Assembly: GCA_964059195.1 (NCBI GenBank)
Contig: CAXKWD010000006.1
Span: 7,184,530-7,248,529 of the forward strand
Origin: Ectobius pallidus
Lineage: Eukaryota; Arthropoda; Insecta; Blattodea; Ectobiidae
Length of the DNA: 64,000 nucleotides
Direction: 5' to 3'
The position numbers were made by a program, and so were the translations under genes. The stretch's first letter is position 1, and each line of letters begins with the position of its first letter. Positions 1 through 64,000 of the stretch are shown in pieces. The notes under the pieces were generated by a model, which was given only the letters and a program-made list of their open reading frames with translations, searched no databases and was not told the origin of the DNA.

Positions 1-1902
1 ACTATAGCTCCTGTTATTATTGGCTCTGATTTCGCGAGTTTCTCGGGGATGGTTCTTGACTTTAGTGTTCGTGCCTTACATTTCAAATTTGCTCCTCACA
101 TATGTTTGCCATTTCTCATTCCTTTTCCGAGTCTTGCTGAGTCCTCTCATTTAGCCCCATTACAGGATGTACCTCCTGCTCACAATGAGTCTCTTTCTTC
201 TACTGTTGAAATTGAGTTGGATCATCTGCCTGAACAACATCGATCCCAAATTTTGCAGATTATTCAAGCTTATCCTCGTGTTCTCAGTGATGTATTGGGT
301 TCCACGAATGTTTTGGAATACGAAATTCAATTAGTCGACAAAACTCCTGTTCGTCTTCCACCTTATAGACTAGCTCCACCCAAATTGTTGATTATGCGTG
401 AAAAGATTCAGCAGATGTTGAACCAGGGCATTATCCGCCCTTCGGTTTCCTCATATTCCAGCCCAATTTTTTTGGTACCTAAAGGGGAAAACGATTTTCG
501 TCCAGTGGTGGACTATCGTGTGCTTAACCAAAGAATTTCTATTGAGTCCATGCCCTTACCGGACATACATTCGGCGGCGCACTGGTTCTCTGGTGCCACT
601 GTGTTTTCTTCACTCGACTTGAATAGTGCTTACTATCAAATTCCTTTGGCCGAGCCGTCTCGTCGTTTAACAGCATTCTCGACCGACTGGTCGCATTATG
701 AATTTTGCCGCTTGCCTTTTGGGTTGGCCACTGGTGCCCAAGTGTTGTCTCGATTACTTGATAAAATCTTCTCGGACATCAAATTTGATTATGTGTACCA
801 CTATTTGGATGATTTAGTGGTTTATAGTAAAGACTTTGCTTCCCATGTTCTCCATCTCCGTGAGGTTTTTCGTAGGCTTCAGCAAGCCGGGCTTACCGTC
901 AAGCCTGCTAAGGTTGGATTTGCCAGGCCCCAGTTATCCTTCATTGGGCATATTATCTCGCCCGAAGGCGTTGCCATCGATCCTGAGCGGACTGTTGCCA
1001 TCCGGAATTTTACCCCACCTGTGAATGTGAAAGGTGTTGCACGTTTTGTAGGTATGGCTAATTTTTTTGCCAAGTTTATTCCCCGTTTTGCCGCGAGAGC
1101 TGCTCCACTAAACCGCTTGCGCGGCAAGGATGTGCCCTTTGTTTGGGGGGATGAGCAACAGGAGGCCTTTCTTGACTTGAAATCTGCCATTTCCAACCCT
1201 CCCATTCTTGCCATGGCTGATTTCTCTAGGAAATTTATTGTGCAGACGGATGCGTGCGCCTTAGGGTTAGGAGCAGTTCTCCTCCAGGACTTCCCTGATG
1301 GACGTAAACCTATTGCCTTTGCTTCTCGTTCTCTTAATCCTCAAGAGAAGCTCTATTCGGTGTATGAGATGGAAGCCTTAGCAGTCTTATTTGCATTTGA
1401 GAAGTTTCGGCTTTATGTTGAGCATGTTCCCTTTGTTTTGGAATGTGATAATCAAGCGTTGACTTGGGTTTTGGCCAGACCCAGGAAGACGGGCCGCATT
1501 GCACGTTGGGCGGTCAGATTATCCGCATTCAAGTTTGACTCGGTTCACATCAAGGGCTCTGAGAATATCCTAGCCGATTCGTTGTCTCGAATGTTTGAGG
1601 GTGAGGCGCGTCCCAGTGATGTCCCTTCTTCTGATCCTGTTTCTGATGGTGCTCACCTCGATTCTCTTTTAGCTCACTCCATCCCTCATGCTGTTGACTC
1701 TCCTGTTCTTTCATCATGCTTGCTGGATTCCCCTTTAGCATTTACTGACATTGTGGAGCACCAACGTCTTGACCCTACTCTTAGAGGCATCATGGACCGT
1801 TTGTTGGGTGGTGAGCAAGTCGCTAATTTTACCTTGGTCAAACGTAGTCTGCAGGTTTCCTTAGGAAAAAAGGAAAATACCCGTCTTCGTTTAGTGTTAC
1901 CG
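1..1902 (+). pseudogene. gypsy pol: protease end, RT, RNase H
   Basis: Makes DNA from the element's RNA in the virus-like particle. The frame is open from base 1; the first codons read VIIGSDF, the typical end of a retropepsin domain, so the ATG at 49 is internal. RT follows: the finger motif FRPVVDYR near 500-525, and the catalytic YLDD at 802-813. RNase H begins near 1230, with an Asp at 1249 in QTDACALGLG, then SVYEMEALA and ECDNQALTW. The frame runs to a stop at 1980, but similarity to gypsy polyproteins moves to another frame at about 1900. Downstream pol continues in the -1 frame, so one base has been lost or two gained. Programmed frameshifting is unlikely because the break lies between RNase H and integrase rather than at gag-pol. 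Confidence 0.9.
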
Positions 1903-2954
1903 TGCAGTTTGATTCCCATGATTTTGAGTATTACCATGTCTCTCCTGTGGGCGCTCATTTGGGGATTAAGAAGACGGTAGATAAGATCCGTGAGTGTTTT
2001 TGGTGGCCCTCCTTAGAACGAGACATTCGTAGCCGTATTTCCTCTTGCCAAGTCTGTGCGTTGGCTAAACCACCGTTAAATTCTCGTGTTGGATTTCTTG
2101 CCTCTACTGTTACTGACAAACCTTTCCAGCGCCTATTTATTGATTTTCTGGGTAAGCTGCCACGTTCTAAGAATGGTAATTCTTATATCTTTGTCGTCGT
2201 GGACTCCTTTTCTAAGTTCTGCTGGTTATTTCCTCTTCGCGACTCGTGCACTCATAGAGTTATTAAATGCTTGTCCGAGATTTTTCAGGTATTTGGGGTT
2301 GCGCAAAGTTTAGTTTCTGATAATGGACCGCAATTTATTTCCCGTATGTTCAAACAATTCTGTTTCCGTAGGGGTATTCATCATGTCACCACTACTCCCC
2401 ATTATCCAAATCCATCTCACGCTGAGCGCGTTATGCGCAATCTAAAAAGTGCCCTTATAGCCTATCATCATGCAGATCACTCTCTTTGGGATACTAATTT
2501 ATCTTGGATTCAGTTTGCTTTCAATACTTCTAAACATGAATCTCATGGTCATACTCCGTTTTCCCTTTTGTTTGCCTTTCAGCCTAATCACCCACTTAGT
2601 AATTTATGGAAGTTGTCTGATTTATTGCCTGATAATATCTCCCCTGAATTAATTCGTAAATCTTGGTCTGCCGCTGCTCGCAATTTGGCTATGGCTCAGA
2701 GGAAACGAGCTACCCGTTATGATGTTGGCCGTCGGCCTTGTGTATATAGGGTAGGAGATATTGTTATGTCACGTAACTATCCCCTTAGTTCTGCTAAAGA
2801 TAGGTTTGCTAAGAAATTGGCGCCCCGTTTTTTGGGCCCATTTAAAATTGTGCAAGTTCTAGAACATGGCGTGTCCTTCTTACTCCAAAATCTGGCAAAT
2901 AATGTTTTAAGAAGGGCCCATGCCACTCAGTTGAAGCCCTTTGTCAATGTATAG
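1902..2954 (+). pseudogene. gypsy integrase (3' part of pol)
   Basis: Inserts element DNA into the host chromosome. It begins with the zinc-binding H-H-C-C region (HVSPVGAHLG, then CQVCALAK near 2045-2070). The catalytic core follows: Asp at 2142 (FIDFLGK), Asp at 2319 (SDNGPQF) and Glu at 2424 (AERVMRNLK), giving the D-D-35-E spacing of integrases with all three residues kept. A basic C-terminal domain ends at the stop at 2952-2954. The first codon in this frame is GTG rather than ATG; the real reading is continuous with the upstream RT/RNase H frame through a one-base shift. Integrase itself looks intact. Confidence 0.9.
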
Positions 2955-4512
2955 ATTTAAGATATAGGCGAGTGTTTGTAGATTAAGTGGCTATTAAATT
3001 ATGTTGTGGCTTGTGTATGTTTTATGAATTAGCGTTATAAGAGTTATGTTTGTCAATTGGTGTTTGCTACTCGCACCATGAAATATTAAAGGTATTTATG
3101 GCTTGGTATTTAAGTAGGGTATTTATGTATTGTTGTGATGGGGATTCCAATTGTGCACGAATAAATGTTTGTGGTGAATTTTTTGCTCGTCCTTTGCACT
3201 CCTGTTGGGTGAATTCCGGTGATGCGGGGTCTGTTTCGTTCTCCTCCTGATTAAGTTACTACTACTAGGCCTATATTAAAATTAAGGCTCACTCATACAA
3301 ATATAATAAAACAAAAGCAAAAAAAAATAAATAACCAAAAAAAAAAAGGGGGAAACCAATAATTCAACAAAGAATAACAAGAGATGAGACAAATTTGGTA
3401 TCCATTATATGTTTACCCTGCTACTATCTGGAATGACTATTATCTACTGACATTTATGGCTGAAGTCGACTTCAATATCATGGTATTAAGGAAAATATGG
3501 ACATGAGCTCTGCCCTTTTCCTACTACTGTATGTACTCTGGTGCCTGATGGTACTGGTGGTTGCCCTGAGCCTTCTGCATCTTGATTGTGTGCTGTTATT
3601 GTTGGAGCATGTGCCCTGAATGCTGTGTCTTCTGTTCCTCGTGCTCCTGGGTGCATCGTGTAGGCCTGCACGTCGTTCCCGGCTGGGCTGGCTCATGGGG
3701 AAACGTACCCCAACTTGTTTTTGTCACCTGTGTGGGTGGCCGGAGCCACTCCTTCCAGCACTTCTTGGTTATCTGTGAGCAGAGTACTACGCAATATAGC
3801 ATCTCTATTCAAGATATATGTAATGGTGGTGTGAGTGTTTTTGACCAGTTATTATTGGTCGAAGGTGGTAAGACCCCTCAAGTGATATGTGCTCACTCCT
3901 TTCCTCTTATTTTGAGGCTCTTGTGCATCGTTTTCATCTCAAGTCTTATATATTAGAAGAATGAAGAATGTGATAACCAAGTTAGGAATTATAGTGAAGA
4001 ATGGAGTCTTATTATCTACACCTTATATAGATTAATGGTGTAGGCCTTTGGCCGTGGTTAACATTGAACTCAACGTATGGACTATTCCAATGGCTCTAAA
4101 TTATGTAAAATTTGTTTTATGCTATTGAATGACTCTTGATGTACTATAAAAGTTTTCAGGTTCTACAATGCATGCTTGTCAGATAACAATTCAATCTTTT
4201 GTATTCACATTTTTCAACTTGACTGAATCTACCTGACTTGAGTGTAATATATGTCTAACCTTATAATCTTATTCAATCATGTGTGAAAGTGAAAGACTGC
4301 TTGATTCTTAAGATTTCAAGAGTATAAGGGTATTTTGGTATAAGGTATAGTTCTCTTAGGGTGTAGTATTTGCATATGTTGTGTATTTATGGTTATGTAA
4401 CTATACTTTGTTTATGTCTTTATATGATCTAGTACTTGTGATTTTCATCTGGCATTGTAGGCGATACCTTTCTTGTCCGGCCTTCCCTTTCTTTTTTTCG
4501 CAGAGGGGAGGC
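2955..4512. other. gypsy 3' non-coding region with purine tracts
   Basis: No convincing coding sequence. Open frames such as 3582-3956 plus and 3478-3696 minus resemble no env or accessory protein I know. There is an A-rich then G5 tract at about 3338-3356 and a second purine tract, AGAGGGGAGG, at about 4502-4511 immediately before the putative LTR; the second is the better polypurine primer because TGTGACA follows two bases later. Confidence 0.5.
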
Positions 4513-6881
4513 TGTGACATACGTCATGTTATGACGTGTTTAGTCACTTTAGTTCACTCTTACTCTCTCCGCTTGCTGTCCTTTCTGCGCATGCTCGGTG
4601 CGTGGTTTTTGTCTGTGTTGCGTCGGCCATTCCGGCTGACGAGTTAGTCTCTCTTAGCCTTCAGAACAGAATTGTGCCTAGTAGTGTTTGTGGAGAATCT
4701 TCTACGATGTCTGGCCTCGCTATCCGGATTTGCCTTCCAGGTATGTGCACGGGACGGGTTAGTAATTTATAATGTAATTCACCATTCTATATTCGTGCAC
4801 TTAATTGTGGAATCTCCACTAAGTTATGGTATTGCCAAGCCATTTAAGTTCATTACCATTGCCGTTATCTTATGTCTATTATGCCACGATGAAAGTCACA
4901 TTTGCTAAAGTTAGGGAAGAAATCTCGCCAAGTGGTATAGGGTTTAAGTCATGAGAATAATTACGTTTGTCCTAATTCAGTTGCCTGAAATAAGAGACGT
5001 TGTCATATCTCGTGATGTTGCGGCGTCATGTCTGCAGCCATTGTACCTACCCCTCTAAGCAAGTATTGCTTGAACTACTCTAGTCCCTTCTGAGTGAATT
5101 TTGTATAGCGAGATTATATTGTGTCGAGATATTAATGACACGAGTATCTAAAACTATCCCTTAATTAATAGATGTATAGTCTATGAACTCTTGCAAAATG
5201 GGCCATTTATCTTGAAGGTCATGCCCCTGTTCTAGAACTTGCTAGTAATACTAAATTTATATATAATCGCTATGAACGGATAGGCAGTTCATATTATTAT
5301 TCCTGCTAATTTAATGTTTTTCAGTACTGTAAGTTGTATTTGAAAAATTATTCAAAGAAGTAATTGTAAAATTTGTGAGACTTCATTTGCATATTACTGG
5401 CCTGATGCTTAGGAATTATCTTAGCCAAGTCCCTTTGAAAATAATTTATTCAGCCTGTCAGGGGTGTAGTATCTGTTAACCAGTTAGATCATTATTCATG
5501 CTAACTTAACATTTTTCAGTACTGTAAGTTGTATTTGAAAAATTATTCAAAGAAGTAATTGTAAAATTTGTGAGACTTCATTTTCATATTACTGGCCTGA
5601 TGCTTAGGAATTATCTTAGCCAAGTTCCTTTGAAAATAATTTATTCAGCCTGTCAGGGGTGTAGTATCTGTTAACCAGTTAGATTATTATTCATGCTAAC
5701 TTAACATTTTTCAGTACTGTAAGTTGTATTTGAAAAATTATTCAAAGAAGTAATTGTAAAATTTGTGAGACTTCATTTGCATATTACTGGGCTGATGCTT
5801 AAGAATTATCTTAACCAAGTTCCCTTTGAAAATAATTTACTCATGCATTTAGTGCTGTAGTAACTGTTACCCAGTTAGATTATTATTCATGCTAATTTAA
5901 TATTTTCCAGTACTGTAAGCTGTATCAGAAAAATTATTCAAAGGAGTAATTGTGATATTTGTGTGACTTCATTTGTATATTATTGCCCAGATTCTTAGGA
6001 ATTATCTTAGCCAAGTTCCCTCTGAAAATAAAATTAGTTATGCTCTCAGTGCTGTAGTAACTGTTAGCCAGTTAAACTATTATTCATCCACTTAAAGTTA
6101 TTCCAGTACTGGAAACTGTACTTAACAAATTAGTCTTGAGATGTTAGGAAAATTTAGTCTAGCACATATTGCGTGTAAAATTGATTGCTTCTTAACCCCT
6201 TATTCAGGATAGCTTTATATTTATTCTCTGAATTATCTTATATCTATCTCAGTGTACCCTCCTTTATTTATAGTTACTCTCTAACCATCTTAGTTAGGAT
6301 CGAAGGTTATATTCCCTTATGGCATCTATTCATGTGATCTGTACCTTTGGAAATGTGTACTATATTTTGGGAGTACCAATCAGTATCATTAACTCTCCCG
6401 GATCCTGGATTGCTCTTTAGTGAAGTTGCCCTTAGCTATTCATTGGGTTAGATCTTATGTAACTGCTCTTAGAGTTATTTGTCAGGGTTATTCCAGTAGT
6501 TGGGTTATGATATGTTAATCGTCAGGTATTTGTGCAGGATTTATGATATTGTTGCCTTTGATCCAATTGGACGCTGTGATATTTAATGGTTGTATGTTTA
6601 TTTGTTAATTCTGTTTGAAAATATAGAGATATAGTATTCCAGTATACTCTCTCTCTGCAAGATTGTTTCCCAGCACGCTAGGATTTCCTGCTTCCTGTTT
6701 CTTTCGGATTCTTATATTTATTATTCTAGTGAGCCGACACTTATCCTCCAAGCCCTAAGGGCTGTCTCAGGTAGTATCCTTAAAAAAAACAACCCAGCAC
6801 CCGAAAGTCGGCTCACAGTTCCACCTGGAAACATGCAACGGGCAGGAGCATTTAACGGCGTGCATTGACCCGGCTGTAACA
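4513..6881 (+). repeat. putative 3' LTR of the gypsy element
   Basis: Starts TGTGACA just after a G-rich purine tract and could end TGTAACA at 6875-6881. The two ends are inverted repeats of each other except for one base, as expected for LTR termini. The 2.37-kb length is long for gypsy but is explained partly by an internal 195-bp array. Near the start is a 7-bp palindrome, ACGTCAT/ATGACGT (4521-4537), of the CRE/bZIP-site type. The 5' LTR is outside the window, so the 3' boundary is inferred from the termini only. Confidence 0.5.
5290..6180 (+). repeat. 195-bp tandem repeat array inside the LTR
   Basis: The marker CAGTACTG recurs at about 5322, 5517, 5712, 5908 and 6102, a constant spacing of 194-196 bp. 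The first three units are nearly identical; the fourth and partial fifth have diverged. Units are AT-rich and have no coding potential. Confidence 0.9.
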
Positions 6882-7555
6882 TCATCTGTGGAAGCCTGGG
6901 GTTGAAGCTAACCCTTACCGGAACAGGCGAAAGTGAAGAATCTGTCCCAGTCCGAAACATATTCCATTCTATACTGCTCGTTGCTTAAGACCCTTGCACC
7001 CAAACTTTTTTGAAAAGAGCTAACATAACATTCATATTTATATTAAAAAAGGAGCAGAAGAACTTGCACCAAAACAGCTCTTTTCAGGGTGGAGCAGATT
7101 CTTCTTTCCCTCTACTTGCATGTTAACTATGAGCACCTATGAATCCACTAGTACTTACATAAAAGTACGTTGCTTATGTATACTCTATTTGTAACTTGTC
7201 ACACAACGGATTTCCATTCGACACTTGGGGATGGGTAGAATAAAAATGTTAACATTTGTATGTTACTGGGTACTTCTGAAAATGACACACAGTGCAGTAT
7301 TTTTTACTCCATAAATCTTCGTTGAGTATAATAGGCCTATTACACACACTTTGTCAGATTAATGACTATAGAAAACACGATTTATCTAACCTAGGCCTCA
7401 TAACTTTTACTGGTATGTGACTTGCACCATGATCAATGTCAATAGTGCAGGTAATGTTAAAGAACAACCTAAATATAACATAAAACAGCATACATAAAAT
7501 TTCGCTTCCTAGTAATATAGCCTCCATTAACAAATCACTTTACAAGATATGCACA
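6882..7555. other. unassigned spacer
   Basis: No gene, repeat boundary or RNA recognised. It contains two degenerate copies of a short block with CTTGCACC and a purine-rich neighbour (about 6990-7020 and 7060-7100). Confidence 0.3.
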
Positions 7556-7860
7556 AAATTTAATTACTTGCTTCATTCCATGCCCATGTACGAGTGCTAT
7601 GAAGACTTGAAGTTCACAACTTACAGAATCTCGTCAATCATGATGCAAGTCCTCTCTTACAATGTTGCGCACATATTCTTTGGACAATCTGTATTTAGAC
7701 CTGAATTCTATGTAGCTTAATAAAAACGGATCATTTCGTTGTTTATATGCCTTTCTTTTCTTCCATTTCCTTAGTCTATCAAGATTACGGCATCAATATC
7801 ATGCAAGTCCATTAGCAGTTCATCCATTTCGCTCTCAAGTAAACAACCAATCAGCTGTTC
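7556..7860 (-). pseudogene. HARBI1-like (PIF/Harbinger) transposase fragment
   Basis: Read on the minus strand, the segment encodes a block matching the N-terminal helical region of PIF/Harbinger nucleases: NDPFLLSYIEFRSKYRLSKE, then a short stretch leading to LQVFIALVHGHGMKQ at the position where the family usually has an RFYATG-type motif. Stops and small indels interrupt it, and the catalytic DDE region is absent. It points away from the plus-strand Harbinger exon 900 bp downstream, so the two cannot belong to one undisturbed gene. It was too broken to appear as one long open frame. Confidence 0.55.
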
Positions 7861-8160
7861 TTTAAACAAGGCTATGAGACCGTGTAAGTTCTCCATTCAA
7901 GAGTTACATGTAGTTTGCACTCCAACCTCGCTTATGCGCGCTTTATTGGTAAGAACTATTCTCCCGGCCTTAAAACATTCATGGTGTAAAAGTTATACAC
8001 AGATTATTAGTAAGGCAGTATAAATATAGTTAACCTAGCTCGATACCCATGTAGCATGTAAGAAAGGCATAAAATTGCATCTCCATAGCACTGTTGAATC
8101 ATAACACCAAAGTTCTTAATCGCTGCTGTTTACTTTTCACTCATTTGTTTTCTGCTCAAG

Positions 8161-8484
8161 ATGCCAAGTTACTTACTAATGGCGGGTAAAACCCGTGAAG
8201 TGGCGAAAACGCTTTGCTTCCTCAGAGGAAAAGTTAATAGATTCGTAGAGATTAATAAATTCAGAAAAATCATACACGTTGGTGTTTGCAGAGAAAAAAA
8301 ATTACCTCTCGAAGAAACTGAAGTCTTTGGGAACAAAATCTACCTTCGTTCTAAACCAGAAAGGCAATCTGTGAACAGCGTAGTGTTTCTTGGCAGTGCA
8401 ATCGAATTGATTCCTGCCACTGTGATAAATGAATGGTTCGGGCGAAAAGCTAACGGTTTGTTTTGCACTGCCTGTTTCTTTTAG
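8161..8484 (+). CDS. hypothetical open frame, 107 aa
   Basis: An ATG-initiated frame in a region of decayed transposons. No family recognised; composition is ordinary, with no signal peptide or membrane segment. Its position just upstream of a Harbinger exon means it could be part of that element, but nothing in the sequence proves expression. It may be a chance frame. Confidence 0.2.
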   Translation: MPSYLLMAGKTREVAKTLCFLRGKVNRFVEINKFRKIIHVGVCREKKLPLEETEVFGNKIYLRSKPERQSVNSVVFLGSAIELIPATVINEWFGRKANGLFCTACFF

Positions 8485-8769
8485 TAGGCCTAACTCCTAT
8501 AGCATGTTGATGCGTGCACGTTACATACTTGGCTGCGGTACAGGCGCAAACAGTATATTGTAGCCGAATCAGTGGATGTAAGGCTGAGAGGAATGCTCAG
8601 CGTCCTCAAGCCACAGTTTTTATCATTTTACTCGCTGGAACCTCTCAGTGTATAAATAACACAGCTGCAGTAAACGCCTTAAGAACATTCGAAACGAAGC
8701 AAACTTCAGTAGCTTCAGTACCTAGTTTGCTTGGTGCATTGGCTGCAAACCACAAAAATCGATGCAGAT

Positions 8770-8960
8770 GATGGTGGGTTCATCTCCAATCAAGGAGACT
8801 CCAGAATCTGTTGACTGAAACGAGAGAGCATGATCCAGTGCGGTTTCAGAAGTATATGAGGATGAGTTCTGAACAATTTGACAGTGTGCTAACTTTAGTT
8901 GCTCCGTTCCCCATTACCCGAAGCCCTTCGCCTCAGCATGGCGTTAAAGTAGGTCAATTT
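8770..8960 (+). pseudogene. PIF/Harbinger transposase N-terminal exon
   Basis: The frame reads WWVHLQSRRLQN, then REHDPVRFQKYMRMSSEQFD and SVLTLVAP. This is the conserved start of the PIF/Harbinger nuclease, the W-W-V-H block followed by H-D-P-x-R-F and the R-M-S-x-E-x-F-D helix. Similarity fades after about 8930. The next part of such a protein (F-L-A-T-G-D-S and onward) appears 2.9 kb downstream at 11.9 kb, so this exon and that one may be remnants of one element separated by later insertions. Confidence 0.75.
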
Positions 8961-8989
8961 CAAATAATACATTGCAAAATTAACAGTCA

Positions 8990-9510
8990 ATGTCCCCCAT
9001 AGCACTCCCCGCCATTGAAGTGAGACACGTGATATTGTTTGACCAGTCCACCATTATACACAAAGAAGACCGTTGGTGGCCTAGAAGAATAAAATTAGCC
9101 TGGGAAAACGCCAGGCACCTCAACAACATAAATGGCGATACAGGATTACAAATAATTTGGTCTGGAGTGCTTTGTTTACTGTAGATAGGCTATTCAACGC
9201 CAGACAACCAAAAATGCGTCTGCAGACCTTATGCGCAAGTTCACTTAGGACGACCGATTAGTCTTTGCGATACTGGGCGAGGATAGCCCTAATGTCCAAG
9301 GGCTCATCATCCCACAACTAGCAACTCTGGCCCAATCCCTGTGGCTGAGTCTGACAGAGAAGTCCCGTGTGGGGAGCTCACTCTGCCTGTTTTGGAGCAG
9401 AGTGAGATTCCTGCAGGGGCTTCAGTGATGGCCATTTTGTCTGCTGAAGCAGTTGCAGCACCAAGTCCCTCACCCCGCGGAGGTGTACTTGCAGATGTCA
9501 GACTGGTAAG
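8990..9510 (+). other. unassigned open stretches with a splice-donor-like site
   Basis: Two plus-strand open stretches (8990-9184 and 9341-9532) match no family I recognise. The second runs into a strong donor-like sequence, CTG then GTAAGTAA, near 9505-9512. An acceptor-like TTTCAG occurs near 9993 in the duplicated segment, so these may be exons of the Harbinger element. Low confidence. Confidence 0.25.
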
Positions 9511-9537
9511 TAATTTTTTGAATTCATGTTAACTTTA

Positions 9538-10113
9538 TGCATCTCTTGGGGAAGCTGTGAAGATGTGAACTGAGAGGAAAATCGTGCAGAAGTGGACACT
9601 CATACAACCTAAAATGGAATTATTTATATGCCTACTGGTTACTCGCAGGAGTCGCCAGGTGGTCATGGCATTTTGTTAAGTGGGGAGCTTTGCGCAGAAT
9701 GATTCTCATCGTAAAACCGTGTAGGAAACTTGTAGACTGTAGTATTATTTTTTGTATATGTTATGGATTTCATAGTGATTAGTGGGAATACCGGTATAAT
9801 GAAATAGCATTCATACGTTTAAAAAATTCCTATACACATTAAATATGCTAATACAAAATATATTTAAATCTAATTCAAGTACATAAACCTCTGTATTATT
9901 TATTCTTTTCAGGGTGGGTGGTTTTATTAGCAGTCATATTATTGCAGTTGGTTTTAAAATCAATAATATTTCACTTCTTTCCTATGATTTCAGGAACTGG
10001 AAAACGCTGACAACCAATTGAAGATGAAGAGGATTTAGAAGGAGAGAAAACAAATTGAGGACAGATCTGCAAATCGATCTCCTCCGGATGCAGATAAAAT
10101 ACCATAAGAAGTT
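9538..10113 (+). repeat. duplicated segment, copy A
   Basis: Nearly identical over its length to 11315-11882. It includes an acceptor-like TATGATTTCAG followed by an exon-like block (GAACTGGAAAACGC). Copy A stops matching right after the shared AAGAAGTTG/AGGAAGTTG, which is where the Harbinger nuclease frame continues in copy B. Confidence 0.85.
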
Positions 10114-11073
10114 GTCGGGGGAGGTCAATAGCGATTAAAATTGTAAAATTGTATGATGAAATTAGCATTACTGTCGGGGAAAAAAACATAGAGACTCGAG
10201 TTTGAAGTCTAAAACCTCGAGAATGGCTCATCCGATTATGTTAAAATAAAGTTTAAACTGAAGCTATTTTAAAGCCATTTTATCTGATAACAATACAAAA
10301 ATTTTCGGTTAAGCGAAAAAAATGTTAGGGATTAAAATCCGTCAAAAGTACCGGTTTTCTTAAAGGTCCGAACTAAAAGTAAAGTTTAAACTTTTATTGT
10401 AAAAAAACCGCTAGTGCAATCGTTATCAAATTTTAATAGGGCACGCACAGGTTTCTTGTAAACATAATCCTTGAATTTCATAATTTTATTTTGTTTATTT
10501 TTTATGTTGTTGTCAATTTTCCGAACCTTTGCTAAAACCACTGTTTAAAGCCTAAAAATATCGTTCAAATCACCAATGTGATTGTCATTATTCAATTAAT
10601 ACTAATAAAATATAGTTTTAAACATTCCAAAGCAGCTGTTTTTAAAACTGATTTTTATTTGTCAACAAGTTTTAATCCCGCGGCAGACAAGAGACCACCG
10701 CTTCCCTGGCGAGCGGTTCGGGTGGGAGAAGGCGCGACGTTGCCTAGTTAGAATGAATCTTCGCGCGCAATACTTATAGCCTACGTTGTTATTACTAGGG
10801 AGCGGATTCTTAGGTTTTTACCTACTTTTTCTCTTACTACCAATACCAGAAACGCTCTCACACTTTCTCGAGGCATGTCCATAGGATTCACACACATTAA
10901 TTTTGTAATAGCCTACCTAAAAACACCTAAATGGGACATGGAAACCTAAAATATCCTAACTTATTCCTAATTAATTTAATTAATATTTTCTGTTTAATCT
11001 GCTTGAAAAATAGATAATTCACACAGACATACAAAAAATCCTCTTGTTGCAAGTAAAACCACCGTTCGTAGGC
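10114..11073. other. unassigned AT-rich spacer
   Basis: No open frame of note. Most is AT-rich, with a short GC-rich, CpG-containing island at about 10675-10770 that looks inserted. No inverted ends or target duplication could be recognised. Confidence 0.3.

Positions 11074-11120
<47 letters not shown>
11074..11120 (+). repeat. (TTA)n microsatellite
   Basis: About 15 uninterrupted TTA units. Confidence 0.95.
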
Positions 11121-11122
<2 letters not shown>

Positions 11123-11314
11123 ACGCATTGGTGTCTGGGATGGACGAGGACAAGAGAAAAGGGGTTGAAGTAATATCACCAGTGTATTCCTTTTAAATAG
11201 TTCAATGTATAACAATCAGTTTCACATTATCCACAGCCAATCATAAAGCATATTTTATTAATCCAATTAGAAGCATTGGGTTCGAATCCTTAATAGATAG
11301 GCTACAGTGGGTCT

Positions 11315-11882
11315 TGCATGTCTTGGGGATGCTGTGAAGATATGTGAACTGAGAGGAAAATCGTGAAGAAGTGGACACTCATACAACCTATGGCATAATT
11401 TATATGCCTACTGGTTACTCGCAGGAGTTGCCAGGTGGTCATGGCATTTTGTTAAGTGAAGAGCTTTGCTCAGAATCACTCTCATCGTGAAACTTGTAGA
11501 CTGTGGTATTATTTTTTTGTATATATTATGGATTTCATAGTGATTAATGGGAATACCGGTATAATGAAATAGCATTCATATGTTTAATTAAATATATTCC
11601 CATACACATTAAATATGCTAATGCAAAATATATTTAAATCTAATTCAAGGAGATATGTCTGTATTATTTATGCATTTCAGGGTGGGTAGTTTTACTATCA
11701 GTCATATTATTGGAGTTGGTTTTAAAATTAATAATATTTCACTTCTTTCCTATGATTTCAGGAACCGGAAAACGCCGACAAACAATTGAAGATGAAGAGG
11801 ACTTAGAAGGAGAGAAAAAAAATTGAGGACAGATCTGCAAATCGATCTCATCCGGCTGCAGTTAAAATACCATAGGAAGTTG
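11315..11882 (+). repeat. duplicated segment, copy B
   Basis: Second copy of 9538-10113, about 1.77 kb downstream in the same orientation, differing by scattered substitutions and small indels. Unlike copy A it continues into Harbinger nuclease sequence. Confidence 0.85.
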
Positions 11883-12430
11883 ATAGCAGGTTACGCATCG
11901 TCTTTCTCTTTCTACGGGTTCTTAGCAACTGGTGATTCATTCCCCATGCTGGCATGGGGTTACAGAATAGGGGTATCGACGTGTTGCCAGATTGTGAATG
12001 AAACGTCCCAAGCTACGTCGAAAGATACCTACCAGAACCAGACCAACAGAAATACAAAAGAATTAAAGATCACTTTGATAAACTATCGAATGTTCCAAAC
12101 TGTGCAGGGTGCATAAATGGAAAACACATTCAAATCGAAACACCAAATAATGCAGGATCGTAAATCTGTAATTACAAGAAGACACATAGCATCATGCTAA
12201 TGGCTGTACGTGTTGACATAGGTGCATGTGGGTCTCACGGTGATGGTGGAATTTTCAACTAGCGAATAACCTCCTACCATTACCGCTTCCTCAATCACAG
12301 ATACCCACTCCCTATCATTTTGTGGCTGATGAGGCTTTTCCTCTGAAAAGAACTTGACGAGGCCATTTCCTAAAGCATCACTTACTTGTCTGAGGGAAAG
12401 CTTCTGCCATTGTAGAGGCAGCCGTGTCAC
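11823..12430 (+). pseudogene. PIF/Harbinger transposase fragment (copy B)
   Basis: Encodes the central nuclease region: FYGFLATGDSFPMLAWGYRI, then GVSTCCQIVNETSQ, PEPDQQ and FQTVQGA. After a frameshift near 12110 it continues NNAGS, NYKKTHSIMLMA, and HGDGGIFN. The block that normally carries the first catalytic Asp (GCIDGKH in the sister copy at 17.1 kb) reads GCINGKH here, an Asp-to-Asn change. The second Asp (GDGG) remains; the Glu region is only weakly recognisable before similarity ends near 12420. Dead copy. Confidence 0.85.
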
Positions 12431-13040
12431 TGAAAATACCTTCGGTACTTTGGCTGCTCGATGGAGAATTTTTGATAGTCATAAATGCAAAACCTGAAAA
12501 TGCAGATAATATTGTGAAAGCAACTGTTTGTCTTCACAATTTTCTTAGGCTCTCTTAAATAGATTCTTCGGGGGGGGGGGGGGGGGGGGGGAATATTGTC
12601 CGCAAACATTTATATTAGTTGGTCAAAGTTAAGAGTGAAGTATAGGGTCTTATTGGGTATTACATTAAGGGAATGCAAAACTGATATTTGTTAAAAATTG
12701 TGAAAAAAAAGTCATTTTACATTTTTGTACTGATAAAATTCTACAAACATTCTACTTTCAGAATCCATATTCGTTTATGACATTCTGCGTGTTAAATGGC
12801 GTCAGGTTAATTTTTAAATGGCTTGCAGACGTTTGTGATTGCTACCTGCCTGCCCATTAAAACACAGACCATCATGAAAATGCTCTGCAAAAATGTTATT
12901 CAAAAGCTTATTTTTATACTAAGCGAGCGATGTTCCTGGTAGGAATTTTATGCTGTAGAATAACTGTTGGTATATTTTGCACGAATTGTTGGTACACTTG
13001 TAAACAGAAGACTGACATAGGATCCAATAAGTGTGTAGGT
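12431..13040. other. unassigned spacer
   Basis: No coding signal recognised apart from the poly-G tract described separately. Confidence 0.3.
12570..12591 (+). repeat. poly-G tract (22 G)
   Basis: Uninterrupted run of 22 G in AT-rich surroundings. It could form G-quadruplex structure, or its length may be an assembly estimate. Confidence 0.9.
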
Positions 13041-13239
13041 TTAGTAAACAAGTGGTGGAAAGCTAGTGACTGCAGTGAACAGTTTTGTTTCTGAAAGTGT
13101 TACACCTCTACTAATGAACCTGTAGCTTCTACAACTGAAAAGAAGCTTTCTGCAAGTAATTTTCATACAATTATAGAGCCTGACTGACCTCCAGTTGACT
13201 TTTCTTTGGTGCACAATAGCGCATGGGAGAACTTTACAC

Positions 13240-14482
13240 AGGTATGTTGTGTACATATTGCGGAAAATCAAACTTATGTGCATATACAGTTGACTCTTTA
13301 GGCTTTGCATTTAAAATAGTGGTTAAACGTAGTAATTGCAATAGCCTAATAAAAGACATTTCGTCCAGTCCTCGTGTGACCCATTATGAAACCACAAGAG
13401 TCCCAATTGAAATGAACGCAGAATGGTGGACACGTTTTTAGATATGGGTAAGGGGTATGCTACTATGCATAAATATTGTATGAGGATGGGCATGGCAAAC
13501 ATATTAGCAAATTAGCCAGTGACAACAGTAACTTGGTTAGTACTGAGGTTCTTAGAAAAGCACCTACCATCATCAGAGACACATCATTAGAAAAGGATCA
13601 ACCTATTGACATAACGGTATCATATGATGTCACATAGTTACTCTTCCCTTTATGGCACTGGGATTGTTGTAGATATTATGACTGGCTTAGTAGTGGACTA
13701 CGAAATCCTCTCCAAATACTGCTCACTATGCAATCAGAATGAGAAAAAAATGTTGTGCGACCAGTACGCAGTGTGGTAAGAGGGGCATACAACAAGTGGT
13801 GATTGCGAAACTGATTTTGATGCCTCTTCCAATGCTATGGAGACAGCAGCAGCAGAAATACTATGGAAAAGGTGTTGCCAATTTCAGATATACCACTATG
13901 CTGTCAGATGGGGACGCGAAAACTTTCAGCCACCTTCAAAATTTGAAAGTAGGCCTATATGTCAACGAAGCTAATATTCAGAAGGAGGGGTGTATTAACC
14001 ACATTGCTAAAAGGATTAGCAAAGGCCTTCTCAGTGTTGTAAATGAGTGGAAGAAGAATGTGACATTGTGTGGGAAGAAACATGGCAGCCTGACTGAAAG
14101 TGCCATCACCAAGAATATTCCTGATGTGGATGCAACGAAGAAGGCTATTTTTGCCACTTTACACCATTGTGGGTCAACAGATAGCAATCCCCAAGACAGC
14201 AATTGTCCTGATGGACCCAATTCACGGTGTTTTTATTATAAGGCCATCGCATTGGGGGAAGAGGTACCGACAAAGACATATTTGAGACCTGATGTCATAA
14301 CAAAAATAATTCCTCTTTACCAAAGACTGGCCTCAGATGAATTACTAAGGAGGCGCACAAGAGGTAAAACACAAAATGCTAATGAGAGCCTCCATAGTGT
14401 GACATGGCGTAAGTGTCCTAAAGAAATCTTTGTATCGAAGAAGACTCCTTGTTGCAGTGACAACAGCCAAATCAGAATTTAA
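13240..14482 (+). pseudogene. Mutator-like transposase pseudogene
   Basis: Resembles the Mutator-like transposase family common in arthropod genomes. The first part holds SLGFAFKIV and RVPIEMNAEWW. A broken middle part includes TVSYDVT and TGLVVDYEILSKYCSLCNQN, where the family has its first catalytic Asp in a YDGTW-like block; here the codon order gives SYDVT. The 3' part (13739-14482) is open and carries LSDGDAKTFSHL, GCINHIAKRI, HHCGSTDSNPQ, NCPDGPNSRCFY and TQNANESLHSVTW, the last being the family's hallmark near the third acidic residue. At least three frameshifts or stops separate the parts. Similarity ends near 14440. No TIRs were found. Confidence 0.8.
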
Positions 14483-14579
14483 CATCATACAACTTATTAT
14501 ATAAATTACAAATTAAGTAAATCCCAGATATTTCAAATATTAATTATTTTGGAATTTACACACACAATATTAATTTTTC

Positions 14580-14950
14580 GACACTCTGCCTATTATCAAG
14601 ACTATGGTGTCAAAATTGTCTGCGTTAAAGATCATGAAGCTGAAATTTATACTCATGGGTCAAAGATCATTAAAGATGGTGCAAATCAGGTAGGATGTGC
14701 TTTTGTGGTTTTTTGCAATGATGCAGAAATTTATAACCGATGTTCAAACTATCACCTGAGTGCTCTATAGAGCAGGCCGAATTACTGGGTATCAAAGAAG
14801 CACTGGCATGGGTAATGGCAATTAATGTGGACGGTAGAATCCACAGTGACTCTCAGACAGCCCTTAAATCTATTAATAAATTTAATTTGAATCCATTAGC
14901 GGTATCAGTTAAAACAAGCCTGCGGACATACAAAAGAATATTTCTTTAAC
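14580..14950 (+). pseudogene. LINE RNase H domain fragment
   Basis: Reads as the RNase H domain at the C-terminus of I/R1-type non-LTR retrotransposon ORF2: AEIYTHGSKI (family usually TDGSK, so the first catalytic Asp is His here), then VGCAFVVF, ECSIEQAELLGIKEALAW and RIHSDSQTALKSI. A frameshift lies near 14755. Similarity stops at about 14950 and resumes at 15.43 kb with the end of the same domain, so about 480 bp of unrelated sequence sits between. Confidence 0.8.
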
Positions 14951-15425
14951 CTGTGTTATCTAGAATTGGTAATTTAAAATCGTCAGTCATGTCTTAAGGC
15001 ATTTATCTTTCTGAATTGTACTTTATTTATTTATTTATATTTTTGTGCTGATGCTTTGATTATCACTTTATTTCATTGTGGGTTGATTTCTTATTTAGTT
15101 TCCAAATTTTTATTATTATTACTTATTTTAAGATCTGGTCCTGATATATGTAATATCAGTAGCTCAGTAAGACAGTGCACCGTCTGTGGGGATTATAGTC
15201 AGCGACAGCTTTCCCAGATTACCTACAATAAGATTTTCAGCCTTGCTGGCATACTGTGTGTTTAGACAGTTTTTTTGATATTTACATGTGGTTTTGTGAA
15301 TTATAATAAAAAGGTTTTTATTGTTAACATGATATAATATTTAATTTGTCGAATTTGGGTAAAGCAAATTTTCCCCTCCTTCTTTCTACGGACCTCACTT
15401 TCTTTCATTCCATATATTCTAATAT
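14951..15425. other. interrupting sequence inside the LINE fragment
   Basis: Separates two halves of an RNase H domain that should be some tens of codons apart. AT-rich, no open frame recognised, no clear target duplication. Confidence 0.4.
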
Positions 15426-15429
15426 TTAG

Positions 15430-16118
15430 TAACTGGGTTATAACTAATACGGCTCAATATGGTAACGAGAGAGCTGATGAATTAGCAAAAACTGCTGCTG
15501 CCTCTGATTTAGATATCAGTTACGGATTGTGCCCCTTTTCACACGTTAAAAAGCGCATTAAAGAGCATATTCTGGTTAAATGGAACAACAACTGGCTCAG
15601 TACCTAAAAGAATTTGTTACTAGGGATACTTTCTTTCCAATGGTTGAAGGACGTCTTAGAAGTGTTGTTAAATCCGACCTAATTTCTGTCTGGACATAGG
15701 AAAGATTCAAAGTAATAAAGAGAAAATTGATATGTGGCGAACAACGAATTGTCGAACATCTTTTATTTAACTGTCCAGTGTTTGAAAGAGAAAGGCAAGT
15801 TTTAAAAGGACATCTACATTATTATTGTAAACTTCTTTACGCTAAACCATTATTTCATATATTTCTAAGAAAATGCTGATCTAGACAATTTTATTATTTT
15901 CTTTCTTATGTACATAATCGATTATAGTTTAAAGTTACCAAGGTGATTGGATGTAATGCTCAGCATTGCTCGTTACAGAATGGAATGGTATATCATAGCC
16001 AAATAGAGGAAGATAAATATGTAAATTACAAATTAAATTTGTTAAAACTATAACCCTAATGTACAGTCGGGTAAAAAAGGGTTCAAAAAACTGTATATTC
16101 AATAAATAAATAAATACC
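15430..16118 (+). pseudogene. LINE C-terminus and 3' tail
   Basis: Continues the LINE: NERADELAKTAA, the end of RNase H, then an intervening part and ICGEQRIVEHLLFNCPVFER, the cysteine-histidine tail typical of I/R1/LOA-type ORF2. Stops interrupt the frame near 15605 and 15700. The 3' UTR ends in an AATA/AAAT tandem tail at about 16100-16118, a usual LINE 3' end. Confidence 0.75.
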
Positions 16119-16576
16119 CACTTCCACAGCATCACATCACTAGTTATTACAATAGAATCTTTAAGAATGAAGACTCAACTAAACAGACAATAATCATGTA
16201 TCTTGATGAACAAAATCATGTTTTAAATAGTAAAATATGTTTGGCGTAGTGAAGTAACTTATGTAACTTGCGTTTTAGTAATGAACAATGATAATTAATT
16301 ATTATGAATATTAATCATTATTATAATAAATAGTTTGAAACATTAAGATAGTATTGTTAAAAAGAATATAATAGGAAATCCTAGTTTTGGTTTATCAACA
16401 TTTTCCAATTCATAACAGATTTATGTTATTCATGGAAAAAGTTGATATCCCAAATGAAAATTATAAAATCTAAGAAAAATACATAAGAATTTAATACATT
16501 ATGCTATCTGCATGTATTGAGGTTTATAATGCATGTTTTCCTAAAAAGAATTCATAATACATTTAAGGGACATTTT
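16119..16576. other. unassigned AT-rich spacer
   Basis: Nothing recognised. Confidence 0.3.
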
Positions 16577-16837
16577 TCAAACTTTAACCCCACGTATCTC
16601 AGTAAGAGAATAATGTGGGTTATCAAGTTTTTCACCCACATATTTGTTATAACAACAGCGATATTGCAATGTTAGGTAAAGTGTAGTGTTACTTCTAATG
16701 TGACCACATAAATTTCTGATGTTAGGTGGTATTTTATTAAAGAAAATTATAGTTGATAGCAGTGTTTTTTTTATATTTGTACTTAGGTGATGCTGTGGCC
16801 CTCCTGGGTGTATAGGATCTGCAAACCTAATGTTCAT
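16577..16837 (-). pseudogene. possible LINE RT C-terminal scrap
   Basis: On the minus strand the frame reads IIFFNKIPPNIRNL then CCYNKYVGE, resembling the end of CR1/Jockey/RTE-type reverse transcriptases (Y-N-x-L-P-x-x-I-K, then a Y-Y-N-x-x-E/F block). Short, without the catalytic domain, and 5' truncated. Could be chance similarity. Confidence 0.35.
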
Positions 16838-16885
16838 GCTGAAGTAGACAGTGAATTAAGAATATATAATTCCCCTTTGCATGAT

Positions 16886-17440
16886 AGCAGGTTACGCATC
16901 GTCTTTCTCTTTCTACGGGTTCTTAGCAACTGGCGATTCATTCCCCACGCTGGCATGGGGTTACAGAATAGGGGTATCGACGTGTTGCCAGATCGTGAAT
17001 GAAACGTCCCAAGCCATTTGGGATGATCTACACGAAAGATACTTACCAGAACCAGACCAACAGAAATACAAAAGAATTAAAGACACTTTGATAAACTGTG
17101 GAATGTTCCAAACTGTGCAGGGTGCATAGATGGAAAACACGTTCAAATCCAAGCACCAAATAATGCAGGATCGTAAATCTGTAATTACAAGAAGACACAT
17201 AGCATCGTGCTAATGGCAGCATGTGTTGACATAGGTGCATGTGGGTCTCACGGTGATGGTGGAATTTTCAACAACTCTTGTGTCTGGCAAAAAAACTAGC
17301 GAATAACCTCCCACCGTTACCGCTTCCTCAATCACACATACCCACTCCTTATCATTTTGTGGCAGATGAGTCTTTTCCTCTGAAAAGAAATGTCTAAAAC
17401 TCACATTTGAACAAACCAGCCTCAGAAACAATTTCAACTT
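16886..17440 (+). pseudogene. PIF/Harbinger transposase fragment (copy C)
   Basis: About 95% similar to copy B at 11.88 kb, starting at the same base (GATAGCAGGTTACGC). Includes FLATGDSFPTLAWGYRIGVS, IWDDLHERYLPEPDQQKY and, one frame over, [17 protein letters not shown] and HSIVLMA, HGDGGIFNNS, so the first two catalytic Asp are kept. A frameshift near 17110 and a stop after NNAGS kill it, and a short stretch (IWDDLHERYL) missing from copy B is present here. The region of the third acidic residue is degraded or absent. Confidence 0.9.
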
Positions 17441-17599
17441 ATGTAAGCTGACGCTATCAGTATTTCAAGTGTCTCTGTAACTGATGGGCCTACTGAGCAA
17501 GACATAGACTGTGCAAAAGAGAAGCTGAAAGAGATTTTTGAAACTGACAGAAAAGTTAGAGAAGGATCCCATTAACTTCATTACAGGATTCTGCACTAT

Positions 17600-18852
17600 G
17601 CTCAGCTATGCACACTTTTGGGGAAATGACATCTTCTAAGAAATATGCTAGAAATATACCACTACAGCCAACCTGTCAGCCGATGACGTTCACAATTGAG
17701 TACAAGGAAACGTCAACCAAAAAGAAAGACCAGCAAAAGAAACATTTACACCAGAACATAGTTACAGAAAATCAAGAGCCAAACATAAAACTCCTCATTC
17801 ACTGTCTGAATGTATTGTGAGAAATGGATCACTCGGTAAAAACAAAAATCGGAAAGGAAATGCTGTCCAAGAGAAAACACGTTCATATCAGGTATGTGGA
17901 AGAACGTTGTTTGTTACTTTTGCTGAAATTTTAAATGCGTATACTGTAGACATGTGATTAATTTATCAAGGTTTAGAACATCCAGCTGTTTCCTTGCTTC
18001 TTTATACTTATTTTAAGAGAGATTTAAGGAAACACTATTGAAATAATGCAATTTAAAGGTTAAAGTGGGCTTGGAACTAGCTATAAGCCTTAATAAGTAC
18101 CTTTAAAATATTTAACATTTTTATTTTTTATAATTACTAGCTTCTGATGAGTACACTTGAGCTCCCCTGCGGTCGGTAGGAGGCCTTTGTCCTCTAAGGG
18201 ATATTATAGGCTAAATTTTAAATATGTGATACTTTTAGGAGTGATAACGTTTGGTATTTATTCATATTTTCCTGTTTTTAGGATCGAGTTTGCTCCATAC
18301 CTGGCTGCAGAATGATGGATGTTGGTATGAAGATGCAAGAGTTTGACACCTTGTACACTAAAGATTACAATGAGCAAACTGCATTCCTGAGTGACCGTAA
18401 GTGAACCCAGCAGGAGTAGACCTGGGAAATCAGATGCAACATCAAGTCGTAAGGCGCCGTTTACTTACCATGTGAAAGTAAATGCTGAATTAATGCAAGT
18501 GCGCCAAAAAACATTTTGTGACACATATCAGACATCTTTTAGAAGAGTACAAGTTTTGCAAGGTAAATGGAGAAACAACGCTAGAGGATAAACGTGGTCG
18601 TCATCACAATAGACCAAACATAACTAAGGACAAGTTTAGAAAATTCATCAACAGCCTTCCACGCCATCCCAGTCACTACAGTCGAAACAAAACTTCAACT
18701 GAATATTTAGATCCGAAGCTGAACGTTTCAAAACTAGCAGAAATGTTTAAAGAAAAGTGTTGGCGGTCCTCACTGATGGATGATAATAGCTTCAAAGACC
18801 AATGCAGCAGAGCAAACCTTCCCCACTTGGCAGGACCCACGATGTATGCTTA
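17600..18852 (+). pseudogene. repeated arthropod gene family, N-terminal half
   Basis: Matches by eye a widespread, functionally uncharacterised family with a cysteine motif, an HYSR block and a DDE-like second half; many copies are thought to be mobile. Exon one ends in a basic stretch (GLGKNKNRKGN-like context) and a donor, CAG then GTATGT, near 17891. Exon two starts after TTTTAG at about 18281: VCSIPGCRMM, then DYNEQTAFLSD. After a gap with frameshifts come EDKRGRHHNRPNITKDKF and PSHYSRNKTSTEYLDPKLNVSKL. The C-terminal half does not follow in this orientation; it is found on the opposite strand at 18974-19345. Confidence 0.6.
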
Positions 18853-18973
18853 AGTATCAAACAGTTGAAAATTTTAGATACAACTTATTTGACATTTAAG
18901 AAATAAAAAATTTAAAAAAACTATACGAAGCTTATGCCAAATTTTTATTACTGTAACTCTTTGTATTTTCTAA

Positions 18974-19345
18974 TTAAATGGCATGGGACCAAAAATTATT
19001 GATTCTTAGCTTAGTAACGATCAATCGAGTAGTTCTACAGAGTATGGTGTGTGGATCATCACTGGAGATCTGAAGCCACATATTTTCTGTAATTTTAAGG
19101 TTTGGGTCCTTCATTATGTTTCTGTCAATATAAAGAAAAATCTTTAAAATCATTTTGTTCCATTTCATGACTTCAAACGATCTAGTAACTCCAGCATCTG
19201 CAATCACATATTTCCATTCTTCTGCAGCCATTACAGTGGATGCCTTTTTCGCCCTCTCAATTAAGGCAAAATCCCTATCACAGGGATTCTATGTTCTATG
19301 GCCAGAACATAGAAACTTTTGTTCAACTTTAGTAAAAAAATCCTG
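18974..19345 (-). pseudogene. repeated arthropod gene family, C-terminal half
   Basis: Minus-strand reading gives KFLCSGH, then DRDFALIERAKK and AAEEWKYVIADAG, then MWLQISSDDPHTIL. In the family to which 17600-18852 belongs, the H-S...DRDFG-x-IE block, the E-D/E-W-Y block and a W-L-Q-I block occur in that order near the C-terminus, so this is probably the missing second half, inverted. A short perfect palindrome (19287-19314) lies inside the S-G-H to D-R-D region and adds a stop. Confidence 0.5.
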
Positions 19346-19704
19346 AATTAACAAAATACTGATACAGGCCTATTAACTTCCAGTTATTATTTTGGCCGAC
19401 ACACCGATCAGACCATACAATAAAATTTCTTTCTTCAGAAGGAGCTAATTAAAAACTTAGGGGAATCATAGGCTTAAATCAGTAATTATGTTTCTATTTT
19501 TGCTCTTTGTTAACTACAATGATATTGGTCTTCGTAAGTTCACAGAAAGACAACTTCCTAACTTAATCAGGGACACCCTTCATCAAGCCCATGAATGGTG
19601 TTTGTTAGCTGCTTATTGTAGGTTAGGTTATATACCACTGTAGCCAGATTGCAGCTAGGATGTTTTACATGCACAATTCTAAACTTAAATTACATTTCAG
19701 ATCA
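19346..19704. other. unassigned spacer
   Basis: No gene recognised. An acceptor-like TTACATTTCAG sits at 19690-19700 directly before the Harbinger exon. Confidence 0.3.
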
Positions 19705-19880
19705 ATGGCTGAAGGATTTCTAGGAATACTTCTGTTAGAAGTAGAAAGGAGGAGGGTATGGAATGAACAAAGTATCCAAAGAAAAAGGTTACGTGATACC
19801 AGTAACCCTTTGATCTGACAGAAAAGTTATTCATCAGGGAATATAAGGTTACTATTCATTTATAATTAAATGAAACGTAC
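19705..19880 (+). pseudogene. PIF/Harbinger transposase first-exon fragment
   Basis: Starts ATG (19705) just after an acceptor-like TTTCAG. It reads MAEGFLGILLLEVERRR, then RLRDTSNP, and after a one-base shift at about 19810 FDLTEKLFIREYKV. The arginine-rich start, RLRD-x-SNPFDL and F-x-x-x-Y-R/K-V/L are typical of the first 60 residues of Harbinger nucleases. No downstream catalytic exon follows. Confidence 0.6.
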
Positions 19881-20011
19881 ATGAGGTGACTTCTACAGAA
19901 CCGCTTCTGGCAATGCATCCATGCCAAAGATGCATTGTTGCTTGGTTTTTTCCCATATTATAAAACAAGTTATAAACAGTTCAAAATACAAAATCCCTGA
20001 AAACAGAAAAC

Positions 20012-20115
20012 GATGCCTAAAACAAATTCAACCTTCATCGTCAACTACACCCAAGCCCCAGCATACAAACTAGCCAAATACATGGACAAGGTAATCAGAC
20101 AGAACATAGAACTTT
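20012..20115 (+). pseudogene. Penelope-like RT fragment, 5' piece
   Basis: Encodes STFIVNYTQAPAYKLAKYMD and KVIRQNI, the segment of Penelope-like reverse transcriptase just before the first catalytic motif. The next part of the domain resumes at 21.66 kb. Confidence 0.6.
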
Positions 20116-21132
20116 CACGCTGTATATTTTCCCTAATTAATTATTTTAATTAATTATATTAATATCCAAGTAATTTTAGATTTCATTACGTATTTTATTA
20201 ACATAAACCCTTTTTATTTCATGAATTATTTCCAATATAACAATATTTTTAACATGTAATATTTCAAGCATAAGAGGATCTGGAAATATATCTTTTTAGC
20301 ACTAATCTGTAAGATAGCGTATCCAATTTTTAACATCGACAAGAAAGGATTTGAGGCGAAGCGAATTGCTTCCTCTCCATCTATTGAAAAGTATAGTGAG
20401 ACCTTCAAGAAAACTGATAGAAAGTTAAGAAGCCAAGCTTTCCCCACCCCCTTAAGTAACGACTATGAAGCGTCCCTCGCTCGGAATTTTCCAAAATCTA
20501 AGCCTACTCTGAACCAATCATAATTCAAGATTCTCCAAAAGGCGCGAGAATTTCCAAGAAGCTCGAACTATATTTTTATATTTTCTCATCGCGCAAGGAT
20601 TTGAGCTCCCCCTATAAAATAATTTTCAGACATGGAAACATCTCAATTCTCGATAAAATTCTGAAGCGCTCGGTGCTCACCGTTCACGTCGCCGGAATGT
20701 AAAGTGTATCTGTAAATCGTCGTGGTTGCGCTTATACGGGATAACCTAGTGGAAGTGTATCAAGTTTTATTATAAAAGTGAGTGCTATTGAAAAGAATTT
20801 CTACAAGTAAAAAGGTACTGTACATGCACGTATTTAAGTGTGATTATACGAAGTGGTTATTAGAAGGTAAAATGCCTAATAACAGAAGTAGGTGGACTCC
20901 ACCATTGACATTACACATTAACTCTTATTAATAATTCCCAGCGCGAGATATTCAGCCCGACTATAGAAACTTTACAGACATTCCAAAATAGCTGACACAG
21001 GCGACATTCATCTAGGTAAAACCCACAACTGAACTTTTTTTTGTTATAATAAATATAGTTATCCCACACCTTCAAATCTTTCATTTATACAATAGCTATC
21101 AAATCACATAATACCCATCTTTATCCTACTAG
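20116..21132. other. sequence interrupting the Penelope RT
   Basis: About 1 kb, AT-rich at the left, with more CpG at 20460-20700. A TATA-like CCCTATAAAATAA lies near 20609-20621 and the next 100 bp has no ATG-initiated frame, so this may be a solo LTR or a promoter-bearing insertion. Boundaries could not be defined. Confidence 0.3.
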
Positions 21133-21147
21133 TAGCTGACAACACGG
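21133..21147 (+). repeat. SINE target-site duplication, left
   Basis: Fifteen bases, TAGCTGACAACACGG, repeated exactly at 21464-21478. Confidence 0.95.
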
Positions 21148-21463
21148 GGTCCGCCGGCGTGGTCTTGTGGTTAGCATCGCTGACTACAGATCCGTCGGCC
21201 CGGGTTCGATTCCCGGTACCTCCTCGGATTTTTCTGAGGTAGGGAGGTCTGGTAGGGGTGCACTCAGCCTCGTGATTCAAGATTGAGGAGCTACTTGATA
21301 GAGAAGTAGCGGCTCCGGTCAAGAAAACCACCATTAATGGCCGTGGGTGTCGGCATGCTGACCACATGCCCCCCAATCCTGCCATCTGCCTACGGGAGAT
21401 GACGCAGCGGTCGGGTGGTAGGCCAAGTCCCTCCAGGGATGTAGCGCCACGGAGTTTTAGTTT
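21148..21463 (+). mobile_element. tRNA-derived SINE, full length (316 bp)
   Basis: Transcribed by RNA polymerase III and moved by LINE enzymes. An A-box-like TGGTCTTGTGG lies at 21160-21170 and a perfect B box, GGTTCGATTCC, at 21203-21213 with the usual spacing. The head resembles a tRNA; an unrelated body follows, and the 3' end is a short TTTTAG-type tail. An exact 15-bp target-site duplication on both sides defines its ends and shows insertion by target-primed reverse transcription. The minus-strand open frame over it is a by-product. Confidence 0.95.
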
Positions 21464-21478
21464 TAGCTGACAACACGG
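21464..21478 (+). repeat. SINE target-site duplication, right
   Basis: Exact second copy of 21133-21147. Confidence 0.95.
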
Positions 21479-21639
21479 AGACCCTGAGAGAAAGAACTCA
21501 TGCGACTGACTGCTGTGGTATGCAGTAAGAATATTTATTGTCATCGAAACCAGATGACTGGCGTTCAACAGGTAAAGTGTAAGACATTTTTGTGAATATA
21601 AAAGTTATATTGAACCTAAATCATTACGTAATTTATATT

Positions 21640-21958
21640 CAAACATGTCACCCACACAAACTACCGCAACTTAACACACAAACACAACTGAAGAACAGCA
21701 ATGACCTAGTACAGAAAATCAAAGACATTGAAATCCCACACAACTCAACTCTAGCATCTTTCGACATCACCAACCTATACACAAACATACCAGTCACGGA
21801 AACCCTGAACATCCTAAAGACCACACTACATGAAAACAACACACCGGAACAACACATAAAAGAAATCATAGACATCCTACAAACCATCACAAAACAGAAC
21901 TCCTTCACCTTCGAGAACAAGCACTACACTCAACCAGGTGGCATTCCCATGGGTTCCC
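21640..21958 (+). pseudogene. Penelope-like RT fragment, palm
   Basis: Reads LASFDITNLYTNIPVTETL, which carries the first catalytic Asp, then EIIDILQTITKQNSF, FENKHYTQPGG and IPMGSPI. The F-D-x-x-x-L-Y/F-T-N-I-P and P-M-G-S-P motifs identify Penelope-like elements. The sequence stops precisely after PMGSPI, where piggyBac sequence begins, so the YADD-equivalent motif and the rest are missing. Confidence 0.85.
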
Positions 21959-22451
21959 CCATATGGGGGGAGTGGACAAGGCCGACATGCTACGTTCTCT
22001 GTATGAGATCAATAGAGAATCAAAAAAGTGGTGGTACAGGCTATTCTATGCAATGGTAGAAATGGCGTTCATAAATTCATACATAGCATACTCTGAAACA
22101 AGAGAGAGTATGTCCTTGTTTGAGTACAAACGTCGGACCACCCTTGGACTCCTTACTCTTGGCAAACAAATTGCCAAAAAGAGGGGTAGACCAAGGAATG
22201 AAGAAAATGTTCCTAGAGTGACACCACCGAAAAGAAGGAAGTCAGCCTTTTCAGTGCCCAATGATGTTCGCTTTCAAAATCTTGGTTCCCATTGGCCGAC
22301 TTTTGTAGACGCAAGAGGACGATGCGAGCTCTGTTCTTCAAAAAAAGTTGAATCGAGACCTCATTCGCAATGCTCAGAGTGAAAAGTGTTTTTATGTGTG
22401 AATGAGAAAAAAAAACTGCTTCCTGGAATACCACCAAAAAAAGTAGGCTAA
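21959..22451 (+). pseudogene. piggyBac transposase C-terminus
   Basis: C-terminal part of a piggyBac-family DDE transposase: GGVDKADMLRSLYEI carries the last catalytic Asp, then SKKWWYRLFYAMVEMAFINS. A basic, nuclear-localisation-type stretch follows, and the cysteine-rich end is GRCELCSSKK, HSQCSE. A TGA at 22380-22382 sits where the zinc-binding domain has a Cys, and an A-run just after shifts the frame so that NCFLEYH lies in another frame. The N-terminal three quarters are absent. The left end abuts Penelope RT without visible duplication. Confidence 0.9.
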
Positions 22452-22558
22452 CATGTTAATCAGTCCTGACGGGACTTTAAAGTCCTATCACTTATTTTTT
22501 TAAATTTTTCTTAATAATTTTTCAATATTTTCATGTTTTATTGATGGAATATGTATAG

Positions 22559-23480
22559 TTAGCCCAGTCAAATGTTACATCGGAACTTACATTAAATGGA
22601 GTATTAATGATTTTTGGAGGGGACTTTAGGACCATTACTGGGATCACAAATCCAGATTTGCAACCCTCAGAAACCTGTGCTCGCTGAATGGCGGTCGAAA
22701 TAAACAGTTTTTTTCGGACTTTTTTCGGTTTTTCGACAATATCTCCTAAACTATGCTTTTTTTGGAAAGAATATTTCTTAGCTTTTTTAAAGTAAATTAA
22801 ATTGTCTAAAATATGAAATCAAAATCGTTTTTGTAAGTTATATAGTTACCGAGATAAGGCTTTTCAAAAATTGGCCTTTTTTTCCAAAAAGTTGAAATTT
22901 TAAGTTTTCTTCGTGTTTCGAACTAAATACCGGCAAAATTACACGTCCTAAAGAAATGTCAAGATAACATTAGTTGTAGGAAATTTAATAAGCTTTAATT
23001 GGAGCTATAGCTGGTTCTTGTAGCTCAGATAGTCTAGTCATAAATGACAAAAACCGAAAATATGAAAAAATGCTTTTTTGGGTGAAAGTTGAATAACATC
23101 GTTTCCTCCACCAACACCTTAATTTTTTTGGTAACATGTTGGCGGATAATGTCTTATAACTGTGTATAGAAACTATTTGTGTGTGTATATGTGTCTATGG
23201 GAGATGATTTTGCAGGGAAAAAAAAAGGAATTTACTTTTAAACCAACAGGCATATTTAAACTATGTGTGAGGTTCCTGGTATGGGATGGTATGGGACCTG
23301 GGAAGTCGAGGGTGAGGTGATGTCTTCATCCTCACTTGAAGAACTGTCATTCTGGGGTGTGGGCACATTGCGGCAGAATTTTTCCCCTGTAGAAAGCGCA
23401 CAAAGCTGAGCATTTCAGCCCAGTTTTGCGGCAGCTGCAGCTCCCAGCGCAGCCCATCTTGCACTTGCACGAGATCAGTT
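22559..23480 (+). repeat. outer inverted repeat, left arm
   Basis: Pairs with 28703-29616. Its inner end holds, on the minus strand, a CXC-type cysteine cluster (ISCKCKMGCAG, CSCRKTGLKC and a further piece not present in the right arm), so the repeat includes the last coding exon of the enclosed gene. Confidence 0.9.
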
Positions 23481-23490
23481 CCCCGTTACT
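23347..23490 (-). pseudogene. inverted copy of the CXC-type C-terminal exon
   Basis: Minus-strand reading gives ISCKCKMGCAGSCSCRKTG then LKCSALCAFYRGK. The spacing C-x-C-x(3)-C-x(3)-C-x-C-x(5)-C resembles tesmin/TSO1-like CXC motifs and the C-terminus of a repeated arthropod family. It is the mirror copy of 28700-28890 and has no upstream exons of its own in this orientation, so it is a by-product of the inverted repeat. It keeps about 30 bp that the right-arm copy has lost. Confidence 0.7.
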
Positions 23491-24420
23491 GACAAAATAG
23501 TTTCTATTAGCTGTGGGATTGTTGGAGGCTATGAAGCCAATTGTTAAATTGCGAAGGAACTGGGAACAGAAGGAGTGGTTAATATAGAAAACCAGACATT
23601 TGGGAAAGTTGGATTCAAACGTAAAGACAAAATTGTTACCTTCGTTGCAAGTTGTTACCTTGGCAAGCGTCAATAATTCCATACAAGTCACTAATAAGAA
23701 GATTGAAGTTGACCCTCTCGCAATATTTCAGCGAGTTAGCATTACCATAAAAATCCGACGCAGAGTTGAAAGCCCACTGCAAGTATGAATTGCCCCCTTA
23801 CGCAATGCCTCTTTTCAACGACGCTGGAGTGAGGAAGGGAACTAAGGCAGCTCTATTTTTGTGTTTCACATCCCTCACTACCAACATCTCCCGAGACGCC
23901 AATATCCACAACGTGCTCGATGGTGGCTACTTGCTCCAAAAATACGTGTGGCATCAAAACGCATCAGTGAAGACCATCATTGACGGCTACATTCATTTTG
24001 TGAAAAACCATTTTGGGACAGATGTAACCCATTGTCTTCGATGGATACCCGGAGGACGCCTCTCAAAAAAGTACCAAAAGCGCCGAACATCTCAGACGAT
24101 ACTCCGCCCTTAACTGCAGTGACATTGTGCTATCAGCTTCAACTACCATCAACATCACGCAAGAGAAGTTCTTATCGAACGACACTAATAACCATAGGCT
24201 GATAGAGCTACTGATAACTGGATTTGAGCAGCACGGTGTTGTAGTGACAGAAGAGAACGCTGACGCTGACATTGTTAGAGCTGCAGGTTGTAATCATTGT
24301 AGAAGATGTGGACCTGCTTGTGTTATTAGTTGGTTTGAATTCCAAAAAATACATCTACTTCCAGAAGAGGGGAGCCAGACGTCCAATATTCATCTACATC
24401 GTTCACCAACGGAAATTCTT

Positions 24421-24424
24421 ATTA
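24421..24424 (+). repeat. 4-bp target-site duplication ATTA, left
   Basis: ATTA immediately before the left TIR, matched by ATTA at 28193-28196. Confidence 0.85.
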
Positions 24425-24955
24425 GGGTCATTCCATGTCAAGTGAACCAATGGAAAAACGTGACCACCTCCGATTTTAGTCATACTTGGTTGTCATGAAG
24501 TACCACCTGAGATATGTTGAAGTACAAAATATCAGATTTTTATGTGTTGTAGTTTTCCAGTTATACCCTTCTGAAATATGGAAAAAAACCAAATTTTCTG
24601 CATAAGTGCAATCACAAAATGACGCATAAATCAAGCTGGAATTGACATAGATGAGTGGGAAAAGTACCAAAATGTAGCTTATATTATGAGCTTTAATTTG
24701 ATATGTCACACGAGTACTTTCGAAAAAAAATATTTTCAAGGTTACCCAAAAAAAATTTGAAAACTGAATTTTTCAAAAACCTATATTTTGAAAATTTTGA
24801 AAAAAATCTCACAGAAACATACATATTTCAGCATCATGTCCTACAAGTTTTGTTATGGGATCGAAATGGGATCATATTTTTTTACATTTATAACAAATAC
24901 TATGCACGCTGGGTAAGAATATATGACACAGGAATATTGCACTTAATTCTAAAAT
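24425..24955 (+). repeat. inner transposon TIR, left
   Basis: 531 bp, reverse complement of 27652-28192. A small deletion near the tip removes about 10 bp relative to the right arm. Open frames across the TIR appear on both arms and are by-products. Confidence 0.9.
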
Positions 24956-25215
24956 CCATTCCTTTGTCCAGGGAGTTGTTTACCAACATGCATATACCAA
25001 CTTGTGCAAGTGGTCAAATGGGTATGAGTAAACACAGTCTGCAAGCATGTGAGTCAGCCAGGGAATGCAAGTTGTAACCTGTTGGACCTGGCTTCAGTTG
25101 TGCCTTGACTCTCATGCAGTGTGCTTCCTTTCTTCAAAGGCTGTACAAAGACTGTATTGCTGCATGTAAAGTAGTGGGTTCAGTGATTAAAATAGGCATT
25201 GTGTATTTCCCCAGT

Positions 25216-27579
25216 ATGGCTGAAAAAGTAAGTGAAACAGCAAAGATTTTCTGCTGCAACCCTTTCAAGAAAGACAGACATCAGGGTGTGAAAAGAAGTG
25301 TGAGGCCTGTTACTGACTGGATGTGTGACATGTTTGACACCATTGTGGTAGGTATGAAAATTTGTGACAGTTGTAGGAAAGAACTATCAAAGCAGAAACA
25401 GGTTACAGATACAACAGATGACTGTTTAGTACCAGTAGCCAATACCACTAGGCCTACTAATGTTGATGAATCATTTGTAGCTTTAGATGTTACCTTAGAG
25501 TACCTTAATAAGTCTCTAAGCTCTCTAGAGGAGTCACCTGTTGCTAAGAGGAAGTTGCAAATGAAATCATACTGTGATAAAAAATACAGTAAAATAAAAA
25601 AATGTTTGACAGAAAAGGTACTAACAGCAGCAAGTACAAATACAGAGAAAACTGTTGACCATAAATCAGAATCATGTGAAGTCATTTGTCAGCTAAAAGA
25701 AAAGTTTCAAGAAGAAAATATAAGTGTTAGTGAAAAATTGCAAATTTTAACAGTACTACCTAAAAGCTGGTCATGCAGTGAAATACAAAATGAATTTCAG
25801 GTTAGCAACAGAATGGCAAGAAAAGCTAAAGCATTGGTGAAAGCGAAGGGTATTCTGGCAACACCAAATCCTAAACCAGGAAAGGTTTTAAATGAATCTG
25901 TGATTGAGAAGGTAATAGGGTTCTACAACAGTGATGATGTCAGCCGTCTTATGCCTGGAAAAAAAGACTTTGTTTCTGTGAAAACGGGTGACAGTAGTAG
26001 AATTCATGTACAGAAGAGGCTAGTGATGGGCAACTTGAAGGAAGTGTACGAGCTGTTCAAAAACAAAAATCCTACTGATAAGATTGGATTTTCGAAATTT
26101 GCTGATTTACGACCTAAACATTGCGTCTTGGCTGGAGGAAGTGGTACCCACACAGTATGCGTTTGTACAGTGCATCAGAATGTTAAATTAATGCTACAAG
26201 TGTTGAAATCCAAACAAATTACACTGAATGATGGCACAGATATAAGTAATTATAATTCCTGTTTAGCGAAGTTAATGTGTGAAGAGCCAGGCACAGCATG
26301 CCACCTTAATGAATGTCCTTCATGTCCAGGTGTAGATAATTTGAAAGATGAGTTACAGTTGCTGCTAGATAATGAACTGGTGGACAACATTACATACAAG
26401 CAGTGGGTTTCTGTTGACAGATGTAATTTAGTAACCTTCATCAAAACTGCAGATGAGTTTATAGAAACTTTGTGTGAACAGTTGTTGATTTTGAAGAGAC
26501 ATTCTTTTATTGCAAGAAGACAGGCAGAATATTATAATCACTTGAAGCAGAATATTGGAGTAAATGAAGCTGTGGTATGTATGGACTTTGCAGAAAATTA
26601 TTCGTTTGTACTACAGGATGAAGCCCAGTCTTTTCATTGGAACAATGATCAAGCAACTATTTTTCCTATAGCAGTCTACTACAATGATCATAATATACAC
26701 TACAAAAGTATTGTATGTATCTCTGAATGTCTACAGCATGACACCACTGCTGTTCATTTATTCCAGAAAAGGCTTATCTCTCATTTGAAGTTGGAAGTAA
26801 TTAGAGATTTGAAAAAAATTTACTACTTCTCAGATGGTGCAGCTGCGCAATTTAAAAACAGAAAAAACTTTTCAAACTTATGCCACCATGTTCATGATTT
26901 TGGAATTGAGGCAGAGTGGCATTTCTATGCAACAGCCCATGGGAAAGGAGTATGTGACGGTCTGGGTGGTACTGTGAAAAGACTTGCAGGAAAGGCAAGC
27001 CTACAGCGGCCATACGAGCATCAAATCATGACACCAGCACAGCTGTTTACATGGAGTGAGGAAAACATCGACTCCATGCAGTTCTTCTTCTTCAATGAAG
27101 CACAATACAACAAAGAGGAAAAAATACTTGCAGACAGATTTCTGTCTACAAAAGCAATACCAGGCACACAGAAGTTCCACAGTTTCATCCCATTGTCAGA
27201 TAAAGTGTTGTTGACAAAGGTATTTTCAAGAAGTGAACAGTCATCCACTTTTTCAGTGTTAGGACCACGTGTGCAACAGAGGCTGAAGCTAGCAGAAGTA
27301 AAAGGATATGTTACATGTGAGAACAACAATCATTGGTGGCTTGGTGTAGTTGTGGACAAAAATGAGACAGCACAGATAGTGGAACTGATGTTTCTGCACC
27401 CTGCAGGTCCTTCTCCATCATTTACTTTCAAAAGTGACTGTCCAAATAAACTGACTGTGCCTCTCTCTCAGATCCTCACCCTTGTGCAACCTACATGTCC
27501 CACTGGCCGTAGTTATTACCTCTCGAAGGAAGAGATGGATGCGGCAACCATGGCTCTAGAAAATTACTGTAGACAATAA
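25216..27579 (+). CDS. DDE-like transposase of unplaced superfamily, 787 aa
   Basis: Probably cuts and moves the enclosing TIR element. The frame is open from 25105, but the ATG at 25216 is preferred: protein similarity to this family starts there with a cysteine-rich head (KIFCCNPFKKDRH, then ICDSCRKEL), likely zinc-binding. A helix-turn-helix-like stretch follows (WSCSEIQNEFQVSNRMARKA, residues about 185-210). The core has VCMDFAENYSFVLQDEAQ (Asp 457), then HWNNDQATIFP, YYFSDGAAAQFKNR (Asp 540) and HGKGVCDGLGG (Asp 581), the blocks I would expect to form the catalytic centre. A C-terminal stretch shows WWLGVV, a small beta domain. No stop or frameshift. Similar proteins occur in insects and cnidarians; the superfamily is possibly Sola, not proven. 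Confidence 0.75.
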   Translation: MAEKVSETAKIFCCNPFKKDRHQGVKRSVRPVTDWMCDMFDTIVVGMKICDSCRKELSKQKQVTDTTDDCLVPVANTTRPTNVDESFVALDVTLEYLNKSLSSLEESPVAKRKLQMKSYCDKKYSKIKKCLTEKVLTAASTNTEKTVDHKSESCEVICQLKEKFQEENISVSEKLQILTVLPKSWSCSEIQNEFQVSNRMARKAKALVKAKGILATPNPKPGKVLNESVIEKVIGFYNSDDVSRLMPGKKDFVSVKTGDSSRIHVQKRLVMGNLKEVYELFKNKNPTDKIGFSKFADLRPKHCVLAGGSGTHTVCVCTVHQNVKLMLQVLKSKQITLNDGTDISNYNSCLAKLMCEEPGTACHLNECPSCPGVDNLKDELQLLLDNELVDNITYKQWVSVDRCNLVTFIKTADEFIETLCEQLLILKRHSFIARRQAEYYNHLKQNIGVNEAVVCMDFAENYSFVLQDEAQSFHWNNDQATIFPIAVYYNDHNIHYKSIVCISECLQHDTTAVHLFQKRLISHLKLEVIRDLKKIYYFSDGAAAQFKNRKNFSNLCHHVHDFGIEAEWHFYATAHGKGVCDGLGGTVKRLAGKASLQRPYEHQIMTPAQLFTWSEENIDSMQFFFFNEAQYNKEEKILADRFLSTKAIPGTQKFHSFIPLSDKVLLTKVFSRSEQSSTFSVLGPRVQQRLKLAEVKGYVTCENNNHWWLGVVVDKNETAQIVELMFLHPAGPSPSFTFKSDCPNKLTVPLSQILTLVQPTCPTGRSYYLSKEEMDAATMALENYCRQ

Positions 27580-27651
27580 ATTCACGTTTTTGTCATTGAA
27601 GAAGGGAAGGTAACATGTTTTCTGTAAGTTTTTCTTTTTGATTGTAATGAA

Positions 27652-28192
27652 ATTTTAGAATTAAGTGCAATATTCCTGTGTCATATATTCTTACCCAGCG
27701 TGCATAGTATTTGTTATAAATGTAAAAAAATATGATCCCATTTCGATCCCATAACAAAACTTGTAGGACATGATGCTGAAATATGTATGTTTCTGTGAGA
27801 TTTTTTTCAAAATTTTCAAAATATAGGTTTTTGAAAAATTCAGTTTTCAAATTTTTTTTGGGTAACCTTGAAAATATTTTTTTTCGAAAGTACTCGTGTG
27901 ACATATCAAATTAAAGCTCATAATATAAGCTACATTTTGGTACTTTTCCCACTCATCTATGTCAATTCCAGCTTGATTTATGCGTCATTTTGTGATTGCA
28001 CTTATGCAGAAAATTTGGTTTTTTTCCATATTTCAGAAGGGTATAACTGGAAAACTACAACACATAAAAATCTGATATTTTGCACTTTAACATATCTCAG
28101 GTGGTACTTCATGACAACCAAGTATGACTAAAATCGGAGATGGTCATGTTCAAAATTGACAAAAAATTGGTTCACTTGACATGGAATGACCC
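27652..28192 (-). repeat. inner transposon TIR, right
   Basis: 541 bp, reverse complement of the left arm. The transposase stop codon lies 73 bp before the TIR. Confidence 0.9.
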
Positions 28193-28196
28193 ATTA
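28193..28196 (+). repeat. 4-bp target-site duplication ATTA, right
   Basis: Matches 24421-24424. Confidence 0.85.
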
Positions 28197-28702
28197 CTGT
28201 CCCGGGACCCTTTCAGGCAGGGGAAAACCAAATTTGTCAAACCTTCCTCAAGAACCCAGCACTATTCAGGCAAGCAGAAGTCTTCCTCCACCCAGATGTG
28301 AGTCACGATGAAATAGCTGCAGCTGGGGAGAAGTATCTCGTCGCAGTTTATGAAGGAGCGACTGACACCACCTTCAACGACCTGACAGCCAAAGTCAACC
28401 TCGCCCGTTTGTCACCAACCACAGATGCTGCAAAATATCATGTATATTGTATTTATTACCAGGTATGTCTATGTACATTTCCTATCATTATGTTCTTAAA
28501 TTTCGTTGTTCACTTATATACTCTCATTGTACACCATGTGTATGCTTTGAAATATTATAGAATAACTAACTTTCATTCTACTTTTTTGCAGGTACAAAAG
28601 TGGTTGGGGTGGAAAAAAACTCACGGATTGGGGTGGAAGTTGGACGAGTTGGGCTTACTCCAATTGCAATGGAAGTTGAACCAGCCCCTCAAACCCTTCT
28701 GC

Positions 28703-29616
28703 AACTGATCTCGTGCAAGTGCAAGATGGGCTGTGCTGGGGGCTGCAGCTGCCGCAAAACTGGGCTGAAATGCAATGTGCTCACACCCCAGAATGACAGT
28801 TCTTCAAGTAAGGATGAAGACATCACCCCACCCTCGACTTCCCAGGTCCCATACCATCCCATACCAGGAACCTCATCACACATGGTTTAAATATGACTGT
28901 TGGTTTAAAAGTAAATACATTTTAATGAAATATGCTGCTTAAATATTTTTATGGCAAAATCCATCTCCCATAGACACATATAAACACAAATAGTTTCTAT
29001 ACACAGTTATAAGACATTATCCGCCAACATGTTACCAAAAAAGTTAAGGTGTTGGTGGAGGAAACGATGTTATTCAACTTTCACCCAAAAAAGCATTTTT
29101 TCATATTTTCGGTTTTGGTAATTTATTACGAGACTTTCTGAGCTACAAGAACCAGCTATAGCTCAAATTAAAGATTATTAAATTGCCTACAACTTTTGTT
29201 CCCTTGATTTTTCTGTAGGACGTATCATTTTGCCGGTATTCAGTTCGAAACACGAAGAAAACTTAAAATTTTAACTTTTTGGAAAAAAAAGCCAATCTTT
29301 GAAAAGCCTTATCTCGGTAACTATATAACTTACAAAAACGATTTTGATCTCATATTTTAGACAATTTAATTTACTTTAAAAAAGCTAAGAAATATTCTTT
29401 CCAAAAAACGCATAGTTTAGGAGATATTGTCGAAAAACCGAAAAAAGTCCGAAAAAACCGGTTTATTTCGACCGCCATTCAGCGAGCACAGGTTTCTGAG
29501 GGTTGCAAATCTGGATTTGTGATCCCAGTAATGGTCCTAAAGTCCCCTCCAAAAATCAATAATACTCCATTTAATGTAAGTTCACGCGTTTTTTTTGTAA
29601 CATTTGACTGGGCTAA
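28703..29616 (+). repeat. outer inverted repeat, right arm
   Basis: Reverse complement of 22559-23480. It includes the terminal coding exon and 3' flank of the enclosed gene. Confidence 0.9.
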
Positions 29617-29962
29617 GTGTTCACATAAAGGTTGTAATGAAAAAAATAGCACAACAAAAAAATCAATTTATTAATTCAGTAAATAAAGGGTTAAACATTT
29701 AGATGAGGATGTTATTAAAATCAATAAATCACGTTAAGTTAATGTTATTATTATTATTATTAAAAAAATTATTTACTATGCCTTTTATATTTTAGAAGTA
29801 AAGAATAAAAAAAATTCCGCAGTAAAAAATCTAATTGTTGAGAACCCAAGGAGGATTTTAACAGGTTGATACATGTTACAATTTTTTTATTTTTTAAAAA
29901 AATGAACCCTGTTGATATTGATTTAACAAGAGAAGCTGAAGGTAGATGTCAGTCTGTAAGGC
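29617..29962. other. spacer between elements
   Basis: AT-rich; contains a short ATT run near 29745-29762. No gene seen. Confidence 0.4.
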
Positions 29963-29970
29963 AATGTGAC
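29963..29970 (+). repeat. hAT target-site duplication, left (7 of 8 match)
   Basis: AATGTGAC against CATGTGAC at 34319-34326. Confidence 0.75.
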
Positions 29971-30310
29971 TAGTGATGTGGGCCGGAAATATTCCCAGTG
30001 GGAAGGAACTTATAAAATGGGAATATTTCCCTGGCCAGGAAATATTCCCAAAAAGTGGGAATTTATAAAAAATCCTTAGTTTTGGACATTTTAATGCTTA
30101 TTAACAGTTCAAGTACCTTAAGATTAAACTATTTCTCATAAGAAAGTTTTCCTATGATATAATTTTTCACTTATTTTCAAAAATAATAATATTTTATAAT
30201 CTCTTAGGTTTTCTTTATATACTTGCCATTCATAAAGTGATACCTCACTCACATTTATTCAAACTTGATTAAAGGTAAGTAATTTAATATATTTGTAAAT
30301 AGATTGTGTT

Positions 30311-30318
30311 GGTAGGCT
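30311..30318 (+). repeat. 8-bp target-site duplication, left
   Basis: GGTAGGCT, exact match to 31785-31792. Confidence 0.95.
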
Positions 30319-31784
30319 CAGGGGCGTATCCAAGATTTATTTTCGGGAGGGGCTGTGATAATCCTCACTTTACTGTCACTAGGGTTCAGAAGTTGATCGT
30401 CTAAAAACGCCTAAAAATGACCTATAAATTACCTTAAATTTATGAAAATATGACATGAAAAATTTAAAATATGACAATATTTCTAAATATATATCTAAAA
30501 AAGGGAATATACAGTAGCATATTAATATAATAATAAACAAAGGACAATATTTTAAGTATGTTATTTGACTACTTTAATATTATGTTTACTATATTAATGA
30601 ATTACGAGATTGCTTTGTGTACAATGGTGGAAAAGTTCATTCTAAAGACAAAACAGGAAAAAATGTAACGAACGAATGAAAATTTCCTAAAAATGACTGG
30701 TAGAAAATAAAATGCAAAATATGAGTAAAGTATTATTGTTCGTTTTGACAGAAGACGAACTTATACTACAACCTGCATTGTCTGTGATGTCTCAGAAAAG
30801 AGATGACATATCATCAACCTGTGAGCCCTAATTATCACACACAATTATACTGAATACGTTAGAATAACGCATTTCATCTTTTATAAGTCAAAATGTGCAA
30901 TTGAACTGTCTACTTTCTGAGAAATTAAAGTGCCCTTATGTGCGACATATTAGCATGACTTAAGGGTATATGTACGTGCATTATTTTGAAATTTATGTTT
31001 TTTTGTTTATAGCACTAAAAAATTGTGCTGAATGTTCTGCATCCATTGATATATAGTTTATATACTGTAGGTTTAGAAATTATTTGTGGCATTTAAATAG
31101 ATATTTAAATATGTTTACATGCTCTGAGCTACGCCCTTAGAAAGGTCAAATGAGAAATTCACTGAATTTCCCGGTAACTCTTATTTTACACACATATTGT
31201 TAGGTAGCTCCACAACCATTAGAGATAGAAGGCTGAAATTTTTTACGCTAATTTTACATGCATATATGCATAAAGTAGACTACAATGATGCCCATAGGTA
31301 TAAAATTAAAGAAAATGTGTAATGAAATATTGATCAACTTTCAAGATATTATATATGCGATATATAAAAATTAATTGCATTAAAAATAATAACTTTAGCT
31401 GTATAGAAGTAGTCTACTTAGTAGAAAAATATGTTCATTATATGCATTAAAAAATAAAAGGCGTCAGAGAAACCAGAAAAATGTTATGCCTATAAGGAAG
31501 TGATAAGTGCATCTGAATTAATTTTTTTTCATGCTCCTATAAAACGTGTAATTTAAAATAAACTTGGTCAATTTTTTATACTTTTATCTACTAGTTATGT
31601 TCTAGTAAGCCTTGTTATAGGATCCTGTAATTTTTGTCCACTTCTGAGTTCATTTTCTTGTAAAATTTTAATATTTTAGAACCTGCATTTTTTTTATCTT
31701 TTAGTGGTTGTTCACATATATATACCCTTAACGTTTCGGGGGGGGCTGCAGCCCCCTCAGCCCCCCCCCCTGAATACGCCCCTG
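30319..31784 (+). mobile_element. non-autonomous hAT-type element nested in the hAT
   Basis: 1466 bp with termini CAGGGGCGTA at both ends in inverted orientation, flanked by an exact 8-bp duplication. The right terminus has runs of C and G (31738-31770) that pair with the G-rich left end. No open frame of note and no transposase fragment, so it must be moved in trans. The 8-bp duplication and CAGGGG start fit hAT. Confidence 0.9.
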
Positions 31785-31792
31785 GGTAGGCT
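31785..31792 (+). repeat. 8-bp target-site duplication, right
   Basis: GGTAGGCT, exact. Confidence 0.95.
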
Positions 31793-32959
31793 ATTTAAAA
31801 TAAAATGCCAAAAACCAACACCTTCAAGATTATCATTGTTTAATATTACACAAACACAAATTTAAATAGAAGTTTACGGTATAGTATCTAATCACAAATC
31901 AGTCCCATGGTCTAGGCCTAGGCTAATCCTACTGTAGTATGGGAGGAAATTTAGTTCTTTCATGACTTACGAGGGGAGAATATTTTCCCTCCGCTCCAGA
32001 AATTCATACACCAGTTAGGGTTGCCACCTTTTGGTAAGACTAAGGAAAGACGCTTATCAAATACCGTATAAGCAGATTGCCGGTCTTCATATCTAAATTT
32101 ATACATGGAACAATTTATTAATAATAGAAGGAATTTTCTATTTTCTATATTCTATATTAAGATTCAAGTTCTTCAGTGTGCCATAAAGATTGCTTTCTGT
32201 GAAGTCAAATACTTTCCCTAAGTAACTCAAAGCTTTCTCATAGAATTTCTCATGGATATGTTTTGAAAAAAATTATGGCGAAGCGGTAATTTATGGCGTG
32301 CACAGGTCCCCCTTCCACTGAATAATAAAAGACCCTTGCACCAAACATAATATGTCACAACTATAAACAACAAAATAATATTTCATAGTAAAAAAAGACC
32401 TATGCACCAAAAATCATATTTCACAATTATAGGAGTGGGAGTGGGGGACTCGTGTGCAGCATAAAATACCTTTTTTGCAAAATTATGAACATCTGCAATC
32501 CAGACTCTGACTATGTAATGGCTTACCACTAAATTTAGGAATAATGGGAGGCACATTTAGTTAATTCTTATTCAACGAATGACACACAAAACACACAGAG
32601 AACATGGATTCAAATTACAACTGATAACACTAGGCACGTCTTACTGTGCTATAATTCCAGGAACTGTACTTGGCAACTTAGGGCAGCGTGTCATATGTTC
32701 TGTTTATGGTACTTCCCCGTTGGATTATGCCGGGTGTGCTGATCAAGGTCATACCCCAAGAATGCCTGCGCGACTTATACAAACAAAGAAAAATATAATG
32801 AGCGGTGATTTCACTGCTGTCAATACGATACATTTTAGCAATGGAACAATACCAATATCTTGATCATGAGTCAAAATTTACAAAATATGCAACTAAGAAT
32901 TGCTTTCTCATATTTTGTTTTGGAATAATTTGGCATCCCACAATGTAATGCGTCCCTCT
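31793..32959. other. hAT internal region without recognisable coding
   Basis: Contains two degenerate copies of a block around CTTGCACCAAA (about 32330-32440) and an open frame at 32579-32863 with no recognised family. The N-terminal BED-type zinc finger expected of a hAT transposase was not found. Confidence 0.35.
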
Positions 32960-33845
32960 TAGGCATAATTCGGGTTGATGAAAATGTTCTTAAAATGCGG
33001 ATGTCCTTATGTTACACCAACCATCACACTGCAGACTTCAAGAAACAAAAAAAATCTTCATCTGCAGTGTGATGGTTGGAGTAACATAAGGAATGAGTCT
33101 ATTATCAACTTTGTTATTTCAAAACCAGAACCATTTTATGTAGATTTTAAAATGACCAAAAGTGAAAGACACAATGCCGAGTATTTTGCAGAGCTCATTG
33201 GATCAGTGATTGAGAATTATGTACCTGACAGATATTTAATGGTCATTGCTGACAATGCTGCATGAAGGCAGCTTTATCATTGGTGAAGGAAAAGTATCCA
33301 CACATTGTACCATTGTATTGCTCACCTCCTTCATTTATTGTGTTCAGACATTTTATGTTGCCAAACTGTTAAAAGTTTCTTTGGTGAAGTAATTGGAATT
33401 GTAAAGACGATAAAAAACAGTCACATTTTACAAGCAATATTTGATGAAATATCATCTGAAAAAGATTCAAGGGCCGAATTGCTCTGAAGTTGCCTGGAAA
33501 GACAAGATGGGGAAGCCACCTTTTTAGTTTACACAGTTTGCAATCAAATAAAGTGGTGCTACAATATTGGCTGTTAATGAAAATGCTGACTTTGAACCAA
33601 ACATGAAAAGAAAACTTCTTGATGATGGGGTGTTTTGGGTCAAAATCGAGAAGATGATAGATTAGCTTACACCAATTGTACATCTCATCACTGCAATTGA
33701 ATCCAATGAACCACAAATCCACAGAGTTGTAAGAAAGTTGGATGATTTGGAGAAAAGTTTGGCCCAAAACTTGCCATTTTCGCCCCTTCAGAAGGCTGAA
33801 GAAAAAAAGATCATAAATAAATTCAAGGAAAGAAAAGAACCAGGG
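32960..33845 (+). pseudogene. hAT transposase fragment
   Basis: Reads FLKCGCPYVTPTI, then LQCDGWSNIRNESIINFVIS (the hAT block carrying the first catalytic Asp), ERHNAEYFAELI, LMVIADNAA (second Asp region), KYPHIVPLYC with a small insertion, then IAHLLHLLCSDIL, VKSFFGEVI and TRWGSHLFSL one frame over. Similarity persists to RRVVRKLDDLEKS near 33760. Stops at 33263, 33485 and later, plus several frame changes, inactivate it. The N-terminal zinc finger and C-terminal dimerisation region are missing. An inverted duplication of its own sequence lies at 33005-33091. Confidence 0.85.
33005..33091 (+). repeat. 31-bp inverted duplication (hairpin) in hAT ORF
   Basis: Left arm 33005-33035 and right arm 33061-33091 are reverse complements with one mismatch, separated by 25 bp. 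The right arm encodes the conserved LQCDGWSNIR; the left arm is its mirror copy and replaces normal coding sequence. Confidence 0.95.
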
Positions 33846-34318
33846 CATTTTTATATTATTAATTACCTCATTTTCATTGTTAACTATGTGAAAACCCAGT
33901 AAAACATCGTAAAATATTTAATATGTAATTAATCTCTGTTCATTTCTTATGTTTTAATATTTGAACTTCTAAGAGTTTTTTAGTTTTATTTAACCTAATC
34001 ATGATTCAATTTAAGTATTATTTAACAACTAATTGTCACTTTATGTAACAAATATGTACCTCTGAGTTATCTTGCTCGTAAATCATAAATTCCCTATATT
34101 TTAATTTAGCAGTTTTGGAGTTTCATTTACCTAATCATGATTAAATTTTAGAATTATTTAACAATTATTTGTTACTTTTCATAATAAATAGGTGTCTTTG
34201 ATTTATCTTGCTTGTAAATCATAAATTCCCGGGAATTTATGAATTTTGGGAATATTTCCGGAAACATTCCCTGGGAATATTTCCTCAAGTTTAAATTCCC
34301 GGGAATTTTACATCACTA

Positions 34319-34326
34319 CATGTGAC
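34319..34326 (+). repeat. hAT target-site duplication, right
   Basis: CATGTGAC; see the left copy. Confidence 0.75.
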
Positions 34327-34367
34327 ACACACACACACACACACAGTGTTATTATTATTATTATTAT
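34323..34367 (+). repeat. (AC)n then (TTA)n microsatellites
   Basis: About ten AC units followed by about six TTA units, directly after the hAT element and 18 bp before an exon acceptor. Confidence 0.9.
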
Positions 34368-34384
34368 CCTCCTTAATATTTCAG

Positions 34385-34673
34385 CTCGGAAGCATCAACT
34401 ATTATGGTATCTGGGTTATACCCCAAACTTCAAGATTACATCGAAAATCTTTATGATGTACAACAGGTTCAAGCCCCTCCGCAGGTCCCCTGTGGACATT
34501 CAAACCATGAAGGGAGAATAGAGGATATGCACTCCTCTGTTTTTCACAGCATTATGTGCAATGGTATCGTACAAAGTATGATGTGCTTGTACCCCACAGC
34601 CCAATACGAATTTATGTCATGGGGTAGGGAATGCCACTGTAACTGCGACATTTTTCTAACTAATGGCATAGAG
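34385..34673 (+). CDS. cysteine-rich exon 1 of a possible host gene
   Basis: Open between a consensus acceptor (TTAATATTTCAG) and donor (GAG then GTAAGC). It encodes about 96 residues: a leader (SEASTIMVSGLYPKLQDYIE), then PQVPCGHSN, RIEDMHSS, FHSIMCNG, EFMSWGRECHCNCDIFL and NGIE. The last 60 residues match the exon at 36218-36455. Six cysteines in paired positions suggest a secreted or extracellular disulphide-bonded module. The exon starts in phase 2 and ends in phase 0. No family recognised. Unlike the surrounding TE debris there is no stop or frameshift in either copy. Confidence 0.6.
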
Positions 34674-36217
34674 GTAAGCATTTTATGTTTTTCTTTCTTC
34701 TATTCTTTAAAGTTGTATATGCTTTATTAACTATTAACTGTTCATGTATGAGAATCGTTACCATAATGTAATATTAACACTATTGAGAAGACGATATCAC
34801 TATATAATATAATAATAAAATCAGGTAAACTGATGTAACAAAGTGCCAGTATGTTTTTGTTTAATCAGTTATGACTGCAATTATGATATGCAGAATATGT
34901 TTTTTTTTTTAAATTGATTTCCAAGTTAAGCTCCAGATTTATTCATTAAGCAGGGCTTACGGAAGAACAAAGGTCTACCATCTCGGCCACCTGGGTCATT
35001 TTAACGGTCTAGTTGGATAAGCGCATGTAAATCAATATGTTTTTTGTCATAGCTACCTGTATTTTAATTTCCAAGGCCTTATAAGATAACAGTAAAACAA
35101 TAGGCTATGTTGTCAAGATAACTGATTTTCATTTTTTTAAATAAATTCTTTCGAATAAGTATATTACCATAAAATAGGCACTAAATTGAGCATTACTCCG
35201 AAACAGGTAAACCGATTTTATCCATTATGAATAGACGTCTTCCCATGGACATTATAAATGTGTATACAAAGTTTCATAAAAATCCGGTAAAGCGTGTTTG
35301 AGTTACCGCGTCTTTAAAATATACACTAAATTGGGTTTTACTCCGGTACCGGTCAACAGATTAGGTTCAAATTCAATAGGGCACTTCTCATGGACGTCAT
35401 AAATTGGTATACCAAGTTTCATGGAAATCCGATACAGCGTATTTGAGCGATGGCGCCTTTCTATTAGAAAGGCGCCATAATCTATTAAAATAGGCACTAA
35501 ATTGGGCATTACTCCGGTACCGGTGAACCGATTTGGTTCAATATCAATAGGGTTCTTCCCATGGACATTATAAATGTGTTTTCCAAGTTTCATGAAAATC
35601 CGAAAAAGCGTATTTGAGTTATGGTGCGTACAGACACACGGACAGACAGACATTTTTTCGTCCACCACACAATCTCATAAAGTACCATACTGGCACTTAA
35701 TAATAAAAAATGGTTCACATACTATTAAATGTGATAGAGGCTGTTGTTTAGAAATAAATGACTATTATCAAGTTATGTTAAATATTATGATATAGTTTAT
35801 TTAAGAAAATGTTAAGATAATGTTGGTCATATACGAGAGGGAGAGGAGAGATGTCCTTTGACAATGTAAGTGATTTTTTATTTAAAAACATAACGTCTGT
35901 ATGGTAACATGAGAGTGAGAAATAAAATATTCCAAGAAGACAATACGATTTTATGTTCAGGAATTTCTTTCTTTCTTTTTTTAAACTTCTACCTAAGTTA
36001 ATGTGCATAAACGAATGTACCTAGGTATAAAGAAATTCTACATCCTCTAGAACCATAAAAAGCTATATCAATTGTATACAGAATGTAATAAGTATTTCTT
36101 GTCCCTTTTAAAATTCTATATGGATATATATAATTGGAAAATATGAAGTCTTTCATAAGTTGATTTCTTATTACAAAATACAAAAACCTTGCAAAAGCCA
36201 TGCCATTTTTATTTCAG
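34674..36217. other. intron-like spacer between homologous exons
   Basis: Bounded by a GTAAGC donor and an ATTTCAG acceptor. AT-rich, with the tandem repeat block at 35155-35655 and no other exon recognised. Confidence 0.5.
35155..35655 (+). repeat. three degenerate units of about 150 bp
   Basis: Each unit has a start like GGCACTAAATTGGGCATTAC, then CCGGTACCGG, CCCATGGACATTATAAAT, AAGTTTCATGAAAATCCG and GCGTATTTGAGTTA. The last unit ends in an ACAGACAGAC tail and CGTCCACCAC. Similar units are scattered through many invertebrate genomes. The minus-strand open frame here only reflects the repeat. Confidence 0.85.
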
Positions 36218-36455
36218 GTCCGATGCATCAACAATTGCTTTTCAGCTTCCACGTGCCGTACCTCAGGTTGAATGCGGGCATACGAACATTGGAGACCGCA
36301 TAGAGGATTGCAATTCCCCCCTTTTTCACTCTATAAACTGTGATGGACAAATGCATATAACTGTATCCACCTTCAGTACACCTGAAAGAGACTTCATGAC
36401 GTGGGGAACGTATTGTCACCGAGGCTGTGACATTTATTTAAATAAAGGAATAGAG
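36218..36455 (+). CDS. cysteine-rich exon 2, homologue of exon 1
   Basis: Starts after TTTTTATTTCAG and ends GAG before GTAAGT. It encodes SDASTIAFQLPRAVPQVECG, then GDRIEDCNSPLFHSINCDG, ERDFMTWGTYCHRGCDIYL and NKGIE. It shares the C-G-H-x-N, R-I-E-D, F-H-S-I-x-C, F-M-x-W-G-x-x-C, C-D-I and G-I-E positions with exon 1. With this acceptor both exons enter in phase 2 and leave in phase 0, so they cannot be joined in frame; an alternative acceptor TTGCTTTTCAG at 36235-36245 makes exon 2 a 210-nt phase-0 exon that can follow exon 1. No stop, so this looks like conserved coding sequence. Confidence 0.6.
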
Positions 36456-36896
36456 GTAAGTTTTTTCTTCTTTTTTCGTTAAAATTATGATTATGATTAT
36501 AATTAGAAAAATAATACCCAAATAGCGCCCATTAACGCTAATTAATAACATTGACACACTAAGACGCCATAGCCAAACAAACTGACCAAACCAAATAGGA
36601 AATTGGAACAAGTTGTTCACAACTGAGGGTACCCAGTCACTGCTAGGCAGTACCCCCTAGCCATCGACGGGGCCCCAGTTTAAACTACTTCAATTTCCTC
36701 AACACTGACATAACCGCTCTGAATAAATCCCAGATACACAGCAACCCAGGACAAATAAGGTTGCCATTAACACACAATACATAAGTCAAAATTCACTAAT
36801 AAAACACGGCATATAACGAACAAAATAACAACAAATAACTGCCGTATATCGAAATAAGGAAAGACGCCCCCACATCAGGCTCCCCGGAACCACAGG
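36456..36896. other. presumed 5' UTR of the LINE
   Basis: No open frame; leads into LINE ORF1. The exact 5' end of the LINE and any target duplication were not resolved. Confidence 0.4.
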
Positions 36897-37983
36897 ATGA
36901 GTTTGAGCAAATGCCAACGGCAAATCCTGAGGATAATAGAACACTTGCGGAATTATGGGGAAATCATACTCAAAGAAAAGAGCATCTCTAACAACAACAA
37001 ACACACCCTATATCGCTGCCTAGGCAAGGCGCTCGACATTCAAGCGCAATGGGTGGCAAAAATAGCTGTACTTGAGACCGAAATTAGAAGCCTACAAAAG
37101 GAAAAGGAAGAGAGGAAGCAAAAGCAGAAAAAACAAAAACAAACAAATCAAGCACAGAGATCGCCCGCTTCGTATGCTACCATCGCATCGCGAATAGCGC
37201 TTCCCCCCCCCTCCACCAGCACCTGCGAACACCCCTAAACCAACATACACGGTAGTTTTCGATGCCCCTGATAGCCTAGTCCAAAATGCAGATGAAATGC
37301 GCGAAATGCTACGGGACAAAGTTGACCCCGTGGAAGAAGGATGGAAGGTTACGGCGATTAGGAGGACAAGGCAGTAAAAAATTATAGTAGAGGCGCCATC
37401 CGAGAAAGAGAGAAGCAAAATACTTGAGTGCAAAGCATTAAAAGACAGTGGAATCAGAGTGCAGAAGACGATTAAACTACAACCAAGGGTGAGAATCCAT
37501 AATGCACCTACGGACAAAAATGAAAACCAAGTCTTAGAAGCCATACACCATCAAAACATTGAAGGCACTAACTATGAAACATTCTGCCGACAAATCAAAC
37601 TAGTCATCAAAATAGGCAAAAATAATCCTAAGGACACCTGGGTCTATGAAATCGAGCCGGAACTATGAAAACAACTAATAGCCAACTCAGCCGTATATAT
37701 TGGGTTTAACAGATGCAGAATCGAGGATAACTTACATCTCACCAAATGCTACAAGTGTCAAAGACTTGGGCATATTGCAGACAAATGTCAGGAGAAAGAA
37801 GACACATGCAGCAAATGTGCCGCTACAGGACATAGCCATAAGCAATGCACAGCTAACCAAGTCAAATGCGCACCGTGCAAACAACAAAATAAAAACCATG
37901 ACCACAGTTCTCTAGACCCAGATTGCCCGACATATATACAAGCTCTACAGAGACTACGAGAAATGACCAACTATGGCCAGTAA
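36897..37983 (+). pseudogene. LINE ORF1 (Gag-like, zinc knuckles)
   Basis: RNA-binding protein needed for retrotransposition. Starts MSLSKCQRQILRII, a helical and then charged coiled-coil-like region with a run of K, E and Q. A C-run at about 37203-37210 shifts the frame. The rest reads YTVVFDAPDSL, VRIHNAPTDKNE, and CRIEDNLHLTKCYKCQRLGH then CSKCAATGHSHKQC: two CCHC knuckles and a third CAPC piece. In-frame stops lie near 37375 (TAA) and 37666 (TGA). The normal stop (37981-37983) overlaps the ORF2 start. Confidence 0.85.
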
Positions 37984-40924
37984 AACAAACCTTAAAATAT
38001 GGCAAATAAACGCTGACCGCGCGCGAAACGTAACAGATCAAATAAGAAAACAAGCGTACGACTCAAAAGTTGACATAATCCTCATACAGGAGCCCTACGC
38101 ATACCACAATAACAAAATTACAGGATTCGCCACAACTGACATAATAGTTACAGGTAACACAACTGAAGAATACCCATGGGCGGGAGTCATAGTACTAAAT
38201 CCACAACTAACAGTAATAAATATGCCCCATAAAAGCACAGCACATGTAGCATGTGCAAAGATAATAACGCAATCAGGAGAATTTACAGTAGTCAGCGCTT
38301 ATCTGCAATATAATCTTACCTGTCACGAGATAGATAACATAATAGGCCAGCTAAGAAACATAGGCCTAAACTGAACCAAAGTAATTATCGGCATGGATTG
38401 CAATGGAAAATCGCCACTGTGGGGATGCCCCAATACAGACCAAAATGGCACCAAACTGGAGCAACTCATAGCAGAACAGGTCTGGTACGTCCTCAACGGC
38501 CAGGATATAACACCAACATATGAGACGCGACACCATGCGACAATAATTGACATTACACTTGTCTCCAGAGACCTCGATACCGTCAATAAACAACGCACTA
38601 ACTGAATTACCACCCCCTTACACACCACTAAACACCAAAAAGGACGTAGCTAAACACATTAAATTCTGAGAGCAGCGCACAGTGCTATACCACAAACTTA
38701 CCCCAGACCTAAGTCAAATGCCTGGTGGAATGACGATCTTACTAGACTAAAACAAATCACATATATGTTAAGAAGGGCTTATCAGAGAGCCCAGTACGAC
38801 ACAAAAGAACAAGCGTACAATGAATACAGACGGGCACAACGCACTTACACCACAGCCATTCATAAAGCACGCAGAGATAGCTGGGGACAATTCGTAACAG
38901 ATCAGAGTGCGATTAATACATGGGGTATCGCCTACAAACTCCAGGCTGATAAACTCAAACATCAAAAAGCCATTAGTTGCATTAAGAAGCCAGATGGCAC
39001 GATGGCAGAAGATTGGCAGGACATCACAGAAACGCTGATAGCTGATAGATGACGAAACAGGAGAAAATATAGAGCACCATGCCATCAGACAGGAAAACGA
39101 AACGCACTACGACGCCAACAACAACACTGATGATTTCGATTACCTAGACGTGCAAATAGCCCTGGAGAAAGCATCAAACCTTAGAGCCCCGGGCCCAGAC
39201 AAAATTATGTATGAATACTTCAAGAAGGGAGGGCCCCATATCATAACAGAACTAAAAATATCTACAATGCATGTCTTCGGCACCAAATGTTCCCTAAGAT
39301 ATGGAAAACAGGACTACTCACAACCATATTGAAATCACCAGAAAAGGATACTACTGACCCGACATCATACAGGCCAATCTGCCTCTTACCCACACTAGGC
39401 AAGACATTTGAAAGGCTAATATTGACCAGAACGGAACAACTATTGGAAAAAAGCTATGCCGAAACTCAACATGGCTTTCGTGCAAATCGCTCTACTGAGG
39501 ATGCCATAGTCCAACTCCAAAATAAAATCAGACAATCTGAATCAAAATTCGTACTGGGAATATTTATAGACATTCAGGGCGCCTTCGACAATGTATGGTG
39601 GCCCTATGCCCTAAACAGAATAAGAGCAATCGGCCCACCAGAAGACCTATTCTACATACTCAAAGACAGGAAAATAGTAATGCGAGATAAACATCACTAC
39701 ATAGAAAGAGCAGTCAACAAAGGATGCCCACAGGGCTCCGTTCTTGGGCCAAAAATTTGGAACCTTGTGGTCAATGAACTGTTGCTGGAACTACAAGCGG
39801 GGCAAGAAGCGGATGTGATAGCATTTGCTGATGATGTAGCTCTCCTAATACATGGAGACTCTCGGCGCCAACTCGAACGCAAAGCTCGGGAGGCAGTAAG
39901 TGTTGTAACTAACTGGACCACAAAGGCGAAAATGACCGTATCCCCAACAAAAACCAAAATGCTCTTACTCAAAGGTCAAGGCAAACTAGATCTACGACGA
40001 CCCCCACACATACCAATACATGGAATAGGAATTCCCCTTGTAACAGAACTTAAATACCTAGGAATAACACTGCAAGGAGGAAATAAGTTTGAAGCCCATG
40101 TCCAAAGAACTTGCGCGACTTCCAAAACACTCTTCGCAGCGTTAGGCAGATTGTCAGGACAGAAATGGGGATACAAGTACACAAATTACAAGCACTTATA
40201 CACAGCAATCTTCCAACCAATAGTTGCATATGCAGCGGCTGGCTGGGCCCCTTACATAAGTCAGACACAGAAAAACAAGCTCTTATCAGCCCAAAGGACA
40301 GTCTTAATCAGAACAATCAAAGCCTATTCCACCATACCAGCAGGAGCAACCACGGTCATTGCAGGAGTATTACCCATAGACCTACTACTAGAAGAACGAA
40401 CTTTACAATACAAAGTAAGACGACAACAACAAGTACAAATCTGGAACCGACTCATACAAGAACCAGACCACCAGAGGCTTCAAAAGGCAACACTGTACCA
40501 AGCAATAAAACATCAACAAACATACAAATGACAAGACAGATGGAGACACACACACAAAGGACTCACAACAAGAGACTACTTTCCGGATGTAAGAACACGA
40601 ATGAAGCAAAAATGGATCCTCCCGGACCATTACACCACTCAACTTCTCTCAGGACATGGCAACTTCGCTCATTATCTAGAACGATTCAGACAAATAGACG
40701 AATATCTATGCCTATGCGAAAACAGTGAGATTGATGCCATGTACCATGTCTTATACACATGTGCTAGGCACACAGAAGCAAGACTTAGACTACGAGAAGT
40801 GACAAACCAGACAAATGAAGTATGGCCCCCAGACCTCCCTTTCTGGACTAACAAGGAAGCCTACACTGCCTTTCGAGCTTTTGCCAGAGAGGTCTTCACC
40901 CAAAGAGAGAATGACATACACTAG
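37973..40924 (+). pseudogene. LINE ORF2 (endonuclease, RT, C-H tail)
   Basis: ATG at 37973 overlaps the end of ORF1. The AP-type endonuclease reads LKIWQINADRARN, IILIQEP, IIGMDCNGKSPLWG and a degraded SDH region; TGA stops fall at 38372 and 38603. A middle piece (38765-39052) is open. RT (39150-40528) has RAPGPDKI, YRPICLLPTLGK, QHGFRANRSTEDAI, FIDIQGAFDNV, GCPQGSVLGP and the catalytic FADDV (about 39822-39836), then KTKMLLLKG and ELKYLGITL. TGA at 40529 replaces a codon before QDRWRHTHKGLT. The tail has SGHGNFAHYLERF and a C-x-C-x-C/H cluster (CLCENSEIDAMYHVLYTC). Stops and frame changes at 39055 and 39290 make it inactive, though the RT core is intact. Confidence 0.9.
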
Positions 40925-40970
40925 AACAAGAGAACACCAAGCGCCCCGGGCTCACTACAGCTAGGCCTTT

Positions 40971-41172
40971 CACTTTCAAACTCCCCTTCCTGAGGCGGAG
41001 TTAAATTTTCTGCCTCATTAGTTCCTTTCTCGCTGTTAGCGTGGCACGCTTGTTGCGATTGTGATGCCATATTTTCATGTTGTTCCGTGCGTCCGCGAGC
41101 GAGTTACTGTGCAAGCCAGTACCTTGAGATTTTCTGTGTAGTGTGGTCGCTTGTTCCAGTTCTCCTGCTGTC
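40971..41172. other. putative 5' UTR exon of the downstream BESS-type gene
   Basis: GC-richer than the surroundings with several CpG. Ends in an ATG followed at once by GTAAGT (41173-41181). No other signal. Confidence 0.3.
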
Positions 41173-42115
41173 ATGGTAAGTACCGTCTGTCCGCCGACAT
41201 TTAATGTAATTATTCTTCGTAGCTGTGTATTGGTAAAACAGAAACCTTACCTAAATTTCTTTCAGTCGTGAAACCTCGAAGCTAGTGTTTCTATGTTACA
41301 TTCATTAGGAGCCATGAAGTGCACAGTGCAGGTTAGTTGTGTTCCAGAAGTTCTTGAACCTAATTTCATATTCAGTATTTGTTAATCGGAACAGCAATTC
41401 AGATTGCCAAGTCATAGTTTTTGTGAAAGATTTTCATGGAATAGTAGATATGGTAAAATATTGCTGTAGTTTCCTGTCCGCCATTTTGAGGATAGTGTCA
41501 GCTGATGCCTACGTGCGTATGTAACGTAAATTCCTTAATCTACGGGAACTTGGCCCCCAAACAACGAGGGAAGTTCCATCTCTCTTCAAATTCCTGTGCA
41601 ATATTTAGCCATCCAGTCAAAGTTTGTGGAACCTGAAAATATTTTTATTTTATTTTAAAGGTAATTCAGTTGGATACATACCAGCTGTGGGACGAGAGTG
41701 GAGTGCTGGCTGTGCATGAGGAGGGAGGAACTCAACCCCCACCACTAGCAGAAGCAAGCCCGGTACAGACTGATCTACTACAAGAACAGCAGCAGTTGGG
41801 AAATGGTAAATACATATGCATATTATATTTGTGAACTCTAGGTTTCATAAAAATGTTAATATACTGTAATATAAATTATTATTTCTAGTTGGATCAAGAA
41901 AGCGGAAGAGGAAGACATCCCTAGAGGATGAAGTGCTTAGCAGAGCTTTGCAGCTGCTTCATCTAGCAGCGACAACAGCCCAGATGATGAGTTCGTGAGA
42001 TTTATTGCCACGGAACTAAAATCGATGCATATGGGGAGAATTAAACTTCTCTTGAAGCACAACATCCAGAAGCTTGTGATGGAAAGCCAGATGGAGCTGC
42101 TGGCCAATAAATAAA
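41173..42115 (+). pseudogene. BESS/Myb-type accessory protein, three exons
   Basis: Exon 1 supplies ATG then GTAAGT (intron 41176-41660). Exon 2 (41661-41805) reads VIQLDTYQLWDESG then a proline- and glutamine-rich acidic stretch. Exon 3 starts after TTATTTCTAG at 41889: GSRKRKRKTSLEDEVLSRAL, a basic nuclear-localisation-like run, and after a one-base slip near 41955 SSDNSPDDEFVRFIATEL then IKLLLKHNIQKLVME, a BESS-like helical motif. It ends at TAA (42113-42115) overlapping AATAAA. The N-terminal Myb/MADF DNA-binding domain usual in such proteins is absent. Proteins like this often are the second gene of Harbinger elements, and Harbinger remnants surround it; that link is inference. Confidence 0.45.
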
Positions 42116-42205
42116 AATTGTTTTCCTGGGCGAGAGCCATTTCTCCTTAACATTCCAATTTTCCTTTTTTGGAAATCAACACATCATTAAATCTCTAGCA
42201 AGAGT

Positions 42206-42643
42206 GAGATCAGAAATATACACACTAAACTTCACTAAAAGGTATATTTACCCAGGATTTATATAGGCCAAACCAAAAGGAATTTAGATACAAGGAGAAA
42301 ACAGTTTAGGAACATTAAGAACAAACAAATTGAAAAATCCGCTTTGGCAATGCATTTCTGGGAAGTAGGCCATGAAATTGAAAATTAAATTACACTACTA
42401 AAACAAGTTGAAAAACCAATAGATCTTTTAGTTTGGGAAAAAATATTCATTAAAAAGAACCGAAAAAATCTCTTAAACTTCGACACTTCAGTTGGTATAC
42501 AAGGAACTTTGATCGACACGTTCATTCACCCGCTACTAGAGGACCAGTCAGAATCAGCTGGTGATGGTGGGAAGACCCACTGAAATGATCATCCTGGGTA
42601 AATATACCTTCTGGTGAAGTTTAGCGTGTATATTTTCGATCTC
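42206..42643 (+). pseudogene. Penelope-like element GIY-YIG region with inverted flanks
   Basis: The frame starting near 42256 reads IYIGQTKRNLDTRRKQF, then KSALAMHFWEVGHEIEN, a stop, and LLKQVEKPIDLLVWEKIFI and NFDTSVGIQG. The GIY-YIG endonuclease core (Y-I-G-Q-T, H-x-x-E-x-G-H, W-E-K-I-F-I) is characteristic of Penelope retroelements; GIY is replaced by IYIG with no preceding G. The block lies between two 53-bp imperfect inverted repeats (42206-42258 and 42591-42643). The RT is absent. Confidence 0.75.
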
Positions 42644-42714
42644 AATCTTGCTACATATATCAACACTTCACAGTAGATTTCCATCTAATATTAATATTGA
42701 CATCATTAAATGTT

Positions 42715-42925
42715 CGTACTTTCGTTAAAATAATTTATTAAGAGACGAACCTAGTCATATTTTAAACTTTTTCATGTATTTTTGCCTACTTTCAATTCAT
42801 TTTTATTACACATAAAACACGCCAACCATATTATGGTTCTGAGCGAAGCGGGATGCCAACTCTCCTTGTATAATGCCGCAGCAGGCGAGGTGCCTTGTAC
42901 CTACCTCTGCATTAAGATAAGTTGT
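42715..42925 (+). repeat. Penelope-associated repeat, copy 1
   Basis: Shares with 50140-50350 a block including AAAACACGCCAACCATATTA and TCTGAGC-AAGC-GGATG, and an upstream GACGAAC/GTGAAACGAGTC-type motif. Probably the terminal repeat of a Penelope-like family because copy 1 lies just past the GIY-YIG region. Confidence 0.65.
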
Positions 42926-43279
42926 CTGCAGATAATCTAAATAATCCATAATTCTAACCACATAGTTAAGCGCGCTAAGCGGAGGCTGCAGCCGTAGCGA
43001 AGCACCCTTGCATTTTCGAGTAATGTAGTAGTCGTATTCATCAACCTGATACCCAGAATTCTTAGTCAGGTCGATAACATGGCCGTCAGTTATATGATAT
43101 TATCATGAATTACGTATTTTAAGGTATGAGTATTGCAGGATGTATTCTTATATATTAACAAATGTCACAACCTAATTATAATTCTTGCACCTAGGGACAC
43201 ATTTTTAAAATTTTGTTTCCTAAAATTAAAACTGTAATGCTAAGGAGATATGGCAGAGACAGGTTATGAATGGTTCAGT
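42926..43279. other. unassigned spacer
   Basis: Nothing recognised. Confidence 0.3.
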
Positions 43280-43880
43280 TGCAGTAATTCCAGTTATAGT
43301 GGCGCCCCACCATAAAATTGAATGAAAACGTAATCTCAAGATCGAAGTCGGCAAAGTACCTTGGAATATACATGGATGAAAACTGCAGATTCAAACCCCA
43401 TGTGGAGATGGCGTGTCTTAAGGGTGAGAAGATAATGATGAAACTCGCCAATATTGGAATGAGGAAGTTCAAAGTTAATCTGCAAACAGTTAAGACGTAC
43501 CATAGTGCTATCTTAGCAGCCATTGTTGGGTATGGGGCTGCAGTTTGGGCTCATAAAGCCAATGAAGTGTATGTTGAAAGAATGCTTAGGAGATCCCAAA
43601 GCAAAATTCTGATAAGGTTCACCGGTGCATTTAGAACAACTCCAACTCTCGCTCTGCTTGTGGCCGCTGGTATATGGCCTCTCGACCTCCTTGTTAGGTG
43701 GAAGGGAGCCATGTACTGGAGGAAGAAGAAAAGAATGGATAAAATTGAGAGTATTGTGGGTCTCCAAACTCTGGATAAAACCAGAATTAGGAGACACCTC
43801 ATACACGAGTGCAGGAGGAATGGACCGCGGTAGAGGCGGGAGCTAGGACCAGAGAATACTTCCCGAACATCCACGATTAG
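43280..43880 (+). pseudogene. R1/LOA-type LINE RT C-terminal fragment
   Basis: Reads AKYLGIYMDENCRFKPHVEM, then KTYHSAILAAIVGYGAAVWA, RRSQSKILIRFTGAFRTTPT and ALLVAAGIWPLDLLV, and one frame over TREYFPNIHD. These are the post-catalytic RT thumb blocks of R1/LOA LINEs. The catalytic palm is missing; the open frame stops at 43833 but similarity runs on to about 43880 in a second frame, ending exactly where ankyrin-like sequence begins. Confidence 0.8.
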
Positions 43881-43881
43881 T

Positions 43882-44030
43882 GAAGGGGCTGAAGTGAATT
43901 CTTGCAATGAGTGGGACGACACTCCTGTGCACACAGCTGCAAAGAATGGACATGATAATGTGTGAAAAAACTTGATCAAATCAGGAGCTCAGATAAAAGC
44001 TTGTAATAATAAGTGGACACCCCTCACTGT
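43882..44030 (+). pseudogene. ankyrin-repeat fragment embedded in LINE sequence
   Basis: Reads GAEVNSCNEWDDTPVHTAAK, then NGHDNV, a TGA, and KNLIKSGAQIKACNNKWTPL. This is one full ankyrin repeat and the start of the next with consensus positions G-A-x-V-N, T-P-x-H-x-A-A-x-N-G-H, G-A and W-T-P-L. A TGA stands where a Val/Cys-like residue is usual. It fills a gap between two parts of a LINE C-terminus, with the right junction inside a shared TGGACACCCCT-like sequence. Ankyrin repeats bind proteins, but a 50-residue scrap with a stop is not a gene. Confidence 0.75.
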
Positions 44031-44219
44031 AACGAAGAAAGTCAAACTACTGACCACTTACTGTACAGATGCAGCCAATTAAGCCAACAAAGAGAAAAAT
44101 TAAGGATGGACATCACAAAAAAAGGAGGAGCATGGCCAGCCAGCAAAAAAGAATTAATATCAAGATTTACAAAAGAATATTGTACATTTGTAAATGCTAT
44201 TGACTTACAAAGTATATAA
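44013..44219 (+). pseudogene. LINE ORF2 C-terminal cysteine-histidine tail
   Basis: Reads HCNEESQTTDHLLYRCSQL, then GGAWPASKKELISRF and FVNAIDLQSI. The C-x-E-x-Q-T-x-D/E-H-L-L-x-x-C block is the terminal motif of I/Jockey/R1-type ORF2. A stop at 44217-44219 is followed by a non-coding A-rich tail, as at a LINE 3' end. Confidence 0.75.
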
Positions 44220-44267
44220 GTACCCGAGTAAAAGCAATAATGATAAAAGAAAAGAAAGAAAAAAAAG

Positions 44268-44291
44268 GAAAATATATATATATATATATAG
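44268..44291 (+). repeat. (TA)n dinucleotide run
   Basis: About ten TA units after the LINE end. Confidence 0.9.
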
Positions 44292-44925
44292 CTTACAGTA
44301 TAGGAAAAAAAAAAGCATAAAAAGTCATAAACATGCATAATATATATAAACATAATTTAAATAATAGGCAATGTAAGACAATAGCATAAGTTAAAAGTAA
44401 ACCAAAGCATGTAGTATTACCCAAAGTGATGGAACATGTGGCACAATAAAATTAAAAATAAAAAATAAAAAAAAATAAAAAACCCCTCAATATTATAGTA
44501 GGAGCAGAAATTTTCATCTAACTAGAGTAGATGCTGGAGCACACCGATGAACAAACATTGAAATGCAAATTTAAATGAATACCGGTGAGCTTCAGCTGTA
44601 GTGTTAGTAAAATAGCTCTAGAAGCAGAAGCAGTAGTTTTATTTTTTATTTCATTTATAGTGTAGTTTCGCTTTTTGTAAGTTCCGACTACCGGTCTCCA
44701 GTAGAAGGAACAAGTAGAGTAGGTTTTTCTTCTTAATAAAAGGATATGTAGAAAACATAGAATACTGTTAAAGCATAGCAAAATTAGTCCTTAATACATA
44801 ATCATAAAATGAAATATTTGTACAAAGGCAATTAATAAAAGCCATGCGATTAAGTCCTGGCTTTTATTAAAGATGCCAGGATAAAAGAAATAAAGGACGA
44901 CTATTATTATTATAATTCCAGTTCT
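44292..44925. other. A-rich low-complexity spacer
   Basis: Includes AATAAAA-type stretches at 44445-44485. No gene recognised. Confidence 0.4.
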
Positions 44926-44929
44926 AGTA

Positions 44930-45245
44930 ATACAGATGAAGAGCTAGGAATCAGGGATCGGCCAAAGAACGAAAACTATTTTCAAGAGATTATTCCTAGA
45001 CATAATGAAAAAGAATTCTTAGAACATTTTGGGGTTTGTCGAGAAGTTGCCGACAACCTAGCCAATCAGTTTTTGGTAACTAAATACTATAATTATCAAG
45101 TGGGGTCCGGAAAAAAAAAATTAGTGCATCAAAGTGCACTTGATTTTCTTATTGTTTGTAGGTCAAGTTTTAGAGATGTGGCAGACAGATCTGGTATCCC
45201 TACCAGCTCGTTGTTTAAAGTGATCATGAGAATGGCTTACTTTGT
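44930..45245 (+). pseudogene. Harbinger transposase N-terminal exon
   Basis: Reads IIPRHNEKEFLEHFGVCREV, then NLANQFLVTKYYN, and after an A-run HQSALDFLIVCRSSFRDVAD, then RSGIPTSSLFKVIMRMAYF. These match the DNA-binding head of HARBI1-like proteins (H-F-R-x-S-R, Y-R-D-V-A-D-R-F, S-T-L-F-R-V). It ends at a donor-like TTTGTAAGTA near 45241. No matching catalytic exon follows within 2 kb. Confidence 0.7.
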
Positions 45246-47164
45246 AAGTACCTCAACTACTAGCTTCCGCCCCTGTGGATAACTGAATTATAACCAGGTA
45301 GACATAACTCGTGATGCGATCCTCTCAAGTACTTTCTGTGTTTAATAAAATATGAAAGGGAAGGCCACACTGCAAGAGATTTGTAAAAATTTGTAGATTT
45401 TGAGGGCTGAAACTTGATTCTACTAGCAGTAGAAGAATAATGCAACCAAACTAGCTAAAAATGACAAAATCCTGGATTTTTTCTGAAAAATTACTTATCT
45501 GTAAAAAATGCTCTAGCAGAGAAGAATGTCTAGAAGTGTTTTCTAGTAATTCCAAGTTGGTTATTAGCTAAAGTGTATATATGGTTTTAATTGTTATTTT
45601 AGCAATTAAGGTGACTTCAACTTGTAAAACTATCCGATACGTTTTACCATTATTACATGTCGATATAATACAAGAGACCATTTATAATATTGCTAAATAG
45701 CTCTCAAATTAAAACATACTATGTGTCCACAATATTTTAGTCTTTGACTATTACAGCTTGCATCACACTAGAAAATAGCCCGTGGCTTTACCACGGTTAA
45801 AATGATGCTTAAATTCGAAACTACAGGTCTAGAATCTTGAAGGCACTGACAATACATTTACAAAAGTCAGCGCTGGCTTCATAAATTTTTATTAAAAATA
45901 TCTCATCATATACTATCGCTTTTTCCTTTAGAATATAATTCGTTCCTACCAGTACGTAGATTTCAGAAATTAATTATATCGTAAGTTTTATGCAGTTCCA
46001 AAGCTACCTGTGAACACTGATAATATGTATCATTTCTCAACTGTTTGTTGACAGATGAACATGATGTGAATTTTATTTGATAAATTCAGTGTAATTTTCA
46101 GAAATCATATAATGTTTCAAGGGAAGGAGTGGTTTGTTTGGATTTTTATTGTCCACGATACATCCAGCGTTAAACAATCGATATATTATAGCTGGTGCCC
46201 GCGGCTTCGCCCGCAATTATTAATTAACTCCAGGATTTTTAAGAAATTTACACTCGCAGTTTATTAAAAATCTTTGTGGTTCTGGGCTATGAAAATTGTA
46301 AGTAAAAATAAAATTATAATATTTGTTCATTGTGTTCATTTCACTTAGGCCTTATATAATAACGAAACGGTTTTAATAATTGGTAAAAGTTTAGACTGCG
46401 AGAGACGAACATCGCCGAGTATACCCGAAGTCTCACAAAGTGAGGCAGCAAGCACACTATTTAGGGCTGTTGAATTGTATAAGAGTAGATGTATCTATTT
46501 ATATAATAACAATTAAATATTGAAAATCAAAATATTACATCACTGATCCCTTTTCAACATTCATCTTTCTCTCTCGCTCTCCTAATACTAGTGCACAAGG
46601 TGGAAAGATCTCTCATATTTACAAAGAAAGAAAAAAGTTTGACTATAAAGCTTGGGGATAGAATATGTGCTAGTTATCACTCGGCAATACTTAAGTTGCC
46701 TAAAGTGGATGAGGTAGAAGAACTACAGTAAAAAAGATCAGAATATAAAAATGCCAACAGTACTGACACATATAAATACCAAAGAATAAAGGAGCTAGTG
46801 ATTCAGTGAATAGGTCTTTCAGGTGCAAATGATGAAATTCCGATTTTAACAAAGCATTTGATAGAGAATATCCTGAGGGAAAACTTAAAAAAATTATAAA
46901 TAATAAATAATAAAAATAATAATAAATAAATAAAAAAAAAGGCTATCTGAAGCTTTCAGAACCACAATTATGAGCCTTAGGCCCAGTTTCACCAAACTGG
47001 AGTAATGTATGGACTTAATCTTGAGTAACCATTCATATCGTTCCACCACAAAGTTACATGCGCGTAACTAGGTTAATCGAGATTAATATTTACACGGCCA
47101 AATTTCAGCGAGTAACTTCCCTTATTCTTGGAGTAGCAACACGTCCGACTACTACACCATTATG
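45246..47164. other. spacer with low-copy repeat motifs
   Basis: Contains a CCCGTGGCTTTACCACGG motif (about 45780) and a related GCCCGCGGCTTCGCCCGC motif (about 46198), known as scattered insect repeat cores. An A/T-rich block lies at 46880-46940. No gene recognised. Confidence 0.35.
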
Positions 47165-47385
47165 GCTTATAGATTGAGGAATTTTGTGTTTGAAGACGAA
47201 CCTTCAAGTGAAGGTGAAGACAATAATCCCAGAATACGAGGGTGTAGATGGATACGAGATAGGAATGACTGGTTCCAGAATTATGACGAAGGACTTCGTG
47301 GCGCGTTTTAGACTCTCCAAAGCTTGTGCGCTCCTGTTGCTAGTAGAAATTGAACATCACTTGGAATTTCCATCTGATCGGTAAG
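47165..47385 (+). pseudogene. HARBI1-like transposase, first exon
   Basis: Reads YRLRNFVFEDEPSSEGED, RWIRDRNDWFQNYDE, then one frame over DFVARFRLSKACALLLLVEI, EHHLEFPSDR. This is the HARBI1 head (N-x-x-x-x-Y-D-E-x-x-F-x-x-R-F-R-L-S-K). The last codon abuts GGTAAGT, a strong donor. The ARF frame of the next exon is at 49.0 kb. Confidence 0.75.
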
Positions 47386-47696
47386 TTTTAAATTGGATAT
47401 TTCAGCTGAATATAAACAATTATGATTGAGATTATGTATAAAATTCTTGCGTTAAAAAAGCTCGGACTCCCTGAAAATAAACACGTACGAAATACAGCAT
47501 AAGAGTCATTTAGTATGTCAATTATGCTCAACCCACTCTATGCTGGTGTGCTAAGAAAATAACCCTTTACACAGAAATATCCCTTGTACCAATACAGGTA
47601 TGCTAATTACAATAAGCATGGAGATTAATTGACACTGCTTTCCCCGAAATACAACAAATAAAACAACAGAAAATAGAACGATAGGCTTTCACTTAA

Positions 47697-48095
47697 TCAC
47701 TGTCGATAATTTATAAACAATGAAACAAATACAGTTATTTGTCCTGGATGGGTCGCACTAAACATCCAGCTTGAACCACCTTCTTCATACCTTTTGACTA
47801 TTTCTATGCCCACGTCATCCACAATTAAAAACCTGAGGCCTAACAATGCTTTATCTCCCTTCAGCAACATAATTGCCAGTGTGTGGTGGGCTGCTATCAT
47901 TATCCTACCCCTTGGGTTTCCGCTACCCAAAGACGAGACCCGAACGCAAACATCATTGGGGAACCCCGCGCTTATAGAATTGTATAGTTCTTTGCACACG
48001 ACACGAGTCGGTCCTGTGACAACAATCCTCTCCTTCCCTTTTAGCTTCGGTCTTAAAGCAGCTAACAAGTTTTACTTGTTCGAGAGGTGGTAGCA
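47697..48095 (-). pseudogene. endogenous viral element: flavivirus-like NS3 helicase fragment
   Basis: A minus-strand open frame of 123 codons carries, in order, the helicase motifs of flavivirus-like superfamily 2 NS3: GPTRVV (residues 19-24, motif Ia), a motif II strand LIVDDVG (81-87) where DEAH-type residues are expected, and FSATHPGQ (103-110, motif III). Just upstream, in another frame, a degenerate SKT near 48085 could be the end of the ATP-binding loop, followed by a stop. The fragment ends near 47700 and has no polymerase part. The first codon is not ATG. It is a relic of viral RNA copied into the genome, not functional: the DEAH position is altered and the frame is broken. The precise viral group cannot be told. 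Confidence 0.65.
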
Positions 48096-48124
48096 AATTA
48101 CTTGTTACTTATTAGTTTTTCGGA

Positions 48125-48870
48125 TTGAGTGAATTTCCAAAGAGTAGGCGCGATGCGCCTTTCTGGAAGTGTGTCAGATCTCGTGACCCAACAAATGGGG
48201 TTGCGGTTAAAATTGCTTGGAAATTTGAGGTTGTCTATGGCGTGGAGCATTGTAACTATGGTGACAATGCTCGTGGGAGTGTTGCCTACACCACTTGTGC
48301 TGGCTTGGGTTGGTATACAATATCTGGTGAAAGTTGGTGATACCTCTGGCTCTAGAATCATGTTTGCGATGCCTTCACTCATGCTGACTTGGTTAGGCTG
48401 CCAGACACCTTTGTTGATGTTCATGATGTTATTTATGTTGTGGACGTCAGGGGTGTTGTGGTGGCCGTTGATGATATGGATAGATTATTTTGATTACATG
48501 TTAACAGATTTAATAGAGCATTCTCCTATGGTTACTGGAGTTGGTATAGGAGGTAATAACGATCCTAGCATAATGGATAGGATCACTGATACATGTAGTG
48601 GAGTAATGGCACTGTGGACATCTCATGTGCCTCCGATAGGGCATTTTTTGGGAGTAGTGAAAGTTAATAGAGTGGCTAATATAGCCCTTACGACTCCAAT
48701 AAGTCATTACACGGATCGAGATTTTTCTGACCCAATATGGTGATGAAGTGGCGCAAGTTCGTCACAGGGGTGCTGATATTTACAGTGATGATAGGTTTAT
48801 TGGGTTATTCACCAAATCCTGGCATTGGGATTCTGTACCTGATCGTGATCGTGATGATATGAGGTGAAAA
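48125..48870 (+). pseudogene. unidentified coding relic, opposite strand to the helicase relic
   Basis: Three successive frames show strong coding character (RNY codon pattern): about 48125-48490, then 48487-48712, then 48715-48868, with stops at 48338 and 48355. Residues include WKCVRSRDP, TTCAGLGWYT, VVDVRGVVVAV, TGVGIGGNNDP and KSWHWDSVPDRDRDD. A 204-codon open frame (48129-48743) overlaps part of it; its first half is very hydrophobic and looks like an out-of-frame by-product. I do not recognise the protein. It starts 30 bp from the helicase relic, divergently, so it may come from the same virus by rearrangement, but this is inference. Confidence 0.4.
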
Positions 48871-49013
48871 GAACAACACAAAAATACAGTTATAGAATCA
48901 TGGGAAGCATTCCTGAAAAGTTGATTTGTGAAATAGAGTAATTATGTTCGACGACCACTTTTAAAACTGATTTTACGATTTGTTAATAAATTATATCTTC
49001 CAATGTTTCTCGG

Positions 49014-49397
49014 AACTCTGCAGTATCACCTACGAACCAGCTTCTAACAATGCTGAGGTACTATGCAAAGGGATGTTCTCAGATGACCACAGGAGATTTC
49101 ATTGGTTTGAGCAAACCTACAGTGCACAGAATAGTAAAAAGAGTGAGCATTGCCAAAGCCTCACATTTCCTGCAAGAGGAGAAGAGGGAACAAATACAAT
49201 TTTATAATGTAGCCAGATTTCCTAAGGCTGTTGGTGCCATGGACTGCACGCACATCAGGAGGAGAAAACGCTGAGATCGCAACCGTAGGGGTATTTCTCT
49301 CTGAACATATAGGTCATTTGCAACGCAGATATGGAATTTATGGACATTGTGGCAAGGTGGCCAGGCTGTACTCATGATAGTACCATATTTGATATAT
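49014..49397 (+). pseudogene. HARBI1-like transposase, second exon
   Basis: Reads AVSPTNQLLTMLRYYAKGCS, then MTTGDFIGLSKPTVHRIVKR, QFYNVARFPKAVGAMDCTHI (first catalytic Asp), a frameshift at about 49265, NRRGISL, and EFMDIVARWPGCTHDSTIFD (second Asp). The family order and spacing are kept. The part with the catalytic Glu is missing: after DSTIFD the frame passes directly into pogo-type sequence. Confidence 0.85.
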
Positions 49398-49666
49398 CAC
49401 TCCGAAAACCAGAAGGATTATCAAAATTTAGAGCTGAGGGGATGACTGATTTTTTCGACTTGTATCACAATTTGGGTGAGGAGATTGAAACTGGCACTAA
49501 GCCTCATCTCATCTTTAATGATGATGAGACGGGTTTGCCCCTAAATAATTCCCCACCTAAAATAGTGGCAGCAAAAGGTACTAGGGAAGGAGTTAAGATA
49601 ACAAGGGGAGAGGGGGAAAATGTTACTATTGTAGCTAGTTTATTGCCCCCCTTTGCTATCTTCTAA
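49393..49666 (+). pseudogene. pogo/Tigger transposase fragment fused to Harbinger
   Basis: The frame that starts as Harbinger (ATG 49331) runs without a break into LRKPEGLSKFRAEGMTDFFD, LYHNLGEEI, HLIFNDDETGLPLNNSPPKI and VAAKGTREG, then ENVTIVASLLPP. This is the pogo/Tigger DDE block, where the first catalytic Asp normally sits in FN-x-DETG; here FNDDETG keeps it. The HTH domains and second half are absent. The joint is at about 49395. Confidence 0.85.
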
Positions 49667-49689
49667 GGTGTTCGATTTAGAGAAGTAGG

Positions 49690-49795
49690 CAAGAACAAGC
49701 TTTCTCCGTGTATGAAATGGAGGCTCTCGCCATTCTTTTTGCCTTGGAGAAGTTTAAAATGTATGTAACTTCGCCCTTGAATGTGATAATCAGGC
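49690..49795 (+). pseudogene. gypsy RNase H scrap
   Basis: Reads QAFSVYEMEALAILFALEKF then, one frame over, ECDNQA. It is close to the RNase H of the gypsy element at 1.35-1.46 kb (YSVYEMEALAVLFAFEKF, ECDNQA) but internally shortened. About 100 bp only. Confidence 0.8.
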
Positions 49796-50047
49796 CTGTC
49801 AGTAGCAGACTATATAATATTATATAACAATGGACGTTACTGAACCAGATTGTAATAACGCTATAATTAAGTCCTGTTATCTGTCTACATGATAACTGCA
49901 AAGTGTTGATTGTGTTTAAGTAGTTGTTCCTTCATTGCTCTAATAATTTCAAGTTTTGTTCAATTTATCTCAGATGCTGTCATGAGGAACTAACTTCACC
50001 CTATGCCTACTATAGGCAGATGGCTGGATTCTCAATCAAGATGATGT
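49796..50047. other. unassigned spacer
   Basis: Nothing recognised. Confidence 0.3.
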
Positions 50048-50094
50048 CAGTCAGATGGTAGGCCTTGTCCCTCCAGAGATGTAGAGCCATAGAG
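50048..50094 (+). repeat. 3' fragment of the tRNA-derived SINE
   Basis: AGTCAGATGGTAGGCC, TCCCTCCAGAGATGTAG match the 3' part of the SINE at 21406-21452 with several substitutions. Pol III boxes absent. Confidence 0.65.
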
Positions 50095-50139
50095 GGAAGA
50101 GCACAAACGCCTTAGGATTGCAGTTTTCCTTTCTGGATT

Positions 50140-50350
50140 TGAACACTTGATTAAATATACTTACTCTTGTTCAAGGAATTGATTAAGAGGTGAAACGAGT
50201 CGTATTAAAAAATTTATCTTGTATTTTTATTTCAATCAATTCATTTTTATTATGCTTAAAACACGCCAACCATATTATGTTTCTGAGCAAAGCAGGATGA
50301 CCAACTGTCCATATGAAACATTCCTTAGCCACCTCTGCAATAAGGCAATA
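50140..50350 (+). repeat. Penelope-associated repeat, copy 2
   Basis: Partner of 42715-42925. It begins with a GAGGTGAAACGAGTCG motif and shares AAAACACGCCAACCATATTA. Confidence 0.65.
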
Positions 50351-51104
50351 CCACCTAGAGTCTGGCAGGTAGATTCTACTTTTGTAGCAGCTAGGTTATG
50401 TTAGGTTGGTTTAGGAACAGTAATAGTACTGAATTCTCGCGTGAGCGGTATTTACTTATTGAGTGCGTTTGCTTAAGGCATGGAAGGAGATTAGTAACAA
50501 AACCCCAAACATGTATTGTTTGACAGTAGATAAATATAACGCCTTGTATCATTGTACTTATGTGTTGAGAGAAATTATTGTATATACTCTAGATAATTTA
50601 AATGTGAATTATGTTTTACCTGCTAAATTTCAAACAGACAATCTGGAGTCTAGACAATTAGCAGGTAACACAAATAATGGAAGCTGAAAGAAAAATTTTG
50701 GTTAAGAGTGTCTTAAGGTGCAATTCCACTGAGGCAACATTTAGGCAACAGTCTTTCAATTGCAGGAACACGAAGCGACAAAAGACAAGTCTCCTTGCCT
50801 CATGCTACAAGTTGACTGTTGTCATTGGGACGCATGCGACACCCTTCGACATAATTCCACGTGTCGAACAGTGTTGTCCCTATCCAACAGACAGCGGATC
50901 GGTGCAGCTTTGATGTAATATTTTGTGTATGTGGTTAAGAGAAGAATTTGCCAAATGTTTGAAATGTAAAAGACTGGTGAGAAATGGTATACTGAGTGAC
51001 AATTGTGATTACTGGAATCACTTTAAGTGTGTTAGCATTTAAGACATTGTAAAAAAAGGGCTCAGTATCACAATGGCAGGGAGATTGAGGTCATGCTTGC
51101 CAGC
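50351..51104. other. unassigned spacer
   Basis: Short open frames (50463-50687, 50677-50913) match no family. No other signal. Confidence 0.3.
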
Positions 51105-51245
51105 CACACCTACCGACTCCTCTTCTGAATCCACAAACGCAGGCTGAAAGAACGTATAACCTTGCACATGCATTAACAATCATTGTAGCTACCGCTGTTC
51201 TTCACAACATAGCTATTGCATCAAACAAAATCTTCCTTTTCATGT
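51105..51245 (+). pseudogene. Harbinger transposase C-terminal scrap
   Basis: Reads PLLNPQTQAERTYNLAHA then LTIIVATAVLHNIAIAS. In Harbinger nucleases N-P-x-T-x-A-E-x-x-Y-N-x-x-H and A-T-A-V-L-H-N-I-A are normally about 60 residues apart; here they are joined, so an internal deletion is likely. The second block is the conserved end of the domain. Confidence 0.65.
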
Positions 51246-51489
51246 AGTGTTGGACTTCTAAACTTAAATGTTAATTTGGAATGATGCAACAAAGGCAAAT
51301 GGCAGAGTTGCTTACATTGTACCAGCAGAAGTTCCTATATCGTACCGGTACAATTTAGGAAACTAGTCGTTACAAGTGCTTCATATTAATACCGTGAACA
51401 AGCTTCTGGCGAGATTCGTGGATTCATAAGAATATTTAATCAATTTTCATTTATGCAAATATTTAAATAAATTATTCATTTCCTTTACA

Positions 51490-52295
51490 GCATGGCAACA
51501 AAAGAACGTATGGAAAGTGGAGCGCTGATGAACTGCATTTGGCTGTGGCTGCGTATCTTAACGAAGATCACAGTTTAGAGGAGTGTGCTTGCATTTATAA
51601 TGTTCCCAAACACAAAATGAAGAAACATGCGAAAAACAAAAACAAAAACGCAAATGGGGACATCAAAATTATTGGAAAAAGTAAAATATTTTATGACGAA
51701 ATTGAGCTGGAGTCGGAGGAACACTTTTGAAATTTGAAGAAATGATGTTTGGGGTAACTATGTCTGAAAGTTAGCATGTGAAATTGTTGAGAGGAATGGT
51801 CTGCCCATAATTTCAATATTGAACAAGGAATTGCAGACAAAAAAATAGTTCTATGCCTTCATGAAAATGCATCCGAAGTTGTCTTACACAAGCCAGAAGC
51901 CACATCCATGGCTCGAGCAAAGAGTTTTTATTAAGGAAAGAGTTAATGAACTCCTTGATATCCTGGAGTAAGTGTGACAAACACAGCCTAGATCCTGGTA
52001 GAGTTTCCAATGTTGATGAGTACAAAAGAAGACTCAAAAAAAGCAAGTTGGAGTGATATCTAGCAGCGAGCGAGATGTGAACACAACAATGGTGTGCTGC
52101 ACCAGTGCATCTGGCCAATATTTCCGCCTACGATAATATTCAAGAGGCAAAGAACGGCCAAGGAACTCAAGTGTTGATGAACCGCTTGGTAGCACTGTTG
52201 AGAGTTCTGAATCTGGTTACATCAACTCAGAAGTATTTGTCAAATGGCTGGAGCATTTTATGGACACTGTTCAACCATCAAATATTTGGGACTGA
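51490..52295 (+). pseudogene. pogo-type transposase pseudogene (psq HTH to DDE)
   Basis: Open start: RTYGKWSADELHLAVAAYLN, then YNVPKHKMKKHAKNKNKN and IIGKSKIFYDEIE, the psq/CENP-B type HTH. Further, in several frames, EATSMARAKSF, IFKRQRTAKEL and ESGYINSEVFVKWLEHFMD then TVQPSNIWD. Many stops and frame changes; the DDE core is present in parts only. At 52290 it joins LINE sequence. Confidence 0.75.
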
Positions 52296-52500
52296 GAGGA
52301 ATGTGACGAATCTAGAAATAAAAAGTTGCTTAACAGCTGGAAAGAGATATTATTATGCACTTCTCCCACTGCTAAAGTCTTCGCTACTCTCGAGGGAGTC
52401 TACATTAAGGATCTATAAGACCATGATAAGATCAGTAGTTCTGTATGGAGTCTCACTACCAAAGATGAGAAAATACTGAATAAAGATATAGTATAATTTG
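52296..52500 (+). pseudogene. LINE RT fragment joined to pogo
   Basis: Reads LEIKSCLTAGKRYYYALLPL, LKSSLLSRESTLRIYKTMI, RSVVLYGVS, then one frame over TKDEKIL. This is the segment after the RT catalytic motif in LINEs of the L-S-R-x-T-K-L-x-I-Y-K-T-L-I-R-P-V-L-x-Y-G-x-E-T-W type. The E-T-W is lost. The joint with pogo lies within AAATATTTGGGAC, readable in either element. Confidence 0.75.
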
Positions 52501-53298
52501 TTTAAATAAGTTTTATTTTGAAAACCCCTAGGGGATAATGAATATTTCTAGAACTAGTACGGTAAGGCTGCTATCGATGGGCCGGCTCTTTAATTGGGCC
52601 ACCATGAATTCTCCGCATGTACAGGCAAGCTGCATGCTTTGTTGACAGTAATATGAAGTTCGTCTTGCTAGAGTACCACCATCTTAGTTTCTAGTTCTTC
52701 CAGGCAGATACAAAGCTTGAGCACGCCAGGGTAAGATTTACTGAAATTTCTTGTAATGTATTACTGTTATTGAAACAGTAAAATCAGTTAAACATTACTT
52801 ATGATGGATATTGTCTGAAAGTATGATGAATTCCATCTCTTTTACTGTATCAACAATAAAAATGTACTCTATACAAACAGAAGTATTGTCAAGAAAAGCA
52901 ACAAGAAGCTAGCTGGCTTCGATGAGCCACGCCGAGTTTCCAGCCCATTAAAGGAAACCACATGCGATGGCGTTCTTAGCATTAGTTGTAAAACTATTAC
53001 CACATTTACATGCAGGATTCAGATCGATCTGAATCCAATCCACGCGCTCGAATCTTCATGTAAACGCGAACTCAGTCCGGAACGAATTTTCGATCCGATC
53101 CTCTTGGAATGGATCGGATTGAGTTAGAATTCAGTTCCATGTAAACGCGAATGGACTCAATCCTGGTGCGCGCGCACACATTCGCACGGTGTGCAGTCAT
53201 TTGTTTTATTTTCAACTTCCGGAAAGCAGACTCCATTGATACCGCCATTGTAGCTTGTTTTGTATTAGTTGTGTGTCAGTAAACGTGATCTAAAAAAT
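52501..53298. other. spacer with repeated CATGTAAACGCGAA motif
   Basis: CATGTAAACGCGAA occurs at 53057-53070 and 53138-53151, with a related TTACATGCAGGATTC at about 53007, close to GGATCGG/CCGATCC palindromes. Such terminal blocks are usual in Harbinger/ISL2EU-type elements, but the partner end was not located. TATA or start signals not evident. Confidence 0.4.
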
Positions 53299-54285
53299 AT
53301 GAATAGAAATGTTTGGACGAGCGAGGAGGTCGTCAACTTGTTGGCAATTATTCGAGAGAAAGAGGTAAACCGCCTCTTTGACGGAAAACGGTTTAAGAAC
53401 GCCGAGATTTTCAAGATGATCGAATCTGAGATGGTAGCACGTGGTTTCGCGGGGAAAACCGCAGAAATGATCAAAAACAAGTGGAAGAGTTTGAAGGCAT
53501 CTTATAATGCCAGCAAAAAATCCATGGGGGCATCTGGGGCAGAGAGAAAGGAGTGCGAATATTTTTCACACTCCTTGAAGAGATTCTGGGGAATCACCCG
53601 TCTCCGTCCATTGAAGGTATGTAACTTAAGGTTTTAAATTGAAAAAAAAGTTACTGAGGTCTGTACGAAATTTTTTACTTCATGTGTGTGATCTTTAACA
53701 ATAGTTTTACCTTCATATAGAGATTTCGATAATTGTTCCAAAGGAGAAATATTTTCTATTTACCTAGGCTATATGCTTTATAACCTATATGTTTTACTGC
53801 TCAACACATTTTGTTCGTTGAGTGTTGATGTGGGTTGCTGTCATTTAAAACAATGCTCTTTACCCCCACCAGGTTTGGACACCCAGCCTCAGGATGAAAT
53901 TCCATTGGAAGTCCAAATCAAAGTGGATCCTGTCCCCAATGAAGATGGCAACCAGCCAGCCTCGAATATGGCCAAGGGAACTCCTCCTCCAGCAACAGAA
54001 AATGATGGAGTTCTTTAGGAGACAGGAGGAGAGAGAGGAAGCTGCAAACAGGAAGAGGGAGCAGGAATTAAGCACCATGTGTTCTATGTTTCTCCAAACA
54101 ATAGAGAAAATTGCTGCAATGCCTCCTTTTCCCTATCCTCCTGTGTACCAGCCTCCTCTTTTCCAGGCCCGTCCTCTCCCCAGCCGTCTACAAGTGGACA
54201 GCAGGCAAGACGGCAGCGGACTGAGGCTGCAGAGAGCAAAGACGAGGAATCCCGAGTTAATCCGAAGAGGATGAGAAAAGATTAA
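53299..54285 (+). pseudogene. Myb/SANT-like transposon accessory gene, two exons
   Basis: Exon 1 (53299-53616) starts MNRNVWTSEEVVNLLAIIRE and continues with RFKNAEIFKMIESEM, GKTAEMIKNKWKSLKASYNA, a trihelix Myb/SANT-like DNA-binding domain of 90 residues. After a T-run (about 53556-53560) the true frame shifts, giving EEILGNHPSPSIE, the usual end of the domain. Intron 53617-53872 has GTATGT and CCCCCACCAG. Exon 2 reads GLDTQPQDEIPLEV, then in another frame KMMEFFRRQEEREEAANR (coiled coil), then back to SPQPSTSGQQARRQRTEAAE and a stop at 54283-54285. Three frame changes make it a pseudogene. Such proteins are the companion gene of Harbinger transposases. Confidence 0.65.
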
Positions 54286-54417
54286 AAGACAACTCAGTTA
54301 TAAAGTGTTTTAGGTTAGGTTTTTGTTTTATTTTTATTTTTGGATAGGCTTAAGACAACTCAGTTATAAAGTGTTTTAGGTTAAGTTTTTGTTTTATTTT
54401 TATTTTTGGATAGGCTA
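54286..54417 (+). repeat. two tandem copies of 66 bp
   Basis: AAGACAACTCAGTTATAAAG begins each unit (54286, 54352); the two differ by one base near the middle. Follows the stop of the Myb-like gene directly. Confidence 0.95.
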
Positions 54418-55480
54418 ATGTAAAACGAAAAAATAATAATAAGTAATAGTAATACCGGGTACTTAACTTAGCAAAATGTGGAAACAAAAGGGCAAATTAT
54501 CGCATTGGGAAATACAAATTTTTGCACCTAACAGTATTCGAATATGGGACCGCTAGGCAGTTATCACCACTATGGCATCGAGTGATCATTGTGGTGTGAA
54601 GCGAGAATTCATTTAAGTTTAGAGGGCTTTAATAAATGAGAAATAGTTATGGTACGAGCCATTTTTTTTATAATTTTGAAATATTACGTTTTCTCTTAAA
54701 AAGCCACTTTGGTTCAAGGGGATGCCTCGTTTTGTAGTAATGATGCCGCATATGCTTTGGTACTGGGTCTTGCTCATGGATGGAGAATATAACAGTGAGC
54801 TGCAGCGGGGAAGTGGGCCGTTGTGTCGAGGATGTGACAGTACCAGAACAGAATCTGCATTTGTAATCGTAGGCATCCACGGCCCGAGTTGACTATAAAT
54901 TATCTGCATGATTCCCATTCTGGTGACCCTCTCTTATGAACTATTACTGGCAAATGGGAGCGAACTTCATGTTAATAGCACAGGTTGTATTCCCACAAGT
55001 TCCATGGAATAGGTATACATCTTCTTGAGGATCTTTGATAATGTTACATGTAATGAAATTTATTAGATGTTTTACCTGCAATGTGCAGTACATGAGCATA
55101 TAGCCCCTCTCAATGTTAGGTCATAATTGTAATTTGTCTAAGTATTTACATAATTCAGCCTATCATTAATTTTTACCTAAACAGCTCAAGCTGGCATGAA
55201 TGCATAGTTAGCTTGCTTAGCTACTAACAGCTGATCAAGCTGACTGTAGATTATACATAGCAGCAAGGAGAGCAGTGCTTGATAAATTTTCCAGTAGTGG
55301 GAAAGCAAGAAAACTTAAGTGTGACTGACCTACACACCAATAAACAAACCTGCTTAATTTGAGTATCGTTGTAGTAATGCTATTCTAACATGTAAAGATT
55401 TTATTTTTGTGATAATAATGTAGTTGTGGCTCAAGAGACTTGTGCATTAGGTCACATAGGTGGGCCCATGACAAATAAAC
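54418..55480. other. unassigned spacer
   Basis: Minus-strand open frames at 54619-54918 match no family. Nothing else recognised. Confidence 0.3.
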
Positions 55481-55486
55481 TCAAAA

Positions 55487-55594
55487 CAGTTGCACAAAGG
55501 AATCTATCAATACAATAAGCTCCCCCAAGAAATCAAATCATTAAGTTATGTCCAATTTAAGAAAAGAGTCAAGCACATTCTTTCTGACCTTTGA
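55487..55594 (+). pseudogene. LINE RT C-terminal scrap
   Basis: Reads IYQYNKLPQEIKSLSYVQFK then KRVKHILSDL and a stop: the Y-N-x-L-P-x-E-I-K end of CR1/Jockey-type reverse transcriptases, 5' truncated to its last 36 codons. Confidence 0.6.
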
Positions 55595-56463
55595 CCTTCT
55601 GTATTTTTCTTTAGATGAGTATTTGGAATTGTCTATTTATGGAAACCTAGGAAGTTGGACCCATCCTTGGAATTAGTTGGCAAGTTATGGAATTTTAAAC
55701 AGTGGATACATTTTTTTGGACCACTCTGTATAGAATCTGTGTAATAAGTGTTGTGGTAAAAGCTATATTACAGCTTATTACCGTAAATTCAGTGAAGGTT
55801 ACGAAGTAAGTACGCTGCATTCATAGTTAACGTTACATAATACAAGATTACTTCAACTTCCAGAACTATTACAAAATACTATCACGTTAAAGCAGTGATT
55901 GCCAGAATTAACTTCCAGTTAAATACGCTCTACCTTATTATTATTATATTGAACTTTGAACTATCTGAAATTAATTATTGATAAAATTAACTTAATAAGT
56001 AAACCCCAAATTTTAAACTTTCTCATTTCAAGTAAGATTACGAACCTCACTCACCCACATTTTGCCCTGAAGAAATGAAAGAGAAACCTTGTAGCATTCC
56101 GACTGCAGTTAGCCGTGGTATCAACTGGGACGACGATACAAACAGAAGAGAACCCAATCAAAGTAAGTACTGTATCATAATTAATCAGTGCACCCAGAAC
56201 CGCAACATATTTAATGACGCCCAAATATAACTGTGTACTGCATCATATTTAATGACGCCCATTACGCGGGGTACGAATAAAAACTACGTGAGGCCCGAAA
56301 AGTCACTAACATTAACAAAATTTAAAGACGCAATCGCAGGGCACGAAAAGCTATACAATTAACGACAAACAATAGTGAGGTTCAATAAAAACTATTAAAT
56401 ATCACGAAAATTACTTGGGGACAGAACAATAAACATTGGTGAAGTTAAAAAGGAGCCGGCAAA
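55595..56463. other. spacer, possibly 5' LTR/leader of the next gypsy element
   Basis: No open frame; no direct copy of it was recognised downstream of the element, so LTR limits are unknown. Confidence 0.3.
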
Positions 56464-56580
56464 GTGAAGTCAAGGGACGACGACCATAAAGAAAAGGAGC
56501 TGGGCACCACGAAGTCGAGGGACAACGACCATAAAGAAAAAGAGCTGGGCACCACGAAGTCGAGGGACGACGACCAAGGA
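56464..56580 (+). repeat. tandem 48-bp coding-like units
   Basis: Two full and one partial unit, each translating roughly as TKSRDDDHKEKELG. Highly charged; lies upstream of gag in an open frame (56464-56778). Confidence 0.85.
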
Positions 56581-56889
56581 TCATCACTAGGAGCTGAGCA
56601 ACGCATCAAAGAAGAAAGAAGAAAGAAAAAGAAGGCAACCCAAACGAACCACAGGAGAGGATGGCCTCACATCAAAACGGATAAGTTCAAAGAATCTTGT
56701 ATTCAATTACTAAAAGGGTATTTTTGTATTATGTACTCAGATAATAAGAGGGTGATTTATGATTTGTGTGTTAAATAATAAGAGGGCAATTGTGCGAGAA
56801 AATTTTTAAAGATCATAGGGAATGTTGTAGGGAAATGGGAATAGTAAGGAATGTATAGCTTATGTAGTGGTAGAATAGTAGCCAGTGAG

Positions 56890-58560
56890 ATGGATCAGAG
56901 TAAAGAAAATAATGGGCAGGATTTATTAAGCCAGGGGGAGATCGAAGGCTTTGAAAGAAATCAGAATACAGAAGTAAATGAAAACATTAATATGGAGATA
57001 AATGAAAATAGTAATTGTGAGAACAATAAGGGAGAGGAGCCATCAGCTCAAGAAATCGGAGAAAATTCTGAAGATATTATTGCAGATGGGCAGGGAATTA
57101 ATACAACTAATGAAAATGTAACAGTAAGGGAAGACCCATTTGCGAAAATGCAACAAATGATGGCAACGATGTTAGGAAAATTAGGGGAGAAATTAGACAA
57201 GAATTCTGAAGATGTCAAACAGATTTCTAAGGATAGCCAGAAAGTAGTAGAAAGGATAGGCAATCTTAGTGATGAGGTCAAAATCAAAAACATTGAAATT
57301 GATCTGGAAAATTCCAAGAAATAGATTAATAATAAAATTTCTGAAAATAATAGGGAATTAGAAGTAAAATTAAATGACAAGGCTGAAAAGATCGACAAGA
57401 AGGTTGAGACTAAAATTAATCTAGTACAGAAAGAAATCGAGAAAAATAAAAAGCTTGAAGTTAAGTTAGCACAGGCATTCTCCGTAGATTTAGATGAAAT
57501 TCATAGCAAATTTCATGGCAAAATCAAAGAAATAGAAGGGAACACTCAGAGGGAAATACAGCAGAGTCAGGTTACAAATAAGACAGGAAGGGAAAGTCTA
57601 AAAACTGAAATGTTGGATAAAGTGAAACAAATAGAAGGATCGCTATCAGAGAAAGTAACAAATATTGAAAAAGAGGTAAACAATTTGAATGCAAAAGTAA
57701 ATTCAAGTGAGAATGAACCTCAGAACAGACGAAGCAGTGGTGACGTCAAGAGGAATAGCATTGCAACTGTAAATGTAAATAATACTGCTATGTTAGCTAC
57801 AAATGAATTATTAGGTGAAGCGCAAAGCACTCCTAGCGGGATAACTGAATCGGACGACGCGAGAAGCAATATAGAATTAGGACCCCATAATGCAATGCAA
57901 TTAGGCATGCGGAATCCTATCCATTTATCACAAATCTTAGGACATGATTGGACAGCTCCTCGATATAATGATGATAACTTATCGAATCCACACCATTTTG
58001 TCAGTGAGATGGATACTTACTTTAAAATCAAGGCGGTACCTGACGACTATAAAATGGTGATCGTGCAGAAAAGTTTAATTGGGAAATGTCGAGATTGGTG
58101 TAATTTCATTTCACTAGGAGGGATAGGATACCCGGAATTTAATAAATTATTCATGGAGCGTTACTGGAGCGCTAGCCGCCAAAGCAAGGCTAGAGCCGAA
58201 TTGTATTCTGGGAAATAAGATGAAAAATCAAACATGACTATGTCTGAATATTTTGCAAGAATCATGAAAGTAGCCCGATCACTGGATTTGCAGTTAGCAG
58301 AAAAAGATGTACTTCAGTTAGCAATGAAATATTATAAGCCGGAGATTTATAATAATTTAGTAGTGGCTAGGCCTAAAACATGCACTGAGGCACTAACTTT
58401 ATTGACCGACTTTGAGGAGGTGTGTAGCCACGAGAAGTCAAGAAACGTAAACAATAAATATGACAATAGTGCTGTGAGCGACAGTACAGGTGAAAATAGA
58501 AACGGTCAGGCAGGCAGAAGAGAGGGCCAAAATAATTACACAGAAAGGCACTTACACTTA
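56890..58560 (+). pseudogene. gypsy gag with long coiled coil
   Basis: Structural protein of the virus-like particle. The preferred ATG is 56890 (MDQSKENNGQDLL). An acidic N-rich head precedes about 200 residues of heptad-like K/E/I/N/L sequence (EKIDKKVETKINLVQKEIEK and similar), a coiled coil. The capsid-like part reads NPHHFVSEMDTYFKIKAV, DWCNFIS, YWSASRQSKARAELYSGK, and AEKDVLQLAMKYYKPEIYNN, matching the gag of Ty3/gypsy elements. Two in-frame stops (TAG 57322-57324, TAA 58216-58218) break one otherwise continuous frame. No zinc knuckle seen. Confidence 0.8.
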
Positions 58561-58995
58561 ATGGGCACTTCAACAATCAACAACAAAGAACGGGATACAA
58601 TGGTAGAAACAATAATAATAATAATAATTACTATGGTAACAGACAGGAGAGACCTAATCAGAATATTGGATATAGAAGTAATAATAATAACACTAGTCTT
58701 AGTCAACGTAATGATTATTATGGCAGAGGTGGAAACCAACCACAACAAGCCAGGGTCAATCACATAGCGTTCTCCGAACAAAGCCAGAGGAATGTAGATC
58801 ATAATCAGAGACAGGGAGAAGTACGAGAAGGTCGCTATGTTGGGTTCAATTCTAACGGTAACACGAGTCAGGAAGTAGTACAGAACCAAAATACTTCACT
58901 TAACCCGAAAGCCAGCGCATACCAAGGTGACGTAACAAGGCTGTCAAACCAAAACAGAATGAATGAAGGGGATTTAAACACCGAGACATATTAGA
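58560..58995 (+). pseudogene. asparagine/glutamine-rich gag C-terminus
   Basis: After a frame change the sequence encodes NNQQQRTGYNGRN, runs of AAT (Asn), QERPNQNIGYRSNN and YYGRGGNQPQQARV, a low-complexity N/Q/G/R tail that may bind RNA in place of zinc knuckles. It ends at a stop near 58992. Confidence 0.6.
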
Positions 58996-59112
58996 GAGTC
59001 GTAATGTGTCTGTAGTGGGAAACCAGTTACCCGAAGGTTGACTCAAAATAAACGAAATAAACAGTAATTCACAAGAAATTAAACAAGGGCTAAAGAGTAT
59101 TCTGAACCCGCC

Positions 59113-59440
59113 ACAAATTGAAGCAAAAATTGGAAATATGAAAATTCAAGTAATGATTGATTCAGGTAGTATGCTTAGTGTTTGTAGTTTTAAATGCTAC
59201 GAGAATCTTAAAACGAATAATGTAAGATTCCAAGAGCTTAACGTACCTCTATTGTAATGTACGACAGCCGTAAGTAGGACAAGGTATAAAATAGATAAAC
59301 AAATTATGGTTAAACTAGAGATCGGAGACTGGTCAGCTGATATTTATATGTTGGTTATTAAAAACCTAGCACATCCCTTCATTATTGGTTGTGAAACAAA
59401 AATAGAATACAAAGGAATACTAGATTTCGGTGAGAACTCC
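59113..59440 (+). pseudogene. retropepsin-like protease and pol start
   Basis: Reads KIQVMIDSGSMLSVCS: the D-S-G active site of a retroviral-type aspartic protease. A stop interrupts at about 59256 (TAA). The open frame from 59306 has HPFIIGCETKIEYKGIL, the second conserved strand. Confidence 0.75.
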
Positions 59441-60260
59441 TTAAAAATAAACAATTCGGAAAATATTATTGAAGTTCCATTTTTAACAAATGATTGTAAT
59501 GATTACTCCGAATGCTCCGAGAAAGAAAAAGCAATTCAAGGCGAATTTTTCATTATTGAAAGTCCGAATATGGATACAGGCTATTATGAGGATACTATTG
59601 TATCAGATCATGCTATTATTGACGTTGTAGGCGAGAAAAGCCCAACGGACATTTTTGTAGAATCAGCGGGAAATATGCGGTTCAATGGTGAGGACATAAA
59701 CGAATTTAGTGACACTTTTAGTGAAGAAGTGTACAATATTGGCAAGGATTGTGAAATTAATATGCTTGGAGCAAACTTAAATGATCATTGTAATTATGAG
59801 GAGATAAGGGATGAAAATAATAGTCAGAAAGATGAAATTTTTGAGATATTAAAAGAAAAAGTTAATAATATCACAACCATAGATGAAAATCAAAAAGACA
59901 AGCCATTTGAGGTTTTAATGAAGAATAAAGACGTGTTCAGCTTGATTCCGGGATTTTGCCTAGTTTACGAGCATTCAATTACCATGGAAAATCCACCAGT
60001 CTTTAACCATAAGAGTAGGCCTTTACCGCTGTAGATACGAGGAAGCAAATAAAGTAATTGCAAAAATACTTGGAGATGGAAAAACAGATGTATCAAATTG
60101 GGAGAATATTAGCCTTAATTACTGGGTATTAAAGGTGTTTATGAGAGTCTTACAGATAAGTTTCCTGAGGGTACTGGTCTCCACATTACATTCTTCAATA
60201 ATAATTATTTAGTACCCACGACAGACTATAATAAGAAATATATTATGAGAAGCACAATGC
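59441..60260 (+). pseudogene. pol linker and truncated RT start
   Basis: Acidic linker, then KNKDVFSLIPGFCLVYEHSI, and FNHKSRPLPL, the beginning of gypsy RT, then one frame over YEEANKVIAKILGDG. Similarity stops at about 60080 before any catalytic motif. A large deletion or replacement follows. Confidence 0.65.
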
Positions 60261-60712
60261 ATGGGTAAGAAGGCCCAGCCCATTGAGGATATACTCAACC
60301 ACACAGTACATCCCATTACAGGCGTAGAGCCAAACAGACTACTCAAAGGGGAGGAGCCAAAAGAATTAGTGAAAGGTCTATTGCCAGCCATCCCACAAAT
60401 AGGCGTGAATAAAAAGTTGGAGGACTACTGTAAAACTGCCATTACAAATATCCAAAAGAAGGCCATGAAAATGGAGAATGCTAAAAGATACAAGCATATA
60501 TGGAAACCAGTAGTGGGCGAGAAGATTCTGATAAGGAAAAGAACTTATTGAGTGCACCAAATAAGAAAATGCACCGGTTAGAGCTTTTGTATCGTGGCCA
60601 GTTTCATATCACGAAAATCTTCAATGATGTATGTTTTGAAGTAGCCAATCCTGCCAATGGTAAAATAATCGGGAGATATAACTTGTCCTTTATTAGACCA
60701 TACAATGAGTAA
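60261..60712 (+). pseudogene. gypsy integrase C-terminal fragment
   Basis: Reads HPITGVEPNRLLKGEEPKEL, KKAMKMENAKRYKHIWKPVV and GEKILIRKRT, then after a frame change HRLELLYRGQFHITKIF, IIGRYNLSFIRPYNE. This is the usual end of integrase, with the H-x-x-T/S-G-x-x-P motif and the G-P/Y-F-x-I beta fold. The D-D-E core is absent. Confidence 0.7.
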
Positions 60713-61288
60713 TAGGTGAACAGGCAAAAACAATATGGGAATTAATTGTATATTGCTTCCAGTGCTAAGATCAAACAATATTGTATATAGATTAGGTTAT
60801 AGTGTGAATGTAACGAGAGTGACATCGGCATTATAAATCCCAAGTGAAAGAATCTGTTGTGTTGTTGATTAATTATAGGAGGACACTTGCATTTTCATAT
60901 CCGCAGTGATTTATAAGTTCATTATCAAGGGTAAAATTATTATTGTGTGTTGTTAATTAATTATAGATGGACACATGTATTGAAATTCGCAGAGCTTTAT
61001 TTAGTTTATATTAGTGTAACTCTCTATAAAGTGATAATCCAAGTATTTATGTTTATGTTTATTCGTTCTTCTATGTACAGAGTATCATAATATGGAACGT
61101 CAATATAACTTATGCTAATTTTTTTCAAATACAATAATTTTTTACATATACAACTATAATACTAGCCTATGTTAATATAAAATACTTCTGCAGATGGTTT
61201 GTGTGCCTATGAATACTAGACAAGCCATTGGAGTTTTCTCTTGCCCAATATCAATAATTTGAGTCAGTGGTATTTGTCACTACGGTCT
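60713..61288. other. gypsy 3' flank and LINE 3' UTR
   Basis: Two degenerate copies of a 100-bp block (GTTGTT-ATTAATTATAG start, at about 60866 and 60950). The right part is presumably the 3' UTR of the minus-strand LINE. No poly-T seen. Confidence 0.35.
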
Positions 61289-62660
61289 TTATGTGTGGGG
61301 TTTACAGTGCTGCACAAATTCTTCTATAGTGTAAAAACTATTTTCTGTTAGAAACTTTTTTAGTTTCTTTTTAAAAATCATTGCGCTTGTTGACGCTTTA
61401 ATTTCTTTAGGCAGTAAATTGTAGTATACGGATCCTGCAACGTTTATGTTTTTTTTACCAAATTTTCCTCTGTATGATTGCATGTGGAAGTCATCATGAG
61501 TTCTAGTACAGTGGGAGTGAATCTCTTTGTTTATTTGTATGTTAGAGTGGTTGTTTTGCTTAACAAACAGAATTGCATATTGTAGATACACACCAATTAT
61601 GGTTAGAATCCCTAGTTTAGCAAAAGCTTCTCTACACGAGTCTCTAGGTTTCAATTTTGCGATTATTCTAATGGCTCTCTTTTGTAAGACGAGAAGAGAG
61701 TTTCTTTGTGCAGTAGTGGCTGTTCCCCATAACATCGCTCCGTATTCAAGTTGTGAGTGAAAAGTGGCATAGTAAACCATGCAAAGTGTTGCTGTAGGTA
61801 GAGTCTCTTTCAGTTGTAGTATAAGGAATATTGCTTTATTGAGTTTAAGACATGTATTATCTATATGATTTGTCCAGTTTAAGTTCTCATCCAACGTGAT
61901 CCCTAAGAAATTGGTTGATTGTGTCTTGTTTATGGTTTGGTCTTTGTATGATAAGGCGATGTTTGTTTCATTAGTTGGGTGTTTTTGTAATACGAAGTGT
62001 AGGTAATTAGTTTTGTTAATATTAGGTATTAAATTGTGTTTGTCACAGTATTGTTCTAATTGGTCTATCACCATTTTCATTTTTATGTTTAGGACTTGTG
62101 GTTCTTTTGCTGAAAAAAGAAACGTGGCATCGTCGGCATAAAAGATGCTATCTACCCCTATCTTGGAAGTGGTCATTTCTATGTCACTGATGTACAGTAA
62201 GAATAAGACGGGTCCAATTACTGACCCTTGGGGTACTCCAAGTTTTATATTCTGTAAATCAGAGTTGTATTGGGTTTTACACCCGTACACATCTGTTTTA
62301 TTAATTTGTGTATATTGTTTCCTGTCCTTCAAATAGGCTTTAAGCCACTCTTTTGCATTACCCCGTACCCCGAATCCTTGTAGCTTTTCTAATAATAGAT
62401 CGTGCTGTACACAATCAAATGCTTTGGTGAGATCTAGAAAAACCCCGACAACTGTTTCCCGATTGTTCATTTGGTCTATGATTCTGTTTAGTGTTGTTGA
62501 GATGGCATCTTTTGTGGATTTACCTTTTTGGAATCCAAACTGATTTTGGGGGATAATTTTATGTTTGTTACAAAAGCTAATTAGTCTCTTTAAGTAGATA
62601 CTTTCAAGTATTTTTGAGAGTGGGGAGATTATCGTTATAGGTCTGTAGTTTTTAATATTT
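61289..62660 (-). CDS. LINE reverse transcriptase, 5' truncated, open
   Basis: Copies LINE RNA into DNA. The minus-strand frame is open from about 62660 to the stop at 61289; the ATG at 62470 is internal. It begins YRPITIISPLSKILE, QFGFQKGKSTKDAI, then GVFLDLTKAFDCVQHDLL, GVPQGSVIGPVLFLLYISDI, FYADDATFLF (catalytic YADD), NINKTNYLHFVL, TNFLGITLDENLNWTNHI and the end YYNLLPKEIKASTSAMIFKK and a FYTIEEF tail. All RT blocks from motif 1 on are intact with no stop. The endonuclease and ORF1 are lost by 5' truncation, so it cannot move alone. Related to CR1/Jockey-type LINEs; exact clade unsure. Confidence 0.9.
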
Positions 62661-62990
62661 AATATTTAATATTTGTTTATGTTGTATCGGTTAGGTAACA
62701 CGACGTAACGTGAGCGAAGTATGCTTGCATGGGAATGTCATTGTATCAGTAAGATAAGCATCTAGCATAACGAGGTTCATTCACACAGAAGGGTGACAGA
62801 GGTTAAAGGCATTCAGGTAATGGACAGATAGAGAGAGAAAATAAGTCAAGGCCACTGTGCCAAACCAACGCTCACATACATTTAAAAGGACGAGCCATTG
62901 AACCGTGTAATGTAAAGTAAGGAGCAAAAATCTTTTTCTCCAGAAAAGTAAAAATTCTACAAATTCTCACTTATCCTAATAGTCCAGTCA
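62661..62990. other. unassigned spacer
   Basis: Starts with a short ATATTTA tandem next to the LINE 5' junction. A motif like ACGTAACGTGAGCGAAG is loosely repeated near 63752. No gene seen. Confidence 0.3.
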
Positions 62991-62999
62991 TTTGGTGCT

Positions 63000-63250
63000 C
63001 ATAAAGGGGGGTTACCTGGAAAGTTTTCCGGGAGTTTTGAAAATTGGTGATTTTATAGATTTCGACATGCTCTTTTTGAATTTTCACTTTGCTACCTCGT
63101 ATCTTTGCCGCTCGCGCCGCCATATTGGAAAAATGGCGCCCAAAAACAGTTTTTTGACAATATCTCCTTTCCGACTCATTTTACGATGAAAATAGTTATG
63201 TAATAAATTAAACTAGAGAAAATTTCCTATAGTTTATGTAGTACCGATTT
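63000..63250 (+). repeat. TIR-like sequence related in style to the 22.6-kb element
   Basis: Contains GCCATATTGGAAAAATGGCGCC, a near palindrome, and TTGACAATATCTCCT, shared in wording with the inverted repeats at 22.7 and 29.4 kb (AATGGCGG..., CGACAATATCTCCT). The match is short and could be convergent. Confidence 0.35.
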
Positions 63251-63259
63251 TTTTGTAAA

Positions 63260-63643
63260 ATGAATAGTTTCAGCGTACGAGTGCCAAAAAGTCTACTCCG
63301 ACACACGTTTTGCCTGTCCGAGGATGGCAGCCACCGCAGAGCTGATATAAAAGCCATTAACAGGAAAGATGGAAAAGACCTTATTTTGAATCCAACTGTT
63401 CAAATGGAACACCTCAAACAGGCTAAAGAAGTTAGCTATGAAAAGGAAGCCATTTACCGACCATGCATCCCTCACCTTAGTGAGCGTTATAATATTCCTG
63501 AAAACGCTTGGGAGGTCAAGGGTCTTCTTTTCGGAGCTCGTGGAAGCTGTTTTAAATATATGGGCGATTATTTGAAATGTGTGGGCCTCTTGTGGAGTGA
63601 TATAGAGGATATCTCTATATGCATTTTGAAGGACTCTCTATAG
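63260..63643 (+). CDS. 127-aa fragment of a repeated, possibly nuclease-like family
   Basis: ATG at 63260, stop at 63641-63643. Reads ADIKAINRKDGKDLILNPTV, KQAKEVSYEKEAIYRPCIPH, then WEVKGLLFGARGSCFKYMGD and DISICILKDSL. The order of a short acidic/hydrophobic strand, an E-x-x-E-K-x-x-x-Y segment and a G-L-L-F-G-A-R-G-like turn is seen in a repeated family near the C-terminus of LINE-like proteins, perhaps a degenerate PD-(D/E)XK nuclease. Open, but the left part (a zinc finger or RT) is absent, so this is a fragment or one exon. Function is inferred weakly. Confidence 0.35.
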   Translation: MNSFSVRVPKSLLRHTFCLSEDGSHRRADIKAINRKDGKDLILNPTVQMEHLKQAKEVSYEKEAIYRPCIPHLSERYNIPENAWEVKGLLFGARGSCFKYMGDYLKCVGLLWSDIEDISICILKDSL

Positions 63644-64000
63644 GCATTCTAAATAATCACTTGTATTTCAGTATCGATTTTTCTTGTTCTATTGTTTCGT
63701 TTAAAACCTTTGATACTAGTTAAAAAAAAAAAGTGTGCGTGGAACGCCACGCAACGTAAGTGAAACGTGTTTTAATTTTTGAATTATTGGATTTTTTTGA
63801 ATTTTGGATTGTTGGACTTTTTAATATTGGGTTTTTGGACTTTAAACTTTGGATAAACTTAATCATAGAGTTCATTGATTTCTGTGCAGTCTGTTCTGTC
63901 ACACCTCACCAATTTCGTGATGATTTTGAGATTTACATTAATTTCGTGATGATTTTTTAGCGTTACACAAGCTCTCGCTCTACCCCTACCGTGGCTAAAG
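63644..64000. other. unassigned end of window
   Basis: A loosely repetitive TTTTTGAATT/TTGGACTTT block at 63770-63850. No gene seen. Confidence 0.3.

Follow-up and report, generated by a model that had tools for sequence, protein, structure and literature searches.

The analysed window, to whose positions all coordinates refer, is a stretch of 64,000 nt of Ectobius pallidus DNA that looks like repeat-rich animal DNA, judging from its transposon and retrotransposon frames. Positions 49-2954 are occupied by a retrotransposon whose frames encode reverse transcriptase, RNase H and integrase, a tandem array (195-bp unit, 4.1 copies, 90% match) lies at 5285-6087, and a frame matching the Pfam family 'Mutator-like transposase' (E 9.6e-08) at 13739-14482. 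Two further reverse-transcriptase frames are located on opposite strands at 39287-40531 and 61289-62470. A fragment at 32975-33265 matched DUF659, a domain of hAT-type transposases, at 29.0 bits, below the cut-off of 34.7 bits. Immediately to the left of the element described below, a C-terminal transposase remnant was found (21963-22382; Pfam DDE_Tnp_1_7, E 2.4e-05), which we take to be piggyBac-type.

The element under study, hereafter the outer element, consists of two long inverted arms that enclose a broken gene and an inner transposon (Table 1). BLAST self-comparison gave two arm matches, one between 22583-23371 and 29583-28772 (92.1% over 814 columns, 1123 bits) and one between 23410-23480 and 28773-28703 (97.2% over 71 columns). 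Over their full length (22560-23480 / 28703-29615) the arms show 48 mismatches among 879 aligned columns and a further 76 columns with gaps, and the arm alignment includes a 40-base stretch that is present in the left arm and missing from the right one. The outer 20 bases of both arms are identical, and arm homology stops at the terminal TAGCCC on each side. Both ends are directly abutted by the 3-bp direct repeat AGT, a match for which the chance is near 1/64 in this one copy. A chance origin of the arms was ruled out with 50 first-order Markov resamples of 18000-34000, in which the best minus-strand self-match reached 38 bits, compared with the observed 1123 bits. The outer element thus has terminal inverted repeats, in the form of its ~0.9-kb arms, and it shows both features of the foldback type, namely long inverted arms and the lack of an intact transposase. 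No tandem repeats scoring 50 or more were detected in 22560-29615, and neither BLAST self-comparison nor tblastn found a second copy of the outer element within the 64-kb window.

Table 1. Features of the outer element and of the transposon nested in it (positions within the window).
Feature	Position	Strand	Details
Outer element	22560-29615		ends TAGCCCAGTC...GACTGGGCTA
Target site duplication AGT, left copy	22557..22559	.	flank sequence
Target site duplication AGT, right copy	29616..29618	.	flank sequence
Left arm	22560..23480	-	inverted copy of the outer-element 3' end (terminal repeat and CXC-coding tail)
Right arm	28703..29615	+	original 3' end of the outer element (CXC-coding tail and stop, followed by the non-coding terminal repeat)
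CXC (Cys-rich) coding tail within left arm	23353..23481	-	tblastn; contains the 40 bases found in the left arm only
Gene relic, 5' piece	23479..24424	+	from ~residue 930 of P0140; linker and first part of FEN-like nuclease domain
Gene relic, 3' piece	28196..28890	+	~residues 1269-1434 of P0140; last part of nuclease domain and CXC tail; contains frameshifts
Intron-like interruption GTATGT...TTGCAG	28463..28591	+	129 bp; missing from protein relatives aligned there
Inner DNA transposon	24425..28192	.	3768 bp; ~530-bp terminal inverted repeats starting GGGTCATTCCATGTC
Target site duplication ATTA, left copy	24421..24424	.	
Target site duplication ATTA, right copy	28193..28196	.	
DDE transposase of inner transposon	25216..27579	+	unbroken, 787 codons, in-frame ATG; ORF opens at 25105

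A first-pass annotation had described inverted arms of about 0.9 kb at about 90% identity, which agrees with the matches reported above. It had placed the unit at 22559-29616, correct to one base, the AGT repeat lying outside the element, and had proposed that a second transposon splits it. This split was confirmed by the inner transposon, whose arms (24425-24955 / 28192-27652) are 97% identical by BLAST and differ at 9 of 531 columns, and which encodes a transposase frame with an RNase-H/integrase-like catalytic core. Comparison of this transposase with Pfam gave nothing above the cut-off, PHROGs and NCBIfam assigned no family, and a search against solved structures returned one irrelevant match (E 0.94). 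Sola may be considered as a candidate superfamily; a 4-bp ATTA duplication was observed. Given its intact-looking sequence, the small difference between its arms and the ATTA duplication, the inner transposon was possibly active recently. Since the outer arms have diverged further (48/879) than the inner ones (9/531), the foldback probably predates the inner insertion, with which the nesting agrees.

The enclosed gene was mapped with P0140, a relative of 1479 residues. With tblastn, its residues 930-1193 were placed at 23479-24285 and its residues 1269-1434 at 28196-28782. On the minus strand of the left arm, residues 1407-1440 of P0140 were found at 23481-23383, and residues 1402-1441 of P0141 match there as well; the first-pass annotation does not mention this CXC-coding sequence. 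When five long relatives were compared with the window, no tblastn match at E<=0.01 was obtained before residue ~920-930, so that nothing of the first ~930 codons was detected, and the probable DDE domain that the relatives carry upstream was likewise not found in the truncated copy. Several frameshifts break the gene, and the BLAST match of the 5' piece reaches residue 1193. The 129-bp GT...AG stretch in the 3' piece looks like an intron. Four pieces of the relic match 126, 132, 128 and 128 of 133 relatives, compared with only 2 for the last piece (28592-28783), because a frameshift lies just inside it; tblastn recovers the stretch in another frame. Pfam searches with the relic ORFs gave nothing above a cut-off. 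By their tblastn placement, the enclosed frames correspond to the C-terminal third of a protein of ~1480 residues, which is most probably the outer element's own transposase-nuclease. The gene parts proposed in the first-pass annotation are present, the VEDVDLL strand at 24299-24319 inside the 5' piece and the CXC tail of the 3' piece in ORF 28600-28890. A PIN-like and CXC-bearing gene in a transposon-like unit was thus correctly recognised there, whereas its interpretation as a stand-alone uncharacterised gene or cargo has to be given up for the 3' third of a probable transposase-nuclease. An unknown cargo gene was ruled out, as tblastn places the relic in the ~1480-residue family and the CXC tail in the left arm too.

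Searched piecewise, the outer gene yielded 19 protein matches of up to 1204 residues, the spider Araneus among them, while P0122 as query retrieved 332 proteins, 120 of them listed. Organism names stood with 20 of these 120 and comprise 18 insects, the soft coral Dendronephthya and a label of Austropuccinia psidii. In total 133 relatives (P0121-P0253) were fetched and 111 aligned, 76 of which have 1405-1545 residues. Their source labels are 'Tesmin/TSO1-like CXC domain-containing', 'uncharacterized' or 'hypothetical'. The relatives share a layout in which a domain marked by conserved acids (D84, D250 and E415/D488/E492) lies upstream, followed by a nuclease domain predicted to be FEN1/EXO1/XPG-like and by a CXC zinc tail. 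The strand order predicted for the upstream domain is RNase-H-like and, together with the conserved acids, points to a probable RNase-H/DDE domain. In the predicted structure of P0129 a FEN/EXO1/XPG fold was identified, with 10-18% identity to known nucleases; none of the fold matches listed for this model covers the N-terminal part. DUF6589 was matched above the cut-off by one of 15 scanned relatives and below it by P0124 and P0237, and 12 gave no match; in 14 of the 15, a Pfam match above any cut-off was absent. Three relatives were compared with NCBIfam, and the sole result was a flap-endonuclease model that P0129 matched at 16.6 bits, far short of the cut-off of 261 bits; solved structures related by sequence were not found for the family. 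Searches of viral and genome contigs for prokaryotic or viral homes gave pattern matches and 0 confirmed loci, and the terminal 20-mer of the outer element had 0 exact matches in viral contigs.

One relative, P0223, carries the label of the rust fungus Austropuccinia psidii; it has 1213 aa, is encoded on a 5225-base contig and, over 1061 columns, shares 41% identity with a family member from Cyphomyrmex costatus. Possible readings are horizontal transfer, contamination of the assembly with insect DNA, or a broader distribution of the family.

Both arms of the outer element carry the gene's own 3' coding end, and they therefore resemble a single terminus that was duplicated in inverted orientation, with loss of the other part, more than ordinary terminal repeats. 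The sequence for ~residue 930 starts at the inner edge of the left arm, arm and gene sharing the two bases 23479-23480. It seems that the 5' end, together with the first two thirds of the coding region, gave way to a mirrored copy of the 3' terminus, and as far as its sequence reads, this copy is without a catalytic core. We consider it probable that the outer element at 22560-29615 is a foldback relic, decayed and non-autonomous, that derives from a DNA transposon of the AcademX type. The intact parent would have been a cut-and-paste mover, in which the DDE domain may have cut at the TAGCCCAGTC ends and joined them with a 3-bp stagger, while during excision or repair the FEN-like domain may have trimmed flaps or branched ends, and the CXC tail may have bound DNA. 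The replacement of the 5' part by mirrored 3' sequence would most likely have arisen when gap repair was aborted, or the template switched, after an excision. The resulting foldback would be mobile only with an enzyme from an intact copy, and the inner transposon would have inserted afterwards.

A different last step is assumed if a decayed element was inversely duplicated in place and partly deleted, so that the unit never moved as such; an Academ origin is compatible with this local duplication as well. The single copy in the 64-kb window, the presence of the same 3' end twice with the 5' part gone, and the coding sequence in the arms are all in line with it. The AGT repeat alone has no power against it, because an in-place rearrangement between existing ends would preserve the repeat. 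A random inverted duplication, however, would not end at TAGCCC with AGT on both sides, and we regard a local duplication as possible but doubtful. It is distinctly improbable that the ~0.9-kb arms are the family's normal terminal repeats, reaching into the coding end, and that the N-terminal part was lost by an ordinary internal deletion. The inner transposon shows that terminal repeats of ~0.5 kb exist in the same genome, but normal terminal repeats seldom contain the coding sequence of one end, and here the left arm holds CXC-coding sequence on its minus strand and is directly abutted by the sequence for residue ~930.

The same CXC-coding sequence, held by both arms, speaks against a host (domesticated) gene or cargo between unrelated transposon arms, as do the relatives in many species, 76 of 111 of them at 1405-1545 aa, which pair probable transposase acids with a nuclease. 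This was the view of the first-pass annotation and CXC domains occur in host chromatin proteins too, yet we consider it extremely unlikely. The protein family could also represent a superfamily distinct from Academ that likewise joins a DDE-like domain, a FEN-like nuclease and a CXC tail. The 14 of 15 scanned relatives without a Pfam match above a cut-off would fit such a superfamily, as would the assignment to Academ by architecture instead of comparison with named sequences. On the other hand, DUF6589 similarity was seen in three relatives, in one of them above the cut-off, and the nuclease domain, the 3-bp duplication and the inferred length of 5-6 kb fit published descriptions of Academ/AcademX. 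A separate superfamily therefore seems unlikely.

Read as an AcademX-type derivative, the outer element probably fits the Academ type well, although this filing is provisional, the name being based on architecture and duplication length. The AcademX nuclease is XPG-like; the defining paper for Academ/AcademX is reportedly that of Kojima in 2020. AcademX transposons encode a nuclease and generate target duplications of 3-4 bp (PMC10045372), and the Academ duplication is 3 bp long (PMC5199201). The outer family likewise has a nuclease, not a helicase, alongside the transposase, as suggested by the predicted fold of P0129 and by the relic, which spans parts of the domain. The AGT duplication is of the AcademX length, in one copy and with a chance of about 1/64, and terminal inverted repeats are common to both. 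With ~1480 codons and its ends, a full-length outer element would be 5-6 kb long, similar to the mean of 5565 bp given for a curated bivalve set of Academ elements (PMC10294476). In the outer element, unlike AcademX, no remnant of the first ~930 codons is seen, and both ends are the 3' terminus.

The outer element is a new derivative of a known kind and its novelty is modest. It links an animal protein family labelled 'CXC domain-containing', 'uncharacterized' or 'hypothetical' to a probable Academ-type transposase-nuclease, and a FEN1/EXO1/XPG-like domain was identified in this family by predicted fold. It further indicates that a one-sided inverted duplication is able to mimic terminal repeats, and it makes the role of a flap-type nuclease in eukaryotic cut-and-paste transposition a testable question. 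Among the matches listed for AcademX/AcademH, DUF6589 and CXC-transposon literature, no title or abstract start describes the architecture of the outer family.

Three known systems resemble parts of the locus. Structure-specific 5'-nucleases of the FEN1, EXO1 and XPG type differ from the predicted outer-family domain, which is 10-18% identical to them and sits between a probable DDE domain and a CXC tail. Foldback (FB) and other long-inverted-repeat derivatives have long inverted arms, lack a complete transposase and probably depend on an intact relative. The outer element has such arms, is without a complete transposase and probably needs an intact relative too, but its arms both come from one terminus of a nuclease-encoding element and include protein-coding sequence, and no tandem repeat scoring at least 50 lies within 22560-29615. 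In maize, Mu killer consists of a truncated MuDR element duplicated in inverted orientation, and the outer element is similarly a partial DNA transposon that was inversely duplicated with coding sequence included. It would be an animal counterpart of Mu killer if the foldback unit were read as a long hairpin RNA that naturally triggers the silencing of intact relatives, a role that we regard as very unlikely. In contrast to Mu killer, the outer element is known here from DNA sequence alone, and its arms are now separated by a spacer of 5.2 kb, owing to the insertion of the inner transposon.
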